DNA of 64,000 nucleotides, taken from contig NZ_JACBFP010000002.1 in NCBI RefSeq assembly GCF_021401085.1, positions 434,001-498,000 of the forward strand, written 5' to 3'. Positions 1 through 64,000 of this stretch are shown here, piece after piece (positions within the stretch are counted from its first letter, which is position 1; each line of letters opens with the position of its first letter). A program made the position numbers and the translations under genes. The notes beneath the pieces are model-generated. The model had not been told where the DNA came from, made no database searches, and saw only the letters and a program-made list of their open reading frames with translations. The stretch comes from Chryseobacterium sp. R2A-55 (GTDB lineage Bacteria > Bacteroidota > Bacteroidia > Flavobacteriales > Weeksellaceae).

Positions 1-229
1 TATGGTTCTGAGCGGTAAGGTCACCAGAAACTCTAAAATCAGATTGCTGAGAGACGGAATCGTGAAGTTCGATGGAGAGCTGGAAAGCTTGAAACGATTC
101 AAAGACGATGTAAAAGAAGTAACAAAAGGCTACGAATGTGGATTGAATATCAAGGGATATAACGATATTGAGATCGGCGATATCCTGGAAGTTTATGAAG
201 AAGTAGCGGTGAAGAAGAAACTGAAATAA
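1..229 (+). CDS. infB: Translation initiation factor IF-2, C-terminal fragment
   Basis: This is the last 75 or so residues of IF-2, the GTPase that places initiator tRNA on the 30S ribosome. The reading frame is open from the left edge of the window, so the 5' end lies outside. The visible part is the C-terminal beta-barrel domain: the stretch [18 protein letters not shown], followed by [16 protein letters not shown] and the closing IGDILEVYE, is the typical end of IF-2. The codon at position 2 is an internal ATG, not the start. A strong terminator follows 34 bases after the stop, so this is the end of its operon. Confidence 0.93.
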
Positions 230-262
230 TTCATTTCTAGAGCATAAAATAATTGATTAAGG

Positions 263-286
263 CCTGTCTTCGGACAGGTTTTTTTA
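263..286 (+). terminator. Rho-independent terminator of infB
   Basis: The arms CCTGTC and GACAGG enclose the tetraloop TTCG and run straight into a T tract. It closes the infB operon and separates it from the SusC genes. Confidence 0.88.
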
Positions 287-480
287 TTGCCAAGGGTCTA
301 AAATGGAAACGTTCTAAAATATAAATATGGGCATTGTAGAACAGATACCAAAACCGATGGCGGGCTGTCGAAATGTAAACAATCCATGAATAAAGTTGAG
401 GGTTGTCTAATTTTAAGTTGGCACAATATTTTTTTTTCCGTTTTATTGCGTGAATAAGAGGGATCAGCGCTATAACGATA

Positions 481-512
481 ATTGTTTAGGTTAAATATTT
501 TTAACATATTTG
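481..512 (+). promoter_or_regulatory. Candidate promoter of first SusC/SusD operon
   Basis: ATTG at 481-484 is followed after exactly 20 bases by CATATTTG at 505-512. This resembles the Bacteroidota promoter (-33 TTG, -7 TAnnTTTG). The second SusC gene has the same two elements with the same 20-base spacing (5368-5399) and a similar AT-rich leader, which supports the call. The start of transcription would leave a leader of only about 20 bases before the ATG at 540. Confidence 0.55.
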
Positions 513-539
513 CGGGCTAAATATTAAAATAATATTAAA

Positions 540-3500
540 ATGAATGTGAGATTTAAAGTTTTGACAGCCGGAGCTCTATTCTTTATCGGTGGCCATTTTG
601 CATTGGCGCAGAAAGATAGCGCAACGACTAAAGAAATTGATGAGGTAATCATTGTGGGATATACTGCAGTGAAAAAAGAAGACTACACGGGTTCTGTTTC
701 GAAGGTATCGACTGAAAACATTTCAAAGAAGAATGTGTCCAATGTGGCGCAAGCCTTGACTGGTGAGGCAGCCGGTGTGCGGGTAATGACGTCTTCAGGT
801 CAACCTGGATCTGAGCCAGATATCCGGATCAGAGGATTTGGATCGGTGAGTGGAAACAGGGAGCCTTTATATGTATTAGATGGTTTGCCATATAATGGTA
901 ATGTATCTGCACTGAACCCGGAGGACATTGAAAGCATGACTGTATTGAAAGATGCGGCAGCAACAGCAATCTATGGTTCCAGGGGATCAAATGGAGTGGT
1001 GATGATTCAATCTAAAAAAGGGAAGGCCGGAAAGGATTTAATCACGATTGAGACTAAAATTGGATTTAACAGTCCTTTGATTCCCAGGTATGATGTGATT
1101 ACCAGTCCGGAGCAATACATCGGACTTTCATGGGAAGCACTTTATAACCAAGGGAAGTTAAGTGGATCAGCAGATCCGGTTGCTTATGCGAACACCCGCC
1201 TGTTTTCTTCAGCGGGGATCAGACCACAGTATAATATGTGGAATGCGACCGCAGCACAGTTGATTGATCCTGCAACCCACCAAGTGAGACCGGGAGTTAC
1301 CAGAAAATATGATCCGGAAAGATGGAGTGACTATGGTTTCCAGACCTCAATGAGAAGCGAAACTAATCTGAGCATCAGTGGTGGTGAAGGAAAAACTACT
1401 TATTATACAGGTTTGGGCTATTTGAAAGACGAAGGTTACATTATCAACTCCAACTACGAACGATACAGTGGGCGACTTAATTTAACTCATCAGGCAAAAC
1501 CCTGGTTGAAAGGGGAGTTTAATCTCGGATATGCCTATTCCAATACTAACAGAAACGGGCAATCGGCAGATAGTGGAAGTATTTTCTGGTTTGTGGATAA
1601 TATTCCATCCATCTATCCACTTTTCCTAAGAAATGCTCAGGGAGGATTTGTTAATGATCCGGTTTTCGGGGGTTACCAGTATGATTATGGTACCGGTAGA
1701 GGGTTTGGAGCACTTACCAATTCCATTGCAGATGCTACATACGACCTGGATAACAGGAAAAAACATGAGATTAACGGAAACTTTTTCCTAAAGGCAGATC
1801 TGATGAAAGGGTTGAGTTTAGAGACCAGGTTCGGAGGGCAATATTACAATAACTCAAGGAATGATTACAGCAATCCATATTATGGAAGTGCTGCGTCGAT
1901 GCTTGGTTCATTATATAAAGTCCGAACGGAATTGTTCTCCTGGAATTTCCTGCAGCTGGCCAGATATATGAACCGATTTGGTGACCATGGGGTTCAGGCT
2001 TTTGCTGCGCACGAAACTACTGACTGGAAGTACAACTACCTTTCCGCATCAAAATATGGACTTATCATTCCGGATGGTTCAGAATTTAATAACGCAATCA
2101 ATCAGAGTCCGGCCTATTCTTATGTCTATAACTACACACTCGAAAGTTACTTTGGTCAGGTGATGTATGATTATAACAATAAGTACCTGTTCTCCGGTAG
2201 TGTAAGACGTGATGGAAGTTCTAAATTTCTGTTCAACAAATGGGACACTTTCTACTCAGTTGGATTGGGTTGGGTAGTGAACAGAGAAGACTTCATGAAA
2301 AACATCAGCTTTATTAATCGTCTTAAACTGAAGGCCAATTACGGAACTGTTGGTAACCAGTCTCTGGTTTCGAAATACGCAGGTGATCAGAATATGGGAT
2401 ATTACCCGGGTTACAATGTGTATAACCCAGGAAACTTCATGGGACTGCCTTCAGCAGCATTTGACAGGATTGGATACCCGGATTTGACCTGGGAAAAATC
2501 AAAGATTTTTGATGTGGGTACAGAATTCACTTTATTTAAAAATAAAATCATTGAGGGATCCGTGGATTATTTCCATAAAACCACAGACAACCTGATCTTT
2601 GATAAAAGACTTGCCCCATCCACCGGTAATGCCATTACTAAAGTAAATGATGGACTGATGATTAATCAGGGAATTGAGTTTGCGTTTACAGGGCATATTA
2701 TCAACAAAGAAAACTTCTATCTTGATCTTTCCATCAATGGGGAACATTTGAGAAACAAACTGACCAGAATGCCGATAGATGACGGAACCGGTCTGGAAAA
2801 ACTTCTGGATATTTCTGAGGCGGGATTCGGGAGAGCAGCTGGTCATTCACTGTATGATTACTACATGAGAGAATGGGCAGGTGTAAATCCGGATACGGGT
2901 GCTGCACAATGGACTGTACACTATGTAGATGCCAATAATAATGGCAAGTTTGATTCCGGCGAACAGATCTCATCGCTCCATGAGTACATGGCTCAAAACC
3001 CTAATGCGAATGTGATGGAAGGGACTACTGAGGTCTATGCACAGGCTACGCAAAAATTCATAGGTAAATCTGCTATTCCAGATCTTCGCGGTGCGTTCTC
3101 TTTGAATGCGGGCTACAAGGCTTTCTCAATATCCGCTCAATTCCTGTATGGCATCGGTGGTTATTCTTATGATGATGCATATGCCAACTTAATGCATAAC
3201 TCGGTGGTAGGAAATAACAACTGGCATCAAGATATCATGGACAGATGGCAAAATCCCGGTGATATCACCAATGTTCCAAGATTGACCAGTAACAGGACCG
3301 GGGATACCAATTTTAACAGTATGTCCACAAGATTCCTGACCAAATCTGATTATTTGGTGCTGAACAATGTGAGAGTGGCCTATAACTTACCTGGTCAATA
3401 TGCCAGATCAATAGGGTTCAATGGATTAACACTTTCTGTATCAGGGGATAATCTGTGGCTGCAGACTAAAAGAAGAGGTTTCAACCCGACTACCTCGGAA

Positions 3501-3590
3501 ACTGGTGGGCGGTCAAATGATGGTGCAAGTACCATGTACAGATATTCTCCACTTTCAACAATTACATTTGGTGTAAAAGCAACTTTTTAA
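540..3590 (+). CDS. SusC/RagA-family TonB-linked outer membrane transporter
   Basis: The 1016-residue protein is the outer-membrane barrel of a SusC/SusD importer, which takes up oligosaccharides or peptides using TonB energy. A signal peptide (residues 1-24, ending FALAQ) leads directly to a TonB-box-like segment EIDEVIIVGYTAVKKED. The usual N-terminal carboxypeptidase-regulatory-like domain is absent. The plug domain follows, with VLDGLPYNGN and the signature VLKDAAATAIYGSRGSNGVV. The remainder is barrel, ending in the typical C-terminal Phe (FGVKATF). The SusD partner starts 13 bases downstream. No SusR, sigma/anti-sigma or glycosidase gene is adjacent, so the substrate cannot be read from context. 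Confidence 0.93.
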   Translation: MNVRFKVLTAGALFFIGGHFALAQKDSATTKEIDEVIIVGYTAVKKEDYTGSVSKVSTENISKKNVSNVAQALTGEAAGVRVMTSSGQPGSEPDIRIRGFGSVSGNREPLYVLDGLPYNGNVSALNPEDIESMTVLKDAAATAIYGSRGSNGVVMIQSKKGKAGKDLITIETKIGFNSPLIPRYDVITSPEQYIGLSWEALYNQGKLSGSADPVAYANTRLFSSAGIRPQYNMWNATAAQLIDPATHQVRPGVTRKYDPERWSDYGFQTSMRSETNLSISGGEGKTTYYTGLGYLKDEGYIINSNYERYSGRLNLTHQAKPWLKGEFNLGYAYSNTNRNGQSADSGSIFWFVDNIPSIYPLFLRNAQGGFVNDPVFGGYQYDYGTGRGFGALTNSIADATYDLDNRKKHEINGNFFLKADLMKGLSLETRFGGQYYNNSRNDYSNPYYGSAASMLGSLYKVRTELFSWNFLQLARYMNRFGDHGVQAFAAHETTDWKYNYLSASKYGLIIPDGSEFNNAINQSPAYSYVYNYTLESYFGQVMYDYNNKYLFSGSVRRDGSSKFLFNKWDTFYSVGLGWVVNREDFMKNISFINRLKLKANYGTVGNQSLVSKYAGDQNMGYYPGYNVYNPGNFMGLPSAAFDRIGYPDLTWEKSKIFDVGTEFTLFKNKIIEGSVDYFHKTTDNLIFDKRLAPSTGNAITKVNDGLMINQGIEFAFTGHIINKENFYLDLSINGEHLRNKLTRMPIDDGTGLEKLLDISEAGFGRAAGHSLYDYYMREWAGVNPDTGAAQWTVHYVDANNNGKFDSGEQISSLHEYMAQNPNANVMEGTTEVYAQATQKFIGKSAIPDLRGAFSLNAGYKAFSISAQFLYGIGGYSYDDAYANLMHNSVVGNNNWHQDIMDRWQNPGDITNVPRLTSNRTGDTNFNSMSTRFLTKSDYLVLNNVRVAYNLPGQYARSIGFNGLTLSVSGDNLWLQTKRRGFNPTTSETGGRSNDGASTMYRYSPLSTITFGVKATF

Positions 3591-3603
3591 TTAAATTAAA
3601 GAC

Positions 3604-5118
3604 ATGACAAAGAAAATAATATTGAGTGCCTTTTTAGGGCTTTTAGTAACGCTTACTTCCTGCAGGGAAGAATTTTTGCAGAGTGAACCCACAGAAACAC
3701 TTTCAAACCCACCAGCACAGGCAAAGTTATATGGCTTGTATCAGATGATGGTTGATACCGGAACAGGAGGAACTACCGGACATGATGATTTTGGGCAAAA
3801 GGGTTATGATATTCTGTCGGATCTACTTTCCTCGGATATGGTTTTAAGTGGGGTAACCTATGGATGGTACCGGAATGTTGCGAACCTTACCGCTCCGGTG
3901 GATTATACACAAAATACAAATTACCAGCCTTGGAGATATTATTACAGGATTGGATATGCTGCCAATGATGTAATTTCAGGCTTAGGTGGAAATGATGCTG
4001 TTCCAACAAATAGTACCGATAAATTTGCCATGGGTCAGGCAAAGGCGATGAGGGCCTACTCTTATTTTTATTTACTGCAGTTTTTCACGCCAAAATATGA
4101 TCCGGAAGCGAAATCCGTTCCGTTATACACTGATACCAGTGTCATTGCAAAACCAAGAGCTAAGCAATCTGAGGTATATGCACAGATTGTAAAGGATCTT
4201 ACTGAAGCAATTCAGCTGCTTGAAGGTTTCAGCAGGGCCAACAAAGGTATTATCAATAAATCGGTAGCTCAGGGACTCCTTGCCTATACCTATGCAGCAA
4301 TGGGTGGAAACGAAAACAATGTAAAGGCGGCGGCTTTGGCACAACAGATTATGGCAGCATATCCTGTGACGAGCAGATCAGAAGCGGTTTTCTCGATCGA
4401 TTCAGGATCTGGAGGCGGCTTCAATGACCTAAAAACCAGCAGCTGGATGTGGGGATATGATATCTCCGAGGCAAACGGTCTGGATTTAATCAGTTGGTGG
4501 GGACAAACAGATATTTTCACCTACTCATACTCTTGGGCAGGGGACGCCAAATCGATTGATTTAGGATTGTACAGTTCTATGAGGACTGATGATATCAGAA
4601 AGCAGCAGTTTGCAACCATTGATGAAGTAGCTGTTACTCCGTCCAATCCTTTAGGGTATGTTTACCAGCCTGCGACACAAGATGGAGATTATCCAGCGGT
4701 TCCGGTTAACAAATTTTATGCTCCCGGAAGAGTTATTGGAGGTCAAAGAATTATCACCACCGATTATCTGTTTATGCGTTCGGATGAATTTTATTTGCTA
4801 GCTGCAGAAACACTTGCGAAATCCGGAAGTGAAGCACAGGCTAAAACCATCTTGAAAAATTACCTGAGCCACAGACTGAACGATACCAGTTATATCGATT
4901 CCCTCAGTGGAGCGGCTTTGCAAAAGGAGATTTATCTTCAGACCAGAATTGAACTCTGGGGAGAGGGTAAAAGTTATTTGGCAATGAAGAGGAATCAGGC
5001 CACGATCACCAGAGGATCAAATCATCTGTTCTTCACAGGGCAATCCTTCAGCTTTGATGATCCCAGACTGACTTTGTCTATTCCTCAGGCAGAAGTGAAT
5101 AACAATCCGAACCTTTAA
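3604..5118 (+). CDS. SusD/RagB-family nutrient-binding outer membrane lipoprotein
   Basis: This 504-residue lipoprotein forms the lid over the SusC barrel and captures substrate at the cell surface. The signal peptide ends in a lipobox (LLVTLTSC), with the Cys at about residue 20. Residues from about 90 to 200 show the SusD-type helical repeats (YRIGYAANDVI, AKAMRAYSYFYLLQFF). The C-terminal part has the usual YLLAAE and IYLQTRIELWGEGKSYLAMKR segments. It lies 13 bases after its SusC partner and is followed by a terminator, so the two form a two-gene operon. Confidence 0.93.
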   Translation: MTKKIILSAFLGLLVTLTSCREEFLQSEPTETLSNPPAQAKLYGLYQMMVDTGTGGTTGHDDFGQKGYDILSDLLSSDMVLSGVTYGWYRNVANLTAPVDYTQNTNYQPWRYYYRIGYAANDVISGLGGNDAVPTNSTDKFAMGQAKAMRAYSYFYLLQFFTPKYDPEAKSVPLYTDTSVIAKPRAKQSEVYAQIVKDLTEAIQLLEGFSRANKGIINKSVAQGLLAYTYAAMGGNENNVKAAALAQQIMAAYPVTSRSEAVFSIDSGSGGGFNDLKTSSWMWGYDISEANGLDLISWWGQTDIFTYSYSWAGDAKSIDLGLYSSMRTDDIRKQQFATIDEVAVTPSNPLGYVYQPATQDGDYPAVPVNKFYAPGRVIGGQRIITTDYLFMRSDEFYLLAAETLAKSGSEAQAKTILKNYLSHRLNDTSYIDSLSGAALQKEIYLQTRIELWGEGKSYLAMKRNQATITRGSNHLFFTGQSFSFDDPRLTLSIPQAEVNNNPNL

Positions 5119-5193
5119 TTATTGCTTAAGATTGTATTGCAATATTTTGAAAGAATTTTTTCGAAATAAATCATATCAGTTAAATTTTTTCAC

Positions 5194-5224
5194 AAACTGC
5201 GTCAACCGACGCAGTTTGCTTTTA
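5194..5224 (+). terminator. Terminator of first SusC/SusD operon
   Basis: A perfect 10-bp stem (AAACTGCGTC / GACGCAGTTT) with loop AACC is followed by GCTTTTAT. Confidence 0.82.
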
Positions 5225-5367
5225 TATGGCTCCTAACGGATCGCATATGCATTTTGAAGGGTCATTAATGCAAGTGGTTTTTCCATTAATATTTTGCTGA
5301 AATAAATTGCTGTTGGATGTGGAAATCATAAGCAGTTGGAAAAAAGAATGGAGATAATTAAATTCCA

Positions 5368-5399
5368 TTTGCGTATCTTAAAAAAAATTAACATATTTG
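5368..5399 (+). promoter_or_regulatory. Candidate promoter of second SusC/SusD operon
   Basis: TTTG at 5368-5371 and CATATTTG at 5392-5399 are separated by 20 bases, the same arrangement as upstream of the first SusC gene. The shared core TTAACATATTTG, and a shared run ATATTAAAATA before the start codon, indicate a common promoter type or a duplicated upstream region. Confidence 0.58.
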
Positions 5400-5427
5400 T
5401 CCCTTAAAATATTAAAATAGTGTTAAT

Positions 5428-8403
5428 ATGAATGTAAAACTACGAGTTTTAAGTATCGGTGTGCTGTTTTTCGCAGGAGGCACGCTGATCGCTCAGAAAG
5501 CTAAAAAGGACACTGCAACCAAGACAAGAGAAATTCAGGAAGTTGTTTTGATTGGAGGGATTAAGCTTGATCCGGCGCAAAAAGTGGGATCATACAACAC
5601 CGTATCCAAAGCGAATTTTGAATCGACGCCATTTTCATCCGTTGATGACGTGTTGAATGGAAGGGTTGCCGGTTTGAACTTCTCTTCTGCGAGTGGTGAT
5701 CCGGGATCTTCAAATATGATTACCATCCGTGGGGTAGCTTCATTATTGGGAACCCCAAATCCTCTATATGTAATTGATGGAGTAGTCGTGGGTAAAGGTG
5801 CAGATAATGCTTCGATGATGGAATCCTGGAATCCACTTGCTGCAATTGATCCGAACGCGATTGAAAAGGTGGATGTTTTGAAAGATGCTTCTGCCACGGC
5901 ATTATATGGTTCCAGAGGTGCAAATGGCGTAATTTTGATTACGACTAAAAAAGGTAAATATAATCAAAAAACCCGTTTTGAATTTTCTTCAGAAACAGGT
6001 GTTCAAGATCGTGCATTCGACAAAATGAAGTTGATGAATGGCGACGAATATCTGAAATATGGAGGAATGTTGATGTGGAACTCTCAAGGGGCGGATAATA
6101 CGGAGCTGGTAAATACTCATTTTAATACTTTGGAGGAAGCGACACAGTATTATTATAATAATTTCATACCTGATAGCGAGCCAATAAAGCAGTCAAGACA
6201 ATATACAGATTGGACGAAAGTAATCAACAGAACAAGTTCTGTTGTTAATACCTATAATTTTTCGGCTTCTGGTGGTAGTGAAAACACTTCTTTCAGATTA
6301 GGTGGGTCCTATTATGAGAACCTTCCATTAGTAAAGACTTCATCTTTTGACCGACTTAGTATTAATTCTGCCATTGATCACAAGGCGTCAGAAAAACTGA
6401 AGTTTGGACTCAATCTGAATTATTCCAATATTAAAAGAAATACGTATTTTGGAGGTAGAGCATCTGCAAACCCAGTTACATCGTCTATCATGTTGTCTCC
6501 ATGGAGATCAGTTTTTATCGATGGTAAATACAATGAGGAATCCTGGCCTAAAGATCCAAACGAGATGACATCTGGTTTCAATCCACTTGGAATCTTGAAT
6601 GAAACCAGCCAATATTCTGTAATCAATACCATTATTGGTTCAGCAAATATGGATTATCAGTTTGCGAAGAACTTTTACTTTAATTCACTTTATGGTATGC
6701 AGTTGCAGTTAATGAAAGAAATGCAACTTGTATTGGCTGGGCATCCTGTTTATACAAATATGGATCGAGAAAAAGGATTTCTTGCAGATATGCGTACGCA
6801 GATTTTTGATTGGAACTGGTCAAACACTTTTTCATACAGAAACATTTTTAATGGAAGACATAATCTTCAAGCATATTTAGGTATTGAATATCAGGATCAC
6901 AGATATAATAATCTGCAAGCTTGGAGTTACACGATGACGGATCCTCGTCCTTACTTTGATTTTGCGGAGGAAATGTATGCCTATAATAGCGATCAGCAAT
7001 GGAAGCAAATTTCTTATTTCAGCCGATTGAATTATACCCTAGATAGCAAATATACCCTTTCTGGGCAATTCAGAAGAGATGGTAACTCTACTTTGGGAGA
7101 AAAAAAGTTTGGTGACTTCTGGTCAGTCGGTGGATCTTGGAATCTTGGAAATGAAGCGTTTATACCAAAAGCCATTTCATCTGCTACATTACGTGCAAGT
7201 TATGGTGTACTAGGAAATATTCCTTATGCGGATCAATGGTATAGTCAATATAATCAATATGCAACTTTAGGTTATGGATCTACAGGTTGGGGCACTTATA
7301 CGGGAAATGCGGGAATTTCATTTCCAGGAAACAAAGAGTTGACTTGGGAGGAATCCAAGCATCTTGACATTGGATTAGATTTTGGTCTTTTTAATGACCG
7401 ATTAAAATTCTCGATCGATGTTTACAACAAAGTGACAGATAAAGCAATTTTCTATTTCCTTCCTGCATCAGAAGCTGGAGGTCCATCCGATACTGAAAAG
7501 TACAAGGCAAATGTTGGAACTGTTAGCAATAAAGGTATCGATTTGACGATTGATGCAATCCCAGTTCGAAATGAAAATTTCTCATGGAATATTTCTGCGA
7601 ATGGCTCTTATAACAAAAATATGCTAGAAAAACTGAGCGTTCCGTTATATGAATTCCCAGGTACGGCAGATGATACTAATGAATTGGTAGCCCTTGCTCC
7701 CGGACATATCTTTGGAGAATATTATACGTGGATCTGGGCAGGTGTAGCTCAACAAGATAATCCTACAAAAGGAATTAAGGCAGGAGATGGATTGTGGTAC
7801 ACTGACGATACTAGAACAGACGTAACCAATAATAAAAATAATGCTGAAAAAGCTTGGTTAGGCAAAAACGCATTCCCACTTTATAATATTGGTATTACCA
7901 ATGAATTTAAGTACAAGAATTTCTCCTTAAGTTTCATGATTTCTGGGCAGTTTGATTTCTATGTACAAAATGGAGTTCGTTCATACACTTTCCACGATGG
8001 TAGATTCCCGAATAGAAACCAAGTCGTAGAAGCGTTATATGATTCTTGGACAAATGCACCCGGCATGGAAAATTACAGCAATGATAATCCAAAAGCTGTG
8101 CTAGGAAACCCTACTGAATCCAGACTGGCGTCTTCACGTTTTATCAGTAAGGGAGACCATTTACGATTGAAAGAGATGAGAATTTCTTACTCTTTTGGTA
8201 AATTGTTTAAAGAACAAACAGGACTAAATAATCTTACGATTTATGCTCGTGGAACCAACCTGTTGACATATGTTTTTGACAAGAATTTGAATTACGATCC
8301 AGAATCTACTTCAAACTCATGGTCTTGGATTGGAAAAGGTAGATATTGGTATTCATCGCCTGTACTTAGAACAATTTCTTTGGGAATTCAATTAGGCTTT
8401 TAA
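5428..8403 (+). CDS. SusC/RagA-family TonB-linked outer membrane transporter
   Basis: This is the second SusC-type barrel, 991 residues. Its opening ([18 protein letters not shown]) is similar to that of the first SusC (MNVRFKVLTAGALFFIGG), so the pairs may derive from a duplication, but the bodies have diverged strongly. A signal peptide is followed by a TonB-box-like segment ([11 protein letters not shown]) and the plug with [16 protein letters not shown] and [28 protein letters not shown]. The barrel ends in LGIQLGF. The gene appears more AT-rich than the first SusC. Its SusD partner starts 18 bases downstream. The substrate cannot be told from sequence. Confidence 0.93.
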
Positions 8404-8421
8404 CAAAAAAGAAAATTTATA

Positions 8422-9873
8422 ATGAAAAAATATTTTTTAATTTTAGTATCGATCCTATTATTACATGTTTCGAACTCGTGTAGTGAAAGGGAACTAGATT
8501 TATTTCCCAACAATGAAGATCCGATAGAGCTAATTACTACGGAACAACAATTACAGCAGTTATTGAATAGCTCCTATTTCAATATTGCATCTGCAAATGC
8601 TTTAGGTACAGAAGTTATTATCTTTGGCGAAATATTAGGAGACAAAATCTTTAACACATCAAACGGAAGTTATTTGACAACCTATAACATGAATTATTCT
8701 GGATACCAAAACCAGTTTGAATTTTATAGCAAGATGTATAACTTAATTGTTAATGCAAACTTAATTATTAACAATACGGTTGTAAAAAGTAATCCTAATG
8801 TGATGAGAATAAAAGGCGAAGCCTATATTCTTCGTGGTTATGCGTATTATATTTTGGCCAGTTATTATTCACCATCTCCAACTTCTGGAGTGAATCAGGA
8901 ATACGGTGTGCCTATCGTGCTTGAAAATTATAATGTATTGATTAAGCCGGCGAGAGCGACTGTAGCACAAGTTTATGATCAAATTATTTCAGACTTAAAG
9001 AATGGAGCAATATACGCTGATTCCCAACCGGAATCGTCAGTACTTTTAGGCCAAGATGCAGCAAAATTATTACTGTCTAGAGTCTATTTGACAAGACGCG
9101 CTTCTGGAGATGCGCAACTTGCTTTGCAACTTACTGACCAACTTATTGCTTCTGCGCCATCGGGTGCGTTCAAGCCTGTAACCGGTTTACCAATCCAAAA
9201 TGCAACTTATGTTAATTATTTTGCTGGGAGTTCCGACAGTGTTGCTGAGAAGCAACCGGAAACCATCTGGGAATTAGACATCAATACTCTAACCCAGAAT
9301 GCTACGGGAATTGGTTCCAATGTATCGCTTCCATGCTTCTTTTCGAAACAAGACCCAAAAAGATCTTTGCTAGCTAATAATACTTTTTATACCAGTTTCG
9401 CTTCCACTGATGCTAGAAGAGGATTGTTTTCCAATACCGCACCTGCAGTTCCAACGGCAAGTAATGGTTGGTGGATAGGGAAATATCCAAGACTTACTGA
9501 AAGAGGAAACTACAAGAGAAATATCAAAATCCTGAGATATTCTGAAGCTTATCTTAATAGAATCGAAGCCCTGCATTTGACCAATCAAGATCCGCAAGCA
9601 CTTGCAGAACTTAATGCATTTGCCGCTTCAAGAAACGGTAACGTTTATACAGGTGCAAATATCTTAAATGATATCTTAGAAGAACGCTCAAAAGAACTTT
9701 TTGCAGAGGGGCAAAGATTCCTAGATTTGAAGAGATACAATCTTCCTATCGTGAAGCCATCTAACTGTGCTATGAACTGTAGCGTACAGCCGGGAGATAA
9801 ATTATACGTTTTGCCAATCTCACAAATTTCGCTAAATAATAATGAAAACTTAACTCAATACCCTGGATATTAA
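8422..9873 (+). CDS. SusD/RagB-family nutrient-binding outer membrane lipoprotein
   Basis: The SusD partner of the preceding barrel has 483 residues. The signal peptide ends in a lipobox-like LLLHVSNSC with Cys at about residue 20, followed by SERELDLFP. SusD-type helices are visible (IKGEAYILRGYAYYILASYYS; LLLSRVYLTRRASGDAQLAL). The C-terminal segment carries the standard LRYSEAYLNRIEAL and ILEERSKELFAEGQRFLDLKRYN signatures. It ends with LYVLPISQISLNNNENLTQYPGY, the usual SusD ending. A terminator lies about 20 bases after the stop. Confidence 0.93.
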   Translation: MKKYFLILVSILLLHVSNSCSERELDLFPNNEDPIELITTEQQLQQLLNSSYFNIASANALGTEVIIFGEILGDKIFNTSNGSYLTTYNMNYSGYQNQFEFYSKMYNLIVNANLIINNTVVKSNPNVMRIKGEAYILRGYAYYILASYYSPSPTSGVNQEYGVPIVLENYNVLIKPARATVAQVYDQIISDLKNGAIYADSQPESSVLLGQDAAKLLLSRVYLTRRASGDAQLALQLTDQLIASAPSGAFKPVTGLPIQNATYVNYFAGSSDSVAEKQPETIWELDINTLTQNATGIGSNVSLPCFFSKQDPKRSLLANNTFYTSFASTDARRGLFSNTAPAVPTASNGWWIGKYPRLTERGNYKRNIKILRYSEAYLNRIEALHLTNQDPQALAELNAFAASRNGNVYTGANILNDILEERSKELFAEGQRFLDLKRYNLPIVKPSNCAMNCSVQPGDKLYVLPISQISLNNNENLTQYPGY

Positions 9874-9892
9874 TTGGTTTAAAAAACAACCC

Positions 9893-9923
9893 AAGCCGCA
9901 ATCCACCGATTGCGGCTTTTTTA
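9893..9923 (+). terminator. Terminator of second SusC/SusD operon
   Basis: A perfect 11-bp stem (AAGCCGCAATC / GATTGCGGCTT) with loop CACC is followed by six T. A longer reading frame for the next gene begins inside this hairpin, which argues against that upstream start. Confidence 0.88.
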
Positions 9924-9963
9924 TTCCCCCACTTTTCTTAAATTTGTACACCAAAGAAAAAAA

Positions 9964-11895
9964 ATGAAGTACCTCCTTCTCTGCCTAATGGTTTTTTGCA
10001 GCACCATCCAAGCGCAGGTGATCAGCAAAACAGATTCCAACCGAATCAAACCGCAGGATACCCTCATTATCGATTCCGGGCAAAGAGATTCCCTGAAAAT
10101 CTTTAAACCGACTATTTACGATTACCAATACCAAACCCGGTTTTCAGAGAAAAAGATATTTGATACCGATTTCACGCAGGATAAAACATTCATTTTTAGT
10201 CAGTACAACAACCGCGATAATTTTGGGAATATTCAGTTTGCCAATATCGGTTCAGGCTTTAACCCCATGGTTTACCAAGTGAACACCGAGCAGAATCTTT
10301 CACTTCTTCCGGCCAGAAAATCACATTTTATTCCCGGAATTGACGATATTAAATATTATGATGTAAAAACCCCGACTACCGCTTTCATCTACCATAATTC
10401 GGTGAGCAGTGGTGCAGCGCTCCAATCGACCTATACCCAGAATATCGGTAAAAATTTCAACTTTGCAGTGGAATATATGGGGCTTCGCTCACTCGGTTTC
10501 TATCTGCATGATCTTGCATCGAATAACAACATTATTTTTTCCGGACATTTCAAATCAAAGAATTCCAAATACGAAGCATTCGCACATTACCTTCATTCCA
10601 ACGTGAATAATGAAGAAAATGGTGGAATCTCCGATGTTTCGCTGTTTCTGGGTGGAAACAGCAATTTCAATACCCGGCTCAACCTCCCGGTTAATCTACA
10701 GTTTTCGGATTCCAGATTCGGTTACCGGAGATATTATTTCAGTCATGAGTTCCGGCCGTTTTCATCAGAGAAATTCCCATTCAAAATCCGCCATACCATT
10801 TTTCATCAGGGAAATAAATATTATTACAACCAATCGCAGCCGGAACCGTATTTTTTCTCAGTACCTGAAGATTTGGTGGATTACCCGCTTTCTTCCAAGA
10901 AGTATTCTGAAAATCTCAGCAATACCATCAGTGTCCTATTCGACCGGAAAAACTTTAAACTGGATGCGGGTGTCCGTCACCAAGTGATTAAACTCGGTAT
11001 CGGAGCACCTTTTGCAGAACCGTTTGCCGGTTTTCCGCAGGAACTTTCAGAAAACAGAATCGGCGCGGTTGGTAATCTTCTGATAAAACTTTGGGACAAA
11101 GTTCAGCTGAATTCCAACCTGGAATTTTCCAATGGAAATGAGTTCGGAAGTTTTCTGCGTTCCCAAAACCTCATGAAATTTGAACCCATCAAAGATTATT
11201 TTGTCAATGCCAAAGTGAATTTTCAAACGGCATCGCCAAGCTTTAATCTCCTGATGAACCCATCGGTTTACAGAAAATTCAATTTCTTTCTGGACCGGCC
11301 CAAAAACGAAACCATTACAGAAATCGGTGGTGATGTGCACCTGAAATGGTTCCGTAGCTTGATTTTTGCCAATTATTTCAGGATTGATCATTACACGTAT
11401 TTGGATTCAAACACGCAGCCGCAGCAAAGCGGTTCGTCATTAAATATTTCCCAAATCGGTGGTGAAGCTACTTTTTCTTACGGAAAATTCCATCTGAATC
11501 CGCGGGTGCTTTTCCAAAGTGCACTCACCAACAAGGAATTATACCCCATGCCAAATTTTGTGGGAAGGTTTAATTTTTTCTATCAGACAAAAGCATTTAA
11601 AGAGGTCGCCGAAATCCAAACCGGCATCAAAATCTATTACTTCACCAAATTTGCATCCAGGGAGTTTTCGCCCATCTTAAACGAGTTTATTTTGCCCGGA
11701 TCGAATTCCTATTCCATCGGAGGAGAGCCCATCGGCGATGTATATTTCAATTTGAAAGTGAAGAGAATGTTTTTCTTCATCGAAGCGCAGCATCTGAACA
11801 CCACCTTCATGCAAAACAAATCTTTCACCGCACCCAATTATCCGCTCTACGATTTCCGGTTTAATCTGGGAATTGTCTGGTATCTTTTCAGCTGA
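9964..11895 (+). CDS. Putative porin (Bacteroidota Porin_10-like outer membrane protein)
   Basis: A 643-residue exported protein. I take the ATG at 9964 as the start because the signal peptide MKYLLLCLMVFCSTIQAQ begins there; an in-frame ATG at 9910 lies within the preceding terminator. After the signal comes a short linker (SNRIKPQDTLIIDSGQRDSLKIFKPTIYDYQYQTRFSEKKIFDTDF). A long run of alternating hydrophobic and aromatic strands follows, typical of a large outer-membrane beta-barrel, with the end VWYLFS. The layout fits the putative porin family found next to infB-type and fatty-acid genes in flavobacteria. The substrate is unknown. A possible -7 box, TAAATTTG, is at 9939-9946. Confidence 0.75.
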   Translation: MKYLLLCLMVFCSTIQAQVISKTDSNRIKPQDTLIIDSGQRDSLKIFKPTIYDYQYQTRFSEKKIFDTDFTQDKTFIFSQYNNRDNFGNIQFANIGSGFNPMVYQVNTEQNLSLLPARKSHFIPGIDDIKYYDVKTPTTAFIYHNSVSSGAALQSTYTQNIGKNFNFAVEYMGLRSLGFYLHDLASNNNIIFSGHFKSKNSKYEAFAHYLHSNVNNEENGGISDVSLFLGGNSNFNTRLNLPVNLQFSDSRFGYRRYYFSHEFRPFSSEKFPFKIRHTIFHQGNKYYYNQSQPEPYFFSVPEDLVDYPLSSKKYSENLSNTISVLFDRKNFKLDAGVRHQVIKLGIGAPFAEPFAGFPQELSENRIGAVGNLLIKLWDKVQLNSNLEFSNGNEFGSFLRSQNLMKFEPIKDYFVNAKVNFQTASPSFNLLMNPSVYRKFNFFLDRPKNETITEIGGDVHLKWFRSLIFANYFRIDHYTYLDSNTQPQQSGSSLNISQIGGEATFSYGKFHLNPRVLFQSALTNKELYPMPNFVGRFNFFYQTKAFKEVAEIQTGIKIYYFTKFASREFSPILNEFILPGSNSYSIGGEPIGDVYFNLKVKRMFFFIEAQHLNTTFMQNKSFTAPNYPLYDFRFNLGIVWYLFS

Positions 11896-12341
11896 TGACC
11901 ATCATGAAGAAATTTAAACCAGGATATGACGATGGAATGTGGGAAGGAGCGCCCGAAGATTCTTTTTCAAAGGAACGGTATTTAAGGCATTTTGCAACTG
12001 ACGCGGAAAAGTTTTTAGGGGAACATTTGGGAGCAAATGAATTACGGGGACTGAAGTTCAGGAGGCAACATCCGATAGATATTTTGTAGTGCAGATTTTT
12101 ATTTTCATCAGTTGAAATTGATCATTGGAATTGATGGTGCTTTTCATTGTACCAAGGAACAGTTTGAAAAGATAAGGTAAGAAGCGCTATATTGGCTTGA
12201 AACGGATCAGAAGTTATCCGGTTCACGAACGAAAATGTGATGAAAAACGTAGAATCAGTATTAAATAAAATAGAAAGTACAGTTGATAACATCCTGTCAA
12301 AAACCAAAGATCCAAATTTCCCCGACCCTGAAGGGAATTGA
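11895..12341 (+). pseudogene. Decayed DUF559 endonuclease-like gene
   Basis: The first frame (from the ATG at 11895) gives 64 residues containing FLGEHLGANELRGLKFRRQHPIDI, the start of a DUF559 (very-short-patch-repair-like) nuclease domain, then stops at 12087. One base further, at 12091, the family sequence resumes as ADFYFHQLKLIIGIDGAFHCTKEQFEK, with the catalytic-region IDGAFH. It then shifts frame again to read DKVRSAILA, a TGA stop, then NGSEVIRFTNENVMKNVESVLNKI, ending at 12341. Two frameshifts and one internal stop mean the gene is dead. An intact copy would be about 140 residues. The start overlaps the porin stop by one base. Confidence 0.82.
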
Positions 12342-12531
12342 ATTTTTGGCTTTCCAGGTTTGGAATGATAAAGAAATGACTTTCATAAATTTGTGATCTA
12401 CTGCAAAGAAAGTTCCTTCCTCCACTTCTCTACGTGTCGGCAGACAGGCTTTAGGGATTAGGGAATCAGAGCAGGGGATTATTCGGGATTCATAAAAAAT
12501 TAAATAAAACACCGGTATTACCAAAACAGTT
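12342..12531. other. Intergenic region with a short hairpin motif
   Basis: No gene is visible. At 12430-12447 the sequence ACGTGTCGGCAGACAGGC contains the core TGTCNGCAGACA-like inverted repeat. A related core, CTGTCTGCGGACAG, occurs at 19863-19876 after pckA. This may be a dispersed short repeat of the genome. Confidence 0.3.
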
Positions 12532-14118
12532 TTGAAAAACCTCACCAACATACCATTCACCTCCATCGAGGGCATTCCACAAATCATCAAGGATTTCCTG
12601 AACAGGGAAATTGATGGATTTGAGCACACTGTATTCAGCTCCGAAAACATTGAAAGACAATTTGTTCTGAAGTTTGGAAACTTCGGTTCAGAACAGAGAA
12701 ATACACTTTGCGGTGTTTTGCAAAAACAAAATGCCGACCTCCAATTAACGGATCAGCAAAAAGAAAATCTGGAATTGCTGACGAATGAAAACACTTTTAC
12801 CGTAACCACCGGTCATCAACTCAACCTTTTTACGGGGCCTGTTTTTTTTGTGTATAAAATTTTGCAGACCATTAAGCTTTCCGAATTCTTAAACCAAAAA
12901 TTCCCGGACAGAAAAGTTGTTCCTGTTTTTTGGATGGCCACCGAAGATCATGATTTTGAGGAAATCAACCATTTCCGGACCGAAACCGGCTATTATGAAA
13001 CCAAAGCGAAATCTGGCGGAGCAGTCGGCAAAATCCGTTTGGAAGACGATTTCTTTATTTCCGAGTTTGAAAATGAGTTTAAAGACACTGTTTTTGGGAC
13101 AGAACTGATTCTGATGATGAAACGTGCCTACAAAAAAGGGAAAACGCTTGCTGAATGCACTAAACTTTTGGTTCAAGAGCTTTTCTCAGCATACGGATTA
13201 ATCATAATTGATGGGGATGAAGCCTCGTTGAAATCTGAAATGAAGGAAGTATTCAAAAATGAACTCCTTCATCAGGAATTACAAAATGCTACAAAAGATA
13301 CCGTTGATTTTCTAACCGGAAAATATGGAAAAGTGCAGGTTAACCCGCGGGAAATCAATCTTTTTTATTTAACGGAAACCCGGAACAGGATTGAGTTCAA
13401 GAACGGAAGATTCCACGTGGTTGATACGGATCTTTTTTTCTCTGAGGAGGAAATTTTGAATGAACTGGACAATCATCCCGAAAGATTCAGTCCCAATGCA
13501 TTGATGCGGCCGGTTTTTCAGGAAAAGGTTTTGCCTAATCTGGCTTATATCGGTGGAAATGCCGAAATTATGTATTGGCTGGAGCTGAAGGATTATTTCA
13601 GGAAAACCCATCTCACTTTTCCGGTTTTGATTCCCAGAAATTCGATGCTTTTCGTGCCTGAAAAGACATTAACCAAAAGCAAAAATTTGGGCCTGGAAAT
13701 TGAAGATTGGTTCAGGAATTTTGCTTCAGTTTCGAAGGGCATTCTGCTGGATGACCATGAAATCAAAAGTCTTTTGGACGAAGAAGAAAAATCTTTAATG
13801 AATCAGTTTGACCGGATTTCAGCTAAGGCAGCACTCACAGATCAGTCTTTCGGCAATTTGGTGAATGCGGAAAGAGCGCGTCAGTTAAAGTCCTTTTCGA
13901 GGATGAGAAAACGGCTTCTCCGTGCAGAAAAGATCAAGCAGCAGGAAAAACTGGAACGTTTAGAGCAGCTGTTTTTGAAGGTGCATCCCGGAAAGATCTG
14001 GCAAGAAAGGGTGTTCAATTTTTCGGTTTTTTATTCGGAATCCGGCAAGGAATGGCTCAGAAATTGTTACCACGCAATGGATGCTGAAAAGTCACAATTG
14101 ATAATTTTTTCACTTTAA
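12532..14118 (+). CDS. bshC: Bacillithiol biosynthesis cysteine-adding enzyme BshC
   Basis: BshC performs the last step of bacillithiol synthesis, adding cysteine to glucosaminyl-malate. The 528-residue length is normal for the family. Recognisable signatures are VTTGHQLNLFTGPVFFVYKILQTI (residues 86-109), VVPVFWMATEDHDFEEINHF and LPNLAYIGGNAEIMYWLELKDYF. The C-terminal part contains a charged coiled-coil (RKRLLRAEKIKQQEKLERLEQLFLKVHPGKIWQERV). The start codon is TTG at 12532; the N-terminus KNLTNIPFTSIEGIPQIIKDFL fits family starts. Bacillithiol is the main low-molecular-weight thiol in many Bacteroidota. Confidence 0.92.
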   Translation: MKNLTNIPFTSIEGIPQIIKDFLNREIDGFEHTVFSSENIERQFVLKFGNFGSEQRNTLCGVLQKQNADLQLTDQQKENLELLTNENTFTVTTGHQLNLFTGPVFFVYKILQTIKLSEFLNQKFPDRKVVPVFWMATEDHDFEEINHFRTETGYYETKAKSGGAVGKIRLEDDFFISEFENEFKDTVFGTELILMMKRAYKKGKTLAECTKLLVQELFSAYGLIIIDGDEASLKSEMKEVFKNELLHQELQNATKDTVDFLTGKYGKVQVNPREINLFYLTETRNRIEFKNGRFHVVDTDLFFSEEEILNELDNHPERFSPNALMRPVFQEKVLPNLAYIGGNAEIMYWLELKDYFRKTHLTFPVLIPRNSMLFVPEKTLTKSKNLGLEIEDWFRNFASVSKGILLDDHEIKSLLDEEEKSLMNQFDRISAKAALTDQSFGNLVNAERARQLKSFSRMRKRLLRAEKIKQQEKLERLEQLFLKVHPGKIWQERVFNFSVFYSESGKEWLRNCYHAMDAEKSQLIIFSL

Positions 14119-14157
14119 TTTTAAAGCATTATTTTTGTAATCCGTTAGAAACAAAAC

Positions 14158-16128
14158 ATGATTAAAAAGTTTTTCATTTTATCTGGTGTCATCGCTTTTG
14201 CGGCGGTTTCCGCACAAAAAACACACACGGTTGAAAAAGGTGACAATCCATATAATATCTCAAAGAGATACGGACTGACTGTGGATGAGCTTTATACACT
14301 CAACCCGAATGTGAAAGAAGGAAAGATCTCCATCGGCGAAGTTCTGGCAGTGCAGAAAACAGAAAAACAAGGTGTTAAAACTCCTGAATCGGGGAAAGTT
14401 GCGAAAGACCCTCAGGCGACTTCAGGAGCGTTGGGCAAAATTGTATTGGAGCCTAAACAAACCATCTACGGAATTACCAAACAGTACCAAATTTCGGAAA
14501 CCGAGCTTCGGAAACTGAATCCCAATCTGGATTCCCATATGAAAATCGGGGATCAGGTGACGCTTCCACTGGCCAACATAAAAAAATATGGCGGTACCCA
14601 GAAGCCGGTATCAGAGGTTGCAGTAAATAGCAGCAGGACCGAAGCGGTTCCCACTAAAACCGATGTGAAAGTACCTTCGGAAAAAGTTGCGGATGACTCC
14701 TATTTAGTGCAGCCGAAAGACAATTACTATAAGCTCAGCAAAACCTTTAACATCACCCAAAAAGAATTATTCGCCCTGAATCCAGGTTTGGAGGCGAAAG
14801 GTCTTCAACCCGGCGATGTCATCAAAATCAAGGCAGATGATTCCGCCAATTTTGAAACGGAGCATTCAGCCGGTTCCGATTCCAGGCAGTTTTCGGGAAA
14901 TACTTCTTCCGCCATATCTTCCACGGTTTCAGATCCGGCCGCAGCAGCGGATGATTATGTGACCTATACGGTTCGGGATGGCGACACCGTTTTTGGAATT
15001 CTGAACAGATTCGGGATTACCTTAGATGAACTTCTTTCGCTCAATCCGAATCTGGCAAACGGCCTGAAAACCGGGATGGTCCTGAAAATCAAAAAACTGG
15101 AAGCCGGCTATGTGAAAAAAACCGGAGACGCACTGAATGTAGTGCTGATGCTTCCATTCGGATTTGACAGTAATGATGCCAAATACAGAGCACTGTCTTT
15201 CGATTTCCTTTCCGGAGCAAAATTGGCGATTGAAAGAAGCGCGCAAAGTGGTCAGAAGCTTGATGTGAAAGTGGTTGATGCAGGAAATGAGAGCAGTTTC
15301 AAGAATTCTCTCACCCAAATCAATAAAGACAATACCGATTTGATTATCGGTCCGCTTTTTAAATCAAACGTTTTGGAGGTGCTGGATTTTGTGAAAGACA
15401 AAAGGATTCCGGTAGTGGCACCCTTTGCCAATTCCGATGATCTTTTAGGGTACAGCAATCTGGTCATTATTGAGACCAACGACCAAGTTTATGCAGACCG
15501 CATCATCAAAGAAGTGAAAGACGTTTTCCAGGACCAAAAAATCTATATTGTGGCCGACAGCGAAAAAACCCGTGCCAACTATCTGAAAACCGGTTTGGAA
15601 AAATCGCTGAAAAATCCCAAAATCACCGTGGTCAATTCCGCTGCAGAGATTCAGCCGGATCAGAATATGATGACAGGACAATCAGCGCCGGTCATTGGGA
15701 TTTTGGCCAGTGACAATTCCTCGGTTGGTGATGCTTTTGCGGCAAAAATGATTTCACTTTCCAAAGAGGTGCAGGGAATCAAGGCGTTCAGCATGTATTT
15801 CGCGCCGTCTTTTGAGAAAAAAGTGGACGAACTGAGTCAGACTAATCTGGTTTATTTAATGGACCGAAAGATTGATACCGACGGCAGTTTTGAAAAGGAA
15901 ATTTTGGCCTCTTTCAAAAGCAAATATTGCAAAACACCTTCCAGATACGCAATTATCGGGTTTGATGTGGTCAACGACATGTTGAGCAGGGAAAATAAAA
16001 AAGGCGAAATCTTTAAACAGATGAACAAGGTTCAAACCCAACTCGCCACTAAATTTGAATTCGAAAAAACCAAAACAGGAGCTTACGTGAACAAAGGTTA
16101 CCGAGTGGTACGTCTGGTTCCTCAATAA
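14158..16128 (+). CDS. LysM-repeat protein with periplasmic-binding-protein-like domain
   Basis: A 656-residue exported protein. After a signal peptide (residues 1-20, ending FAAVSAQ) come four LysM modules at about 22-66, 96-140, 180-222 and 263-305. Each has the pattern GD...I..RYG.T..EL..LNP...G...G. LysM domains bind N-acetylglucosamine in peptidoglycan. From about residue 325 the protein resembles a type I periplasmic-binding fold (VVLMLPFGFDSND..., DLIIGPLFKSNVLEVLDFVKDKRIPVVAPFANSDDL), as in LysM/ABC-substrate-binding-like proteins of flavobacteria. The ligand is unknown. A possible -7 box (TATTTTTG) lies at 14130-14137. Confidence 0.85.
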   Translation: MIKKFFILSGVIAFAAVSAQKTHTVEKGDNPYNISKRYGLTVDELYTLNPNVKEGKISIGEVLAVQKTEKQGVKTPESGKVAKDPQATSGALGKIVLEPKQTIYGITKQYQISETELRKLNPNLDSHMKIGDQVTLPLANIKKYGGTQKPVSEVAVNSSRTEAVPTKTDVKVPSEKVADDSYLVQPKDNYYKLSKTFNITQKELFALNPGLEAKGLQPGDVIKIKADDSANFETEHSAGSDSRQFSGNTSSAISSTVSDPAAAADDYVTYTVRDGDTVFGILNRFGITLDELLSLNPNLANGLKTGMVLKIKKLEAGYVKKTGDALNVVLMLPFGFDSNDAKYRALSFDFLSGAKLAIERSAQSGQKLDVKVVDAGNESSFKNSLTQINKDNTDLIIGPLFKSNVLEVLDFVKDKRIPVVAPFANSDDLLGYSNLVIIETNDQVYADRIIKEVKDVFQDQKIYIVADSEKTRANYLKTGLEKSLKNPKITVVNSAAEIQPDQNMMTGQSAPVIGILASDNSSVGDAFAAKMISLSKEVQGIKAFSMYFAPSFEKKVDELSQTNLVYLMDRKIDTDGSFEKEILASFKSKYCKTPSRYAIIGFDVVNDMLSRENKKGEIFKQMNKVQTQLATKFEFEKTKTGAYVNKGYRVVRLVPQ

Positions 16129-16195
16129 ATTGTAACAAGCGATATCTGATGGCACCATGTGATCGTGAACCATCCATTATTTTTAAAAATAAACT

Positions 16196-17071
16196 ATGAA
16201 AGCACTTGTATTTCCTGGTCAGGGTTCCCAGTTTGTCGGAATGGGTAAGGAATTATATGATTCCCGAAAAGACATTAAAGACATCATGGATTCTGCCAAT
16301 GATATTTTAGGATTTGACATCCTTTCCATCATGTTCCAAGGGACGGAGGAAGACCTGAAGAAAACAGAAGTTACCCAACCCGCCATTTTCATCCATTCCC
16401 TTGCGGCCTTAAAAACGGTCAACGGAATAGGAGCGGATATGGTTGCAGGACATTCTCTGGGTGAATTTTCAGCTTTGGTGGCTAATGGAGTTCTCACCTT
16501 TGAAGACGGTTTAAAATTGGTGTCCACGCGTGCAAAAGCGATGCAGGAAGCCTGTGATGCGAATCCGAGTTCCATGGCTGCAATTCTCGGACTTGCAGAT
16601 GATGTGGTGGAAAGAGTTTGCGAGGAAACCCCTGGAATTGTGGTTCCTGCGAATTACAACTGCCCCGGTCAGCTCGTCATCTCCGGTGAAACTGAAGCCG
16701 TTCAGTTGGCTTGCGAAAAAATGAAGGAAGCCGGCGCAAAAAGAGCATTGCTCCTTCCTGTAAACGGTGCGTTTCATTCGCCATTAATGTTGCCGGCTCA
16801 GGAAAAATTAGCTGAAGCCATCAACAAAACAAAGTTCTACAAACCCACGATGGATGTTTATCAGAACATCACGACCACGGCGGTTTATGATGCCGAAGAA
16901 ATCAAAAACAACCTGATCGCACAGTTAACAGGACCTGTGAAATGGACGCAGTCTATTCAACATATGATCAAAAAAGGAGCCTCTGACTTTGTGGAGGTAG
17001 GACCGGGGAAAACACTGCAGGGACTGATCAGGAAAATAGATGGTAGTGTCATTGTTTCCTCTGCTGTTTGA
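16196..17071 (+). CDS. fabD: Malonyl-CoA:ACP transacylase
   Basis: FabD transfers malonate from CoA to acyl carrier protein at the start of type II fatty acid synthesis. The length of 291 residues is normal for the family. Catalytic features are visible: PGQGSQ (residues 7-12), nucleophile Ser87 in GHSLGEFSAL, substrate-binding Arg112 in VSTRAKAMQ, His194 in GAFHSPLM, and the C-terminal VEVGPGKTLQGLIRKI. A hairpin terminator lies about 30 bases after the stop, so it appears to be transcribed alone or with the gene in front. Confidence 0.95.
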   Translation: MKALVFPGQGSQFVGMGKELYDSRKDIKDIMDSANDILGFDILSIMFQGTEEDLKKTEVTQPAIFIHSLAALKTVNGIGADMVAGHSLGEFSALVANGVLTFEDGLKLVSTRAKAMQEACDANPSSMAAILGLADDVVERVCEETPGIVVPANYNCPGQLVISGETEAVQLACEKMKEAGAKRALLLPVNGAFHSPLMLPAQEKLAEAINKTKFYKPTMDVYQNITTTAVYDAEEIKNNLIAQLTGPVKWTQSIQHMIKKGASDFVEVGPGKTLQGLIRKIDGSVIVSSAV

Positions 17072-17100
17072 GTTTCATAAGACTACTTTTAAGAATATCC

Positions 17101-17140
17101 GGACTTGCCTGCACTGAAGCAGTGTTGAAGCGAGTCCGTT
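17101..17140 (+). terminator. Hairpin after fabD
   Basis: Outer arms GGACTTGC (17101-17108) and GCGAGTCC (17130-17137) pair with one G·U. An inner hairpin CACTG/CAGTG sits within, and GTTTCATTTC follows. The T tract is weak, so termination is likely but not certain. Confidence 0.55.
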
Positions 17141-17196
17141 TCATTTCAGACCATTAAGCTGGCTGGATTTACAGCCCCAATCTTTAATATATAGAA

Positions 17197-18117
17197 TTGA
17201 AAGCTGAATCAGAAAGAAGTTTCTTTTCACCCGGAAAATTGCTGCTCACTTCGGAGTATGCTGTTTTGGACGGTGCTTTGGCGCTTGCCGTTCCCACCCA
17301 ATTAGGGCAGGAATTATCTGTGGTGGAAATGGAGGACGGGCAGTCTATGATTTCCTGGAATGCCTTTCACCAAAATCAACCTTGGTTAAGCGCTAAAATC
17401 AATTATCAGCATTGGGAAATTACAGAAGCCAACATTCCGGATTCCGCGCGGTTTGTCTTAAAGGTCTTAAAGCAAGTTCAAAAAAGCTCTGCCCTAAAAT
17501 TTCAGGGAAGCACTTCTTACGAAATACAAACCAATCTTCAGTTTCCTGCTGATTTCGGATTGGGCAGCAGTTCCACTTTGATGACTAATCTCTCGGATTG
17601 GGCTGAAATTGATGCCTTCGAACTGAATGCAAGCTGTCTTGGCGGCAGTGGTTATGACATAGCGGTTGCGCAGGCAAAATCGGCCATCTTTTACCGGTAT
17701 CTTAAAGGGGAGCGGAAGACAGAAAAACTCCATTTCCAACCAGAGTTCCGAAGCGAGCTGATTTTCATTCATTTGAACCGGAAACAGGACAGCAGAAAGG
17801 GAATCGAGATGTATCGCTCAAAACCCAAATCTCCGGATCTCATTGCGCAACTTTCTGCTTTGACCCACGAAATCTTTCTGACCGGTGATCTTGAAAAATT
17901 TTCAGAAAAGATGGAGGATCATGAGTGCAGACTTTCTGAATTTCTCGGAATGGCAACGGTGAAGGAAAAATATTTCGAAAATGCCCCGGTTTTTGTCAAA
18001 AGTCTGGGAGCATGGGGTGGTGATTTTGTCTTAAGTCGCAAATTTTCCGGTTTCAGGGAGTATTTTTCGGGAAGAGATTTCTCCACAATTTTTGAATGGG
18101 ACGAGTTAATTCTTTGA
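17197..18117 (+). CDS. GHMP-family kinase (GYDIA type, mevalonate-kinase-like)
   Basis: A 306-residue small-molecule kinase of the GHMP superfamily. The start is TTG at 17197, since the conserved N-terminal strand FFSPGKLLLTSEYAVLDGALALAVPT begins at once. The ATP-binding motif is FGLGSSSTLM (residues 125-134). The segment GGSGYDIAVAQAKSAIFYR carries the GYDIA signature that names this Bacteroidota family. C-terminal SLGAWGGDFVL matches the third GHMP motif. The substrate is not established; a role in mevalonate-pathway isoprenoid synthesis is plausible from similarity to mevalonate and phosphomevalonate kinases. Confidence 0.85.
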   Translation: MKAESERSFFSPGKLLLTSEYAVLDGALALAVPTQLGQELSVVEMEDGQSMISWNAFHQNQPWLSAKINYQHWEITEANIPDSARFVLKVLKQVQKSSALKFQGSTSYEIQTNLQFPADFGLGSSSTLMTNLSDWAEIDAFELNASCLGGSGYDIAVAQAKSAIFYRYLKGERKTEKLHFQPEFRSELIFIHLNRKQDSRKGIEMYRSKPKSPDLIAQLSALTHEIFLTGDLEKFSEKMEDHECRLSEFLGMATVKEKYFENAPVFVKSLGAWGGDFVLSRKFSGFREYFSGRDFSTIFEWDELIL

Positions 18118-18244
18118 TTCATAATACAATACTGTAGCGGATTTTTCTTGCAGAATCTGATGAATATCAGTAATTTTAAAGGTCATTAAATTTCTTTAAT
18201 GGCTAATTTTGCTTTTTAACTTAAAATCTACATTAAAAGTCGCT

Positions 18245-19849
18245 ATGAAGAACATCAAAATCATTCAGCAATTGCACGAGCTGGGAATTACAGGTTACGA
18301 GGAAGTCGTTTATAACCCCAGCTACGAGGAATTGTATAATGCAGAAATGTCAACCAGAAATAAGGGTTTCGAAAAAGGTGCAGTCACCGAATCGGGAGCG
18401 GTAGCAGTAAAGACGGGAATTTTTACTGGCCGTTCACCAAAAGACCGGTATATCGTGGAAGATGATATCAGCAGAGATACCATCAACTGGGATGGAAAAG
18501 TGAATTTTCCGACTACACCCGAAATTTTTGAAAGCTGCAAGCAATTGGTTTTGAAACAACTTTCCACTTCCAAGAGAATTTATGTAGTAGATGCATTTTG
18601 CGGGACCAATCCGGATACCCGGATCAAAGTGAGATTCATTATGGAAGTGGCTTGGCAAGCGCATTTTGTGACCAATATGTTCATCAGACCTTCAGTTTAT
18701 GAGCTGGAACATTTTGGTGAGCCGGATTTTATCGTGATGAACGGGTCCAAAACCGTGAATCCAAATTGGAAAGAACAGGGGCTTCATTCTGAAAACTTCG
18801 TGATGTTCAACCTCACCGAAAAAATGCAGATTATCGGTGGAACCTGGTATGGCGGCGAAATGAAGAAAGGCATGTTTGCGATGATGAACTACTATCTTCC
18901 GCTGAAAGGTATGGCTTCCATGCACTGCTCAGCAAACGTAGGCGAAGAAGGTGATGTGGCTTTGTTCTTCGGACTTTCAGGAACCGGGAAAACCACACTT
19001 TCGGCAGATCCGAAAAGATATTTGATCGGTGACGATGAGCATGGGTGGGACGATGATGGCGTTTTCAACTACGAAGGTGGATGCTATGCGAAAGTAATCG
19101 ATTTGACCGAGGAAAAAGAACCGGATATTTTCCGCGCAATCAGAAGGGATTCATTATTGGAAAATGTGGTCGTAAATGAGTACGGAGAAGCGGATTACAA
19201 AGACAATTCAATTACGGAAAACACCAGAGTTTCTTACCCGATTTACCATATCAACAAAATTGTGTTGCCTTCCAAAGCAGGACATGCGAAAAAAATCGTT
19301 TATCTGTCTGCAGACGCATTCGGAGTGTTGCCTCCGGTTTCTATTTTGAATGACGATCAGGCGCAATACCACTTCCTATGCGGATATACCTCAAAATTGG
19401 CGGGAACAGAAAGAGGGATCACCGAACCACAACCATCGTTTTCACCGGCGTTTGGTGAGGCTTTCCTCACTTTGCACCCAACGATGTATTCTAAAACTTT
19501 AATCGGGAAAATGAAGGAACACGGAGCAAGAGCGTATTTGGTAAATACCGGATGGAACGGTACCGGAAAAAGAATTTCCCTGAAAGATACACGCGCAATT
19601 ATAGACGCCATCATAGACGGATCGATTGATGGTGCTGAAAAAGCGGTTGTTCCAATCTTGAACCTTGAAATCCCTACAAATCTTCCACACGTTTCAGAAG
19701 GAATTCTTGATCCTCGACATACTTATGCCGATGCATCAGAATGGGAGAAGAAAGCAAGAGATTTGGGTGCGCAATATGTGAAAAACTTTGAGCAGTATTG
19801 CGATACTGAAGAAGGAAGAAGATTGGTTTCTGCGGGACCTCAATTGTAA
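18245..19849 (+). CDS. pckA: Phosphoenolpyruvate carboxykinase (ATP)
   Basis: PckA converts oxaloacetate and ATP to phosphoenolpyruvate, the first committed step of gluconeogenesis. From the ATG at 18245 the protein is 534 residues, standard for the ATP-dependent enzyme; an upstream in-frame TTG at 18209 would add 12 residues without family support. Signatures include [14 protein letters not shown], the P-loop [14 protein letters not shown] (from about residue 243), the metal/kinase motif [24 protein letters not shown], and [12 protein letters not shown] terminator follows the gene. Confidence 0.96.
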
Positions 19850-19913
19850 TGAGACAAGTAATCTGTCTGCGGACAGACAGAAAATAATTAAGAAATAAGC
19901 TTTCGAGCTAAAT

Positions 19914-19947
19914 AAAATTCCTCCAATTGATTTTGGGGGAATTTTTT
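19914..19947 (+). terminator. Terminator of pckA
   Basis: An 11-bp stem (AAAATTCCTCC / GGGGGAATTTT, one G·U) with a 10-base loop runs into a T tract. It lies just outside the left end of the inserted island. Confidence 0.7.
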
Positions 19948-19975
19948 GGTTTAAAATAAGAAATTAAGCAAAAAA

Positions 19976-20026
19976 AATAACCAACTGAAAATCAATTGAT
20001 TATTTTTATTAAAGTGGAGCAGGAGG
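19976..20026 (-). repeat. Left attachment site: displaced ssrA 3' end and terminator
   Basis: GTGGAGCAGGAGG at 20014-20026 is identical to 42965-42977, the last bases of ssrA. Exactly 9 bases to its left ends a hairpin (19976-20004) that on the minus strand reads AATAATCAATTGA / TCAGTTGGTTATT, fully paired with two G·U. The intact ssrA has a hairpin terminator at the same 9-base distance (42927-42955), and both copies are joined to the core by TTATTTTTA plus five variable bases. This is what remains at the far end when an element inserts in the 3' end of a gene and brings its own replacement end. Confidence 0.82.
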
Positions 20027-20159
20027 TTCATAAACTATTGGTCAGCATTGGGTTCATCTGGCTTTTGTGTTCATATTATATAGTTTAAAAGCAAAATTTC
20101 ACAAGTCCAATTTTAAATTATTGAAAAACAAATGATGTAATTTTTCTCTTCAACATTAG

Positions 20160-20179
20160 ATGTGGGGAGAATGTGGGGA
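20160..20179 (+). repeat. Left pair of TGTGGGGA boxes (candidate integrase arm sites)
   Basis: Two TGTGGGGA boxes stand 11 bases apart inside the left island end. The same 20-base unit, with one mismatch, occurs inside the right end at 42889-42908. Matching direct repeats near both ends are typical of arm-type binding sites of tyrosine integrases. They lie about 145 bases from the left core and 57 bases from the right core. Confidence 0.6.
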
Positions 20180-20186
20180 AGAAGAT

Positions 20187-20819
20187 TTACTTCAAGTTAT
20201 TGCCGAAGATGAACAAAAACATTTCCAGATTTACTGGACTAACCTTAAGCTGATTCGAAGTTCGGTGCATTGTCTTTAGATAATCTAAGTAATATTTCAG
20301 CGCATTATGCCTGGATAGGTTTTGAAGGTTTTCAAATTCTTCAAAGACCTTTGCCTGAAAAACCCGCAATATTCTTTCATCAAGAATCAACGCATCATAA
20401 TCTCCAAATTTCCAAGTCCTGAAATAAAGCAATTTTGAAATTGTTGATATTCCTAATCCTGGGAAATCACTTAGTTTCTGAAGAACATCTTCCAGTTCAT
20501 TTTCAATGACCAAACCTCTTCGTGGTAAATTGATTATTTCTGAAAGCTCATTAATGTTTTCGAAAATTGCAGTATCATTGGAATGACCACGCATTCCTCT
20601 TGGATAACCCCACATAATCACCAAATAAACAAAAAGGTCAATGGGACACTTTGAAAAAATATCGTTTCTGGAAATTTTCCTTTCTGGTAAACCCACAAAA
20701 ATCTCATCAAGAATTTTTGTATCAATTTTCTTTTCCCAGGTGATGCGTTTTGTTACAAATGCCTGTTCTTGAACGGGCATTTCATTAATCAAGCCTTTGT
20801 AAGAAGATAAAGTTTTCAT
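20187..20819 (-). CDS. 8-oxoguanine DNA glycosylase-fold (OGG-like HhH) protein
   Basis: A 210-residue protein. Residues 115-150 contain a helix-hairpin-helix-like segment LSDFPGLGISTISKLLYF followed by YDALILDERI. This resembles the Bacteroidota family annotated as OGG-fold proteins. Lys129 in SKLLYF and Asp147 in LILDER are 18 residues apart, close to the spacing of the catalytic Lys and Asp in OGG1, so they may be a glycosylase/lyase pair; that is inference. The first four bases overlap the stop of the preceding gene (ATGA), so it is the last gene of the leftward restriction operon. It could excise modified bases or act on restricted DNA. Confidence 0.6.
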   Translation of the reverse strand: MKTLSSYKGLINEMPVQEQAFVTKRITWEKKIDTKILDEIFVGLPERKISRNDIFSKCPIDLFVYLVIMWGYPRGMRGHSNDTAIFENINELSEIINLPRRGLVIENELEDVLQKLSDFPGLGISTISKLLYFRTWKFGDYDALILDERILRVFQAKVFEEFENLQNLSRHNALKYYLDYLKTMHRTSNQLKVSPVNLEMFLFIFGNNLK

Positions 20820-21112
20820 TGGGATTTTCTTTTTAACGAATGCGTAAGTAGAATCTCCAAAGATTCTTCTATAGCATCGACAACGTATGCTTTGTTGGAT
20901 AGTTCCTCAGTATAATAATGTCTATACTCTTGAAGGATGTGTCCCAGGGTAATTTCTTCAGTGTCAAGCATTTTTTCCAAAATTTCCAACTTTTTATCAA
21001 TTGTAGTTCTCGTCCACTCATCGGATAAATAATCGAAAACAGTTCTTAATGTTCGATGGGGAGAATACTGTCCCAAAACTTTGTCTGCGATTTCTTGATA
21101 GTACATAATCAA
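20816..21112 (-). CDS. Small protein of unknown function in the restriction operon
   Basis: A 98-residue acidic, probably all-helical protein (YYQEIADKVLGQYSPHRTLRTVFDYLSDEWTRTTIDKKLEILEKML...). It has no signal peptide or membrane segment. I do not recognise it. It starts 4 bases after hsdR stops and overlaps the OGG-like gene by 4 bases, so translation of the three is probably coupled. This position suggests a partner or regulator of the OGG-like protein. Confidence 0.6.
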   Translation of the reverse strand: MIMYYQEIADKVLGQYSPHRTLRTVFDYLSDEWTRTTIDKKLEILEKMLDTEEITLGHILQEYRHYYTEELSNKAYVVDAIEESLEILLTHSLKRKSQ

Positions 21113-21116
21113 TTTT

Positions 21117-24100
21117 TTATCTTACGTTAATCACCTGTTTCATAGTATTCAAAAATGCCTGGTAGAAGGAAGTATCCTGAGCGTATAACTTATAAAGTTC
21201 AAGCTCCTGCTTACGTTGTTGAGCCATTACCTCATCCAGAATTTTTTTCAGTGCTAATTCACGATTTTGGGCATCGTGGTTTTCGGCAACCTTCACTTTG
21301 AAATCTGGGTGAGCCTGAACCGATTTACTAAGAGTTAAGAACTTCACTCTTTGTTCTTCAGGAGTTGCTTCCCATCCCTGGAACCATTTCTCATTAAAAT
21401 TTTTGATAATTTCTTCCAGTGGGTCTTTATTTTCATCTCCGTAAGCTCCTCTAACCGTTGCCTTTTGTGGGTCGACTTCTGTTTCAGAGTCATCAAGTTG
21501 AATCGTAGTATTAAGTTTACTTCTTTCCAAGCCGTATGTAGAAAGGTCAACTGATTCTAAAAGCTCATCAAGACCTTCAACACCAGTTTTTACAATCAGT
21601 TTAGGGATAAGGAACTTCAGGAACCAGAATAGTTTTTCCCATCCAATAATTTCAAAAGGCAATATTGAAGCAACTTGTCCATAAATTTTCACAAACTGTT
21701 TAGCCTTAATTTTAATGTCTGCTTTTTCTTTGTCCTCAAGTTCAAATTCTACATTAAATCTTTGCGCTGCAACATCAATAATTGGACTTAATTGCTGGGC
21801 ATCTACGCCATTGAAATATTTTTGATTAAAATCATCAACTTCAAACTGTTCGTAGATTCCAGTACCATCTAAAGAATCCTTAATTTCATGAAGCACATTA
21901 ACATCTGTCGCACCACTTAAAGTAGTGGATGTATAGAATGGGTCAAACGAGGTCTTGATATCTTCAGTAGAGTTAAAGAAATCTAACACAAAAAGGTCTT
22001 CCGTTTTCTTACCCAGTTTATTGGCTGAACGGTTCAATCTGGACAATGTCTGCACCGCCAAAACTCCCTGAAGCTTTTTGTCCACGTACATTGCAGTCAA
22101 TTTGGGCTGGTCAAACCCTGTGAGATACTTGTTAGCTACAACCAGAATTCTGTACTCATCTTCATCAAACTTTTCTCTGGTTTCAGCTTCTGAAAATCCA
22201 TTCATTTGAGCCTCAGTATATTTTATGCCATCAACTGATTTCTCACCTGAAAAGGCAATTGCAATTTTGAACGGATTCCCTCTTTGGTTCAAAAGGTTTT
22301 GAAGAGCTTTGTAATAACGGATAGCAGATTCGATGCTTTGGGTTACTACCATTGCTTTTGCCTTTCCTTTCAGTTTCTTAGGCTTATAAACTGTATCCAG
22401 AAAATGCTCCAGCATAATTTCTGCCTTCGTATTGATGGTTTGCTGATGTTTTTCAACATAGGCTTTCAGTTTTTTCTGAGCTTTGGCTGTATCAAATAAA
22501 GGGTTTTCCTCAATTGATTTTGTCAGTTCATAATAACTCTTATAGGTAGTGTAATTGGCAAGAACATCCAGAATGAATCCTTCCTCAATTGCTTGTTTCA
22601 TAGAATACAGATGGAAAGGTTTAAAAGAACCGTCTTCTTGCTGTTCACCAAACTTTTCCAGTGTCGTATTCTTGGGAGTAGCTGTAAATCCAAAATAAGA
22701 TGCGTTTGGAGTCATTTTACGTGACTTCATTGCCTCGTTAATCTTGTCTTCCCAATCCTCTGCATCCTGGTCTTCATTGGCTCCTAAAGCTCTGTTAAGA
22801 TTATCTGCTGCTGTGCCACTGTTTCCTGAGTGAACCTCATCTATCAGCACGGCAAACTGCTTATTACTCATGTCAGCAATTCCGTCCACAATAAATGGGA
22901 ATTTCTGAATAGTTGTAATGATGATTCTTTTCCCAGTTTCAAGTGCTGTCTGCAAGTCTTTGGAGTTGTATGCAGGAGCAACGATATTTTTTACCTCAGA
23001 GAATTCTTTGATATTATCTCTCAACTGTTTATCCAACAACCTTCGGTCTGTTACTACAATTACTGAATCAAATAAAGGGTCATCCAAACTTCTTGTACCA
23101 GCACTTAATGCATTTTCAGGATAGGCTTCGATTAATTGATAAGCCAACCATGTTATGGAATTCGATTTACCAGAACCTGCGCTGTGCTGTATTAGATACC
23201 TTTTTCCCACTCCGTTCTTTTCTGTATCTGCAATAAGTTTCCTCACAACATCTAACTGATGATACCTTGGAAAATACAGTGTTTTCTTAGTCAAAGCATC
23301 TTTGTCAGTGCCATCAAACCTCACGAAATGCTGGATGATATTGGCAATACTTTGTCTGGTTAAAACTTCCTGCCACAAATAGCTGGTTTTATGCCCAAAA
23401 GGATTTGGTGGGTTTCCTTTTCCAAAATTATTACCCAGGTTGAAAGGTAAAAAGAATGTATTGCCACCAGCCAATTTTGTAGTCATATAAGCCTCATCGG
23501 TGTCAACAGCAAAATGTACAATACACCTTCCAAAATTTAATAAAGGTTGGGCAATATCCCGTTTGTACATGTACTGATTAATGCCGTGAACTCTGGCATT
23601 CTGCCCTGTCCAATGGTTCTTAAGTTCTATGGTAATTATAGGAATTCCATTTAGGAAAATTACCATATCTATTTCTTCTAAGGGATTACTTTCTGAATAC
23701 CTTAACTGACGAGTTACATTGAACTGGTTTTTTTCGAAGTTTTCTTTTACGGATTTGCTGCTATTTTGTAAAGGATAAACATAGAATAAAGTAAAATGAG
23801 CATCATCAACATCCAAACCTTTTCTAAGGATTTTTAGAACTCCATACTTCTTAATCATCTTATCCAATCTGTCCAGAATCTTGAGTTTCCAGTCTGATTG
23901 ACGTTTTAGCTTTTCAAGTTCTTCAGCTTGGGTTTCCTCCAGGAAGTTCCAGAATCGGTGTTCATCTACTGCAAATTTGGCATTGTAATCATCAGGGCTT
24001 CCGATATAAAAGCCGTTGCCACCATAAGGTGACTGAGATTCTGCTACTATTCCGTTTTTAATATCTTCGGTGGAGCAACCTGCCAAAGCTTTTTCTATGG

Positions 24101-24137
24101 CTACTTCGAGAGCTTTTTCGTTGGTTTGGGATTTCAT
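21117..24137 (-). CDS. hsdR: Type I restriction endonuclease subunit R
   Basis: HsdR is the motor and nuclease of a type I restriction enzyme: it translocates unmodified DNA and cuts it. The protein has 1006 residues, a normal length. The N-terminal PD-(D/E)XK nuclease core is seen at Asp157 and Glu171-Leu-Lys173 (EEIDMVIFLNGIPIITIELK). Helicase motifs follow: Walker A SAGSGKS with Lys324, and DEVH at 433-436. Later motifs are FGFTATP and VVANKYLTGFDQPKL...LQTLSRLNR (shown as VQTLSRLNR). The C-terminal helical part would bind HsdM/HsdS. It follows the PIN-like gene by 7 bases. Confidence 0.95.
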   Translation of the reverse strand: MKSQTNEKALEVAIEKALAGCSTEDIKNGIVAESQSPYGGNGFYIGSPDDYNAKFAVDEHRFWNFLEETQAEELEKLKRQSDWKLKILDRLDKMIKKYGVLKILRKGLDVDDAHFTLFYVYPLQNSSKSVKENFEKNQFNVTRQLRYSESNPLEEIDMVIFLNGIPIITIELKNHWTGQNARVHGINQYMYKRDIAQPLLNFGRCIVHFAVDTDEAYMTTKLAGGNTFFLPFNLGNNFGKGNPPNPFGHKTSYLWQEVLTRQSIANIIQHFVRFDGTDKDALTKKTLYFPRYHQLDVVRKLIADTEKNGVGKRYLIQHSAGSGKSNSITWLAYQLIEAYPENALSAGTRSLDDPLFDSVIVVTDRRLLDKQLRDNIKEFSEVKNIVAPAYNSKDLQTALETGKRIIITTIQKFPFIVDGIADMSNKQFAVLIDEVHSGNSGTAADNLNRALGANEDQDAEDWEDKINEAMKSRKMTPNASYFGFTATPKNTTLEKFGEQQEDGSFKPFHLYSMKQAIEEGFILDVLANYTTYKSYYELTKSIEENPLFDTAKAQKKLKAYVEKHQQTINTKAEIMLEHFLDTVYKPKKLKGKAKAMVVTQSIESAIRYYKALQNLLNQRGNPFKIAIAFSGEKSVDGIKYTEAQMNGFSEAETREKFDEDEYRILVVANKYLTGFDQPKLTAMYVDKKLQGVLAVQTLSRLNRSANKLGKKTEDLFVLDFFNSTEDIKTSFDPFYTSTTLSGATDVNVLHEIKDSLDGTGIYEQFEVDDFNQKYFNGVDAQQLSPIIDVAAQRFNVEFELEDKEKADIKIKAKQFVKIYGQVASILPFEIIGWEKLFWFLKFLIPKLIVKTGVEGLDELLESVDLSTYGLERSKLNTTIQLDDSETEVDPQKATVRGAYGDENKDPLEEIIKNFNEKWFQGWEATPEEQRVKFLTLSKSVQAHPDFKVKVAENHDAQNRELALKKILDEVMAQQRKQELELYKLYAQDTSFYQAFLNTMKQVINVR

Positions 24138-24144
24138 TTAATTA

Positions 24145-24714
24145 TTAGTTTATTTCGATAACTAACTCATTTTGCAACTCTAAAAATTCTTGAATATTAA
24201 GTGTTCTAATATTTAGGAAATCGCATATCGCTGGAATTTTTTTGAAATATTTCCTATCATTCGCTCTATTTGTTTCTTCAGTAATCAAAACTGCTTCAAT
24301 ATCTGCATTTTTAAAATTATGACACTTTACAATCATCTTAATATCAGCAGAATTAAGAAATAACTTTTTCTCAACTTCATATTCAGCTGAAGACAAACGA
24401 TTAGTTAATGCTCTTACTGCAAAACTATTGTCAACCATTCTATAAAACCTTTCATGTGCAAACGGAATTAAATCTTCAGTCTTTTCTCCTACTTGATTCT
24501 TTTTACAAAATTCTTTATCATTCAAGAAATCCAATCTTTGCACGACTAATTTTTGAGAGACAAATCTCGCCTCCTCTAAGACTTTATCAATGACTAAAAT
24601 CTCCCCATTTTCAATTTTCTTTTTTAGGAATTCGTAAAGTTTATTTTTCTTGTCATTGGGTAGGTAATATCTGGCTAATGACAACAGAGAACTACAATCA
24701 ATTACTGCTATCAT
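24145..24714 (-). CDS. PIN-like (DUF4411-type) protein, possible toxin
   Basis: A 189-residue protein starting, by my choice, at the ATG at 24714, which directly precedes the first beta strand (MIAVIDCSSLLSLARYY) and has AAAGG 9 bases upstream. An earlier ATG at 24729 adds five residues. Acidic residues fit a PIN nuclease: Asp in VIDCSS, Glu-Glu in VLEEAR, Asp in SADIKMIVKCHNF, and LITEE. This pattern resembles DUF4411 PIN proteins, which often accompany ImmA/IrrE-XRE proteins. It overlaps the protease gene by 17 bases, which supports a coupled pair. RNase activity is inferred. Confidence 0.65.
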   Translation of the reverse strand: MIAVIDCSSLLSLARYYLPNDKKNKLYEFLKKKIENGEILVIDKVLEEARFVSQKLVVQRLDFLNDKEFCKKNQVGEKTEDLIPFAHERFYRMVDNSFAVRALTNRLSSAEYEVEKKLFLNSADIKMIVKCHNFKNADIEAVLITEETNRANDRKYFKKIPAICDFLNIRTLNIQEFLELQNELVIEIN

Positions 24715-25864
24715 AGATATACCTTTCAAAATTTTCCGATTTAATATTTAATTTCTGGCAAAATTCATATTCTGAAATCGCTCCTTCAAAATATGCTTTT
24801 TGATAAGTGGAGATTACTAATGGGGACTTTATGGGAACAGCTGGTTGTGCAAAAGTTTTTACACCCATCTCCTTGTCAAGCTCTCGTTTCTTTTTCTCTT
24901 CTTCTCTTTTAGCTTCAAACTCTTCTTGAAGATTTTTTTTGAATTTTTGATAATAAGCTGGACTTATTTTCTCATTAATCAGCAACCTCGTCATCAAAGC
25001 AGTTCTGCTGAGATGAGTTTTAGAAGACACTTCTGTAATCAAGTCATGATGATAATCATTTTTGGGACTGGCAAATTCTACATTCGAAATCATCTTATCA
25101 TACTCTGCAACAAGAAAATAATACGCAAATTCATTACACCATCTTTCAATTTTGTTGATAGGTGCTTGCATCGAGTTATAATTTACCTCTTCTGCAACTT
25201 CTTCATCTAATAAGTAATGTCCTAATTCATGAATTAGGGTAAAAATTTCTCTTCTGAAAAACCGTTGATTTCTTTTGAGTACAATGTTATTGGGTTTTAT
25301 ATAAAAACCATCAATGTTTGATTTCTCAATTTTAGCATGGTGCTCCACATATTCAAAAACTATTATATTGGCATAACCTAAAACCCGTATCAATTCTACA
25401 AGAAATTCCTTAGGCTGAACTTTGAATATTGGATTTAGCTTTTCCCTGATTTCTTTCCCTGCTTGTTTTGGAGAACTTGTTACGGAATAATTTGGAAGTA
25501 CTCTTTCAAACTTTACATCAGATAATTTTGCAAGAGCCGACAATGACAGGCTTGTTTCTTCAAACTGATTTACTATCTGCTTTGCACCTAAGTTTAATTC
25601 CCCACCTAATTCTGTTTTTCTAAAAAATATACTTGCTTCCTTATTCTTTTCAGGTGTGCTTGGGTCAAGGTAATATTGGATGCCTTTGTTAAAGATTTTA
25701 TCAATTTTCTTAAGATGAGAAATTTTTATTTCTTCTGTCCAAATCTGGTCTTTCGTAATGGGATTTTTTAAATCGCCACTAATTATAGACAATAATTCTT
25801 CTTCTGACATCTGATAAAGAGCCAGCAAAAAATTAATTCTTCCTATGTTATGGTGTACCTTCAA
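24698..25864 (-). CDS. ImmA/IrrE-family metallopeptidase, possible antitoxin of the PIN protein
   Basis: A 388-residue protein. Residues 209-218 carry the zinc-protease motif TLIHELGHYL (His212, Glu213, His216), followed by a downstream cluster KIERWCNEFAYYFLVA that supplies the third ligand in this family. The N-terminal part (EEELLSIISG...) is helical and may contain an XRE-like DNA-binding region, as in COG2856-type proteins. A Lys/Glu-rich helix lies near residues 310-335. With the overlapping PIN-like gene it forms a toxin-antitoxin-like module nested between hsdS and hsdR. Family members cleave repressors (ImmA) or act as antitoxins; which applies here is unknown. Confidence 0.75.
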   Translation of the reverse strand: MKVHHNIGRINFLLALYQMSEEELLSIISGDLKNPITKDQIWTEEIKISHLKKIDKIFNKGIQYYLDPSTPEKNKEASIFFRKTELGGELNLGAKQIVNQFEETSLSLSALAKLSDVKFERVLPNYSVTSSPKQAGKEIREKLNPIFKVQPKEFLVELIRVLGYANIIVFEYVEHHAKIEKSNIDGFYIKPNNIVLKRNQRFFRREIFTLIHELGHYLLDEEVAEEVNYNSMQAPINKIERWCNEFAYYFLVAEYDKMISNVEFASPKNDYHHDLITEVSSKTHLSRTALMTRLLINEKISPAYYQKFKKNLQEEFEAKREEEKKKRELDKEMGVKTFAQPAVPIKSPLVISTYQKAYFEGAISEYEFCQKLNIKSENFERYIYDSSN

Positions 25865-25918
25865 GAAAATATTTAAGTTTTATTGTAGCAAAATTAATTA
25901 AATAAAAAATGACTTTGG

Positions 25919-27247
25919 TTAGGTTACCCTCACTTTCCCCGTTACCACATTATCTATTAGTACGGTTTTGTACTCCTTAAGCTTTTCTATTTCCTGCTGC
26001 TTTATTGAAATTATTTTAAAATACTTTTCATTAATATTCTTTAATCTATCAACAATTCCTGTTAGATATTTTTTGTCAATTGGAACAGGAATTACAAAAC
26101 CTAAAATTTTGGATTCTGAAATAGTAGGTATTGTTGAACCAATTACGTTTTTTTCAATTTGAGTTTTAAAACAATTAGATTTTAATGACTCATATAAAAA
26201 ATCAACATTTAGTTTTATATTTTTTAAAACAAGTAATTGTGGGTTAATTGTTGCCTTTTGGGGTAGGCTTTTAACCATTCCAATCTTGCCATATGTAGAA
26301 CCTGTTTTCACAATTAGTATGTCATTCTCTCTTATTTTAATTTCAGGTGATTCATTATATTTTTCCCAAGATAGAAAAGAATTCTTTTCAAATTCCATAT
26401 CATTCTCTTTAATATTTGATGGACTAATTGTAATAGCTCCTTCACCTTCATCAACTAAATCTGATGTAGTATATCCTCGAAAACCAATTCTACCATAAGC
26501 TTCACAAAATGACTTCAACTTACTTAGTTTCCAATCTTCAGGAATCTCTCCAATCCAATCTACACCAGAGTCTTTGGTTTTGGTAGGTTTTGTCCATTGG
26601 TTGCCGTCCCAGATTTTTTTGCCAGTTACGAGTTCCTGTATCAGAATTTGCCGTCTTTCTTTCAGCAACTCTATTTCCTTTTCTTTGATGGCAATGGCTT
26701 GGTCTATCTTGGCAGTTTTTTCATCTAGAAATTCGGCTATGGCTTGTTGTTCTTCAGGTGGAGGAATAAAGAAAGGTATTTCTTTCATTCTACTTTTTGA
26801 CAAATCCCACTGACCAATTCGTACTCCATCAGAAGCCGAACCAAAATGTGCAACATAAAATTTGCTTCTTATCGCTTTATGAAAATAATTTGGTACTATC
26901 TGTGAATTTAAATCAAAAATATAATAAGCTGGACTAACAATCCCATCATAGTTTGAAACACCATATGAACCTTGCCAAGCCTTCATTTTATTCATTCCAA
27001 ACTGACCTTTCTTCAAAAATTTATAGCCAGACAAATCGTCAGGAATAAAATTATGGTTTTCAGAATCATCTTCTAAGTCTCTTAGGATGACACCTTTTTC
27101 TCTCGTTATTGATAACAAAGGTTTATCTGGCTGATTTTTAATTGAAATATCTTCTAAGATTGCGCCTAATCTCTTGACGTTCCAATGCTCGGGAATTTCA
27201 CCCAACCATTTTACACCACTGTCTTTATAGCTGTCGTATTTTTTCAT
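25919..27247 (-). CDS. hsdS: Type I restriction specificity subunit S
   Basis: HsdS gives the type I enzyme its two-part DNA target. The 442-residue protein has the standard duplicated plan. Target-recognition domain 1 begins at DSGVKWLGEIPEHWNVKRL; a conserved coiled-coil follows (PPEEQQAIAEFLDEKTAKIDQAIAIKEKEIELLKERRQILIQELVTGK). Target-recognition domain 2 begins at DSGVDWIGEIPEDWKLSKL, and a final coiled-coil ends QEIEKLKEYKTVLIDNVVTGKVRVT. It starts one base after hsdM ends. The two recognition domains differ, so the target is probably asymmetric and cannot be read from the sequence. Confidence 0.95.
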   Translation of the reverse strand: MKKYDSYKDSGVKWLGEIPEHWNVKRLGAILEDISIKNQPDKPLLSITREKGVILRDLEDDSENHNFIPDDLSGYKFLKKGQFGMNKMKAWQGSYGVSNYDGIVSPAYYIFDLNSQIVPNYFHKAIRSKFYVAHFGSASDGVRIGQWDLSKSRMKEIPFFIPPPEEQQAIAEFLDEKTAKIDQAIAIKEKEIELLKERRQILIQELVTGKKIWDGNQWTKPTKTKDSGVDWIGEIPEDWKLSKLKSFCEAYGRIGFRGYTTSDLVDEGEGAITISPSNIKENDMEFEKNSFLSWEKYNESPEIKIRENDILIVKTGSTYGKIGMVKSLPQKATINPQLLVLKNIKLNVDFLYESLKSNCFKTQIEKNVIGSTIPTISESKILGFVIPVPIDKKYLTGIVDRLKNINEKYFKIISIKQQEIEKLKEYKTVLIDNVVTGKVRVT

Positions 27248-27248
27248 T

Positions 27249-29597
27249 TTAAAAATTTAAAATTTCAGCTAAAAGCCCATCTCCTTCTTTCTCCAAAGCC
27301 AATATATCTTCCGTAACCTCATCTAAAGTTCTTAATGGTGCAGGTTCATAGAAATATTTGTTAAAGCTTAATTCATACCCAATTTTTACAGTGTCCAAAG
27401 CAATCCAACTTTCCTCAGCATACGGTTTTACTTCTCTTAAGAAATAATCCTGGATGTTTTCTTTCAGTGGGATGCTCTCGCTGTCCCTTAAATCTGCTTC
27501 GGTTTCATAAATGGTATATTCTCCAGCTTTGTCTGTTGGAAAATAACCATAATAAGATAAATCTTCTTCCTTACAGCTCAGGTATTCTAAAAGTTCTGCA
27601 AGCTTTTTGTCATTCAGTTTCTCAACTTTTTTTACCACTTTGTCTGCCTCTTCATCATACCAGCTTACAGCATCCAGAATCTGTTTCTTTTCCGTGGCTG
27701 AAAGCTTGGTTTTATCCTGCTTTAATACCTCATCAACCTTGTCTGAGAAGAGATTGAAATTGGTATAGGTTTCTGTTCCCAAAACTTCCGTTAATCTGTT
27801 AGCAGTCTGGTACAACATTTCCTGCTTTTCCCAAGTTTCTTTTTTCAGGAATGAAGCCAACTGTTTCGGATTGAGACCAAGGTCGTTTTTCTCTACATAA
27901 TCAGCAATTTCTTTCTTATGTTTTTCAAGTCCTTGGTATACTTCTAATCCATACTTTTCAAAGAGAACTTTACTGAAATCGGGATTGCTTTTTTCCCATT
28001 TCAGACTCTCAATTTTTTCAGTAGTGAATTGTGCTTTCAGCCGTTTCGGTCTCTCAATATTGACTTTGAAATAACCGAAATCATCATTGTCAAAAACTTT
28101 ACTAGCAAGATTTCCCGTTTCTTTTTTGTCTAATTTTTTAAGTTCAACATAGCAGTCTAGGATTTCCTTGATGTGCTGTTTGGTGAGTTCACAGTTTTTG
28201 TTACCTAGATTTTTACGCAGCTTCTGGTACATTTCGCTAGCATCAATCAGCTGCACTTTACCTTTTCTTTTCTGAGATTTTTTATTAGATAAAATCCAGA
28301 TATAGGTTGTAATTCCTGTGTTATAAAAGATATTATTAGGAAGCTGGATAATGGCTTCCAACAAATCGTTTTCTATAATATATCTTCTTATGTTGCTCTC
28401 ACCGCCACCTGCATCTCCTGTAAACAGGCTGGAGCCATTATGTACCGAGGCAATTCTGCTTCCCATTGGGCTTTGCGATAGAGGTTTCATTTTATCTACC
28501 ATATCCATTAGGAAAAGCAATTGGCCGTCACTGCTGCGAGGAACTGCATCGGCATCCTCTTCTTCACCCCAGTAGTTTTTGAGTTTGATTTGGAAGCGGG
28601 GGTCTATAATATCTTTTCCATCTTTGATGTACTTCTGCTCAGAGGCCCAGGACTTTCCATACGGTGGATTGGATAACATAAAATCGAAGGTAGTGCCAGC
28701 AAAGTCGTCTGTTGATAAGGTAGAGCCTACTTTGATGTGTTCAGGATTTTTCCCCTTAATCATCATATCCGATTTACAGATAGCATAGGTTTCGTCATTT
28801 ACCTCCTTGCCGAAGAGATAAATGTCTGTATTGGTGGCTTTAATCTCCCCCTCGGGGTCGATGATAAAATTTTCAGACTCCGTAAGCATGCCGCCCGAGC
28901 CACTTGCCCCATCGTAGATAGTCAAGACTGAAGGAATATTATTTTTTATAGGTTCAAAGATTATGTGGGTCATTAGGTCGATAACTTCACGTGGTGTATA
29001 ATGCTCTCCAGCTTCTTCATTATTCTCTTCATTGAACTTTCTTATAAGCTCCTCAAAAACATATCCCATCCCCAAGTTGGTCAGTGCAGGTAATTTTCTT
29101 CCTTGGGAATCCAGTTTTTCGAAAGGAGTTAGATTAATGTCTGGTGAAGTAAACTTCTCTAAAACATCAAGCAGAACATCCTTATCTGCCATATGCTTAA
29201 TCTGCCTTCTAAGCTGAAATTTCCCAATAATCTCCTGCACATTGGCACTGAAACCGTTCAGGTAATCCTGAAAGTTACCCAGCAATATCTGTTGACTGTT
29301 TGTCGCAGTGGCATAAAGCTTTTGGAGAGTCCATTCACTTGTATTGTAAAATACAAATCCTGAAGCTGCTGACATACCTTTTTCGTCCCATTCGGTGAAT
29401 TTCATCACCTCTTTCTGGAACTTCACTTCTTCCAGTACGGCATCTTTTGTAGGTTCCAATAGTGCGTCCAGTCTTCTAAGCACTACCATAGGGAGAATTA
29501 CATCTCTGTATTTTCCTCTTACATATACATCTCTTAAACAGTCATCAGCAATTCCCCAGATAAAGGAAACCAGTTTATTATGAATGGCGTGGTTCAT
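27249..29597 (-). CDS. hsdM: Type I DNA methyltransferase subunit M
   Basis: HsdM is the N6-adenine methyltransferase that protects host DNA and joins HsdS and HsdR. I place the start at the ATG at 29597 (MNHAIHNKLVSFIWGIADDCLRDVY), giving 782 residues; a start 48 bases upstream has no family support. The AdoMet-binding motif DGASGSGGMLTE is at about 229-240 and the catalytic NPPYGKSW at 310-317. A long C-terminal extension ends in a coiled helix (TLDEVTEDILALEKEGDGLLAEILNF). It is the first gene of the leftward operon hsdM-hsdS-protease-PIN-hsdR-unknown-OGG. Confidence 0.95.
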   Translation of the reverse strand: MNHAIHNKLVSFIWGIADDCLRDVYVRGKYRDVILPMVVLRRLDALLEPTKDAVLEEVKFQKEVMKFTEWDEKGMSAASGFVFYNTSEWTLQKLYATATNSQQILLGNFQDYLNGFSANVQEIIGKFQLRRQIKHMADKDVLLDVLEKFTSPDINLTPFEKLDSQGRKLPALTNLGMGYVFEELIRKFNEENNEEAGEHYTPREVIDLMTHIIFEPIKNNIPSVLTIYDGASGSGGMLTESENFIIDPEGEIKATNTDIYLFGKEVNDETYAICKSDMMIKGKNPEHIKVGSTLSTDDFAGTTFDFMLSNPPYGKSWASEQKYIKDGKDIIDPRFQIKLKNYWGEEEDADAVPRSSDGQLLFLMDMVDKMKPLSQSPMGSRIASVHNGSSLFTGDAGGGESNIRRYIIENDLLEAIIQLPNNIFYNTGITTYIWILSNKKSQKRKGKVQLIDASEMYQKLRKNLGNKNCELTKQHIKEILDCYVELKKLDKKETGNLASKVFDNDDFGYFKVNIERPKRLKAQFTTEKIESLKWEKSNPDFSKVLFEKYGLEVYQGLEKHKKEIADYVEKNDLGLNPKQLASFLKKETWEKQEMLYQTANRLTEVLGTETYTNFNLFSDKVDEVLKQDKTKLSATEKKQILDAVSWYDEEADKVVKKVEKLNDKKLAELLEYLSCKEEDLSYYGYFPTDKAGEYTIYETEADLRDSESIPLKENIQDYFLREVKPYAEESWIALDTVKIGYELSFNKYFYEPAPLRTLDEVTEDILALEKEGDGLLAEILNF

Positions 29598-29673
29598 TAA
29601 CAATATTTTAACGTGAAAAATACTGATTTTTAAAGAAATGAACAAATAGCATATTTTTTTTCGGGCTATAAAA

Positions 29674-29693
29674 TATATAATTTAAATTATATA
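29674..29693. promoter_or_regulatory. 20-bp perfect palindrome, candidate operator
   Basis: TATATAATTTAAATTATATA is a perfect inverted repeat placed between hsdM and the integrase gene. It could be an operator for a regulator of either operon, such as the HTH protein at 31445-31741. Its AT richness makes chance occurrence more likely than for a mixed sequence. Confidence 0.35.
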
Positions 29694-29999
29694 AGATACA
29701 TTTTTTTAGTTAATGTTTGTTAAATTTTTGGTAAATTCAGTATATTTTCGTATTTATGCAAAGTCATTACAAGACAAGCGTTCTTTAACATAAAATCTAT
29801 AGAGTATAAAGGGGTCGACCTCAAGGAAAATCTCCCTCATGTACAGCAACCGAAGTTTTAAAGCTCACGGTGCTTCATAGTCTGCACAAGACTTGGATTT
29901 GGCTAAGAAAAGAACATAGTAGCAAACAAAATTAAGAACTGGGATTCTTTATCCCTGAGTTTCAAAACTCATATTCCTCAATTTTTTAAGCTACTTTTT

Positions 30000-30036
30000 C
30001 TTCATGACAAATTCAGTTGGGACTTCCGTCATGAAG
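30000..30036 (+). other. Stem-loop in the integrase leader
   Basis: CTTCATGAC (30000-30008) pairs perfectly with GTCATGAAG (30028-30036) across a 19-base loop. It lies about 70 bases before the integrase start and has no T tract, so it is more likely a leader structure or protein-binding site than a terminator. Confidence 0.4.
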
Positions 30037-30104
30037 TACTCTATTGTGATTGATAGATTTTACTGAACATTTGAATAAAATAAATATTAACAAAATATAA
30101 AATT

Positions 30105-31442
30105 ATGACAGTAAAATTTTATCTAAAAAACCCTAAAGAGGGTAAGAACACGATTCTGGTTAGAGTTCGTGAAGGAAGAAGGTTGGATATTACATCCAGT
30201 ACTTCTGAGAATGTTAATCTACAAGATTGGGATTCTAAGAGCGGTGCCTGCTTAACTGTTATTGAAGAATTCAAAAATGGCAAGCTAGTTCAAAGCCGTG
30301 ATTCAAAGGCAAAAGAAAGGCTGGTTGCAAATTCAAAAATAAATCGTGAACTTGAGAAAATCCGTGAGTCTATTGAGGAGGCTTATAAAAAATCTGATAA
30401 GTTAAATCTGAATAAAATCTGGCTTCAACAGATTATTTTTCCAGAAAGATTTGCTGTTGAAGAGGAGGAGAAGCCTTATACCCTTATGAACGCTGCAAGC
30501 GACTATCTTTCGTTCAAAGAGGAGGAATTTAGAAAAGGTAAGGTTAAAGAAGCTATTATAAAAAAGAGCAAATCACTTATGAAAATCCTTGAGCGATTAT
30601 TTGAAAGTGAGGGTATTGAGCCACCTTTGGTAACTGAAGTAGATGCAAGTTTTTATAGAACGTTTGATAACTATTGCACTTTTACTGAGGAATATTTGCC
30701 AAGTTATACTGGGAGGAATTTCAAACTTATTAAAACTATGGTCTTTCATGCAGCTGCTAATGGTCACCCCTACAATGCTGGGTTAAGACACATAAAAATA
30801 AAGGTGGAACGTAGAAAATTTCCAACATTATCTTTTGAGGAATTGGAGCTTATAGAAAAGCATGGATATGACAACGATTATTTGGTTAACGCAAGAGATT
30901 GGTTAATTATAGGAGCTTTTTGTGGGCAAAGAGCATCAGACCTTTTGAGGTTTAGTACGTCAATGATTGAGGAAGAGATAATTGAGGGTGTAAAAACCTA
31001 CTTTATCTGTTTTCAACAGGAGAAGACAGGAAAAATCTTGCGTCTTGCTCTTCATCATAAAATCGTAGCAATTCTGGAGAAGAGAAACTGGAATTTTCCA
31101 CGGCAGATATCAGACCAGAGGTTTAACGAATACATCAAAGAAGTGGTTAAGTTAGCTGGAATCAATGAGATGTGTGAAGGTGGAATATCCTCAGCAGGCA
31201 AAAATGGAAGAGTAAGAAAAAGATATGGGATGTATCCGAAACATATGCTTATAACTTCCCACTGTTGCCGAAGAAGTTTCTGTACAAACTTTTACGGCTT
31301 AATTGAGACTTCAACATTAATGGTAGCTTCAGGGCATTCAACCGAAAAGCAGTTCAGGGAATATATTCAAGATGTAGACAGAAAACAAGCAGAAACATTT
31401 GCGAAAGCAATTAATACAGTAACAACTTTAAAAATAGCATAA
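30105..31442 (+). CDS. Tyrosine-type site-specific recombinase (integrase)
   Basis: This 445-residue protein is the likely integrase of the island, expected to join the element to the ssrA 3' end. An N-terminal arm-binding domain (TVKFYLKNPKEGKNTILVRVREGRRLDI...) is followed by a SAM-like core-binding domain (about 120-235) and the catalytic domain. Catalytic residues are Arg276 (GQRASDLL), His386-Cys-Cys-Arg389, His411 (ASGHS) and the nucleophile Tyr420 (FREYIQ). All are present, so it should be active. It is the first gene of the rightward operon; the HTH gene starts 3 bases after its stop. Confidence 0.93.
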   Translation: MTVKFYLKNPKEGKNTILVRVREGRRLDITSSTSENVNLQDWDSKSGACLTVIEEFKNGKLVQSRDSKAKERLVANSKINRELEKIRESIEEAYKKSDKLNLNKIWLQQIIFPERFAVEEEEKPYTLMNAASDYLSFKEEEFRKGKVKEAIIKKSKSLMKILERLFESEGIEPPLVTEVDASFYRTFDNYCTFTEEYLPSYTGRNFKLIKTMVFHAAANGHPYNAGLRHIKIKVERRKFPTLSFEELELIEKHGYDNDYLVNARDWLIIGAFCGQRASDLLRFSTSMIEEEIIEGVKTYFICFQQEKTGKILRLALHHKIVAILEKRNWNFPRQISDQRFNEYIKEVVKLAGINEMCEGGISSAGKNGRVRKRYGMYPKHMLITSHCCRRSFCTNFYGLIETSTLMVASGHSTEKQFREYIQDVDRKQAETFAKAINTVTTLKIA

Positions 31443-31444
31443 TT

Positions 31445-31741
31445 ATGAATGGAATTACATTTTTAGACAATGATACAATCATTGTAAAAGTCGAAAGGCT
31501 ACAGTTAATCATTAAGCAGTGTATGCATTATGAAATGAAGAGATTGGAGCAAAGGATTGAGGAACTTATTGAAGACAAGGATAGGATAGTGCACAAGAAA
31601 GAAGTGTGTGAGATTCTTGACATCAGTCCTTCTACATATGATAATTGGGTGCGTAAAGGTACCTTAAAATCTCATCTAATTGGTAGTAAGCCATATTGCT
31701 TGATGTCCGAAATAAAAGCAGCAATGAAGCCTGCAAATTAA
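31445..31741 (+). CDS. Helix-turn-helix protein, excisionase-like
   Basis: A 98-residue basic protein. The N-terminal half is a charged coiled helix (LQLIIKQCMHYEMKRLEQRIEELIEDKDRI). The C-terminal half is a MerR/HTH_17-type DNA-binding domain (VHKKEVCEILDISPSTYDNWVRKGTLKSHLIGSKPYCLMSEIKAAM). Such proteins accompany Bacteroidota integrases and act as excisionases or repressors. It is 3 bases downstream of the integrase gene and certainly cotranscribed. Confidence 0.8.
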   Translation: MNGITFLDNDTIIVKVERLQLIIKQCMHYEMKRLEQRIEELIEDKDRIVHKKEVCEILDISPSTYDNWVRKGTLKSHLIGSKPYCLMSEIKAAMKPAN

Positions 31742-31980
31742 GTATCAGGAGGGCTCTTAAGTGAGTGACCAACCTTTGTTTTAAGCCCGTTTTTACGTGG
31801 TTAAAGGTGGGAAAACGATACGGGAACAATTGTTCCAAAACCTAAAAAAATCGGGCAGAGAAACACTTCCATTCACTTACTACAGTGTTTTGTCTCTCTA
31901 AAAACTCTGCTCATTTTATTTTTTTCAGGAAGTTGTCCTCAGGGTGAGGGTGACTCAATTAACAATTAAATAAAAATAAA
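31742..31980 (+). other. Structured intergenic region with palindrome and hairpin
   Basis: Two features stand out in these 239 gene-free bases. GGAACAATTGTTCC (31823-31836) is a perfect 14-bp palindrome, a possible operator. A hairpin from about 31854 to 31911 pairs GCAGAG with CTCTGC and, inside, AAACACT with AGTGTTT. It may be a terminator/attenuator after the excisionase-like gene or an origin-like structure before the replication genes. Confidence 0.4.
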
Positions 31981-32670
31981 ATGAAATCTATTCGTACAAA
32001 CAATTTAGCAGAAGTAACTTCTAACTATTACAATTCACTATCAAAAGAAGAAATCAATGATGTTATCGAGATTAAGGAAGGACTTCCTTACACAAATCTT
32101 TACACATTAATTCACCAGTTAAAGACCGAGAATTCAAGTCCTATAGAAATTGGACAAAGCATAGGTAGATGTATTCTTTCATTGAATCCGTTCCTGCCCA
32201 AAAAAGCATTGAGTTATTTCCTTAAAATTCATATGATTTCTCATTTCAGTATCCATTTAAGCAGTCAAAATCTGGATGGATTTGTTAAAAAAATCTACAG
32301 ATATCAAAATAATGAGATATTGGAAAATGACTGTGTGAAATTCATAGTTAATCCTGAAAGTGCTTTAGATATTAGAGCAAAAATCAACTTGATTACAACC
32401 TTTAAGACTTCTGCTTCCTCAACAAAGCAAAGGAGCCTTTATTACTTCTTGTGTGCATTGATAGACCTGGGAATTATGAATCAGTTGAATACAGAACTTA
32501 AAGTTATTAATACCATTTCTGAATTCAATGAAAAACTAACCTCTAAAAATTTTGAAAGCCTTACTGACAAGGTCTTCAATGAAAGATGTCGATTATTAGA
32601 GAAACATAATTTCGACAAAGAACGAAACTTAAGAAATTCTCAAAAGTTAACTTTAAACCAAGCAGCATAA
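31981..32670 (+). CDS. Hypothetical protein in the replication module
   Basis: A 229-residue soluble, helical protein with no recognised domain (segments KSIRTNNLAEVTSNYYNSLSKEEINDVIEIKEGLPYTNLYTLIHQL and SLNPFLPKKALSYFLKIHMISHFSIHL). It has no signal peptide. It lies 28 bases before the primase-like gene and is probably cotranscribed with it. A role in element replication or its control is suggested only by this position. Confidence 0.6.
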   Translation: MKSIRTNNLAEVTSNYYNSLSKEEINDVIEIKEGLPYTNLYTLIHQLKTENSSPIEIGQSIGRCILSLNPFLPKKALSYFLKIHMISHFSIHLSSQNLDGFVKKIYRYQNNEILENDCVKFIVNPESALDIRAKINLITTFKTSASSTKQRSLYYFLCALIDLGIMNQLNTELKVINTISEFNEKLTSKNFESLTDKVFNERCRLLEKHNFDKERNLRNSQKLTLNQAA

Positions 32671-32698
32671 ACAACAATCGTCAATAAACAAATTAGAA

Positions 32699-33940
32699 AT
32701 GTTAAAAATTTACGACAACGTATTCAGCAAAAATTCAACTTCAGAATTTAAAAATCCAGAAGAAGTAATCAATTTTATCAGAGGTGATAGACCAGACTTG
32801 GCAAAAATCAAACAATTAAGAACTCTTGAAAAGGGAACTGAGGATTCAAATAGAATAAAGACCTCGTTACCTGCAATTCTCTGGAATTTTGATTCCTCAG
32901 GATGCAGAAGGAAAGAGTGCCTTACCGAATCTACTGGATTAATATATTTTGATGTTGACAGAAAAAACGGTACAGAAGTTAACTACGAATTCAATAAAGA
33001 TTACTTCTATGCTTATTGGAAGAGTGTTACTGGAACAGGATATGGTTCCTTGGTTAGAGTTTCAGGAGTAACTACAGAAAACTTTGATGAGGCATATAAG
33101 ATTATTGCCGATACATTACACATTCCCTATGATGAGTCAGCAGATAGAAAAACACAGTTAAACATTCTTTCTTATGACCCAGATATCTTTTTTAACCCAA
33201 ACAGCGAGGTAATTGACTTTTCATACCTACAAAATGAAATCAACCCAGAGGCAGAAATTGAGAAAAACACGCAACCCATAGAAGAAAATGTTTTTTTTAT
33301 GAATAGTGAAAGGGTTACCACTTTTTCTAAATTGAGATATGACAACTTCGATGAAAAATCTGAAAATATCAACTTACAGTTTGATGAAAATGGCTTGTGT
33401 GATTTGGGTGAAAACAGAATTCATTATACGCAAGTCTACGTTCCTAAAGTTATTAATCAAGGGAATAGACACGCAACGCTTCAACGAATAGCTATCCAAC
33501 TGATAACTTTAAATCCTCATGTTAATCTGAACCAACTATCGAGTTTGATTTGGACTATTAACAAGGAAAAATGCTATCCTTCCAAGCTGCTCTCTGAAAC
33601 TGATAATTTATGTAAATCCTGTCTAAATGGTAGGGATAACTATAAATTATTTCCAAACAAGACACGAAGGTTTTTCTTTGAAGACCCTTCACTTCCAAGA
33701 GAAACCAAAATTAGCATGATTACAACTTACAGAAATAGACAGACTGGACTGATTAATCAAAATAATGTTTTGATAAAGATGCAGGAATTAGTAGGAAAAG
33801 GTGAAAAGTTTAAGTTAAAGGTTCTATTGAAGCTTACTGGGATTAAAACTACTAAAACACTCGTAAAACACCTGAAAGCAATAAAGAGTCACTTTCAACC
33901 TACAGAATGGAATTTACTATTAACCAATGCCAAGATTTAG
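32699..33940 (+). CDS. Primase-like protein with BT4734/VirE N-terminal-type domain
   Basis: A 413-residue protein. Residues 60-145 (LPAILWNFDSSGCRR..., LIYFDVDRKNG, YWKSVTGTGYGSLVRVSGVT...FDEAYKIIADTL, DRKTQLNILSYDPDIFFNP) match my recollection of the BT4734-like/VirE-N domain, a primase-related fold common in Bacteroidota mobile elements. The usual C-terminal helicase partner is not present here. The middle contains a possible metal site CKSCLNGRDNYKLFP. It probably takes part in replication of the excised element. The next gene overlaps its end by 34 bases. Confidence 0.65.
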   Translation: MLKIYDNVFSKNSTSEFKNPEEVINFIRGDRPDLAKIKQLRTLEKGTEDSNRIKTSLPAILWNFDSSGCRRKECLTESTGLIYFDVDRKNGTEVNYEFNKDYFYAYWKSVTGTGYGSLVRVSGVTTENFDEAYKIIADTLHIPYDESADRKTQLNILSYDPDIFFNPNSEVIDFSYLQNEINPEAEIEKNTQPIEENVFFMNSERVTTFSKLRYDNFDEKSENINLQFDENGLCDLGENRIHYTQVYVPKVINQGNRHATLQRIAIQLITLNPHVNLNQLSSLIWTINKEKCYPSKLLSETDNLCKSCLNGRDNYKLFPNKTRRFFFEDPSLPRETKISMITTYRNRQTGLINQNNVLIKMQELVGKGEKFKLKVLLKLTGIKTTKTLVKHLKAIKSHFQPTEWNLLLTNAKI

Positions 33941-34713
33941 CAGTGCATAAAATAATCGTGTTCTTCATTTACCAGAATCCCTTCATAATAAAACTCACAG
34001 TTGAAAGGCCGTATTTCATTTCATTCGTTTCATTATATCCTTTACGAGGAATCGAAGGGAGTTATTTCAATGAAGAGGTGAACTTCTATGAGCAAGAGGC
34101 AGCCTCGGTTATTAAGCGATTCCTTTTCACTAATCTGTTGCCCTATCACAGCTTGAATAGACATAAAGTGAATCTGCAAAACGAAATGATGATGTTGTTT
34201 TTTGATGAAGCAGAAGTAAAGAGTAGGGTGGAGATTTTTAAAGAATTTGATATTAAGTGTTTTTCAAAGAATGCCTTTAAAGATTTGAAAAAGACCGTAG
34301 CTCAATACATTCAGTTTAAGACGCTTTCTTTCGAAAACATAGAAGACGGTCACAGTGAAGTTAGAAACATGGAAATAATGGCTGAAACAATCTTAAAGGG
34401 GCAGGTCAATGATGTCTTATTTATAAACTATGAAGATAACAAGTATACTGGCGAGAGGTGTTCATCAATACTGCAACTAAGCTCAGTAAGCCTTCCCCAA
34501 GAATATCTTCTTCAAGAACTGAGGAAATTTAGGGAGTCAGCACCTCACATTGATGGAGATTACTATGAGAGCTATTGGAAAAGAATATTTCAAGAACGAT
34601 TTGAGAGCTTTTCGGAGCAAAAGAAATTAAGCATCTTCCAATTGTCTAAATCTGAAAATCCCCTTTACATTTATAATCATGCTCTTTCAGACTGGTGGGT
34701 GAATCGTTATTGA
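33907..34713 (+). CDS. Hypothetical protein overlapping the primase-like gene
   Basis: A 268-residue soluble protein with no domain I recognise. Its start overlaps the end of the primase-like gene by 34 bases in another frame, which implies translational coupling. It is rich in aromatic residues (FISFVSLYPLRGIEGSYFNEEVNFYEQEAASVIKRFLF). The C-terminal part is helical (LLQELRKFRESAPHIDGDYYESYWKRIFQERFESF). A later in-frame start would shorten the overlap. Function unknown; the context suggests replication or mobilisation. Confidence 0.6.
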   Translation: MEFTINQCQDLAVHKIIVFFIYQNPFIIKLTVERPYFISFVSLYPLRGIEGSYFNEEVNFYEQEAASVIKRFLFTNLLPYHSLNRHKVNLQNEMMMLFFDEAEVKSRVEIFKEFDIKCFSKNAFKDLKKTVAQYIQFKTLSFENIEDGHSEVRNMEIMAETILKGQVNDVLFINYEDNKYTGERCSSILQLSSVSLPQEYLLQELRKFRESAPHIDGDYYESYWKRIFQERFESFSEQKKLSIFQLSKSENPLYIYNHALSDWWVNRY

Positions 34714-34846
34714 GAGGTTGCATTACAGATTATCAATGATGAAGTAATTGTTTTAATCTATTGCACATTCCGAAATATTTTCGTATTAAAATAACTTTTT
34801 AAATAGCATTTAGAAAAATTTGAATAACTCTGCAAAAAAAATTAAA

Positions 34847-35392
34847 ATGATTTTTGTGAAGTTTAAAACGCATTCTTTATTGGCTGGATTCAAATTGGTA
34901 GGAATAGGAAAGAAAATAGAGTCCACGCTTATTTTTCCTTTTGAAACTCCTCCAATTAGATTTAGTTCTTTTGATGGGAACTTTCAAAGTAGGCTTGACT
35001 GTATCGTGAACCTGTATTCAACTCAGTTACCATTTTATTTGAATTTTTTTTCAGAGTTCCAGTTCTATAAAGAAAAACTGGCTACTTACGAGAAATTAAT
35101 TGACAATAAGGCTTTTGAACAGCTTGACTCCAAAGGAAGGAGATTATTTCTGATGAGTTTGGCAACGGACTATTTTCACGAAATTGAAGGGAAGATTCCT
35201 GCAAATGTCTTCAAGATGGACTTGTTTGCAAAATTGCTCAACTCAAATAGCGAAGAGGAGTTCAAATCACTAATCTCACCATCTGATACAATAGAAGCGT
35301 TAGAAGCAAAACATAAGTTTCATATCCACAAAAGTCTTCAAAGTCCATCTTATAGACCTGAGCTGATGAATTTTTCAGAAAGGTTGAATTGA
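34847..35392 (+). CDS. Hypothetical protein
   Basis: A 181-residue protein from the ATG at 34847 (MIFVKFKTHSLLAGFKLVGIGKKIESTLIFPFETPPIRF). An upstream TTG at 34820 would give 190 residues. No signal peptide, membrane segment or known domain is visible. The middle is a helical segment (FYKEKLATYEKLIDNKAFEQLDSKGRRLFLMSLATDYFHEIEGKIP). It closes the group of unknown genes behind the primase-like gene and is followed by a strongly structured intergenic region. Confidence 0.5.
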   Translation: MIFVKFKTHSLLAGFKLVGIGKKIESTLIFPFETPPIRFSSFDGNFQSRLDCIVNLYSTQLPFYLNFFSEFQFYKEKLATYEKLIDNKAFEQLDSKGRRLFLMSLATDYFHEIEGKIPANVFKMDLFAKLLNSNSEEEFKSLISPSDTIEALEAKHKFHIHKSLQSPSYRPELMNFSERLN

Positions 35393-35512
35393 TATTTTAC
35401 GTTTAATTTTAAAATAGAAAGAAGGGAGGCTGTGAATTTTGATAAAACTATTGTATTATTTGCTATATTTGTTAAAACACATCATCGAAAAAGTGTAAAA
35501 CTTTTCGCATTG

Positions 35513-35625
35513 TCTGATAAACGGCTAATTTATTTTAAGCACAATAGCAAAACAGCTGAGCACACTTGCTTACATTGAGTTGAGCTTCCTGTTTTATGTG
35601 CTTGGGTTTTAGCCGACCTTTCAGA
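35513..35625 (+). ncRNA. Long imperfect hairpin, candidate structured RNA or origin
   Basis: Nested arms pair across 113 bases: TCTGA (35513) with TCAGA (35625), CGGCTAA (35522-35528) with TTAGCCG (35609-35615), AAGCAC (35537-35542) with GTGCTT (35598-35603), and AAAACAG (35549-35555) with CTGTTTT (35589-35595). A smaller hairpin (CGAAAAAGT/ACTTTTCG) stands at 35486-35507. The structure ends shortly before the exported-protein operon at 35672. It could be a regulatory leader, a terminator of the replication genes, or a replication/transfer origin. No known RNA family is recognised. Confidence 0.45.
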
Positions 35626-35671
35626 CTAAATGTCGAGTTGTTCCCTCGCTTTTTAGCTTTATAAACAACAA

Positions 35672-36172
35672 ATGCATATGAAAAAAAAATATTCTTTATT
35701 GATTTTCGCATTATTGGGGAGTTTAATAAAAGCTCAAAATAATGACCTGATCCAAAAATTTCCCAAGTTAGATTTTCAGATTTCTACACCTTGTTCATTG
35801 TACGAAAATACATCTTTCAAGCAGTTGGCAAAAGGTCAGGTAAGTATTGTTGAATCATTGGTTTGTGCTTCTAGCAGAAACGACAGTGCAAATGCAAGCA
35901 TATATAACATTAATATCTATAGGGAATCGGGAGGTGCAAAAGAATTCATATACGATTATGCAGCAAAATTACAAGGTGCTGGTATCAGCTATCAACGAGT
36001 GGTTGTTGATGGGATTCCGATGTTAGAATATACCATAATCCAAAATGGTGTTCGAGCAAAAGCACTTGTGTTTTATCGATATGATAAATCTTACCTGTTA
36101 CAAGTCACTTCAAGGAGTAATTTATCTGAAAAATTTAATCTTATGAAAAAATCATTTAAGAAACTAAATTAA
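35672..36172 (+). CDS. Exported protein of unknown function (possibly PsbP/MOG1-like fold)
   Basis: A 166-residue protein with a signal peptide (MKKKYSLLIFALLGSLIKAQ; ATG at 35672 or 35678). The mature part reads like a single alpha/beta domain: FPKLDFQISTPCSLYENTSF..., SIYNINIYRESGGAKEFIYDYAAKLQGAG, MLEYTIIQNGVRAKALVFYRYDKSYLLQVTSR. This layout is reminiscent of PsbP/MOG1-like small periplasmic proteins, but that is a guess. It is the first gene of the group that leads to the vWA/phosphatase/kinase triad, so it may be the sensor-side partner. Confidence 0.65.
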   Translation: MHMKKKYSLLIFALLGSLIKAQNNDLIQKFPKLDFQISTPCSLYENTSFKQLAKGQVSIVESLVCASSRNDSANASIYNINIYRESGGAKEFIYDYAAKLQGAGISYQRVVVDGIPMLEYTIIQNGVRAKALVFYRYDKSYLLQVTSRSNLSEKFNLMKKSFKKLN

Positions 36173-36200
36173 ACTTTATATAACTAAAAAATTAAACATT

Positions 36201-36380
36201 ATGAAATTATTGGGAATAATTTTTATGGCAATTGGTGCTTTTATTTTACTGATGGTCATTATTGGAATTGCCTCTGGGAATGGCTCGGAAAAACAAATCC
36301 TTAGGTTATTGATTGCGGGTGGCTTTTTGTGTTTTGCTGGAGCTTTAAATTATTTAAGGTACAAAAATAAAGTAAAATGA
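36201..36380 (+). CDS. Small two-helix membrane protein
   Basis: A 59-residue reading frame from ATG at 36201 to TGA at 36380, reading MKLLGIIFMAIGAFILLMVI, then IGIASGNGSEKQ, then a second hydrophobic segment LRLLIAGGFLCFAGALNYL and a basic tail RYKNKVK. Two membrane helices with a short polar loop are predicted. The stop overlaps the next start (ATGA). The spacing (28 bases after the previous gene, 4-base overlap with the next) supports it as a real gene. Confidence 0.7.
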   Translation: MKLLGIIFMAIGAFILLMVIIGIASGNGSEKQILRLLIAGGFLCFAGALNYLRYKNKVK

Positions 36381-37114
36381 AATTTATTATGAAAACAATC
36401 TTGACCTTTTTTATTTCATGTGCAATGTTTTTGGCAAATGCACAGACTTATAACGAACAACCGATTGACCCAGCAGTTGGAATGTCTTCAGGTGGCGTTA
36501 GCGAGCAAGTCAAAATGGCTGATGAGGCACTCAGAAATAACAAAAGCATGGGTATAGGAGAAAAATTAAATAGTAACATGAATAGAATTGAACGTTCTGT
36601 TGAAAATTCTCCGTCATTCAATGAAGTTTACGAATCTCAGAAACCATTAAATATTGTGGAAGAAGCACAAAATCAGCAATCTTCTCCAGCACAAAATACT
36701 CCAAACAAACCACTAACATATTCTGTAGGCGATGGAAATCCTTTCGTCACAGAAATCAACTTAGATGACCATTATGACAGGAAAGCAGATGGTTCTTATA
36801 TTAAGAAGGGTGTTAAGACTGATAATTCTAATACAATAATTTTTGTGTTACTCGCTATTGGTGCTATTTTATTGCTTGTGTTTTTACTCAAAAGGAACTC
36901 CAAACCTACTTCAAATAATACAGTTCGGCGATATCCCGTTGATACACCCGAAAGATATGAGAAATCAAATGAGGTATTTAGCTATGATGGCGGTCACAAT
37001 AAGTACGATAATGCTTCCGTACATCATAAAACCACCGCTGAAATGAATCCGTCTCCAACTAGCCCTACTCGAAGAGAAGGCTTTAATCCATCAAAACTAT
37101 ACGGAAAAAATTAA
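36377..37114 (+). CDS. Exported single-pass membrane protein with GGHN/GKN tail
   Basis: A 245-residue protein. A signal peptide (to about residue 22, FLANAQ; ATG at 36377 or 36389) is followed by an extracytoplasmic, low-complexity Asn/Gln-rich region to about 150. A membrane helix follows (NTIIFVLLAIGAILLLVFLL, about 153-172) and then a basic cytoplasmic tail. The tail contains SYDGGHNKYDNAS and ends GFNPSKLYGKN. Similar motifs recur in the tails of the next two genes, so the three look like diverged tandem paralogues. No known domain. It is 3 bases before the next gene. Confidence 0.68.
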   Translation: MKFIMKTILTFFISCAMFLANAQTYNEQPIDPAVGMSSGGVSEQVKMADEALRNNKSMGIGEKLNSNMNRIERSVENSPSFNEVYESQKPLNIVEEAQNQQSSPAQNTPNKPLTYSVGDGNPFVTEINLDDHYDRKADGSYIKKGVKTDNSNTIIFVLLAIGAILLLVFLLKRNSKPTSNNTVRRYPVDTPERYEKSNEVFSYDGGHNKYDNASVHHKTTAEMNPSPTSPTRREGFNPSKLYGKN

Positions 37115-37117
37115 ATT

Positions 37118-37510
37118 ATGAAAAGTTATAAAACATTAATAAAGGTTGCTCTTACGATTATATCAATGGTTATCAGTGGAGGAATAATTGGTTTAATGAT
37201 GGAAAGTCAAACTTTTGGAAAATTCATAGTTGTGGCTATACAAATGATTATCTTAAAACTAATTTGGTCAAAGTCTAAAGATGAGCCAGTTCTAACATCT
37301 GTTAATCCAGTAATTAAAAAGAAAGAAAATGTCAACAATACTGGAGATATAGTGAATAAAACTGGTGGCACAAACCCTACAATCTATAATGCTGGTCACA
37401 ATTCACAAAATAATCAATCTGCAACATGGCTGAAAAGTGGACAACCAGAAGATACTCATCCCAAAAAATCAAGAGAATTTAACAGTGATAATCCATATTC
37501 AAAGAACTAA
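37118..37510 (+). CDS. Membrane protein with NPYSKN tail
   Basis: A 130-residue protein with two hydrophobic helices (about 8-28 and 33-50: VALTIISMVISGGIIGLMM; FIVVAIQMIILKLIW) and a polar cytoplasmic tail rich in Asn and Gly. The tail has IYNAGHNSQNNQSATWLK and ends SDNPYSKN, comparable to the tails of its neighbours. It lies 3 bases after the previous gene, and its stop overlaps the start of the following broken gene (TAATG). Confidence 0.65.
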   Translation: MKSYKTLIKVALTIISMVISGGIIGLMMESQTFGKFIVVAIQMIILKLIWSKSKDEPVLTSVNPVIKKKENVNNTGDIVNKTGGTNPTIYNAGHNSQNNQSATWLKSGQPEDTHPKKSREFNSDNPYSKN

Positions 37511-37748
37511 TGCTAATACCACCAATCCTATTTTTGATGTTCGTAATCATCGGTAAAATGATTGATAATCATCACGACAAATTGAAAGAAAAAAAAAGAT
37601 TCTGCCAAAAGATTCGCATACAATGGAGGGCAGAATGCTTCCGCAGAGATGGATGAATCTGGAGAGTCATACTCCTTGCGTAGTAATATTCAGCAGAAAT
37701 AAAAACAAAAAAGATTTTCTTAGTACTAACCCATACTCAAAAAATTAA
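37510..37748 (+). pseudogene. Frameshifted third copy of the NPYSKN-tail membrane protein
   Basis: The frame from ATG at 37510 reads MLIPPILFLMFVIIGKMIDNHHDKLKE, a short membrane helix, and reaches a run of nine A at 37589-37597. After a one-base shift the family-like sequence continues (KKDSAKRFAYNGGQNASAEMDES...SLRSNIQQK). A second shift near 37700 gives NKNKKDFLSTNPYSKN with a stop at 37746-37748. The YNGGQN motif and the NPYSKN ending match the two preceding genes. Either the gene is broken, the A run varies (phase-variable or slippage-dependent), or the sequence has an error there. An unshifted product would be only 48 residues. Confidence 0.65.
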
Positions 37749-37751
37749 TAT

Positions 37752-38558
37752 ATGTACAATTTAGACACTCTTCAAATTAGCAGCACCCATCCGTGTTTAA
37801 TCATTTATCTTTTAGACCAAAGTGCTTCAATGGCTGGAAATTTTGGTTATGATACTTCAAAAGCCGTTAAACTCGCAGAATCCGTTAACGAAATTATTTT
37901 CGAAACAGGACTAAAATGTTACAGTTCAGGCGGTGAACTTAAAAATCGCTTTGAACTTTCAATCATTGGATACGGTGCGGAAGCAGGGCTTGTAGAACCT
38001 GGTTGGGAAGGCAATCTTAGAGACCATTGGGTGGTTTCGATAGGAGAGGTATTTCAGAATGCTATAGGTGAACAAAATGATGTCCCCATCTGGATTAGAC
38101 CAAAAGCAGGTATGGATACACCAATGACCAAGGCTTTCGAAAATGCACATCGAATTTGTGAGGCGTGGATAAATTGGGGTAATCATAAGGATTGTCATCC
38201 TCCAATTATCATTAATATATCGGATGGTGTACCAACTGATTCAGAAAATAATGATTCAAAGCTCGTCAATACAGTTAATAATTTAAAAAAATTAGGTACT
38301 AACTACGGGAATGTGAATATTTTCAACATCCATATATCATCAGGCGGAGGTGATAGCATTTTATTTCCAACACACCTTGCAAATTCTAATATACACGCAA
38401 ATCTCTTATTTGAAATTTCAACAAATCTAACTGATAAGATGGTCGCTATCGCAAAAAATAAAAACTATCACACGCAAATAGGTTCAAAAGGATATATCTA
38501 TAATGGTACAGCAAGAAATCTGATGGACTTTTTACAAATAAGCAGTGACCCTGTATAG
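37752..38558 (+). CDS. vWA-domain protein (TerY-like)
   Basis: A 268-residue soluble protein made almost entirely of one von Willebrand A domain. The metal-ion site is intact: Asp22-x-Ser24-x-Ser26 (LLDQSASM), a Thr in GMDTPMTKAF, and Asp in NISDGVPTDS. TerY-type vWA proteins bind metal and act as scaffolds in tellurite/stress systems. Here it is directly followed by a PP2C phosphatase and a protein kinase, the order of a TerY-P-type triad. Its stop overlaps a possible GTG start of the phosphatase gene. No signal peptide, so it is cytoplasmic. Confidence 0.85.
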   Translation: MYNLDTLQISSTHPCLIIYLLDQSASMAGNFGYDTSKAVKLAESVNEIIFETGLKCYSSGGELKNRFELSIIGYGAEAGLVEPGWEGNLRDHWVVSIGEVFQNAIGEQNDVPIWIRPKAGMDTPMTKAFENAHRICEAWINWGNHKDCHPPIIINISDGVPTDSENNDSKLVNTVNNLKKLGTNYGNVNIFNIHISSGGGDSILFPTHLANSNIHANLLFEISTNLTDKMVAIAKNKNYHTQIGSKGYIYNGTARNLMDFLQISSDPV

Positions 38559-38560
38559 TG

Positions 38561-39715
38561 ATGAAAATAAGAGTATTTCAAATCCAAAAAAAGGCTTCAG
38601 AAACTTTTGCGGAAATTCAGGACAAATATCTCATTAATCCTGCTTTAAGAACGGTTGCCCTATGTGATGGTGCAACCCAAGGTTTCAGGTCGGAAATTTG
38701 GGCTGAAATGTTAGTTCAGGCTTTTACAACTTCTCCCAACTTTAAGAAAAACGACCTTATAGAGTTTTTTACCACAAAAGCTGAGGAATTCGATGATATT
38801 AGGTTTGAATTCAATGAAAACTTTGCTGTAAAAGCTATTGAGAAAAAAAAGAGGGAGCTTGGAAGTTTTTCAACCTTTATGGGAGTTCAAATAGATGGGA
38901 TTAAAGTGCAATTTATCTCATCTGGAGATGTATGTTCTTTTGTTGTGAAAAATGGGAAAATTTTTTCTTCTTACCCTTTCACTTCGGTAGAGCAATTAGA
39001 TGCCGACCAAGGATTCTTAGGGACAAAAAAATTAATCAGGAACGAAATTTCTGAAGATACATTTTATGAAAAAAATGTTGAAATACAGCGTGATTGCAAA
39101 TTGTTGCTGGTTACGGATGCAATTGCAAGATACATTCTGAGGACTAAAGATATCGAAATATTGAATGTTCAAAATTTTGCTGATTTTAAAAACTATATTT
39201 TAAATATTTGGGAAGATAGATTGTTGGAGGATGATGACATCTCGTTAATCGAAGTCAGTGAATTTGACAATGCTGATTTTGTAATTGAAGAAATCTTACC
39301 GCCTGAAGATTTCTCTTTTCCAAAAGAAAATCCCGCATCTACAAAAAACTTCAACTTACAATACATGAAAGAAATTAAAGAACTACAAAATCAAATCGAG
39401 TTTCTAAAAAGAAATGTTGATACTTCAGAAAAAAGAATTGACAGAATATCTTCAAAACTGAAATCCCTTGGCTACATTCTATTTTCCATATTAGGGCTTA
39501 TGGCACTCTCGGCAATCATCTTTTTTTGGCAAAGCTTTAACAGCAAAAGATTGGCAGGCGAAGAGGATGCAAAAGTTAAACAAACAAATTTGTTGGAGGT
39601 TCAAGATTCTGAGAAATCAGCATCAATTAAATCCAAAAATAATGTGAAACAAGCGAATAAAAAGAATGATGAAGTTTTAATAGACCTAAAGCAAGAAGAT
39701 TCTGCCAAAAAATAA
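38561..39715 (+). CDS. PP2C-family protein phosphatase with membrane anchor
   Basis: A 384-residue protein from ATG at 38561 (a GTG directly before it would add one residue). The N-terminal 235 residues form a divergent PP2C domain. Candidate metal-binding Asp residues are in ALCDGATQGF (about 36), SSGDVCSF, LLLVTDAIARY and EDDDISLIEV. After it come a coiled-coil (MKEIKELQNQIEFLKRNVDTSEKRIDRISSKLKS), one membrane helix (LGYILFSILGLMALSAIIFFW, about 305-325) and a Lys-rich tail. PP2C enzymes remove phosphate from Ser/Thr; the likely substrate is the kinase next door or its targets. Confidence 0.83.
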   Translation: MKIRVFQIQKKASETFAEIQDKYLINPALRTVALCDGATQGFRSEIWAEMLVQAFTTSPNFKKNDLIEFFTTKAEEFDDIRFEFNENFAVKAIEKKKRELGSFSTFMGVQIDGIKVQFISSGDVCSFVVKNGKIFSSYPFTSVEQLDADQGFLGTKKLIRNEISEDTFYEKNVEIQRDCKLLLVTDAIARYILRTKDIEILNVQNFADFKNYILNIWEDRLLEDDDISLIEVSEFDNADFVIEEILPPEDFSFPKENPASTKNFNLQYMKEIKELQNQIEFLKRNVDTSEKRIDRISSKLKSLGYILFSILGLMALSAIIFFWQSFNSKRLAGEEDAKVKQTNLLEVQDSEKSASIKSKNNVKQANKKNDEVLIDLKQEDSAKK

Positions 39716-39727
39716 ATAGTTGTGTCA

Positions 39728-41287
39728 ATGAATTATCCATTACTTTCTGAATACGAAATAGCAATCAAGAAAAATGGCAGTCAAATCTTAAATCTTGGTG
39801 AAAGATATGAGTTTGTTGCAAATAGAGTTACGCCAATAAAATTCTATAATTTTGGTTCAGGAACTTTTGCGAGCGTTTTCAAAGTAAAAGACATTCGATA
39901 TAATCATTACGCTTTAAGATGTTTTCTTAATGCTGGTGACCCCAAAAGAATTGAAAGAACAAAAAAGATTAGTGAATTTCTTTCTCAGGTCAATGAACCG
40001 TGGTTGTGCAAAAGCCGTGTAATTGAGCGAGGAATCAGAATAAAAGGCCATTATTTTCCAGTAGTTGTGATGGACTGGACTTCGGGAATTTTAATTAATG
40101 AATATGTAACAGATATTTTACATTCAAACAGTAAAATAGATGAACTTATAATCAAAATATTACAACTCAGTCAGTCACTTGAGAAGAAAGGTATTGCACA
40201 TGGAGACATCCAATCTGGAAATTTACTGGTTGAAAAGAATGAAAACAGCATTAATTTGAGACTTGTTGATTACGATGCAATGTTTATTCCCAGTTTGAAA
40301 GGTGAAAAAGCAGTTGAAGTAGGTCATTCATCATTTCAACACAATAGAAGGACGAAAGATGATTTTGACGAAAAGATAGACGGTTTTTCTTTTTGGTTAA
40401 TGGTCACTGCTCTCGAAGCGTTGAAATTCGACAAAACACTTTGGAATAAAGACATGAGCGGTGGATTTAATGATGGTGATAACTTCCTATTTCGGGCAAA
40501 AGACATCGCAACACCTCACGCATCAATTCTAGTTTCGAGACTAAGAAATTTGCGGCAACCATCGGTAGACTATTACTTGGATAAATTGCTTTCAAATACA
40601 TCGTCACCTTCAAGGTCTGAATTGAAACTGTACGGTAATGCTATACAGTTACATAAACCGACTACTGTAACTCTTTCGAAAATTAATGAGACAACTCAAG
40701 TTCGAACCAAAGACGAACAAGCATATTTCACAATTGATGCTGATGTTCCCAATGCGAACGTTTTTTTTAATTCAGTTAGCGGCTTAAAATTAGGAACAAC
40801 GCCCTTGAAACTGTCTTTGGACAATGCTTCAAGACTTATCATAATAGAAAAAAACGGAGTGCAAAAACCGTTTTATCTCAATATTAATGAGAGGAATTAT
40901 TTTATCAAACTAAACCAGCATTCTATAAATGTTCCTTCATCTGCTCGGAGATATCAAGTATTTGGAAATCGGGGGTCAAAAATTGATGTCACATTAAAAG
41001 ATATCGAGGAAATCTACAGGTCGGGCAGAGATTTGAACTCGGTTTTTGTGAATGGCTATATAGAATATGTATCAAATGTGCCTGAGGTGAAAGCTATAAA
41101 GGACAGATACTTCACTAGTAATCCCACTCTAAACGTGAAACAAAATATTGAATATGAAAGTACTTCTACAAAATCTCCTGTTCAAAATACAAAAATAAAG
41201 CAGCAAGATAGCAGTATGTCCATAGTTGGTATAATCATTGTTTTGGCGATTATTGGTCTTCTTATTTTTATAGCGGCAAATTCATGA
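39728..41287 (+). CDS. Protein kinase with C-terminal membrane anchor
   Basis: A 519-residue protein from ATG at 39728; a GTG six bases earlier is possible. Kinase features: glycine loop NFGSGTFASVFKV (about 41-53), YALRCFL where the usual ATP-binding Lys of the VAIK motif appears as Arg, catalytic loop HGDIQSGNLLV, and VDYDAMF in place of DFG. The C-terminal region (about 315-420) looks like beta-rich PEGA-type repeats (YFTIDADVPNANVFFNSVSGLKLGTTPLKLSLD). It ends in a membrane helix (MSIVGIIIVLAIIGLLIFIAA), so it is tail-anchored. It is the last gene of the rightward group and 12 bases after the phosphatase. Confidence 0.83.
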   Translation: MNYPLLSEYEIAIKKNGSQILNLGERYEFVANRVTPIKFYNFGSGTFASVFKVKDIRYNHYALRCFLNAGDPKRIERTKKISEFLSQVNEPWLCKSRVIERGIRIKGHYFPVVVMDWTSGILINEYVTDILHSNSKIDELIIKILQLSQSLEKKGIAHGDIQSGNLLVEKNENSINLRLVDYDAMFIPSLKGEKAVEVGHSSFQHNRRTKDDFDEKIDGFSFWLMVTALEALKFDKTLWNKDMSGGFNDGDNFLFRAKDIATPHASILVSRLRNLRQPSVDYYLDKLLSNTSSPSRSELKLYGNAIQLHKPTTVTLSKINETTQVRTKDEQAYFTIDADVPNANVFFNSVSGLKLGTTPLKLSLDNASRLIIIEKNGVQKPFYLNINERNYFIKLNQHSINVPSSARRYQVFGNRGSKIDVTLKDIEEIYRSGRDLNSVFVNGYIEYVSNVPEVKAIKDRYFTSNPTLNVKQNIEYESTSTKSPVQNTKIKQQDSSMSIVGIIIVLAIIGLLIFIAANS

Positions 41288-41507
41288 TAAGTTTTTCTTT
41301 TATGATTCGTCAATTACGCAACATGAGAAATTTTATTGGGATTTAATCGGACATGTAGGCATTAGCCGTCAAAAAATATTTGTGGATAAAAACCTAAAAA
41401 TTATTGAACTTTTCCTACTTACTTAAAAACATATGCACTTAAGTCAAATGCTTATATAGTTTAACTCTTACATAATCAATAACTTGTAAACTCGAAATGT
41501 CCTTAAA

Positions 41508-42146
41508 TTAAAACAATTTATTTTCAAATGATAGGTTGGTTGCAACGACTTCCGCTTCATAATTCGGAAATGAAAAATCCTGCAATGGAATATCGTCTAA
41601 CCATCGATATTGAACCTGTTTGCCAAGCATTATTGGCATCCTGTGCTTAGTGTTGTGGATTTCAGACATAAGTTCATTTGCCTGTGTAGTTACTACGGTT
41701 ACAGTAGGTACTTCTTTTTGGGTTTCAGGGTCTGTCCACAAATTATATATCCCACCAAGAGCAAAAATAGGTTGGTCTTTGATGCCAACTAAATACTGAT
41801 GCTTGATTTTTCCTTTTTCGTCCTGCCATTGCCATTCATGGAAACCGTTCACCAGAATTAAACAACGATTATTTACTGAGTTTTTGTAGCTTTTTAGTTC
41901 TTCAGCAGTTTCAATTCTCGCATTAAGCGTCTTCTTCTGAAAGTCCCTGTTTTTACTCCAAAAAGCAATAAGTCCCCATTCTGCTGGAACAATATGTGAA
42001 GTGTCTCTATCTACGATAATAGGTACTCGGGGTGTAGCAAATCCATTAATCCTGAATTCCCTGTGATAAGGCTCGCCAACATATTGTGCTTCGAAGTATT
42101 CTTCAAGCTCTTGAGCTTCTGATAATAGTGAAATATAGTTACACAT
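41508..42146 (-). CDS. SRAP/YedK-family abasic-site-binding protein
   Basis: SRAP proteins (YedK, human HMCES) form a covalent link with abasic sites in single-stranded DNA through Cys2. The 212-residue protein has all key residues: Cys2 directly after Met, Asn75 in LNARIET, Glu104 in NGFHEW, and His168 in KHRMPIML. SRAP genes are part of SOS-linked cassettes in Bacteroidota mobile elements. Here it is the last gene of a three-gene leftward group with a zinc ribbon and a DnaE-type OB fold, so repair or damage tolerance is the likely context. Confidence 0.92.
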   Translation of the reverse strand: MCNYISLLSEAQELEEYFEAQYVGEPYHREFRINGFATPRVPIIVDRDTSHIVPAEWGLIAFWSKNRDFQKKTLNARIETAEELKSYKNSVNNRCLILVNGFHEWQWQDEKGKIKHQYLVGIKDQPIFALGGIYNLWTDPETQKEVPTVTVVTTQANELMSEIHNTKHRMPIMLGKQVQYRWLDDIPLQDFSFPNYEAEVVATNLSFENKLF

Positions 42147-42167
42147 AGGTGGTTTTATATTTTGATT

Positions 42168-42368
42168 TTAGTTTTGGTCAATAATTCTCTTAGCTTCCTC
42201 AGGGTTGTATTGATACTTACAAGATGGACACAAAAAATAATATTCGAAATAGTATTTTTGATTAGATTTTAATTTACGGTTTGGAATTTTCTTTACCATT
42301 GGAGTTCCACAAAGACATAAATCACCTTCATTTTGGATTTTCACCTTTTTATTTTTTTGCATACTCAT
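42168..42368 (-). CDS. Small zinc-ribbon-like protein
   Basis: A 66-residue basic protein with two Cys pairs, CLCG and CPSC, set 29 residues apart (DLCLCGTPMVKKIPN...YYFLCPSCKYQYNPEEA), as in a zinc ribbon. It lies between the OB-fold gene (40 bases before it) and the SRAP gene (21 bases after it). I do not recognise a specific family; a DNA-binding accessory role is inferred from context. Confidence 0.65.
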   Translation of the reverse strand: MSMQKNKKVKIQNEGDLCLCGTPMVKKIPNRKLKSNQKYYFEYYFLCPSCKYQYNPEEAKRIIDQN

Positions 42369-42408
42369 AACTACTTAGTTGTTTTTGAAATTTAGTAAAG
42401 TTAAAAAA

Positions 42409-42768
42409 TTATTTCATCTTTATTCTTGGTAAACCAATTTCATGTTCTTGTGGATAAGGCTTTCTCCATGTCATACTCACATCTTCCTTGATATTTCTTT
42501 GGGCTTCCAAAGCTTTTTCTTTATCGTAAGCATATCTTGGGTCAGGTATAAAAGGCATCTTAGCCATTTTAGTAATGGTTATCGTTGGGAAGTGGAAATC
42601 TACCTCAACAAATCCAAGCAATAAATACACGCCCCCACCCTGAAATGGATATTTTTTCAGATTATCTGGGAAGTGAGCCGTATCAAAATACTCTCCTTCC
42701 ACATCAATCCAAGTTCCAAAATACATAGTTCCTTTTTTGGTTGGAAAATATCGAAAGAGGGTAGTCAT
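42409..42768 (-). CDS. Orphan DnaE-type C-terminal OB-fold protein
   Basis: A 119-residue protein that resembles the C-terminal OB-fold of error-prone DNA polymerase III alpha (DnaE2) of Bacteroidota: KKGTMYFGTWIDVEGEYFDTAHFPDNLKKYPFQGGGVYLLLGFVEVDFHFPTITITKMAKMPFIPDPRY. The tail SMTWRKPYPQEHEIGLPRIKMK follows. The polymerase and PHP domains are absent and no remnant is seen upstream, where a hairpin and then the island end are found. It may be a true stand-alone domain or the leftover of a DnaE2/ImuB/SRAP cassette. The assignment rests on remembered family sequence. Confidence 0.55.
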   Translation of the reverse strand: MTTLFRYFPTKKGTMYFGTWIDVEGEYFDTAHFPDNLKKYPFQGGGVYLLLGFVEVDFHFPTITITKMAKMPFIPDPRYAYDKEKALEAQRNIKEDVSMTWRKPYPQEHEIGLPRIKMK

Positions 42769-42777
42769 ATACAGAGC

Positions 42778-42820
42778 ATAGCCAGGGTCATTTTCTGGAT
42801 TTTTAAGTACCCCTGGCTAT
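42778..42820 (-). other. 10-bp hairpin upstream of the OB-fold gene
   Basis: ATAGCCAGGG (42778-42787) and CCCTGGCTAT (42811-42820) form a perfect stem with a 23-base loop, 9 bases before the OB-fold start codon. There is no T tract on either strand. It may regulate translation or bind a repressor of the repair cassette. Confidence 0.45.
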
Positions 42821-42888
42821 TGACAATGCGATTTTTGATGTGAATTTTTACAATATACTTTCAAGCATTTTATGCGCTAATTATCCAT

Positions 42889-42908
42889 ATGTGGGGAGGA
42901 TGTGGGGA
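42889..42908 (+). repeat. Right pair of TGTGGGGA boxes (candidate integrase arm sites)
   Basis: This copy matches the left pair at 20160-20179 in 19 of 20 bases and has the same orientation and 11-base period. It lies just inside the ssrA terminator. Confidence 0.6.
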
Positions 42909-42926
42909 TAAACTCTACTGTAAATA

Positions 42927-42955
42927 AATAACCCATTGATTATCAATGGGTTATT
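42927..42955 (-). terminator. Terminator of ssrA
   Basis: A perfect 14-bp stem (AATAACCCATTGAT / ATCAATGGGTTATT) stands 9 bases beyond the core of the ssrA 3' end and is followed on the minus strand by a T-rich run. It would have been brought in by the island, while a diverged version remains at 19976-20004. Confidence 0.8.
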
Positions 42956-42964
42956 TTTATAGGT

Positions 42965-42977
42965 GTGGAGCAGGAGG
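42965..42977 (-). repeat. Right attachment core within ssrA
   Basis: GTGGAGCAGGAGG, identical to 20014-20026, forms the 3' acceptor end of ssrA. Strand exchange probably occurred in or close to these 13 bases, leaving ssrA intact. Confidence 0.8.
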
Positions 42978-43362
42978 GATTCGAACCCTCGTCCAAACAA
43001 GCAACACATAAGATTTCTACATGCTTATTCCGTTCTTGGTTTTCGTCGCAAAGCAGACAGCGGACAGCCAACTTTGCGCTTATCTTCTGAGGTTTTCGTT
43101 CCCGATTCGAAGACTCTCGGGACTTATTTCCGCATTGCTATACCCCGTGATCAGACGTCGCGAAACAGAACTTCTGCGGGATATCTCGTTTCCTTACTGT
43201 GCTTCAGGAAAAACGCTAATCCTACTATGATTCAGATTAAGCAGCGAGAGCGAACTCTTGGTTGCCAGTTAAAATTTTGTAGCAAGGGATTAAAGAGATC
43301 GCGCCACGGTTCTCTGCATGCTTACTTATCCATTGGTCTTGCTGTCGAAACCAGTCTGCCCC
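42966..43362 (-). ncRNA. ssrA: Transfer-messenger RNA
   Basis: tmRNA rescues stalled ribosomes and adds a degradation tag. The 5' end (at 43362) reads GGGGCAGACTGGTTTCGAC, the hallmark tmRNA start. The 3' end has the T-arm GGGTTCGAATCCC and the acceptor strand CTGCTCC, which pairs fully with GGGGCAG (one G·U). The discriminator A is at 42966 and the next bases are CACC, so the terminal CCA is not encoded in place and must be added. The tag frame is at 43237-43266. Spurious reading frames cross this region on the plus strand. Confidence 0.94.
43237..43266 (-). other. tmRNA tag-encoding frame (GNQEFALAA)
   Basis: GGC AAC CAA GAG TTC GCT CTC GCT GCT TAA encodes Gly-Asn-Gln-Glu-Phe-Ala-Leu-Ala-Ala and a stop. 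The ALAA end is the normal protease-recognition signal. Gly as the resume codon is inferred from other Bacteroidota tags, which begin with Gly. Confidence 0.88.
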
Positions 43363-43508
43363 GGATTTTGTAAGGATGCAAAGATACGCAATTTTTATTC
43401 CAAGATAGTAAAATCGAATTTCCCAATATTCTCATAAAACCCGTTAACAGCGGTTAAACTTCTTCGCCCAAATCAAAAAAGGATTTACTTTTAACAAAAG
43501 TTTAATCC

Positions 43509-44303
43509 ATGAAAACAAAACTACTTTTGATTTTCTTTCTCGCTTGTTCGATTTCAGGTTTTTCCCAGACCTATATTTTCGGGAAGGTGAAGTCAGAAAT
43601 GGGAAAAGAAATCTTTGAAACGATCATCATTAACACCAGAACCGATGAGAAAGTACTTTCCGACAAAGACGGGAACTATATGATTGCCGCAAAACCATCG
43701 GACGAACTCCGTTTTGTGAAAAGCGGTTATGACCGCTTTGACGTGAGGATTTCCAAAGAAAATTTTTCGAAACCGCTCGATGTCCTCTTGAACAGAGTTC
43801 CGTACCTGATTCCGGAAGTAGAGATTGCTTTTCAACCCACTGGGAATTTGAAGAAAGATTCCAAAACACTTGATCCGCCTAAAAGGGTGGTTGCGCTCAA
43901 TTCGTCATTAAATGCATACATGATGACTCCGCTAAGTGAAGTTGCTCCGAAACTGACGACGCCATCGGCATTCCAAGGACAGGATTACAGTGCGGGACAC
44001 GCAAATATTTTGGGAATCGCAAAGGCTATTTATGGCTTGATCAAAAAGGAGGCGAATCCATTGACTATAGCCAATTACGCCGAAACTCAGCATTTTTTCG
44101 CCAGGATTAAGTTGGAACTTGATTTAAGTTTTTACATATCCCAAGGTTGGGATGAAGATGAAATTGACCGATTCCTCATTTATGCCGACCAAACTTATCA
44201 GTTGGCGAAAAAATACCGGAACAATTTCAACATTTCCAAAATATCGACAGAGATGATGTTGGCTTATAAAGAATATGTGAAAACCAGAAAAACAAAAAGT
44301 TAA
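43509..44303 (+). CDS. Exported protein with carboxypeptidase-regulatory-like domain
   Basis: A 264-residue exported protein. A signal peptide (to about residue 19, SISGFSQ) leads to a CarboxypepD_reg-like beta-sandwich (YIFGKVKSEMGKEIFETIIINTRTDEKVLSDKDGNYMIAAKPSDELRFVKSGYDRFDVRI, about 20-95). The rest is a helical part without a known domain (LSFYISQGWDEDEIDRFLIYADQTYQLAKKYR). Such proteins are frequent in flavobacteria and usually reside in the periplasm or at the outer membrane; the role is unknown. Confidence 0.78.
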   Translation: MKTKLLLIFFLACSISGFSQTYIFGKVKSEMGKEIFETIIINTRTDEKVLSDKDGNYMIAAKPSDELRFVKSGYDRFDVRISKENFSKPLDVLLNRVPYLIPEVEIAFQPTGNLKKDSKTLDPPKRVVALNSSLNAYMMTPLSEVAPKLTTPSAFQGQDYSAGHANILGIAKAIYGLIKKEANPLTIANYAETQHFFARIKLELDLSFYISQGWDEDEIDRFLIYADQTYQLAKKYRNNFNISKISTEMMLAYKEYVKTRKTKS

Positions 44304-44405
44304 TAGAATTCCCATTAAAAGTTAAAGAAATCTTAAAATTTGGAACGGGAATTGTTATCATCAATGCAATCACAAAAAGTTATTCAATAAACACCACTTC
44401 ACTTT

Positions 44406-45137
44406 ATGAACAAAAACATCATTGCGATCGCGATCGCAGCACTTGGATTCGTTATTGGGCTCGCTTTCTTAGGAAACGCCATTAAAAACAGAAATAAATC
44501 TGAAAACACTATTTCCGTTACCGGATTAGGCGTGAAAAAATTTACATCAGACGTGATTGCCTGGAGCGGAAATTTCTCGCGCAACAGTTTCGAGTTGAAA
44601 TCTGCTTATGACCAACTTGCAAACGATAGGAAAGTAATCGAGAACTATCTGGTTTCAAAGGGAATTCCAAAGAATGAGATCATATTTTCTGCGGTAGATA
44701 TCCAGAAAGAATTCAATTACAATACAGATTCCAACGGAAGAAGCAGTCAGACTTTTGCGGGCTATCAACTTTCGCAAACCGTTTCCATTGACAGTAATGA
44801 TGTCGCCAAGATTGAAAACCTCTCCAGAAATATCACTGAAATCATCAATCTGGGAATTGAGTTCACCTCATCGCCTCCGAATTATTTCTACTCCAAATTG
44901 GCAGACGTGAAACACCAAATGATTGCAGACGCCACGAAGGACGCCAGACAACGCGCCGAGAAAATCGCTGAAAACTCCGGAAGTTCATTGGGGAAACTGA
45001 AAAAGGCGACGATGGGAGTTACCCAAATCACCGCGCCGAATTCCACGGAAGAATATTCTTATGGCGGAACGTTCAACACCTCGTCGAAAGACAAGGAAGC
45101 GAGCATCACCATCAAACTGGAATATCAGGTGGATTAA
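44406..45137 (+). CDS. SIMPL-domain (DUF541) protein
   Basis: A 243-residue protein with an N-terminal membrane anchor or signal (NIIAIAIAALGFVIGLAFLG). The SIMPL/DUF541 domain follows: ISVTGLGVKKFTSDVIAWSGNFSRNSFELKSAYDQLANDRKVIENYLVSKGIPKNEI..., then KHQMIADATKDARQRAEKIAENSGSSLGKL and SITIKLEYQVD at the end. The domain is common in periplasmic or membrane-bound proteins of unclear function. Transcription converges on the acetyltransferase gene. Confidence 0.85.
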   Translation: MNKNIIAIAIAALGFVIGLAFLGNAIKNRNKSENTISVTGLGVKKFTSDVIAWSGNFSRNSFELKSAYDQLANDRKVIENYLVSKGIPKNEIIFSAVDIQKEFNYNTDSNGRSSQTFAGYQLSQTVSIDSNDVAKIENLSRNITEIINLGIEFTSSPPNYFYSKLADVKHQMIADATKDARQRAEKIAENSGSSLGKLKKATMGVTQITAPNSTEEYSYGGTFNTSSKDKEASITIKLEYQVD

Positions 45138-45179
45138 ACTTTGCAAGAATTGCATCCTGTATCGATCTGAAATCAAGAT

Positions 45180-45692
45180 TCAAACATATACCACATCATA
45201 AATCTCCTCCTTGATCCGCTCGAGACTTTCCGGTTTCCAATTGGCAAAAAGCAGGAGGTTTAGCGGTTTTTTTCCTTCGCCGTAACTCGGCTGCATATAG
45301 GTTTCATCAATAATGGTGAAGCCATTTTTTTGGTAGAACGAAATTCTCCTTTTGGAGTTGTCATCTTGATTTTCGGGTTCAGCTTCTAAAACAAGTCGCG
45401 AGAATTCCTTAAAAAGAATCCTCATCATTTCAGAACCGTATTTCTTATTCCGATGCTCCACGAAAATTTCCAGATGCTCCACAAATGTGAAGTTGCTCAA
45501 TTCCCAAAGAATCAGGTATCCGATATTTTCAAATTGGTCAATTACCGAAAATACCTTTACTTTAGGATGTGCAAAGAGTTGCTGAAACTGTTTCTCGCTC
45601 CGTCTTTCGTCTTCGATAAAGGAAGCGCAGTAGGATTCATAGATGTTTTTCGCACGGAAATCTTCCGATGATGTCAATTGTAAAAACTCCAA
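45180..45692 (-). CDS. GNAT-family N-acetyltransferase
   Basis: A 170-residue protein with the GNAT fold. The acetyl-CoA-binding region is VEHLEIFVEHRNKKYGSEMMRILFKEF, where R-N-K-K-Y-G-S replaces the typical R/Q-x-x-G-x-G/A. It is followed by LVLEAEPENQDDNSKRRISFYQKNGF, the usual strand and helix near the C-terminus. Substrate unknown. Confidence 0.82.
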   Translation of the reverse strand: MEFLQLTSSEDFRAKNIYESYCASFIEDERRSEKQFQQLFAHPKVKVFSVIDQFENIGYLILWELSNFTFVEHLEIFVEHRNKKYGSEMMRILFKEFSRLVLEAEPENQDDNSKRRISFYQKNGFTIIDETYMQPSYGEGKKPLNLLLFANWKPESLERIKEEIYDVVYV

Positions 45693-45800
45693 AACGATGA
45701 AATATTAGTGAGAATTAAAATTTTTGCGGATCAATTATTCGCATAAATTTTCATGCCATTAATTTGAAATTTCGAAAAAAAATCTTGCATTGGCGGCAAT

Positions 45801-46022
45801 TCACAAATCAAAAACGCCCGGTCTTCTGGTGATAAACATATCTTTGATCCAAAGTGTAAAGGCGAGTCCCAAATAAATCAGGAAAAAAACTCCTGCCGTA
45901 GCAAAGGTGGAATAGATGAAAAATACCCGGAGTTTGGACACTGGAATTCCCAGCTTCGTGCCCATTCTCGTGAGAACGCCGAACCATTGCCTTTCCAAAT
46001 TGTGCCTTAAATTATTGAGCAT
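45801..46022 (-). CDS. PspC-domain membrane protein
   Basis: A 73-residue protein with the PspC pattern: VLTRMGTKLGIPVSKLRVFFIYSTFATAGVFFLIYLGLAFTLWIKDMF, one long hydrophobic segment after a short helix. PspC is the phage-shock/envelope-stress inner-membrane protein; stand-alone short PspC proteins are common in flavobacteria. Confidence 0.75.
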   Translation of the reverse strand: MLNNLRHNLERQWFGVLTRMGTKLGIPVSKLRVFFIYSTFATAGVFFLIYLGLAFTLWIKDMFITRRPGVFDL

Positions 46023-46124
46023 TTTACTTTTTTTTGTAAGTTCAAAGATATTTAATTTCTTGCAGATTTCCCGAATTTAAATTGTTTTACGCAGAAAGTA
46101 ACCCATCAATTGTGCTTCTTTCAC

Positions 46125-48407
46125 TTACTTTTTACCATCCATCACATAAACAATCTCTCCTCCGTTCGCAATATCGGAATGTTTCAGTATGTGGTTTTTA
46201 ATTTCTTTGCCATTCACGAAAATTTTGGAGACATATACATTTTTCTCCGACTGGTTTTCGGTTTTGATGTTTAAAGTTTTCCCGTTTTCCAGATTGATTT
46301 TTGCGGATTTTAGCAAAGGCGAACCGAATTGGTATTCAGCAGAACCCGGTAAAACCGGATAAAAACCGAGCGCCGAAAAAACATACCACGCACTCATTTG
46401 TCCGGCATCATCATTTCCGCAGAGTCCGTCTTCACCGTCTGAATACATTTTCCGCATGATCATCCGAACTTTTTCCTGGGTTTTCCAGGCGTCATTTGTC
46501 CAATTGTACAAATACGGAATGTGATGACCGGGCTCGTTTCCGTGAACGTAATTCCCGATGATTCCGTCCCGGGTAATGTCTTCGTTCTTTTCAATGTATT
46601 TGTCGGCGATTTCGGTAGTGAAAATTTCGTCGAGATGTTTTGAGAACTTGTTTTTTCCGCCCATCATCTTAATCATTTCCGGAACATTTTGAGGAACATA
46701 AAGTCCATAATTAAAGGCGTTTCCTTCTATAAATCCTTGTCCGTGAGTGTCCATTGGATCAAAAGCTGTTTTAAAACTTCCATCGGAAAGTTTCGGGTGC
46801 ATGAATCCGGATTTCGGATTATAGACGTTTTTGTAGTTTTCACTGCGTTTCAGGTATTCGGATTTGGTTTTTTCGTCGCCCAGTTTTTCGGCGATTTGAG
46901 CGATGCACCAATCGTCATAAGCATATTCCAATGTTTTTGAAACGGAGGAATTGCTTTTATCTTCGGGAACATATCCGTATTTTAGGTATTCACCGATTCC
47001 GTCATAATATTTCAGGTTAGATGAGGTCACACTTGCGTTGAGCATGGTTTTCAAATCGGCATCGGTGGTGTTTTTTGCCATGGCATCTGCGAGAACCGAA
47101 ACTGCGTGATAACCGATCATGCACCAGTTTTCATTGGCATAATGGGACCAAATCGGCAAGGCTTTGTGTACGCTGTGTCGCGCATGCGAAAGCATGGATT
47201 TCACAAAATCGTTGTTCCTTTTCGGCTGGATAATATTGTATAAAGGATGAAGCGCCCGATAAGTATCCCAAAGTGAAAAAATAGTGTAGTTGGTAAAATC
47301 TTTCGCATTGTGAATGTTTTGGTCGATATCCAAATATTTTCCATCGACATCTTGGTAAAGAATTGGCGACATCATCGTGTGGTACATTGCTGTGTAGAAG
47401 GTCCTCTTATCGTTTTCGGTTAAAGTTTCTACCTCGATTTTGGAAAGTTCCTTTTCCCATTTTGTCTCGGTTTCTTTTTTGGTTTTATCAAAATCCCAGT
47501 GCGGAATTTCGGCTTCCAGGTTTTTTAGCGCGCCGGAAGTTGACGTGGGCGAAAGCGCAAATTTGACCAAAATCTGTTCATGCTCGCTCGTGTCAAAATC
47601 AAAATATGCCCGAATCTGTCTTCCTGCAAATTCCGGGAAGTTTTCATTTTCGTTGAATTTTCGGTAAAAGCCGTTGTATTCCACTTTTTCGTAACGTTTT
47701 CTGCCATAGTTCTTAAATGGTTCTGAAAATTTCATGGCGAAGAAAACCTTTCGGGTTCTTGCCCAACCAGTCGTTTCCCGAAATCCGGTGATGGTTTGGT
47801 TGTCTTCAACCCGCACGAAAGTCCACACATTTTTAGCGTCGTAATTGTAGATGTTCGACATCAAATCCAAAATGATATGCGATGCTGAAGATTTCGGAAA
47901 AGTGTAACGGTGGAAACCAACTCTTTCGCTGGAAGTCAATTCCGCCTTAATTCCATAATCATCAAGAAAAACCTGATAAAATCCGGGACTTGCTTTCTCG
48001 GTATTTTTTGAAAACCGGGAGTGATATCCGCTTCCTGGTTGTTCCGCCGTTCCGGGTTCCAGATTCAGTTTCCCTACGGTGGGCATTACCAGAAAATCGC
48101 CCAAATCGGAATGACCGACTCCGCTGAAATGGGTGTGAGAAAAACCAAATATCGTTTTGTCATCATATTGATAACCGGAACAATATCGGTAAGTTTCGGG
48201 ATTGTATTTTCCATCCATTGCATAAGGAACCTGGTTGGTTTCCGGCGAAAGCTGCACCATTCCAAATGGAGCGGTAGCGCCGGGAAAAGTGTGGCCCATA
48301 TTTTTGGTTCCGACAAAAGGATTGACATAAGTGGTGAGTTTTTGTGAATTTGCCATAATGGAAATTAGCGAAAAGAGTATTGAGGAAAGGAAACAGACGG
48401 TTTTCAT
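46125..48407 (-). CDS. GH92-family alpha-mannosidase
   Basis: A 760-residue exported glycoside hydrolase of family 92, which removes alpha-linked mannose (mainly alpha-1,2) from N-glycans or mannans. I choose the ATG at 48407, where a signal peptide begins (MKTVCFLSSILFSLISIMANSQ); an upstream in-frame ATG at 48464 adds 19 hydrophilic residues. Family hallmarks: YVNPFVGTKNMGHTFPGATAPFGMVQLSPE, YDDKTIFGFSHTHFSGVGHSDLGD, YIEKNEDITRDGIIGNYVHGNEPGHHIPYLYN and GLCGNDDAGQMSAWYVFSALGFYPV. The regulator gene behind it (upstream) is 64 bases away. Confidence 0.94.
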   Translation of the reverse strand: MKTVCFLSSILFSLISIMANSQKLTTYVNPFVGTKNMGHTFPGATAPFGMVQLSPETNQVPYAMDGKYNPETYRYCSGYQYDDKTIFGFSHTHFSGVGHSDLGDFLVMPTVGKLNLEPGTAEQPGSGYHSRFSKNTEKASPGFYQVFLDDYGIKAELTSSERVGFHRYTFPKSSASHIILDLMSNIYNYDAKNVWTFVRVEDNQTITGFRETTGWARTRKVFFAMKFSEPFKNYGRKRYEKVEYNGFYRKFNENENFPEFAGRQIRAYFDFDTSEHEQILVKFALSPTSTSGALKNLEAEIPHWDFDKTKKETETKWEKELSKIEVETLTENDKRTFYTAMYHTMMSPILYQDVDGKYLDIDQNIHNAKDFTNYTIFSLWDTYRALHPLYNIIQPKRNNDFVKSMLSHARHSVHKALPIWSHYANENWCMIGYHAVSVLADAMAKNTTDADLKTMLNASVTSSNLKYYDGIGEYLKYGYVPEDKSNSSVSKTLEYAYDDWCIAQIAEKLGDEKTKSEYLKRSENYKNVYNPKSGFMHPKLSDGSFKTAFDPMDTHGQGFIEGNAFNYGLYVPQNVPEMIKMMGGKNKFSKHLDEIFTTEIADKYIEKNEDITRDGIIGNYVHGNEPGHHIPYLYNWTNDAWKTQEKVRMIMRKMYSDGEDGLCGNDDAGQMSAWYVFSALGFYPVLPGSAEYQFGSPLLKSAKINLENGKTLNIKTENQSEKNVYVSKIFVNGKEIKNHILKHSDIANGGEIVYVMDGKK

Positions 48408-48470
48408 ATCGGAAAATTTATCAAATATAGGTTGTTTTTGTGGTGTCCGGATGATTTTATTCAATCTGCT

Positions 48471-49175
48471 CTAAGAAACCAAATCAAAAGCAAGGGCAAA
48501 ACGCAGCAGTTCCGTAAAAGATTTTACCTCTAATTTTTTGATGATGTTTTTGCGGTGTGTGGAAACCGTTTCTTTTGAGATGTGAAGCAGGTCTGCAATT
48601 TCTGCCGATGACTTTCCGCCGCTTAGTAATGCGAGGATTTCTTTTTCACGTTTGGTCAGCAATGCGAATTTTTTGTAATGGAGTCTTATATACTCGTTTT
48701 CGTCTAGGACTTTTTTTACCTTTTCCATCAATGTTCCTGTACCTTCAATGGGTGTCGAGAGCATGATCAACTGCTGCTCATCATTTTTATCCAATAATTT
48801 GCAAACGGTATAAAACCACCGGTGCTTATCCGACTTGTAAAGCTTCACGCGCTGGAAAAAATTGAGTTGCCGGGAATAGTCTCCCTCATTGCAGTAGCTT
48901 AAAAGTTGTGGAATGATGGCATTGGTCTCTTCCCGGATAAAGAACTGCTCGTAGTATTGTTCTCGCAAGCTGTTGAGCTCTTCAAGTTCCACACCCAAAT
49001 TATTGCAGCCCCACTCATTCATGTACAGGATTTGCTGCGGAGCGCCTTTGCTTAGGCTGTGAACCATGATGGAAGCCGGGATGATTTCTGAAATATCGGC
49101 AATGTCAAAAGAATCCTTGGAAAGATTCCGCTCGATCTGAAAGAGCTTCTGTTCTATGTCATCGTAGTTTTTCAT
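48471..49175 (-). CDS. LuxR-family transcriptional regulator
   Basis: A 234-residue regulator. The C-terminal LuxR-type HTH is clear: LTKREKEILALLSGGKSSAEIADLLHISKETVSTHRKNIIKKLEVKSFTELLRFAL (about 170-226). The N-terminal 160 residues look like a PAS-type sensor (SKGAPQQILYMNEWGCNNLGVELEELNSL...RWFYTVCKLLDKNDEQQLIML). No phosphorylation receiver is visible. It is divergent from the exported-protein operon at 49378, with two palindromes between them, and lies upstream of the GH92 gene in the same direction. Confidence 0.85.
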   Translation of the reverse strand: MKNYDDIEQKLFQIERNLSKDSFDIADISEIIPASIMVHSLSKGAPQQILYMNEWGCNNLGVELEELNSLREQYYEQFFIREETNAIIPQLLSYCNEGDYSRQLNFFQRVKLYKSDKHRWFYTVCKLLDKNDEQQLIMLSTPIEGTGTLMEKVKKVLDENEYIRLHYKKFALLTKREKEILALLSGGKSSAEIADLLHISKETVSTHRKNIIKKLEVKSFTELLRFALAFDLVS

Positions 49176-49212
49176 ACGGAATAAATCTTGGCTTTTACTG
49201 ATAAATACTTAA

Positions 49213-49275
49213 TTGACATGGTGTCAAAACTCAAATATATCCATTTTTTGTTAAAAATACCCAGTGGTGGGTATT
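49213..49275. promoter_or_regulatory. Two palindromes between the LuxR gene and the divergent operon
   Basis: TTGACATGGTGTCAA (49213-49227) is a perfect 6-3-6 inverted repeat. AATACCCAGTGGTGGGTATT (49256-49275) is a perfect 8-4-8 inverted repeat. Both lie in the 202 bases between divergent starts and are candidate operators, possibly for the adjacent LuxR-type regulator. Confidence 0.5.
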
Positions 49276-49377
49276 GTTTGGTTATGAAATCCCAGATATC
49301 TTTGGCATTATGAGAATATGGAGTTCTAAAACAGAAAATCATATCATTTTCCACTTTAAAAAATGTAAACCTTTAAT

Positions 49378-50031
49378 ATGACAAATATGCAACGATTAAC
49401 AATTTTTTTATTAATGCTTTTAAGCTTTAACCTGTGCTATTCTCAAGGGGCGAGCTTAACAAAGGAGGAAACTGTAAATTATATTAATAAAAAGCTGAAA
49501 GACCTTGTTGGTTACACATCAGCATGGTCAAATAAAACGCGGGTCTATATCCTGGAAAACAATTTCAAATCTCTCGGAGAAGGAAAATACAGTTACAATG
49601 AGTATTGGAGCAACGGTAAAACAAAAAGTATAAAAGACTATGAATGGGTACGGGAAGATAAAATGAATGGGGGATATAGTGGTTCCAAGTTTGAAAGAAG
49701 CTTTAATGCTGCTTATATCAAATCCATTACCGATGCAGGGGTGGATTCTGATAATGCCTCAATAGGTAAGATTAAAATAAGCTTTGGCTCTGATGCGGTG
49801 AAATTAGATAGAACAGATTACACACAAACCCAAAAAGAACATCCCAATAACCGGAACTTTGACTATAACTGGTATTACAGAGAATACAATACAAGCAGCT
49901 CGTCCAAGTTGGAGTCTTATTTGATTCTTTATTATCCAAAAATTGATTCAGAAGATGGCAAAAAGTTGATGAAAGCACTCCAGTATTTGGTTGATTTGGA
50001 AAAAGCTGAAGACGATCCCTTTGGAAATTAA
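49378..50031 (+). CDS. Exported protein of unknown function
   Basis: A 217-residue protein (ATG at 49378, or 49387 which begins MQRLTIFLLMLLSFNLCYSQG). A signal peptide is clear. The mature part shows alternating polar and aromatic segments (KYSYNEYWSNGKTKSIKDYEWVREDKM, RNFDYNWYYREYNTSSSSKLESYLILYYP) and a helical end (EDGKKLMKALQYLVDLEKAEDDPFGN). No family recognised. It is the first gene of a three-gene rightward operon facing the LuxR regulator. Confidence 0.68.
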   Translation: MTNMQRLTIFLLMLLSFNLCYSQGASLTKEETVNYINKKLKDLVGYTSAWSNKTRVYILENNFKSLGEGKYSYNEYWSNGKTKSIKDYEWVREDKMNGGYSGSKFERSFNAAYIKSITDAGVDSDNASIGKIKISFGSDAVKLDRTDYTQTQKEHPNNRNFDYNWYYREYNTSSSSKLESYLILYYPKIDSEDGKKLMKALQYLVDLEKAEDDPFGN

Positions 50032-50049
50032 TTTTATTAAAAATCATTC

Positions 50050-51366
50050 ATGAAAAATATAGCATTCATAGCTTTTTTTGTTTTGCATGCCGTTTTATCC
50101 GCGCAAACCATTGGCATTTCAGAAGTAACAGCTGTGGAAAGCAAAGCTGCTTTATATGAAGGCAATGAAGAAAAAATAAACCAGATCAGAAATAAAATCC
50201 CCGAATTGGAAAAACGCTGGAAAGATAATATCGCCAAGTTACGGGACGAATTAGCGGCGCTAAACAAAGAACGCGATAATCTGATTGCCGACATGAAAAT
50301 TGGTGCGAGATGCAGCCAATGCGGCGGCTGGAAATCGGATTTTGAAAAAAGAGGCGAGAGTTTTGAGAAACATTTGGGTGATGTGAAAGGTTATGCAATC
50401 CCAGCTACTACTGCAGAAATTGAAACTACAAGAAAATCGTTTTCTGAAAAAACAGCCATCAAAAAAGTGCAGCTGCAAAATCTTGAAAAAGGAGATCCAG
50501 CGATCATCAAGCAATACGATGAGATCGAAAAAATCAAGAAAAACAATATCAAACTGTGTGAAGAAATTACCCAACACAGCAAGAATTATGAGAAAAAATT
50601 GTTAGAAGATGCCCAATCACAACATAAGATTTGGTTGGAAGATGTTTTGATCTCCGGTTCAAAAGCACTAATCCAATCTAGCTCCAAAAAAATACTTTTA
50701 GCGAAAAAAGGCTGGCTGGAAAAAGAGTTTAACGAGAAAAAAGAAACCGAACTTGCCCGGATCAAAGAAAACAATGCTGCCCAAAGAGATCAGAACAAAC
50801 AAAAAATAGCAGAAAACGAGCTACTCATTACTCAACTTGATGCAGAACAGGAAAAACAGGGCATTCAAAGCATAAATGAGCAAAACAGAGCGCTATCTGT
50901 GGAAATCACGCAGCTTGTAGCAGATTTAACAAAAAATCAAATACAAAAAACAAAGGAACTGCAAGAAGAATTCAATTTAAAAATCGCCAGTTTAAAAAAA
51001 CTTGAAGCGGAGTCAGAAATAATGCGAAAACAATTTTCGGATGAATTTGATGCGAAATTAAAGCAGTACAAACAGAAACAAGATGCATTCACCAAAGAGA
51101 TAACCTCGGAAAACAACCGAATGTTACTCGCTGCAAAAAAAATAAATTGTTCGGTTTGGAATGAAACATCGGGAAAAGTAAACTTAAATTGGAACAAGTT
51201 GCTCCCTTGTGTGAATATGTTTGCATTTCCGGATACCCTAATTATTCAAGAGATTGTAGGGAGTTCTACCTGCACTAATGAGCCTTTCTTCCAAAGTGGA
51301 ACTTCTGTTTACAAATCTTTTTTTGAGGGTTTGGCGGCAAGGGAACAGAAAGTACTCGTCAATTAA
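50050..51366 (+). CDS. Exported coiled-coil protein of unknown function
   Basis: A 438-residue protein with a signal peptide (MKNIAFIAFFVLHAVLSAQ). Almost all of the mature part is long charged coiled-coil (about 30-350: KINQIRNKIPELEKRWKDNIAKLRDELAALNKERD..., TKELQEEFNLKIASLKKLEAE...). An early CSQCGG pair interrupts it and could form a disulfide or bind metal. The last 70 residues are a small non-coiled domain with Cys (NCSVWNETSGKVNLNWNKLLPC...SSTCTNEPFF). Starts 18 bases after the previous gene. Function unknown. Confidence 0.68.
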   Translation: MKNIAFIAFFVLHAVLSAQTIGISEVTAVESKAALYEGNEEKINQIRNKIPELEKRWKDNIAKLRDELAALNKERDNLIADMKIGARCSQCGGWKSDFEKRGESFEKHLGDVKGYAIPATTAEIETTRKSFSEKTAIKKVQLQNLEKGDPAIIKQYDEIEKIKKNNIKLCEEITQHSKNYEKKLLEDAQSQHKIWLEDVLISGSKALIQSSSKKILLAKKGWLEKEFNEKKETELARIKENNAAQRDQNKQKIAENELLITQLDAEQEKQGIQSINEQNRALSVEITQLVADLTKNQIQKTKELQEEFNLKIASLKKLEAESEIMRKQFSDEFDAKLKQYKQKQDAFTKEITSENNRMLLAAKKINCSVWNETSGKVNLNWNKLLPCVNMFAFPDTLIIQEIVGSSTCTNEPFFQSGTSVYKSFFEGLAAREQKVLVN

Positions 51367-51399
51367 GAATAAGTTTTTTTCAATAATAACATCTGAAAC

Positions 51400-51981
51400 A
51401 TGAATCCCAACCAACGAAACCAACTCCAGGAAAAGAGGGCTCAACTGCAGATTCGAATTCGGTTCAGCGAATTTGTGACACGTAACATTGCGCCTTTTCT
51501 GGAGGTTTTGGAGGAGCTTCAAAACTCTGGGATCAAATACAGCGTGGTTTCATTTCGGTGCATTCCGCTGGAGTTTCACGAACTTCTTCGAGAGTATATT
51601 CGTAAAGAAAATCTGGCAAAATACAAACTTTCCGATGTTTTGATTACGAATGAAGACAAAGAGGTTAAAACCGCCCTGGAAAAATACCCAAGTGCAAATC
51701 CGGTTCGTTACATTTTGGATGCGCCCGTTGTCGGCTATGGCAATCAACCCGATGAAGTGATGCGGGAACTGATGGAGCTGCACCAACTTGAAGAAAAAAA
51801 AGTGTTGATTTGCTGGCTAAAATATGCGTTTTTATTGGAAATCGACTTACAGGATTTTGTACAAAATGTAAATGACGATTTCATGAACGGTTGGCACGGC
51901 GATGCCGTCATATTTCCTCCAAATCGCGATTGGCTTATTGCTTATGCATTGGAAGACGAATGGCGGTGTGAAAAAAAGTGA
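51400..51981 (+). CDS. Hypothetical cytoplasmic protein
   Basis: A 193-residue soluble protein without signal peptide (MNPNQRNQLQEKRAQLQIRIRFSEFVTRNIAPFLEVLEELQ). It ends in an acidic segment DFMNGWHGDAVIFPPNRDWLIAYALEDEWRCEKK that could fold as an alpha/beta unit. No family recognised. It lies 33 bases after the coiled-coil gene and may be its operon partner; alternatively it is independent. Confidence 0.6.
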   Translation: MNPNQRNQLQEKRAQLQIRIRFSEFVTRNIAPFLEVLEELQNSGIKYSVVSFRCIPLEFHELLREYIRKENLAKYKLSDVLITNEDKEVKTALEKYPSANPVRYILDAPVVGYGNQPDEVMRELMELHQLEEKKVLICWLKYAFLLEIDLQDFVQNVNDDFMNGWHGDAVIFPPNRDWLIAYALEDEWRCEKK

Positions 51982-52162
51982 AAACAATTCTGATGTAATA
52001 AAGGTGTTTCAGATTTTTTTTAGAGGTGCCAAAAGCATTTTTTCTGTTTTTTAAGGCAAAAGGATGTAATTTTGCGTTGAAGATTCGTGACCGTTAATTT
52101 TTTGTTAAAACCTCGTCTTGGTACAATTTCTGAATAAAAGGTTTCAATTAATACCTACCACT

Positions 52163-52672
52163 ATGAAAAATTTATTTTTATCAGCCATAGTTGCCACCGC
52201 AACTTTAGCGAGTTGTTCCACCGTTTCATCGATTTTGCAAAATACGTTTCCTTATAATGCGACCATTTTGGTTACTGCGGGATCGCCTGCGAATACCACG
52301 CTTTCCAACGTTTCCGTGGCGCAAAGCATTAACCAATTGACCGGATCGGGAGCAAATGTGAAAGACATCCGGGTTTCCAATGCTACGATATCTGTGGGTT
52401 CCAATACGAGTATGGGAATTTTCAAATCGGTGAAAGTATATTTGTCAAACAACGGCAGCAATGAGGTTTTGGTAGCTTCCAGAGAAGATATTCCGGATAA
52501 TGTGGGAACTTCGCTTTCCTTGGACTTGAACACTTCCTCCACTTTTGACCATATCATGAAATCCGGTGCGGTTCAGGAAAGGCTGGTTTATGTTTTGAAA
52601 CAATCGCCAACATCTGATATTTCTGTGAAAACCTCCCTGGGTTTCAGCAGTGTTCCTAATACGAATCCATAA
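52163..52672 (+). CDS. Lipoprotein of unknown function
   Basis: A 169-residue protein from ATG at 52163, where the signal begins (MKNLFLSAIVATATLASC); an earlier TTG at 52118 adds 15 residues that spoil the signal. The lipobox ATLASC predicts a lipidated Cys18. The mature domain is beta-rich with many Ser/Thr/Asn (NATILVTAGSPANTTLSNVSVAQSIN...VKVYLSNNGSNEVLVASRED). No known domain. A bidirectional terminator follows. Confidence 0.7.
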   Translation: MKNLFLSAIVATATLASCSTVSSILQNTFPYNATILVTAGSPANTTLSNVSVAQSINQLTGSGANVKDIRVSNATISVGSNTSMGIFKSVKVYLSNNGSNEVLVASREDIPDNVGTSLSLDLNTSSTFDHIMKSGAVQERLVYVLKQSPTSDISVKTSLGFSSVPNTNP

Positions 52673-52692
52673 ACCGGAATCGAAAATATATT

Positions 52693-52731
52693 AAAAAACC
52701 CACTGTAGATGTTACAATGGGTTTCTTTTTT
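52693..52731. terminator. Bidirectional terminator between lipoprotein and carboxypeptidase genes
   Basis: ACCCACTGTA and TACAATGGGT form a stem with one mismatch around loop GATGT, with A runs on the left and T runs on the right. It serves two converging genes. Confidence 0.72.
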
Positions 52732-52744
52732 AATGAGGGATCCG

Positions 52745-55042
52745 CTATTTTTTGATCATTAATTTTTCCCTTAAAACCAAGGAACCGCCATCGAGTTCAA
52801 CGACATAGATTCCGTTTGCAAGTTTAGTTACATCAATGGTTGCGGTGCTTTTTCCTGATTGAAGCAGTTTTCCGTCCATCGAGAAGATTTTGTAGGTTTT
52901 GAATTTCTCGAAATCCTTCACAAACAATCGGTCAGAAGTCGGGTTCGGATATATTTTGGCATTTTCAATTGGTGTACTTGAAGCGGCTAAGCTTCCGTTT
53001 AAAATGGTTCTCACATAAAGGTCGTCAAAGTAGAACCCGTCGGCAGTGGTTGATGCGTCGCTTTTTAATCTGAATCTGAGATAAATTTGTTGGCCAATGT
53101 AGGCAGATAGGTCTATCTGTTCCTTTATCCAAGTAGTTTGCACGCCATCATAAATCGGTTGCCCTGAAATCTGATTGCTAGTTCCTGGACTGGTATATTT
53201 TCCGCAGAGTTGTTGCCAAGTCGTACCATTGGTCGAAATTTCCAATGCCACATAATCGTATACTTTTTCAATGTTCCATCTTGCTTTGAATTCTAACTGT
53301 GCCGCAACTGCGTTGGTCAAATTTATTGCATTGGTTGTTCGGATGTTAGTATCCGAATTATTGGAATAGTTTCCTGTTGGTGAATCTGTGATCGAAGTTG
53401 GAGAGGACACATATTGGGAAGTGGTGATATCCCATTTTCCCGTTTTGGTCCATTGAGCGATGGTGTTTGCTGGTTCGGAGAATTTATTGACCACGTTTCC
53501 ATAAAACTTGGTAACATAATTGGTTTGCACATAATTTCCGTTGTCCACTTCCACTTTGAAAGTCACTGCTTCGCCATTGGCAATGGTTGGTTTCAGGTTC
53601 AGTGAAATTGATCCATTAACAGTTTGCCCGATAGTCATTCCGGAATGGGTGTTCGGAGTGCCCACACTGTTGATGTTTGCCGAAACCGGCGTAATTTTCA
53701 CCACAAAATCTTGATTGTCAACGAATCCGAGCCTTTTCAGTGAGTATTGAAACTGAGCATTTTGAGTGCTGATAAAAAAATCCGAAGTATCATCTAAAAC
53801 AGCATAATTATGGAGAAATCTTAATGCAGAAAGATTGGTATATACCATTCCCGCACTGATGCTTTTGATTTGTCCGGAAGGTTCGTAGAAATTATTACCG
53901 ATTTCTGCGGTAAATGAAAACACCTTTGGTTTTGTAGAAGTATCTCCGTACATCCAGTCATCAGCATCTCCAGAAGATGGGTAGAGTGCTGAAGAAATCT
54001 GATTCTGATAACCGCTGTGCCGAACCATCTCCGCAGAGGTCATTTGAAAAGCGAAATCATCGGGTGTCAGCTTATTGTAATCATAACTAAAGGGATACAG
54101 CAAAAGTCTCCCACTGGTATGTGCATTGATGGCGACTCCAAAGTTTTTCTGTTCACAAAGCCATTTTATGGCCTGATTTTCTGGTTCGGAAAAAGCACTT
54201 GGACCGCAGTAGGTGTCATTATTTTGATTGGTGCTGACTCCGGTTGTTCCCCATTGGTAACCATAATTTCGGTTGTTGTCAACCCCATAACCGGAACGGC
54301 GGTTTTTACGCCACATTCCGCCGCCATTGGGATTGGTGGTAGAGTTGTAAACGAATCCGTCTGGATTGACCACAGGAACGAAATAGATTTCGGTATTATC
54401 AACCAAAGATTTGATTTCGGGATTGGTTGCGTAGTTTTCCAGCAGATACCACATATAATAAATCAGCTGCTGTGATGATCCGGGTTCACGTGCATGGTGC
54501 AGAGCGGTGTACAGGATTCTTTTCTTGTTTTGCTCCGTTTGCGGATTGTCTGAAATTTTCACGTAATAAATCGGACGGTTTTCAAAAGTGGTATAAGTAG
54601 AAATTGCCGCCTTAGCTGAAATCAGATTTGGGTAAAGCGTCTTCATGAGGTCCAGTTCGGCCATCACTTCGTTGTAATTCAGATACCCACCCATGCTTCC
54701 GGCTTTGTAATTCACAGGATCAGTAATGGCAAAACCAGGGCAGGAACTGGTGATGCTTTTGGCATCGAATTCCTTTTCCAGTCGGTCGTAATATTCCCGG
54801 AGATTGGGCTCCAGGATTTCGATTTTCAATCCGGCATTGCGAATTTCGTCGGCAAGGACTTTTGGAATTTCGCATTCAAAGAAAACTCCTTTTTTAAATG
54901 TTCTGGGTTCAGTCTGGGCTAATTTTATGGCCTGGCTGAGTTCGGCCTGGTTGCTGTAATAAACACGGACTTTTTGATAATCCTTTTGGCCAAAGACTAG
55001 TAAACATGTCAAAAAGGCAACAACTGATAAAAGTTTTTTCAT
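52745..55042 (-). CDS. M14-family zinc carboxypeptidase with T9SS sorting domain
   Basis: A 765-residue secreted peptidase. After the signal peptide (LLSVVAFLTCLLVFGQ) and a propeptide, the M14 domain has the zinc ligands His and Glu in LHHAREPGSSQQ and a later His in AINAHTSGRLLLYPFSY. NPDGF and GMWRKNRR complete the active-site region. A beta-sandwich follows (about 540-690). The end is a type A C-terminal signal for type IX secretion (IYPNPTSDRLFVKDFEKFKTYKIFSMDGKLLQSGKSTATIDVTKLANGIYVVEL...KLMIKK). It should be exported to the cell surface or medium to cut peptides from their C-termini. Confidence 0.94.
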   Translation of the reverse strand: MKKLLSVVAFLTCLLVFGQKDYQKVRVYYSNQAELSQAIKLAQTEPRTFKKGVFFECEIPKVLADEIRNAGLKIEILEPNLREYYDRLEKEFDAKSITSSCPGFAITDPVNYKAGSMGGYLNYNEVMAELDLMKTLYPNLISAKAAISTYTTFENRPIYYVKISDNPQTEQNKKRILYTALHHAREPGSSQQLIYYMWYLLENYATNPEIKSLVDNTEIYFVPVVNPDGFVYNSTTNPNGGGMWRKNRRSGYGVDNNRNYGYQWGTTGVSTNQNNDTYCGPSAFSEPENQAIKWLCEQKNFGVAINAHTSGRLLLYPFSYDYNKLTPDDFAFQMTSAEMVRHSGYQNQISSALYPSSGDADDWMYGDTSTKPKVFSFTAEIGNNFYEPSGQIKSISAGMVYTNLSALRFLHNYAVLDDTSDFFISTQNAQFQYSLKRLGFVDNQDFVVKITPVSANINSVGTPNTHSGMTIGQTVNGSISLNLKPTIANGEAVTFKVEVDNGNYVQTNYVTKFYGNVVNKFSEPANTIAQWTKTGKWDITTSQYVSSPTSITDSPTGNYSNNSDTNIRTTNAINLTNAVAAQLEFKARWNIEKVYDYVALEISTNGTTWQQLCGKYTSPGTSNQISGQPIYDGVQTTWIKEQIDLSAYIGQQIYLRFRLKSDASTTADGFYFDDLYVRTILNGSLAASSTPIENAKIYPNPTSDRLFVKDFEKFKTYKIFSMDGKLLQSGKSTATIDVTKLANGIYVVELDGGSLVLREKLMIKK

Positions 55043-55221
55043 AGTTTAATTTATTGAAGATTCGCAAATATAATTAAAAGAAGAGTATGGAAATGAGAAT
55101 TCCATGATATTTTTTTTAAGAATTATAAAATCGACCGAAATACCAAAAACAAAAATTGATTCCAGTGATTCGGAACATCTTCTGTAACTTTTTGAGAAAT
55201 AATCGATGAAACGAATGGTTT

Positions 55222-55422
55222 CTAAACCTTTTTGCTGATCGGCGCCAGCAGCAAATAAAAAATCCATGCAAACCATGAAACGAATAGGACCGCTAACAAC
55301 CAGGCTAGCTTTTCGCCGCCCGAAGTCTTCCGCGAAAAAAGAATGCTGAATATCGGAAGCAACCAAATAAAAGCGATCATCCCGAGAAGTAGTAATCCGC
55401 CAATTGCTGAAGAATTATCCAT
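55222..55422 (-). CDS. Small two-helix membrane protein (PLDc_N-like)
   Basis: A 66-residue protein with two hydrophobic helices (IGGLLLLGMIAFIWLLPIFSILF; LAWLLAVLFVSWFAWIFYLLLAP) separated by SRKTSGGEKLA. This matches the N-terminal membrane domain pattern of PLDc_N/phospholipase-like small proteins. A longer overlapping frame in another phase (55046-55366) is rejected. The 175 bases between this gene and the carboxypeptidase gene hold nothing recognisable. Confidence 0.7.
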   Translation of the reverse strand: MDNSSAIGGLLLLGMIAFIWLLPIFSILFSRKTSGGEKLAWLLAVLFVSWFAWIFYLLLAPISKKV

Positions 55423-55492
55423 GACAAAATGTTTTCGATAGCTAAAGATAAAGCATTACAGGAAATTTTGGCAGTTGATTTTTCTGCCCTAT

Positions 55493-56020
55493 TTACGGTT
55501 CAATCGCGCTTGTGTAAATATCTTTTTCGATGGGTTTTATATCAGAAATTCCATATCGCTCATTATTCGTAATACCCATATTATCCAGCATATCCACGAA
55601 GTTTTTATAGCTGGAATCGTCTGTTGGTTTGATGATGACGGTGAAAATGTCAGGTATTGGAGCGGATTTCTTCGCATTGGAAATGATTTTCGCAATTTGG
55701 TTCCCCTCGAAAGTTGTTTCCCTTAAAACATTTTTATTTAAGTCTTTTGATTCGGCTTGGTAATAGAAAATTCGGTTATCTTTCCCGATGAGGAAAGTAA
55801 TCTGATTGCGGAAATCAATCACTGTGTTTGTCGGAGTGAGGCTTTTCGCGGGTAAACCTAAGTCCATTACATTTGGTTGGGAGAAGTGGGTTGCAAGCAT
55901 AAAAAAGGTAATCAGCAGAAATCCCAAATCCACCATGGGTGTCATATCGATATGGATGGCTTTTTTGTTGGTCAGCGGTTTCTTTCCGGTATTCGTCTGT
56001 TTTTGGGCAAGATTTTCCAT
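55493..56020 (-). CDS. ExbD/TolR-type proton-channel subunit
   Basis: ExbD couples the inner-membrane proton gradient to TonB-dependent transport. The 175-residue protein has the usual layout: cytoplasmic N-terminus with IHIDMTPMVDLGFLLITFFMLATHF (membrane helix, with the conserved Asp in PMVD), a periplasmic domain and LDNMGI near the end. No ExbB gene is adjacent, so it must pair with a distant partner, or be a paralogue of the main ExbB-ExbD operon. It could energise SusC-type transporters. Confidence 0.9.
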   Translation of the reverse strand: MENLAQKQTNTGKKPLTNKKAIHIDMTPMVDLGFLLITFFMLATHFSQPNVMDLGLPAKSLTPTNTVIDFRNQITFLIGKDNRIFYYQAESKDLNKNVLRETTFEGNQIAKIISNAKKSAPIPDIFTVIIKPTDDSSYKNFVDMLDNMGITNNERYGISDIKPIEKDIYTSAIEP

Positions 56021-56159
56021 AATGGTATTTTTAAGAATTGAATAAGATTTGAAAATTATTTAAAAACTGATAAGTAATTTTAAATTCGACATCAATATTT
56101 ATACCTTAATTTTAAAAATCTTGACAATTCAATAATTTATTTAAATGTGGAACATAAGA

Positions 56160-56188
56160 AATCCCGAAAGTTCACAACGATCGGGATT
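56160..56188 (-). terminator. Terminator of dsbD
   Basis: An 8-bp stem (AATCCCGA / TCGGGATT) with a 13-base loop; on the minus strand it is followed by TTCTTATG. It lies about 38 bases after the stop of the dsbD gene. Confidence 0.65.
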
Positions 56189-56225
56189 CTGTATTACTAG
56201 CTGTTTAATATTCAGCGTTAATTAA

Positions 56226-58298
56226 TCACCGCTTATTTTTAAAAAATTCAATCCCGCATTTCAGGAAGTTTTTGAAATCCTCTTTCGGCATGTAACCGGA
56301 AACGGGATGGTTGATGACTTTTCCGTCTGGCGTCATCAAAACGTAATGCGGTTGGGAATTGTTATTGAAATTGATCTGCTGGAAAAGCGACCATTTATCT
56401 CCAATGGTTTTCACTTTTTTCTTTTGTCCATTTCCCATGTCCACAGATGTTTGCTCATGTATTGGAAGCTCCTCTTTGTCGTCCACATAAAGCGATGCCA
56501 GAACCACGTCGTTTTGAAGCATTGGTAAGATGTCGGGTTCGCTCCAGACAAATTCCTCCATTTTACGGCAGTTTTCGCAACCGAAACCGGTGAAGTCTAT
56601 GAGTAAAGGTTTATTTTCTTTTTTGGCCATTTCAATCGCTTTGAAATAGTCGTGTTCAGGATGCATACCCAGAATGCCGTCTTTTTCGTCGTGAAGATAG
56701 CTCACATTGATCGGTGGAAGAATTCCGCTCAAATGCTGGAGTTTCGGTCTTTCGCCGGGAAAAAGTCCTTGGATTAAATAAACGGTAAACGCAATTCCCA
56801 GAACTCCGAAAAGTTTCCTGGCCCATGAAATTCTCGGTTTTTTGTCATCATGCGGAAATCTGATTTTGCCAAATAAATAAAGAACCAAACCAATGGTGAT
56901 CACGATCCACAGCACAATGAAAAGTTCCCGTTTCAGGAAAAATGTTTTCGAAACCAAATCCGCTTTCGATAGAAACTTCAAAGCCAATCCCAGTTCGATG
57001 AATCCCAAAACCACTTTCACGGTATTCATCCAGCCACCAGATTTCGGCAGACTTTGCAGCGCTTGTGGAAATAAGGCCAGAAGTCCGAAAATAATTGCCC
57101 AACTCAGTCCGAATCCGGCCAAAGCATAAGTTAAAAGCAGGGGTACATTTGCCGAACCGGTCACCGCGCTTCCGAGCAAACTTCCCAAAATTGGACCCGT
57201 ACAGGAAAACGAAACGATGACTAAAGTCAATGCCATAAAGAAGATTCCGATCAATCCACCTGCCTCTTCGGCTTTTGAAGATTTATTGGCAATGGAACTC
57301 GGCAAAGTGATGTCGTAATATCCGAAAAAGCTTCCCGCGAAAAATAAGAAGATCAGAAAAAAAGTGACATTCAGCCAAACCGAGGTGGAAATTTCATTGA
57401 AAATATTTCCCGCAATTCCGTCCACAATATGGAATGGCACGGAAAGCACCACGAAAATCAAAAGGATGAAGAATCCGTAAATCATTGCGTCGCGTTTTCC
57501 TTTTGCCTTGTTTTTAGAACCTTTGGTAAAAAACGAAACCGTGAGTGGAATCATCGGGAATACGCATGGAGTGAGCAATGCGATCAATCCGCCGAAAAAT
57601 CCAAGCAGCAGATAAGTCCAGAAATTTTCGCTGTTTTTCTGTTTGGTCACGCCGCAATCGGTCAGTGGATTTTCATGTTCGATGGAGGCTACTTTTAAAC
57701 CTTTTTGCTCGGTTGGAACCGGTGAAGCTGTTTTTGAGGCTACGGTTTCCGTTGGTTCCGTCATGTTGGCAGAATCCAGATCTGTCTCGGTTCCCGGTTT
57801 GGCTTCAGCATTTGTGATCAGTTCGGTTTCGGCAGCACTTGGTGTCACTTTTTGTTCAAATTCCAAAGTGTTCGGCGCCAGACAGACCCGGTCATCACAG
57901 GTTTGGTAGGTGATTTCTGCTACAACATTTGCCGGTTTGGAATTATTTTTAAGTTTAAATTTTTGCTTAAACTGAACCAGATCAGAATAATAGACGATTT
58001 GTGCCCCGAAAGCTTCAGAGAACTCGTCATGTTTTTTTCCCACTTCCACCACTTTCCCGATGAGCTGGATTCCGTCTTTGGAGGTCAATTTCATTTCGGT
58101 TGGGATTCCAGAATCGGGTGGCAAATCTTTGGAATAAATGTGCCAGTTTTTGTCGATTGTTGCCGTTAAAACAGCTTCGTATTCATTATTGGGAAGGGAA
58201 TTGATGTTGTATTTGAATTTTACCGGATCCTTAATCTGTGCCGAAATTCCCTGAAAAAGGAAGACCAGAATTAGGATTAAATAATTTCTGAATTTCAT
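56226..58298 (-). CDS. dsbD: Protein-disulfide reductase DsbD
   Basis: DsbD carries electrons from cytoplasmic thioredoxin to periplasmic thiol proteins. From ATG at 58298 the protein is 690 residues with a signal peptide (MKFRNYLILILVFLFQGISAQ). Domain order: N-terminal immunoglobulin-like domain with the pair TCDDRVC; a Pro/Thr/Ala-rich linker; an eight-helix membrane domain with Cys in LTPCVFPMIPL and SFSCTGPILGSLLG; and a C-terminal thioredoxin-like domain with DFTGFGCENCRKMEEFVW (CxxC). All redox Cys pairs are present. An ATG at 58331 lies 11 codons earlier but the signal fits the later start. The tilS gene precedes it. Confidence 0.93.
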   Translation of the reverse strand: MKFRNYLILILVFLFQGISAQIKDPVKFKYNINSLPNNEYEAVLTATIDKNWHIYSKDLPPDSGIPTEMKLTSKDGIQLIGKVVEVGKKHDEFSEAFGAQIVYYSDLVQFKQKFKLKNNSKPANVVAEITYQTCDDRVCLAPNTLEFEQKVTPSAAETELITNAEAKPGTETDLDSANMTEPTETVASKTASPVPTEQKGLKVASIEHENPLTDCGVTKQKNSENFWTYLLLGFFGGLIALLTPCVFPMIPLTVSFFTKGSKNKAKGKRDAMIYGFFILLIFVVLSVPFHIVDGIAGNIFNEISTSVWLNVTFFLIFLFFAGSFFGYYDITLPSSIANKSSKAEEAGGLIGIFFMALTLVIVSFSCTGPILGSLLGSAVTGSANVPLLLTYALAGFGLSWAIIFGLLALFPQALQSLPKSGGWMNTVKVVLGFIELGLALKFLSKADLVSKTFFLKRELFIVLWIVITIGLVLYLFGKIRFPHDDKKPRISWARKLFGVLGIAFTVYLIQGLFPGERPKLQHLSGILPPINVSYLHDEKDGILGMHPEHDYFKAIEMAKKENKPLLIDFTGFGCENCRKMEEFVWSEPDILPMLQNDVVLASLYVDDKEELPIHEQTSVDMGNGQKKKVKTIGDKWSLFQQINFNNNSQPHYVLMTPDGKVINHPVSGYMPKEDFKNFLKCGIEFFKNKR

Positions 58299-58337
58299 TT
58301 CTAACTTTATTAAGCCTCCAAAATTAGGCATTATGAT

Positions 58338-59270
58338 TTACTTTATCTTTCTTTTCACGCACAAAATTTCCTCCCGCAAAATATGCAGTTCATGCGTTTT
58401 GCTTCTGAAAAGCTTCCCGTTTTCGCCGGAAATCACCTTATCGATTTCATCTCCTGAAAAGCCGAATCTTCTGATGATTTCTTTGACGATGAAAGCAGGT
58501 TTGGAAAGCATTTCTTTTCGGTTTAAAGTGGTTTCCTCACCATTATTTTTAAGGACAATTTCCTGCAGGGCTTTTTCAATTTCATTTTGAATAAAATCAT
58601 TGGCTTCGCTTAAATAATGGATGGAATCCCGAAAGCCATTCAAAAAATTCGGTGAGATATCCTGGATTTGCGGAATGACCTGGTTTCGGAAACCATTTCT
58701 TAAATAGTCGTTTTTTTGGTTGGATAAATCTTCCCGGAACTCAATTCCATTTTTTTCGGCAAAAGCATAAATTTCTGCTTTGGAAAAATGAAGCAGCGGA
58801 CGCATGATTTTATTTTCGTTAGAAGGAATTCCGCTCAATCCCTTTATTCCGGAACCGCGTGAAAGGTTGATCAGGAAGGTTTCCAGCTCATCATTCAAAT
58901 GATGCGCAGTCACCAAAAATTCCAGGTTTCGATCTTTTTGGATTTTCCTGAAAAAATCATAGCGCAGATTTCTTGCCCATAGCTGAATCGAGTTTTCAGG
59001 TTTTTGGTCTTTTTCGGAAACCCGGTAAAGATGGAACTCGATGTTGTGCTTCAAGCAATAATTTTCCACCAACTTTTGGTCCAGATCGGAATCTTCATTT
59101 CTGAGTCGGTAATTGATATGTGCAACTTCGAACTTCAACCCCAAACCATTAAACAGATGCAAAAGGACCATGGAATCTGCTCCGCCGCTTACCGCCAACA
59201 AAAAAGTTTGCTCCTGAAAATCAGGCAAAAGTTGAAACGGTATTGTGGCAAACAATTTGCTGGTAAGCAT
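58338..59270 (-). CDS. tilS: tRNA(Ile)-lysidine synthase, short form
   Basis: TilS attaches lysine to C34 of tRNA-Ile2, so it reads AUA. The ATP-binding PP-loop is SGGADS at residues 28-33, and HHLNDELETFLINLSRGSGIKGLSG, MRPLL and FREDLSNQKNDYLRNGFR are typical TilS segments. The protein ends at 310 residues (HELHILREEILCVKRKIK), whereas family members with the full C-terminal domain run to about 430. No remnant of that domain is seen downstream; dsbD begins 39 bases later. The catalytic core is complete. Compare the short TilS of some other bacteria. Confidence 0.88.
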   Translation of the reverse strand: MLTSKLFATIPFQLLPDFQEQTFLLAVSGGADSMVLLHLFNGLGLKFEVAHINYRLRNEDSDLDQKLVENYCLKHNIEFHLYRVSEKDQKPENSIQLWARNLRYDFFRKIQKDRNLEFLVTAHHLNDELETFLINLSRGSGIKGLSGIPSNENKIMRPLLHFSKAEIYAFAEKNGIEFREDLSNQKNDYLRNGFRNQVIPQIQDISPNFLNGFRDSIHYLSEANDFIQNEIEKALQEIVLKNNGEETTLNRKEMLSKPAFIVKEIIRRFGFSGDEIDKVISGENGKLFRSKTHELHILREEILCVKRKIK

Positions 59271-59362
59271 TTTTAAGGATTATTTAACGATATTGGTACA
59301 AAGATAATTCTTCCGTTTAAAATGAATTCTCTATTTTTGACTAAACAAATTGAAACAGTACT

Positions 59363-60199
59363 ATGAATTTAGGAAAAATTTTTGCCGTCGGCGTGATGGC
59401 GGTTACGATGACTTCTTGTGTGAGCAAGAAGCAGTATGACGCTCTGAATTTGAATTATAACCAGTGTATTACCAATATTGGTGAAAGACAGCGAGAAATT
59501 CAGGATTTGAAGGCTACCAACGCAGGTTTGACCAGCGAAAATACTTTGTTGAAAGACCAAAACAGCGCATTAAAATCTTCTCTTGACGCTTGTTTGGCGA
59601 ATACCGGGAAAGGTTCCGCAAATATCGACAAGCTGATTGGCGAGATCAATGCTTCCAATAAATACATCAAGCAGCTGATTTCAACCAATGCGAAAAACGA
59701 CAGTCTGAATTTGGCACTTTCCAACAAGTTGAAGAGATCTCTGGACAATGTTGCCGATCAGGATGTTCAGGTGAAAGTTTTGAAGGGAGTGGTGATGATT
59801 TCACTTTCCGACAAAATGCTTTACAAAACTGGAGATTACAACGTGCTTCCGCAAGCTGCAGAAGTTTTGGGTAAAGTAGCAAAAGTGATCAACGATTATG
59901 ATACTTATTCCGTGCTGATCGAAGGTAACACAGATAATGTTCCTTTGAATTCTGCAAACCTGCCTAAAGACAACTGGGATCTTTCTGCTTTGAGGGCGAC
60001 TTCCATGGCGAAAATCCTGCAAAACCAATTCGGGGTGAATCCAAACAGAATCACTGCGGGCGGAAGAAGCGAATATAATCCGAAAACTACGAACGCTTCC
60101 GTTTCCGGAAGAGCCGAAAACAGAAGAACCGAGATCATCATCATGCCGAAACTCGATGAGTTCATGAAATTGATGGATATCGCTCCGGTGAAGAATTAA
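59363..60199 (+). CDS. OmpA-family lipoprotein
   Basis: A 278-residue outer-membrane lipoprotein. A signal (MNLGKIFAVGVMAVTMTSC) gives a lipidated Cys19, followed by a long coiled-coil (about 30-140). The C-terminal OmpA domain (about 150-265) has EGNTDNVPLNSANLPKDNWDLSALRATSMAKILQNQFGVNPNRITAGGRSEYNPKTTNASVSGRAENRRTEIII, where the Asp and the Arg of NRRTEI bind peptidoglycan. It anchors the outer membrane to the cell wall. A possible -7 box (TATTTTTG) lies at 59332-59339. Confidence 0.92.
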   Translation: MNLGKIFAVGVMAVTMTSCVSKKQYDALNLNYNQCITNIGERQREIQDLKATNAGLTSENTLLKDQNSALKSSLDACLANTGKGSANIDKLIGEINASNKYIKQLISTNAKNDSLNLALSNKLKRSLDNVADQDVQVKVLKGVVMISLSDKMLYKTGDYNVLPQAAEVLGKVAKVINDYDTYSVLIEGNTDNVPLNSANLPKDNWDLSALRATSMAKILQNQFGVNPNRITAGGRSEYNPKTTNASVSGRAENRRTEIIIMPKLDEFMKLMDIAPVKN

Positions 60200-60234
60200 T
60201 TGGCTAATTGCTTTTAGCTTCATTAAACCTCATT

Positions 60235-60272
60235 AAACCTCATAGGTTTTCAAAACCTATGAGGTTTTTTTG
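60235..60272 (+). terminator. Strong terminator after the OmpA gene
   Basis: AAACCTCATAGGTTTT and its exact complement form a 16-bp stem around one base (in practice a short A/T loop), followed by T tracts. AAACCTCAT repeats just upstream, which suggests slippage. A T-rich tract broken by single A bases continues to about 60310. Confidence 0.85.
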
Positions 60273-60344
60273 AGGTTTTTTTTATTTTTTTTTTATTTTT
60301 TTTTATTTTGAAAACAGTAATTTTGGATACCAAACATTTTTAAA

Positions 60345-60992
60345 ATGAGTTTTTTCGAAGAAAACAGTCCGGAAATGGACCGTTATTTAGAAACCCACGC
60401 TTCGGCGGAACCGGAAATGTTGAAGCGGTTGCGAAAGGAAACTTTCCAGAAAACTACCCAACCGCACATGATTTCCGGTTATCAGCAAGGTAGGCTGCTT
60501 TCCATAATTTCTAAAATGCTTCAGCCAAAAAACATTTTGGAAGTGGGAACTTTCACTGGTTATGCCACACTTTGTATGGCGGAAGGTTTGGCAAAGGACG
60601 GTAAAATCACTACTTTGGATGTGAATGAGGAATTGGCCTATCTCCCGAAAAGGTATTTTGCGGAAAGTGAATTTTCGGGCAGAATTGATTTTCGGATTCA
60701 GAATGCATTAGAATATTTAAGGAAAACCGACGAGATTTTCGACTTGGTTTTTATCGATGCGGACAAAGAAAATTATGTGGAATATTTTAAGCTCATTAAG
60801 CCTCATTTGAAATCGGGTTCAGTTGTTTTGTTTGATAATGTGCTTTGGTACGGGAAAGTTTTGGAGGAAAACCCGAAACAGCAATCCACCAAAAGCATCA
60901 AAGAGCTCAACGATTTGGTGGCGAAAGATGAAGATTTTGAAAATCTTATTTTACCTTTGCGAGATGGAGTAAATATGCTGCGAAGGAGGTAG
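60345..60992 (+). CDS. Class I SAM-dependent O-methyltransferase
   Basis: A 215-residue protein of the caffeoyl-CoA/catechol O-methyltransferase type. The AdoMet site is LEVGTFTGYATLCMAEGL (about 66-83), the acidic TLDVNEE follows, and VFIDADKENYVEYFKLIKPHLKSGSVVLFDNVLWYGKV carries the metal-binding Asp and Asn residues of the family. The substrate is unknown; bacterial members often methylate catechols or flavonoids. Confidence 0.88.
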   Translation: MSFFEENSPEMDRYLETHASAEPEMLKRLRKETFQKTTQPHMISGYQQGRLLSIISKMLQPKNILEVGTFTGYATLCMAEGLAKDGKITTLDVNEELAYLPKRYFAESEFSGRIDFRIQNALEYLRKTDEIFDLVFIDADKENYVEYFKLIKPHLKSGSVVLFDNVLWYGKVLEENPKQQSTKSIKELNDLVAKDEDFENLILPLRDGVNMLRRR

Positions 60993-61122
60993 GTGAATTG
61001 CTGCGCGTGAATTTTCCTTCGTAAGTGAATTTTCTTCGCAGTTAGTTTTAAGACTTGAAAATTGAAATCTACCGTTTGGCAGATCGTCCTGAAACTTCAA
61101 ACAAAATCAAATCATCTGAACG

Positions 61123-61836
61123 ATGCCAAATAAATATATCTGTTCCGTTTCCATCGCACCAATTCGGGCGGAAAACAGCCACCAGTCGGAAATGACTTCC
61201 CAACTTTTGTATGGCGAAAGTTGTGAAATCTTGGAGATTGACGGAAGCTTTTCCAAAATCCGGATTGATTTTGATGGTTACGAAGGCTGGATAGATTCCA
61301 AGCAGATTGCAAAGATCTCGGAAGATGATTTTGCAGATCGGAAAACAGAAACCCTGAAAAAAACTTTTGAGACTTTTGAATTAAAGGAGGGAAAAACCCT
61401 GCTTTCCATCGGAAGCGAAATCAATGCGGAAATCGGGACATTTGAAAATCCTAATCCCGGAAATATCGCCGAAACTGCGAAAAAGTTTTTAAATGTACCC
61501 TATTTGTGGAGCGGGCGAAGTTTTTTCGGGATCGATTGCAGCGGATTTACCCAATTGGTCTATAAAGTTCACGGAAAAGTATTGCCGAGAGATGCCTATC
61601 AACAAGCTGAACTGGGAGAAGTTTTGGATTTCATTGAAGAAGCAGAACCTGGAGATTTGGCGTTTTTTGAAAACCAGGATGGTGTGATTTCGCATGTGGG
61701 AATCATGCTGGACGACCAGAAAATTATTCATGCTTATGGAAAAGTCCGGATCGACTCACTGGATTCCGCAGGAATTTACAATGCAGATTTGAAGAAGCAT
61801 ACGCATAAGTTGCGGTTTTTGAAAAGGATTTTTTAA
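61123..61836 (+). CDS. C40 (NlpC/P60) peptidoglycan peptidase with SH3-like domain
   Basis: A 237-residue cell-wall hydrolase, but with no signal peptide visible. The first 85 residues are an SH3-like domain (ICSVSIAPIRAENSHQSEMTSQLLYGESCEILEIDGSFSKIRIDFDGYEGWIDSKQI). The NlpC/P60 domain follows: YLWSGRSFFGIDCSGFTQLVYKVHG with the catalytic Cys, ISHVGIMLDD with the His, and IIHAYGKVRID. It would cleave gamma-D-glutamyl-diamino acid bonds in peptidoglycan fragments; the lack of signal suggests a cytoplasmic recycling role or another export route. Confidence 0.9.
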   Translation: MPNKYICSVSIAPIRAENSHQSEMTSQLLYGESCEILEIDGSFSKIRIDFDGYEGWIDSKQIAKISEDDFADRKTETLKKTFETFELKEGKTLLSIGSEINAEIGTFENPNPGNIAETAKKFLNVPYLWSGRSFFGIDCSGFTQLVYKVHGKVLPRDAYQQAELGEVLDFIEEAEPGDLAFFENQDGVISHVGIMLDDQKIIHAYGKVRIDSLDSAGIYNADLKKHTHKLRFLKRIF

Positions 61837-61881
61837 GCGCTCACAATTACACGGATTTTCAATCGGAAAAAGTAAAATTTT

Positions 61882-62358
61882 ATGCTCAAAAACATTTCAT
61901 TTTTTCTAAAAATCATTGCCTTTTTCCTTTTGGTTTTCATTTGGGTTTACACCTGGATTACTTATGCAAAGCTGCCGGAAACGGTTCCCGTCCATTTTGG
62001 AATCGGTGGAAAAGCGGACGGATTTGGTCCAAAAAGCATGAATTGGCTTTTGGTGGGAATTTCAACTTTAATGTATGTTTTCGTGTTTTATCTGTCACGG
62101 AATCCCCAATCGATATTTCTAAACCTGCCCAACAGAATTAAGGAAAACCGAGAGCTTACAGGAATTATTGTGGATGTTCTGAATGTTTTGACGATGGCGA
62201 TTTTTGCCGTCATCACTTATGAAAGTATTCGGGTTTCATTACATGAAATGGATGGATTGAGCCCTATTTCGGATTATGTTTTAGGATTGGTCGCTTTATT
62301 TGTAGTGGGAATATTGATATATTCGCAGCTGCTTTTGAAGAAAAAAAGCATAGATTAA
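61882..62358 (+). CDS. DUF1648-domain membrane protein
   Basis: A 158-residue protein with a DUF1648-type motif (KLPETVPVHFGIGGKADGFGPKSMNWLL) between the first and second of about four membrane helices. The last two helices are near 105-125 and 130-150. Function unknown; the domain is common in membrane proteins of Gram-positive and Bacteroidota species. Confidence 0.82.
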   Translation: MLKNISFFLKIIAFFLLVFIWVYTWITYAKLPETVPVHFGIGGKADGFGPKSMNWLLVGISTLMYVFVFYLSRNPQSIFLNLPNRIKENRELTGIIVDVLNVLTMAIFAVITYESIRVSLHEMDGLSPISDYVLGLVALFVVGILIYSQLLLKKKSID

Positions 62359-62413
62359 TTAAGCGTTTTTCAGCATCTACACATTATCGCATTAAATCAT
62401 CATCTCTACTAAA

Positions 62414-63664
62414 GTGCAATTCCTATACAACATATTCATCTCCCTTTTGATTTCCGCCATGAAAATTGGGGCGGTCTTTAATTATAAATTGAAGAAAGGT
62501 TTGGCGGGAAGGAGGCAGAGCTGCAAAATCGTGAATGAAAAATTTTCGCGGAAAGATAAGGTGATCTGGATGCACGCCGCAAGTTTGGGAGAATATGAAC
62601 AGGGACTCCCGGTTTTGGAAAAATTGAAGGTGAAATTTCCCGAACATAAGATTTTGATTACCTTTTTTTCGCCTTCCGGATATGATAACATGATCAAGAA
62701 AGATCATATTGCTGATGCGGTTTGCTACCTTCCGTTTGATTTGAAGGTGTGGATTGTGGATTTCATGTCGAATTTCAATACCGATATTTTCATCACTATC
62801 AAATATGAATTTTGGTACAATCTTTTAAACGAATTGAAAAAACGGGGCGCGAAAATCTATGTGGTTTCTGCACTTTTCAGGGAGACGCAAGTTTTCTTTA
62901 AGGCTTATGGAAGTTGGTTTGTGAAACAGCTGGACCAAAATGTGGACTGGATTTTTCATCAGACGAAACATTCTTCGGCATTGGCGAAAGAAATTGGTTT
63001 GAAAAAATCTTCCACAGCGGGCGATACGCGTTTTGATCGGGTAAAGCAACTGCGGGAGCGGGATAATTTTGTGAAGTATATTGACGATTTTAAACAGTCA
63101 AAGAAAACCATCGTTTTCGGAAGTTCGTGGGAATCGGAGGAAAGACTCGCAGAGTTGATTGCCAGTAGAAACCGGGATGTGAAACTGATTATTGCGCCAC
63201 ACGATTTGAAACGGGTGGATCATCTGAAGAGGATTTTTCCGGATGCGATCCTGTATTCGCAGATCACAAATTCTTCCAGTCTGGCGATTTTGAATCCACA
63301 GGTTTTGATTATTGACTGTATTGGCTTGCTTTCCAAACTTTATTCCTACGGCGATATTGCGGTTGTTGGCGGCGGTTTTCACACGAAAGGACTTCACAAT
63401 GTTCTGGAAGCTGCCACATTTGGAATACCGGTTTTCTTTGGCGACCAGTATGAAAAAAATCCAGAAGCAGACGAGCTCATCGCACAAAATGGTGGCAAAT
63501 CCTTTGAAGACGAGTTTTTTGCCGCACCTTATATTCTGCAAGTCTTAAACGATGAGACCCTGATGAAAAAAATGGGAGAACATGCTGAAAGATTCATCAG
63601 TTCCCAGCCTAATGCAACAGATTACGTGGTACAGAAAATCCTTGCTGACAAAGGGGTCTTGTAA
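62414..63664 (+). CDS. waaA: 3-deoxy-D-manno-octulosonic acid (Kdo) transferase
   Basis: WaaA (KdtA) adds Kdo to lipid A at the inner membrane. The 416-residue length is normal. The start is GTG at 62414, needed to include the N-terminal membrane segment (MQFLYNIFISLLISAMKIGAVFNYKLKKGLAGRR); an ATG at 62459 is possible. Signatures: WMHAASLGEYEQGLPVLEKL with the catalytic Glu region, PHDLKRVDHLKRIFP, and VVGGGFHTKGLHNVLEAATFGIPVFFGDQYEKNPEADELI. No other LPS genes are nearby apart from the glycosyltransferase end at the window's edge. Confidence 0.93.
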   Translation: MQFLYNIFISLLISAMKIGAVFNYKLKKGLAGRRQSCKIVNEKFSRKDKVIWMHAASLGEYEQGLPVLEKLKVKFPEHKILITFFSPSGYDNMIKKDHIADAVCYLPFDLKVWIVDFMSNFNTDIFITIKYEFWYNLLNELKKRGAKIYVVSALFRETQVFFKAYGSWFVKQLDQNVDWIFHQTKHSSALAKEIGLKKSSTAGDTRFDRVKQLRERDNFVKYIDDFKQSKKTIVFGSSWESEERLAELIASRNRDVKLIIAPHDLKRVDHLKRIFPDAILYSQITNSSSLAILNPQVLIIDCIGLLSKLYSYGDIAVVGGGFHTKGLHNVLEAATFGIPVFFGDQYEKNPEADELIAQNGGKSFEDEFFAAPYILQVLNDETLMKKMGEHAERFISSQPNATDYVVQKILADKGVL

Positions 63665-63731
63665 AAAGTCCTGTATTTGGGCAAATTCATTGAATGCCTA
63701 AATCTCCATGGTGGAAATTGCAGTTCGTGTT

Positions 63732-64000
63732 TTAATTGAAAATCTTGGAATATTTCATAAACCCGTTGATTGCCCAGTTTGCGGTGTAGTACATGGATTT
63801 TAAAGTAGAGAATTTCATATAATCTTTGTAAACCAGATATTGGTCTTTCATTATATGACTTTTCTTGCGGGAAATGCTCGATGGATGCATCCTGTATTTC
63901 GCCATAGTTTTCGGAAGCGGTTTTCCGACCGGGATTTTTTTCAGCAAATTCAGCCACATCACATGGTCTTCCCGTTTATTTCCCTCGGGGAAAAACACTT
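63732..64000 (-). CDS. Glycosyltransferase family 2, C-terminal fragment
   Basis: The gene runs off the right edge of the window; only its last 89 or so codons are seen. The segment KREDHVMWLNLLKKIPVGKPLPKTMAKYRMHPSSISRKKSHIMKDQYLVYKDYMKFSTLKSMYYTANWAINGF is typical of the C-terminal part of GT2 enzymes, with ED...W as the end of the catalytic region and the KYRMHPSSISR motif. It converges on waaA, so a role in cell-surface polysaccharide or LPS synthesis is plausible. Confidence 0.8.
   Translation of the reverse strand, partial: VFFPEGNKREDHVMWLNLLKKIPVGKPLPKTMAKYRMHPSSISRKKSHIMKDQYLVYKDYMKFSTLKSMYYTANWAINGFMKYSKIFN

Follow-up and report, generated by a model that had tools for sequence, protein, structure and literature searches.

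TerY-P triads have been published as antiphage systems (PMC7699616, PMC10889362, PMC11090510), and in the papers found the way in which they choose their targets appears unexplained. The locus considered here is at positions 35672–41287 of the window, i.e. the whole 64,000-nucleotide stretch of Chryseobacterium sp. R2A-55 DNA analysed here, where genes for exported and membrane proteins are followed by consecutive genes for a vWA protein, a PP2C phosphatase and a protein kinase. The three triad genes (37752–41287, plus strand) overlap or almost abut, and encode a TerY-like vWA adaptor (37752–38558; PADLOC TerY 4.3e-42, MIDAS residues, and tree position), a PP2C phosphatase (38558–39715; PADLOC PP2C 9.1e-25), and a kinase with a PEGA-like domain and a tail-anchor helix (39722–41287; PADLOC STK_OB 9.8e-58, Pfam Pkinase 9.7e-7). 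The PADLOC matches and the MIDAS residues bear out the description in the earlier note of a vWA protein with an intact metal site beside the two enzymes. In Pfam the kinase was the only triad protein to match, and weakly, and no PDB match was found for the vWA protein.

Catalytic and metal-binding residues of the triad are mostly conserved. The MIDAS of the window vWA protein is intact (DxSxS as DQSAS at residue 22, plus T and D), as it is in all eight vWA proteins checked from the clade described below. The metal aspartates of the window PP2C are present (IQDK, DG, TDA, DDIS) and conserved in the clade, with the exception of L007, in which the last motif was unmatched by the search pattern. 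The window kinase has HGDxxxGN and DYD motifs, and an arginine replaces the beta-3 lysine. Active kinases have lysine at the beta-3 position. All ten kinases checked (window, L005–L011, L060, L043) carry Arg at this position, in the form A-[LIV]-R-x-[FW], which is therefore a family trait, and the same ten keep HGDxxxxN and DYD/DFD. Given this substitution, activity of the window kinase is not assured from its sequence. The STK_OB match is limited to the kinase part (profile positions 1–268 of 562), leaving the OB part unmatched. A PEGA domain was detected in the kinases of relatives; the AF2 model of the window kinase had low confidence C-terminal to the catalytic part, and as a whole (pLDDT 63) was too weak for a fold search.

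Anchoring of both enzymes by C-terminal membrane helices, as previously proposed, holds in part. Both have a transmembrane (TM) helix, but that of the window PP2C (ca. residues 304–322) is not at the very C-terminus, because about 60 charged residues come after it, and the kinase helix, which forms a tail anchor in the window (residues 501–519 of 521), is found in 4/9 clade members (window, L008, L009, L010). The PP2C helix is present in 9/9.

Five genes precede the triad on the plus strand, and the first two are the exported protein and the 59-residue two-helix protein recognised earlier. E1 (35672–36172) has a signal peptide and a PsbP/Mog1-like fold according to AF2 and Foldseek; its model, built from two sequences, had a pLDDT of 75.8, and the best Foldseek hit was a PsbP-fold protein (1.7e-4, probability 1.00), with DcrB and the outer domain of PknH as weaker hits. 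E1 is homologous to the C-terminal ca. 170 residues of the Sediminibacterium (L008) kinase, past its TM helix (blastp 7e-20), and thus in Sediminibacterium the kinase itself contains the exported domain. A firm tie between E1 and the triad is confined to two loci, the window and L008 (fused); candidate E1 homologues in L007, L011 and L060 were rejected, as the similarity was not significant. E2 (36201–36380) is the 59-aa ORF with two predicted membrane helices, untagged and with no family match, and was not found in the loci of relatives.

The other three genes were earlier described as encoding tail-bearing membrane proteins. M1 (36377–37114) consists of a signal peptide, an external stretch, one TM helix, and a tail with YDGGHN and an LYGKN end, while M2 (37118–37510) is a two-TM hairpin with a tail containing YNAGHN and an NPYSKN end, and gave a weak PADLOC match to a “2TM effector” (1.9e-4). 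Both are intact ORFs, and judging by the charge around the last helix their tails are probably cytoplasmic. M3 (37510–37751) comprises one TM helix and a tail with YNGGQN and NPYSKN, but is not intact as assembled, since two frameshifts at A-rich stretches part the TM helix, YNGGQN, and the NPYSKN end. At L010 (ca. 6800–7054, minus strand) the tail gene adjoining the vWA gene has one in-frame stop, and its downstream part ends GREYKSGNPYSK. Such broken vWA-adjacent tail genes may reflect decay, an assembly fault, or recoding.

The search for close relatives of the vWA protein (50–66%) led to G017, G033 (two loci), G1090, and four named contigs, of which one is from a Bacteroidetes MAG, two are from Flavobacteriia/Flavobacteriales MAGs, and one is from Sediminibacterium. 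Nine loci formed one vWA clade with support 100/100, and the clade tests rest on these nine in total. The triad was present in 3/297 genomes sampled in the family and, among those listed, in no other genome of the same genus; further sampling around G1090 gave no additional locus. A phage-borne or plasmid-borne system was considered and rejected, as phages and viral contigs gave no match, and the plasmid triads found were distant cyanobacterial ones.

Upstream DNA was available for eight clade loci (window, L005, L006, L007, L009, L010, L011, L060), and in all eight, one to three tailed membrane proteins are encoded 5′ of vWA. The expectation that five upstream genes would travel with the triad failed: the tags persist across loci while the genes change. 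What does extend to other genomes is the linkage of the triad to tagged proteins of changing type, not to the same five genes. Tail carriers differ in architecture: five tail proteins tested, from four loci, were DUF805, and others are signal peptide-TM, hairpin or multi-TM proteins. Upstream of the tail genes, L011 (6659–6991) and L060 (6901–7551) encode exported proteins with a common DGTYVxPxxRT...DNFSTKGNxNPYTG-like stretch.

These polar C-terminal tails are probably unstructured. The usual form is Y[DNSQA]GGHN, followed after ca. 25–50 residues by an LYxKN/PYxKN or LYN end, and the tail proteins carry Y.GGHN and/or a C-terminal [FY]..(L/P/M)Y end. The GGHN core is missing from L009b and from both tails of L010. 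The YxGGHN core occurred in 12/451 ORFs of the window and the other loci, all 12 directly upstream of a clade vWA gene, and the C-terminal motif in 13/516 ORFs, all in genes upstream of vWA. Because both regular expressions were written from these same tail proteins, a core motif derived from the window only was tested on the other loci, where it gave 7 matches in 456 ORFs, all upstream of vWA, and 0/449 in the remainder. A genome-wide scan of 11 genomes located the Y[DNS]GGHN form of the triad genomes at the triad loci, the other matches in these genomes being YQGGHN, YEGGHN, YGGGHN, or a reverse-frame match within the G033 locus. Chance or low complexity as the origin of the tails was ruled out by the ORF counts and the genome scan. 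The other match in G000 is a YQGGHN site, which is also found in relatives without the triad. A coding YQGGHN pattern (YEGGHN in G017) recurs away from the triad in G017, G000, G026, G048, G020, G043, G063 and G008, and apparently lies in one conserved gene of the family.

Tail type follows the vWA tree. One vWA subclade, that of the window, L009 and L010, has all the YxK[NSR] ends, and the second has all the [LM]Y[NK] ends. Neither end is present on two of the tails, and among those having an end motif there was no exception. In G033, with one locus of each subclade, each vWA gene stands beside its own tail type. Such a pattern would be expected of a cognate tag, but common descent of linked genes would produce part of it as well.

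The window locus lies on an island of ca. 23 kb inserted in the 3′ end of the tmRNA gene ssrA (42965–43362, minus strand), with att-like repeats at its ends. The left repeat, with the core GTGGAGCAGGAGG (19971–20026, plus strand), is a 56-nt direct repeat 80% identical to the right one (42922–42977, plus strand), which shares the 3′ end of ssrA. The site is empty in the congener G129, where ca. 160 bp separate the left flank from the tmRNA gene, and 20.0–42.9 kb is therefore an insertion. A probable tyrosine recombinase of the island is encoded at 30105–31442 (plus strand); its match to Pfam Phage_integrase (E 0.0034) falls short of the curated cut-off. Type I restriction genes are located on the same island (21117–29645), which agrees with the earlier note. 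Inside the restriction cluster are a DUF4411 gene and an M78-peptidase gene (24145–25864; PADLOC capP 1e-10, RmrA 3.5e-10), and adjoining a mobile-element region is a BT4734-like/VirE-N protein (32699–33940; PADLOC RTasVirE-PriCT2 1.7e-24). An 8-oxoguanine glycosylase-like gene (20187–20819) is near one end of the island; near the other end is a gene that by eye reads as an SOS-associated peptidase (YedK-like; 41508–42146), with no family match above cut-off.

Two distant triads carry tails of another kind. In L043 (7596–10420) and L064 (8579–10875) the PP2C and the kinase have SI(T/F/M)(D/N)KF-type ends, as does a PLD-like protein of L043 (PADLOC DrmC 2.1e-11), and the vWA proteins are without this end. 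Here the tag is on the enzymes themselves, and no tagged membrane clients were seen. With the enzymes tagged and the vWA protein not, the latter would be the likely reader of the tails.

A common tag on otherwise unrelated partner proteins suggests that the switch may recognise its partners by this tag. We propose, at about even chances, that the locus encodes a membrane-tethered TerY-P phospho-switch acting on changeable membrane proteins that have a common C-terminal docking tag. The tails of the membrane clients would lie in the cytoplasm, where the vWA protein, or some surface of the triad, would bind them and bring the clients to the kinase and the phosphatase; an exported or kinase-fused domain outside the membrane would be the input, and the phosphorylation state set by kinase and PP2C would turn the clients on or off. 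Less surely, the clients might be membrane effectors kept inactive until a phage attacks or the envelope is damaged, as in other defence systems of the TerY-P kind. The envelope-sensing role suggested in the earlier note is plausible, and a defence role may be argued from the precedent of TerY-P and from the setting on an island. As a tentative generalisation, possible rather than probable, TerY-type vWA proteins would be receptors for short C-terminal tags, with each triad lineage using its own code (YGGHN...LYxKN, YGGHN...LYN, SI.DKF), so that phosphorylation switches could recruit interchangeable effectors, membrane ones in this case, without cross-talk between two systems in a cell. A tag common to unrelated partners and varying with the core would give a peptide-sized handle on target choice, and would offer a sequence-based route to hidden effectors of TerY-like systems.

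The same data can be read without docking. The tails could be kinase substrates in a TerY-P antiphage system of the ordinary type, with effectors that happen to be membrane proteins; PADLOC matches for all three components, the weak 2TM-effector match of M2, and the precedent of TerY-P defence agree with this, and a tyrosine that is conserved in both tail motifs could be a phosphorylated residue. However, the motifs common to all tails are without Ser or Thr, the conserved GGHN block resembles a binding motif more than a phosphorylation site, and the OB part of the kinase is unmatched (profile 1–268 of 562); we consider this account rather unlikely. We also regard it as unlikely that the triad regulates envelope stress or envelope maintenance and not defence, tuning membrane proteins such as DUF805 through an exported sensor. 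Such a role is favoured by the exported PsbP-like protein, kinase-fused in L008, by the DUF805 clients, and by the flanks of several relatives, which hold housekeeping and not defence genes, but it agrees poorly with the very patchy spread (3/297 family genomes and no other same-genus genome among those listed) and with a mobile island carrying restriction genes.

A polar, probably unstructured C-terminus would also suit a localisation, stability or membrane-insertion signal for general machinery, linked to the triad by co-inheritance only. This we consider very improbable, as the Y[DNS]GGHN matches in triad genomes all came from the triad loci, and as tail type tracks vWA subclade even with two systems in one genome.

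The proposed membrane-tethered switch with docking tags can be compared to three described systems. With TerY-P (PADLOC PDLC02224/02222/02223; Gao et al. 2020 type) the locus shares the same three adjacent families, with clear profile matches, but here membrane anchoring of the PP2C extends through the whole clade, the kinase has no matched OB part but a PEGA-like domain, joined in some members by a TM helix and a far-side domain, and tag-bearing membrane proteins are encoded upstream. The TerY-P of CoCoNuT Types II and III-A is alike in that vWA, PP2C and kinase form an add-on cassette (PMC11090510); its kinases have a terminal zinc ribbon and are neighbours of CoCoNuT nucleases (PMC11090510), whereas here the partners are membrane proteins, and neither CoCoNuT nuclease genes nor a zinc-ribbon kinase were found among the island proteins scanned. 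In the vWA-MoxR ternary conflict systems partners are recruited to a vWA core via a common terminal module (PMC8195603), as we propose here, but by folded effector-associated domains and with MoxR ATPases (PMC8195603) in place of the short linear tails, kinase and phosphatase seen here. Neither DUF805 in a kinase operon nor tails common to TerY-P partners were met with in the searched literature, which included few subscription papers. The earlier description of the system as undescribed thus applies to a part of it: within the literature searched, the triad itself is already known, and what is new is its tag-bearing membrane variant.
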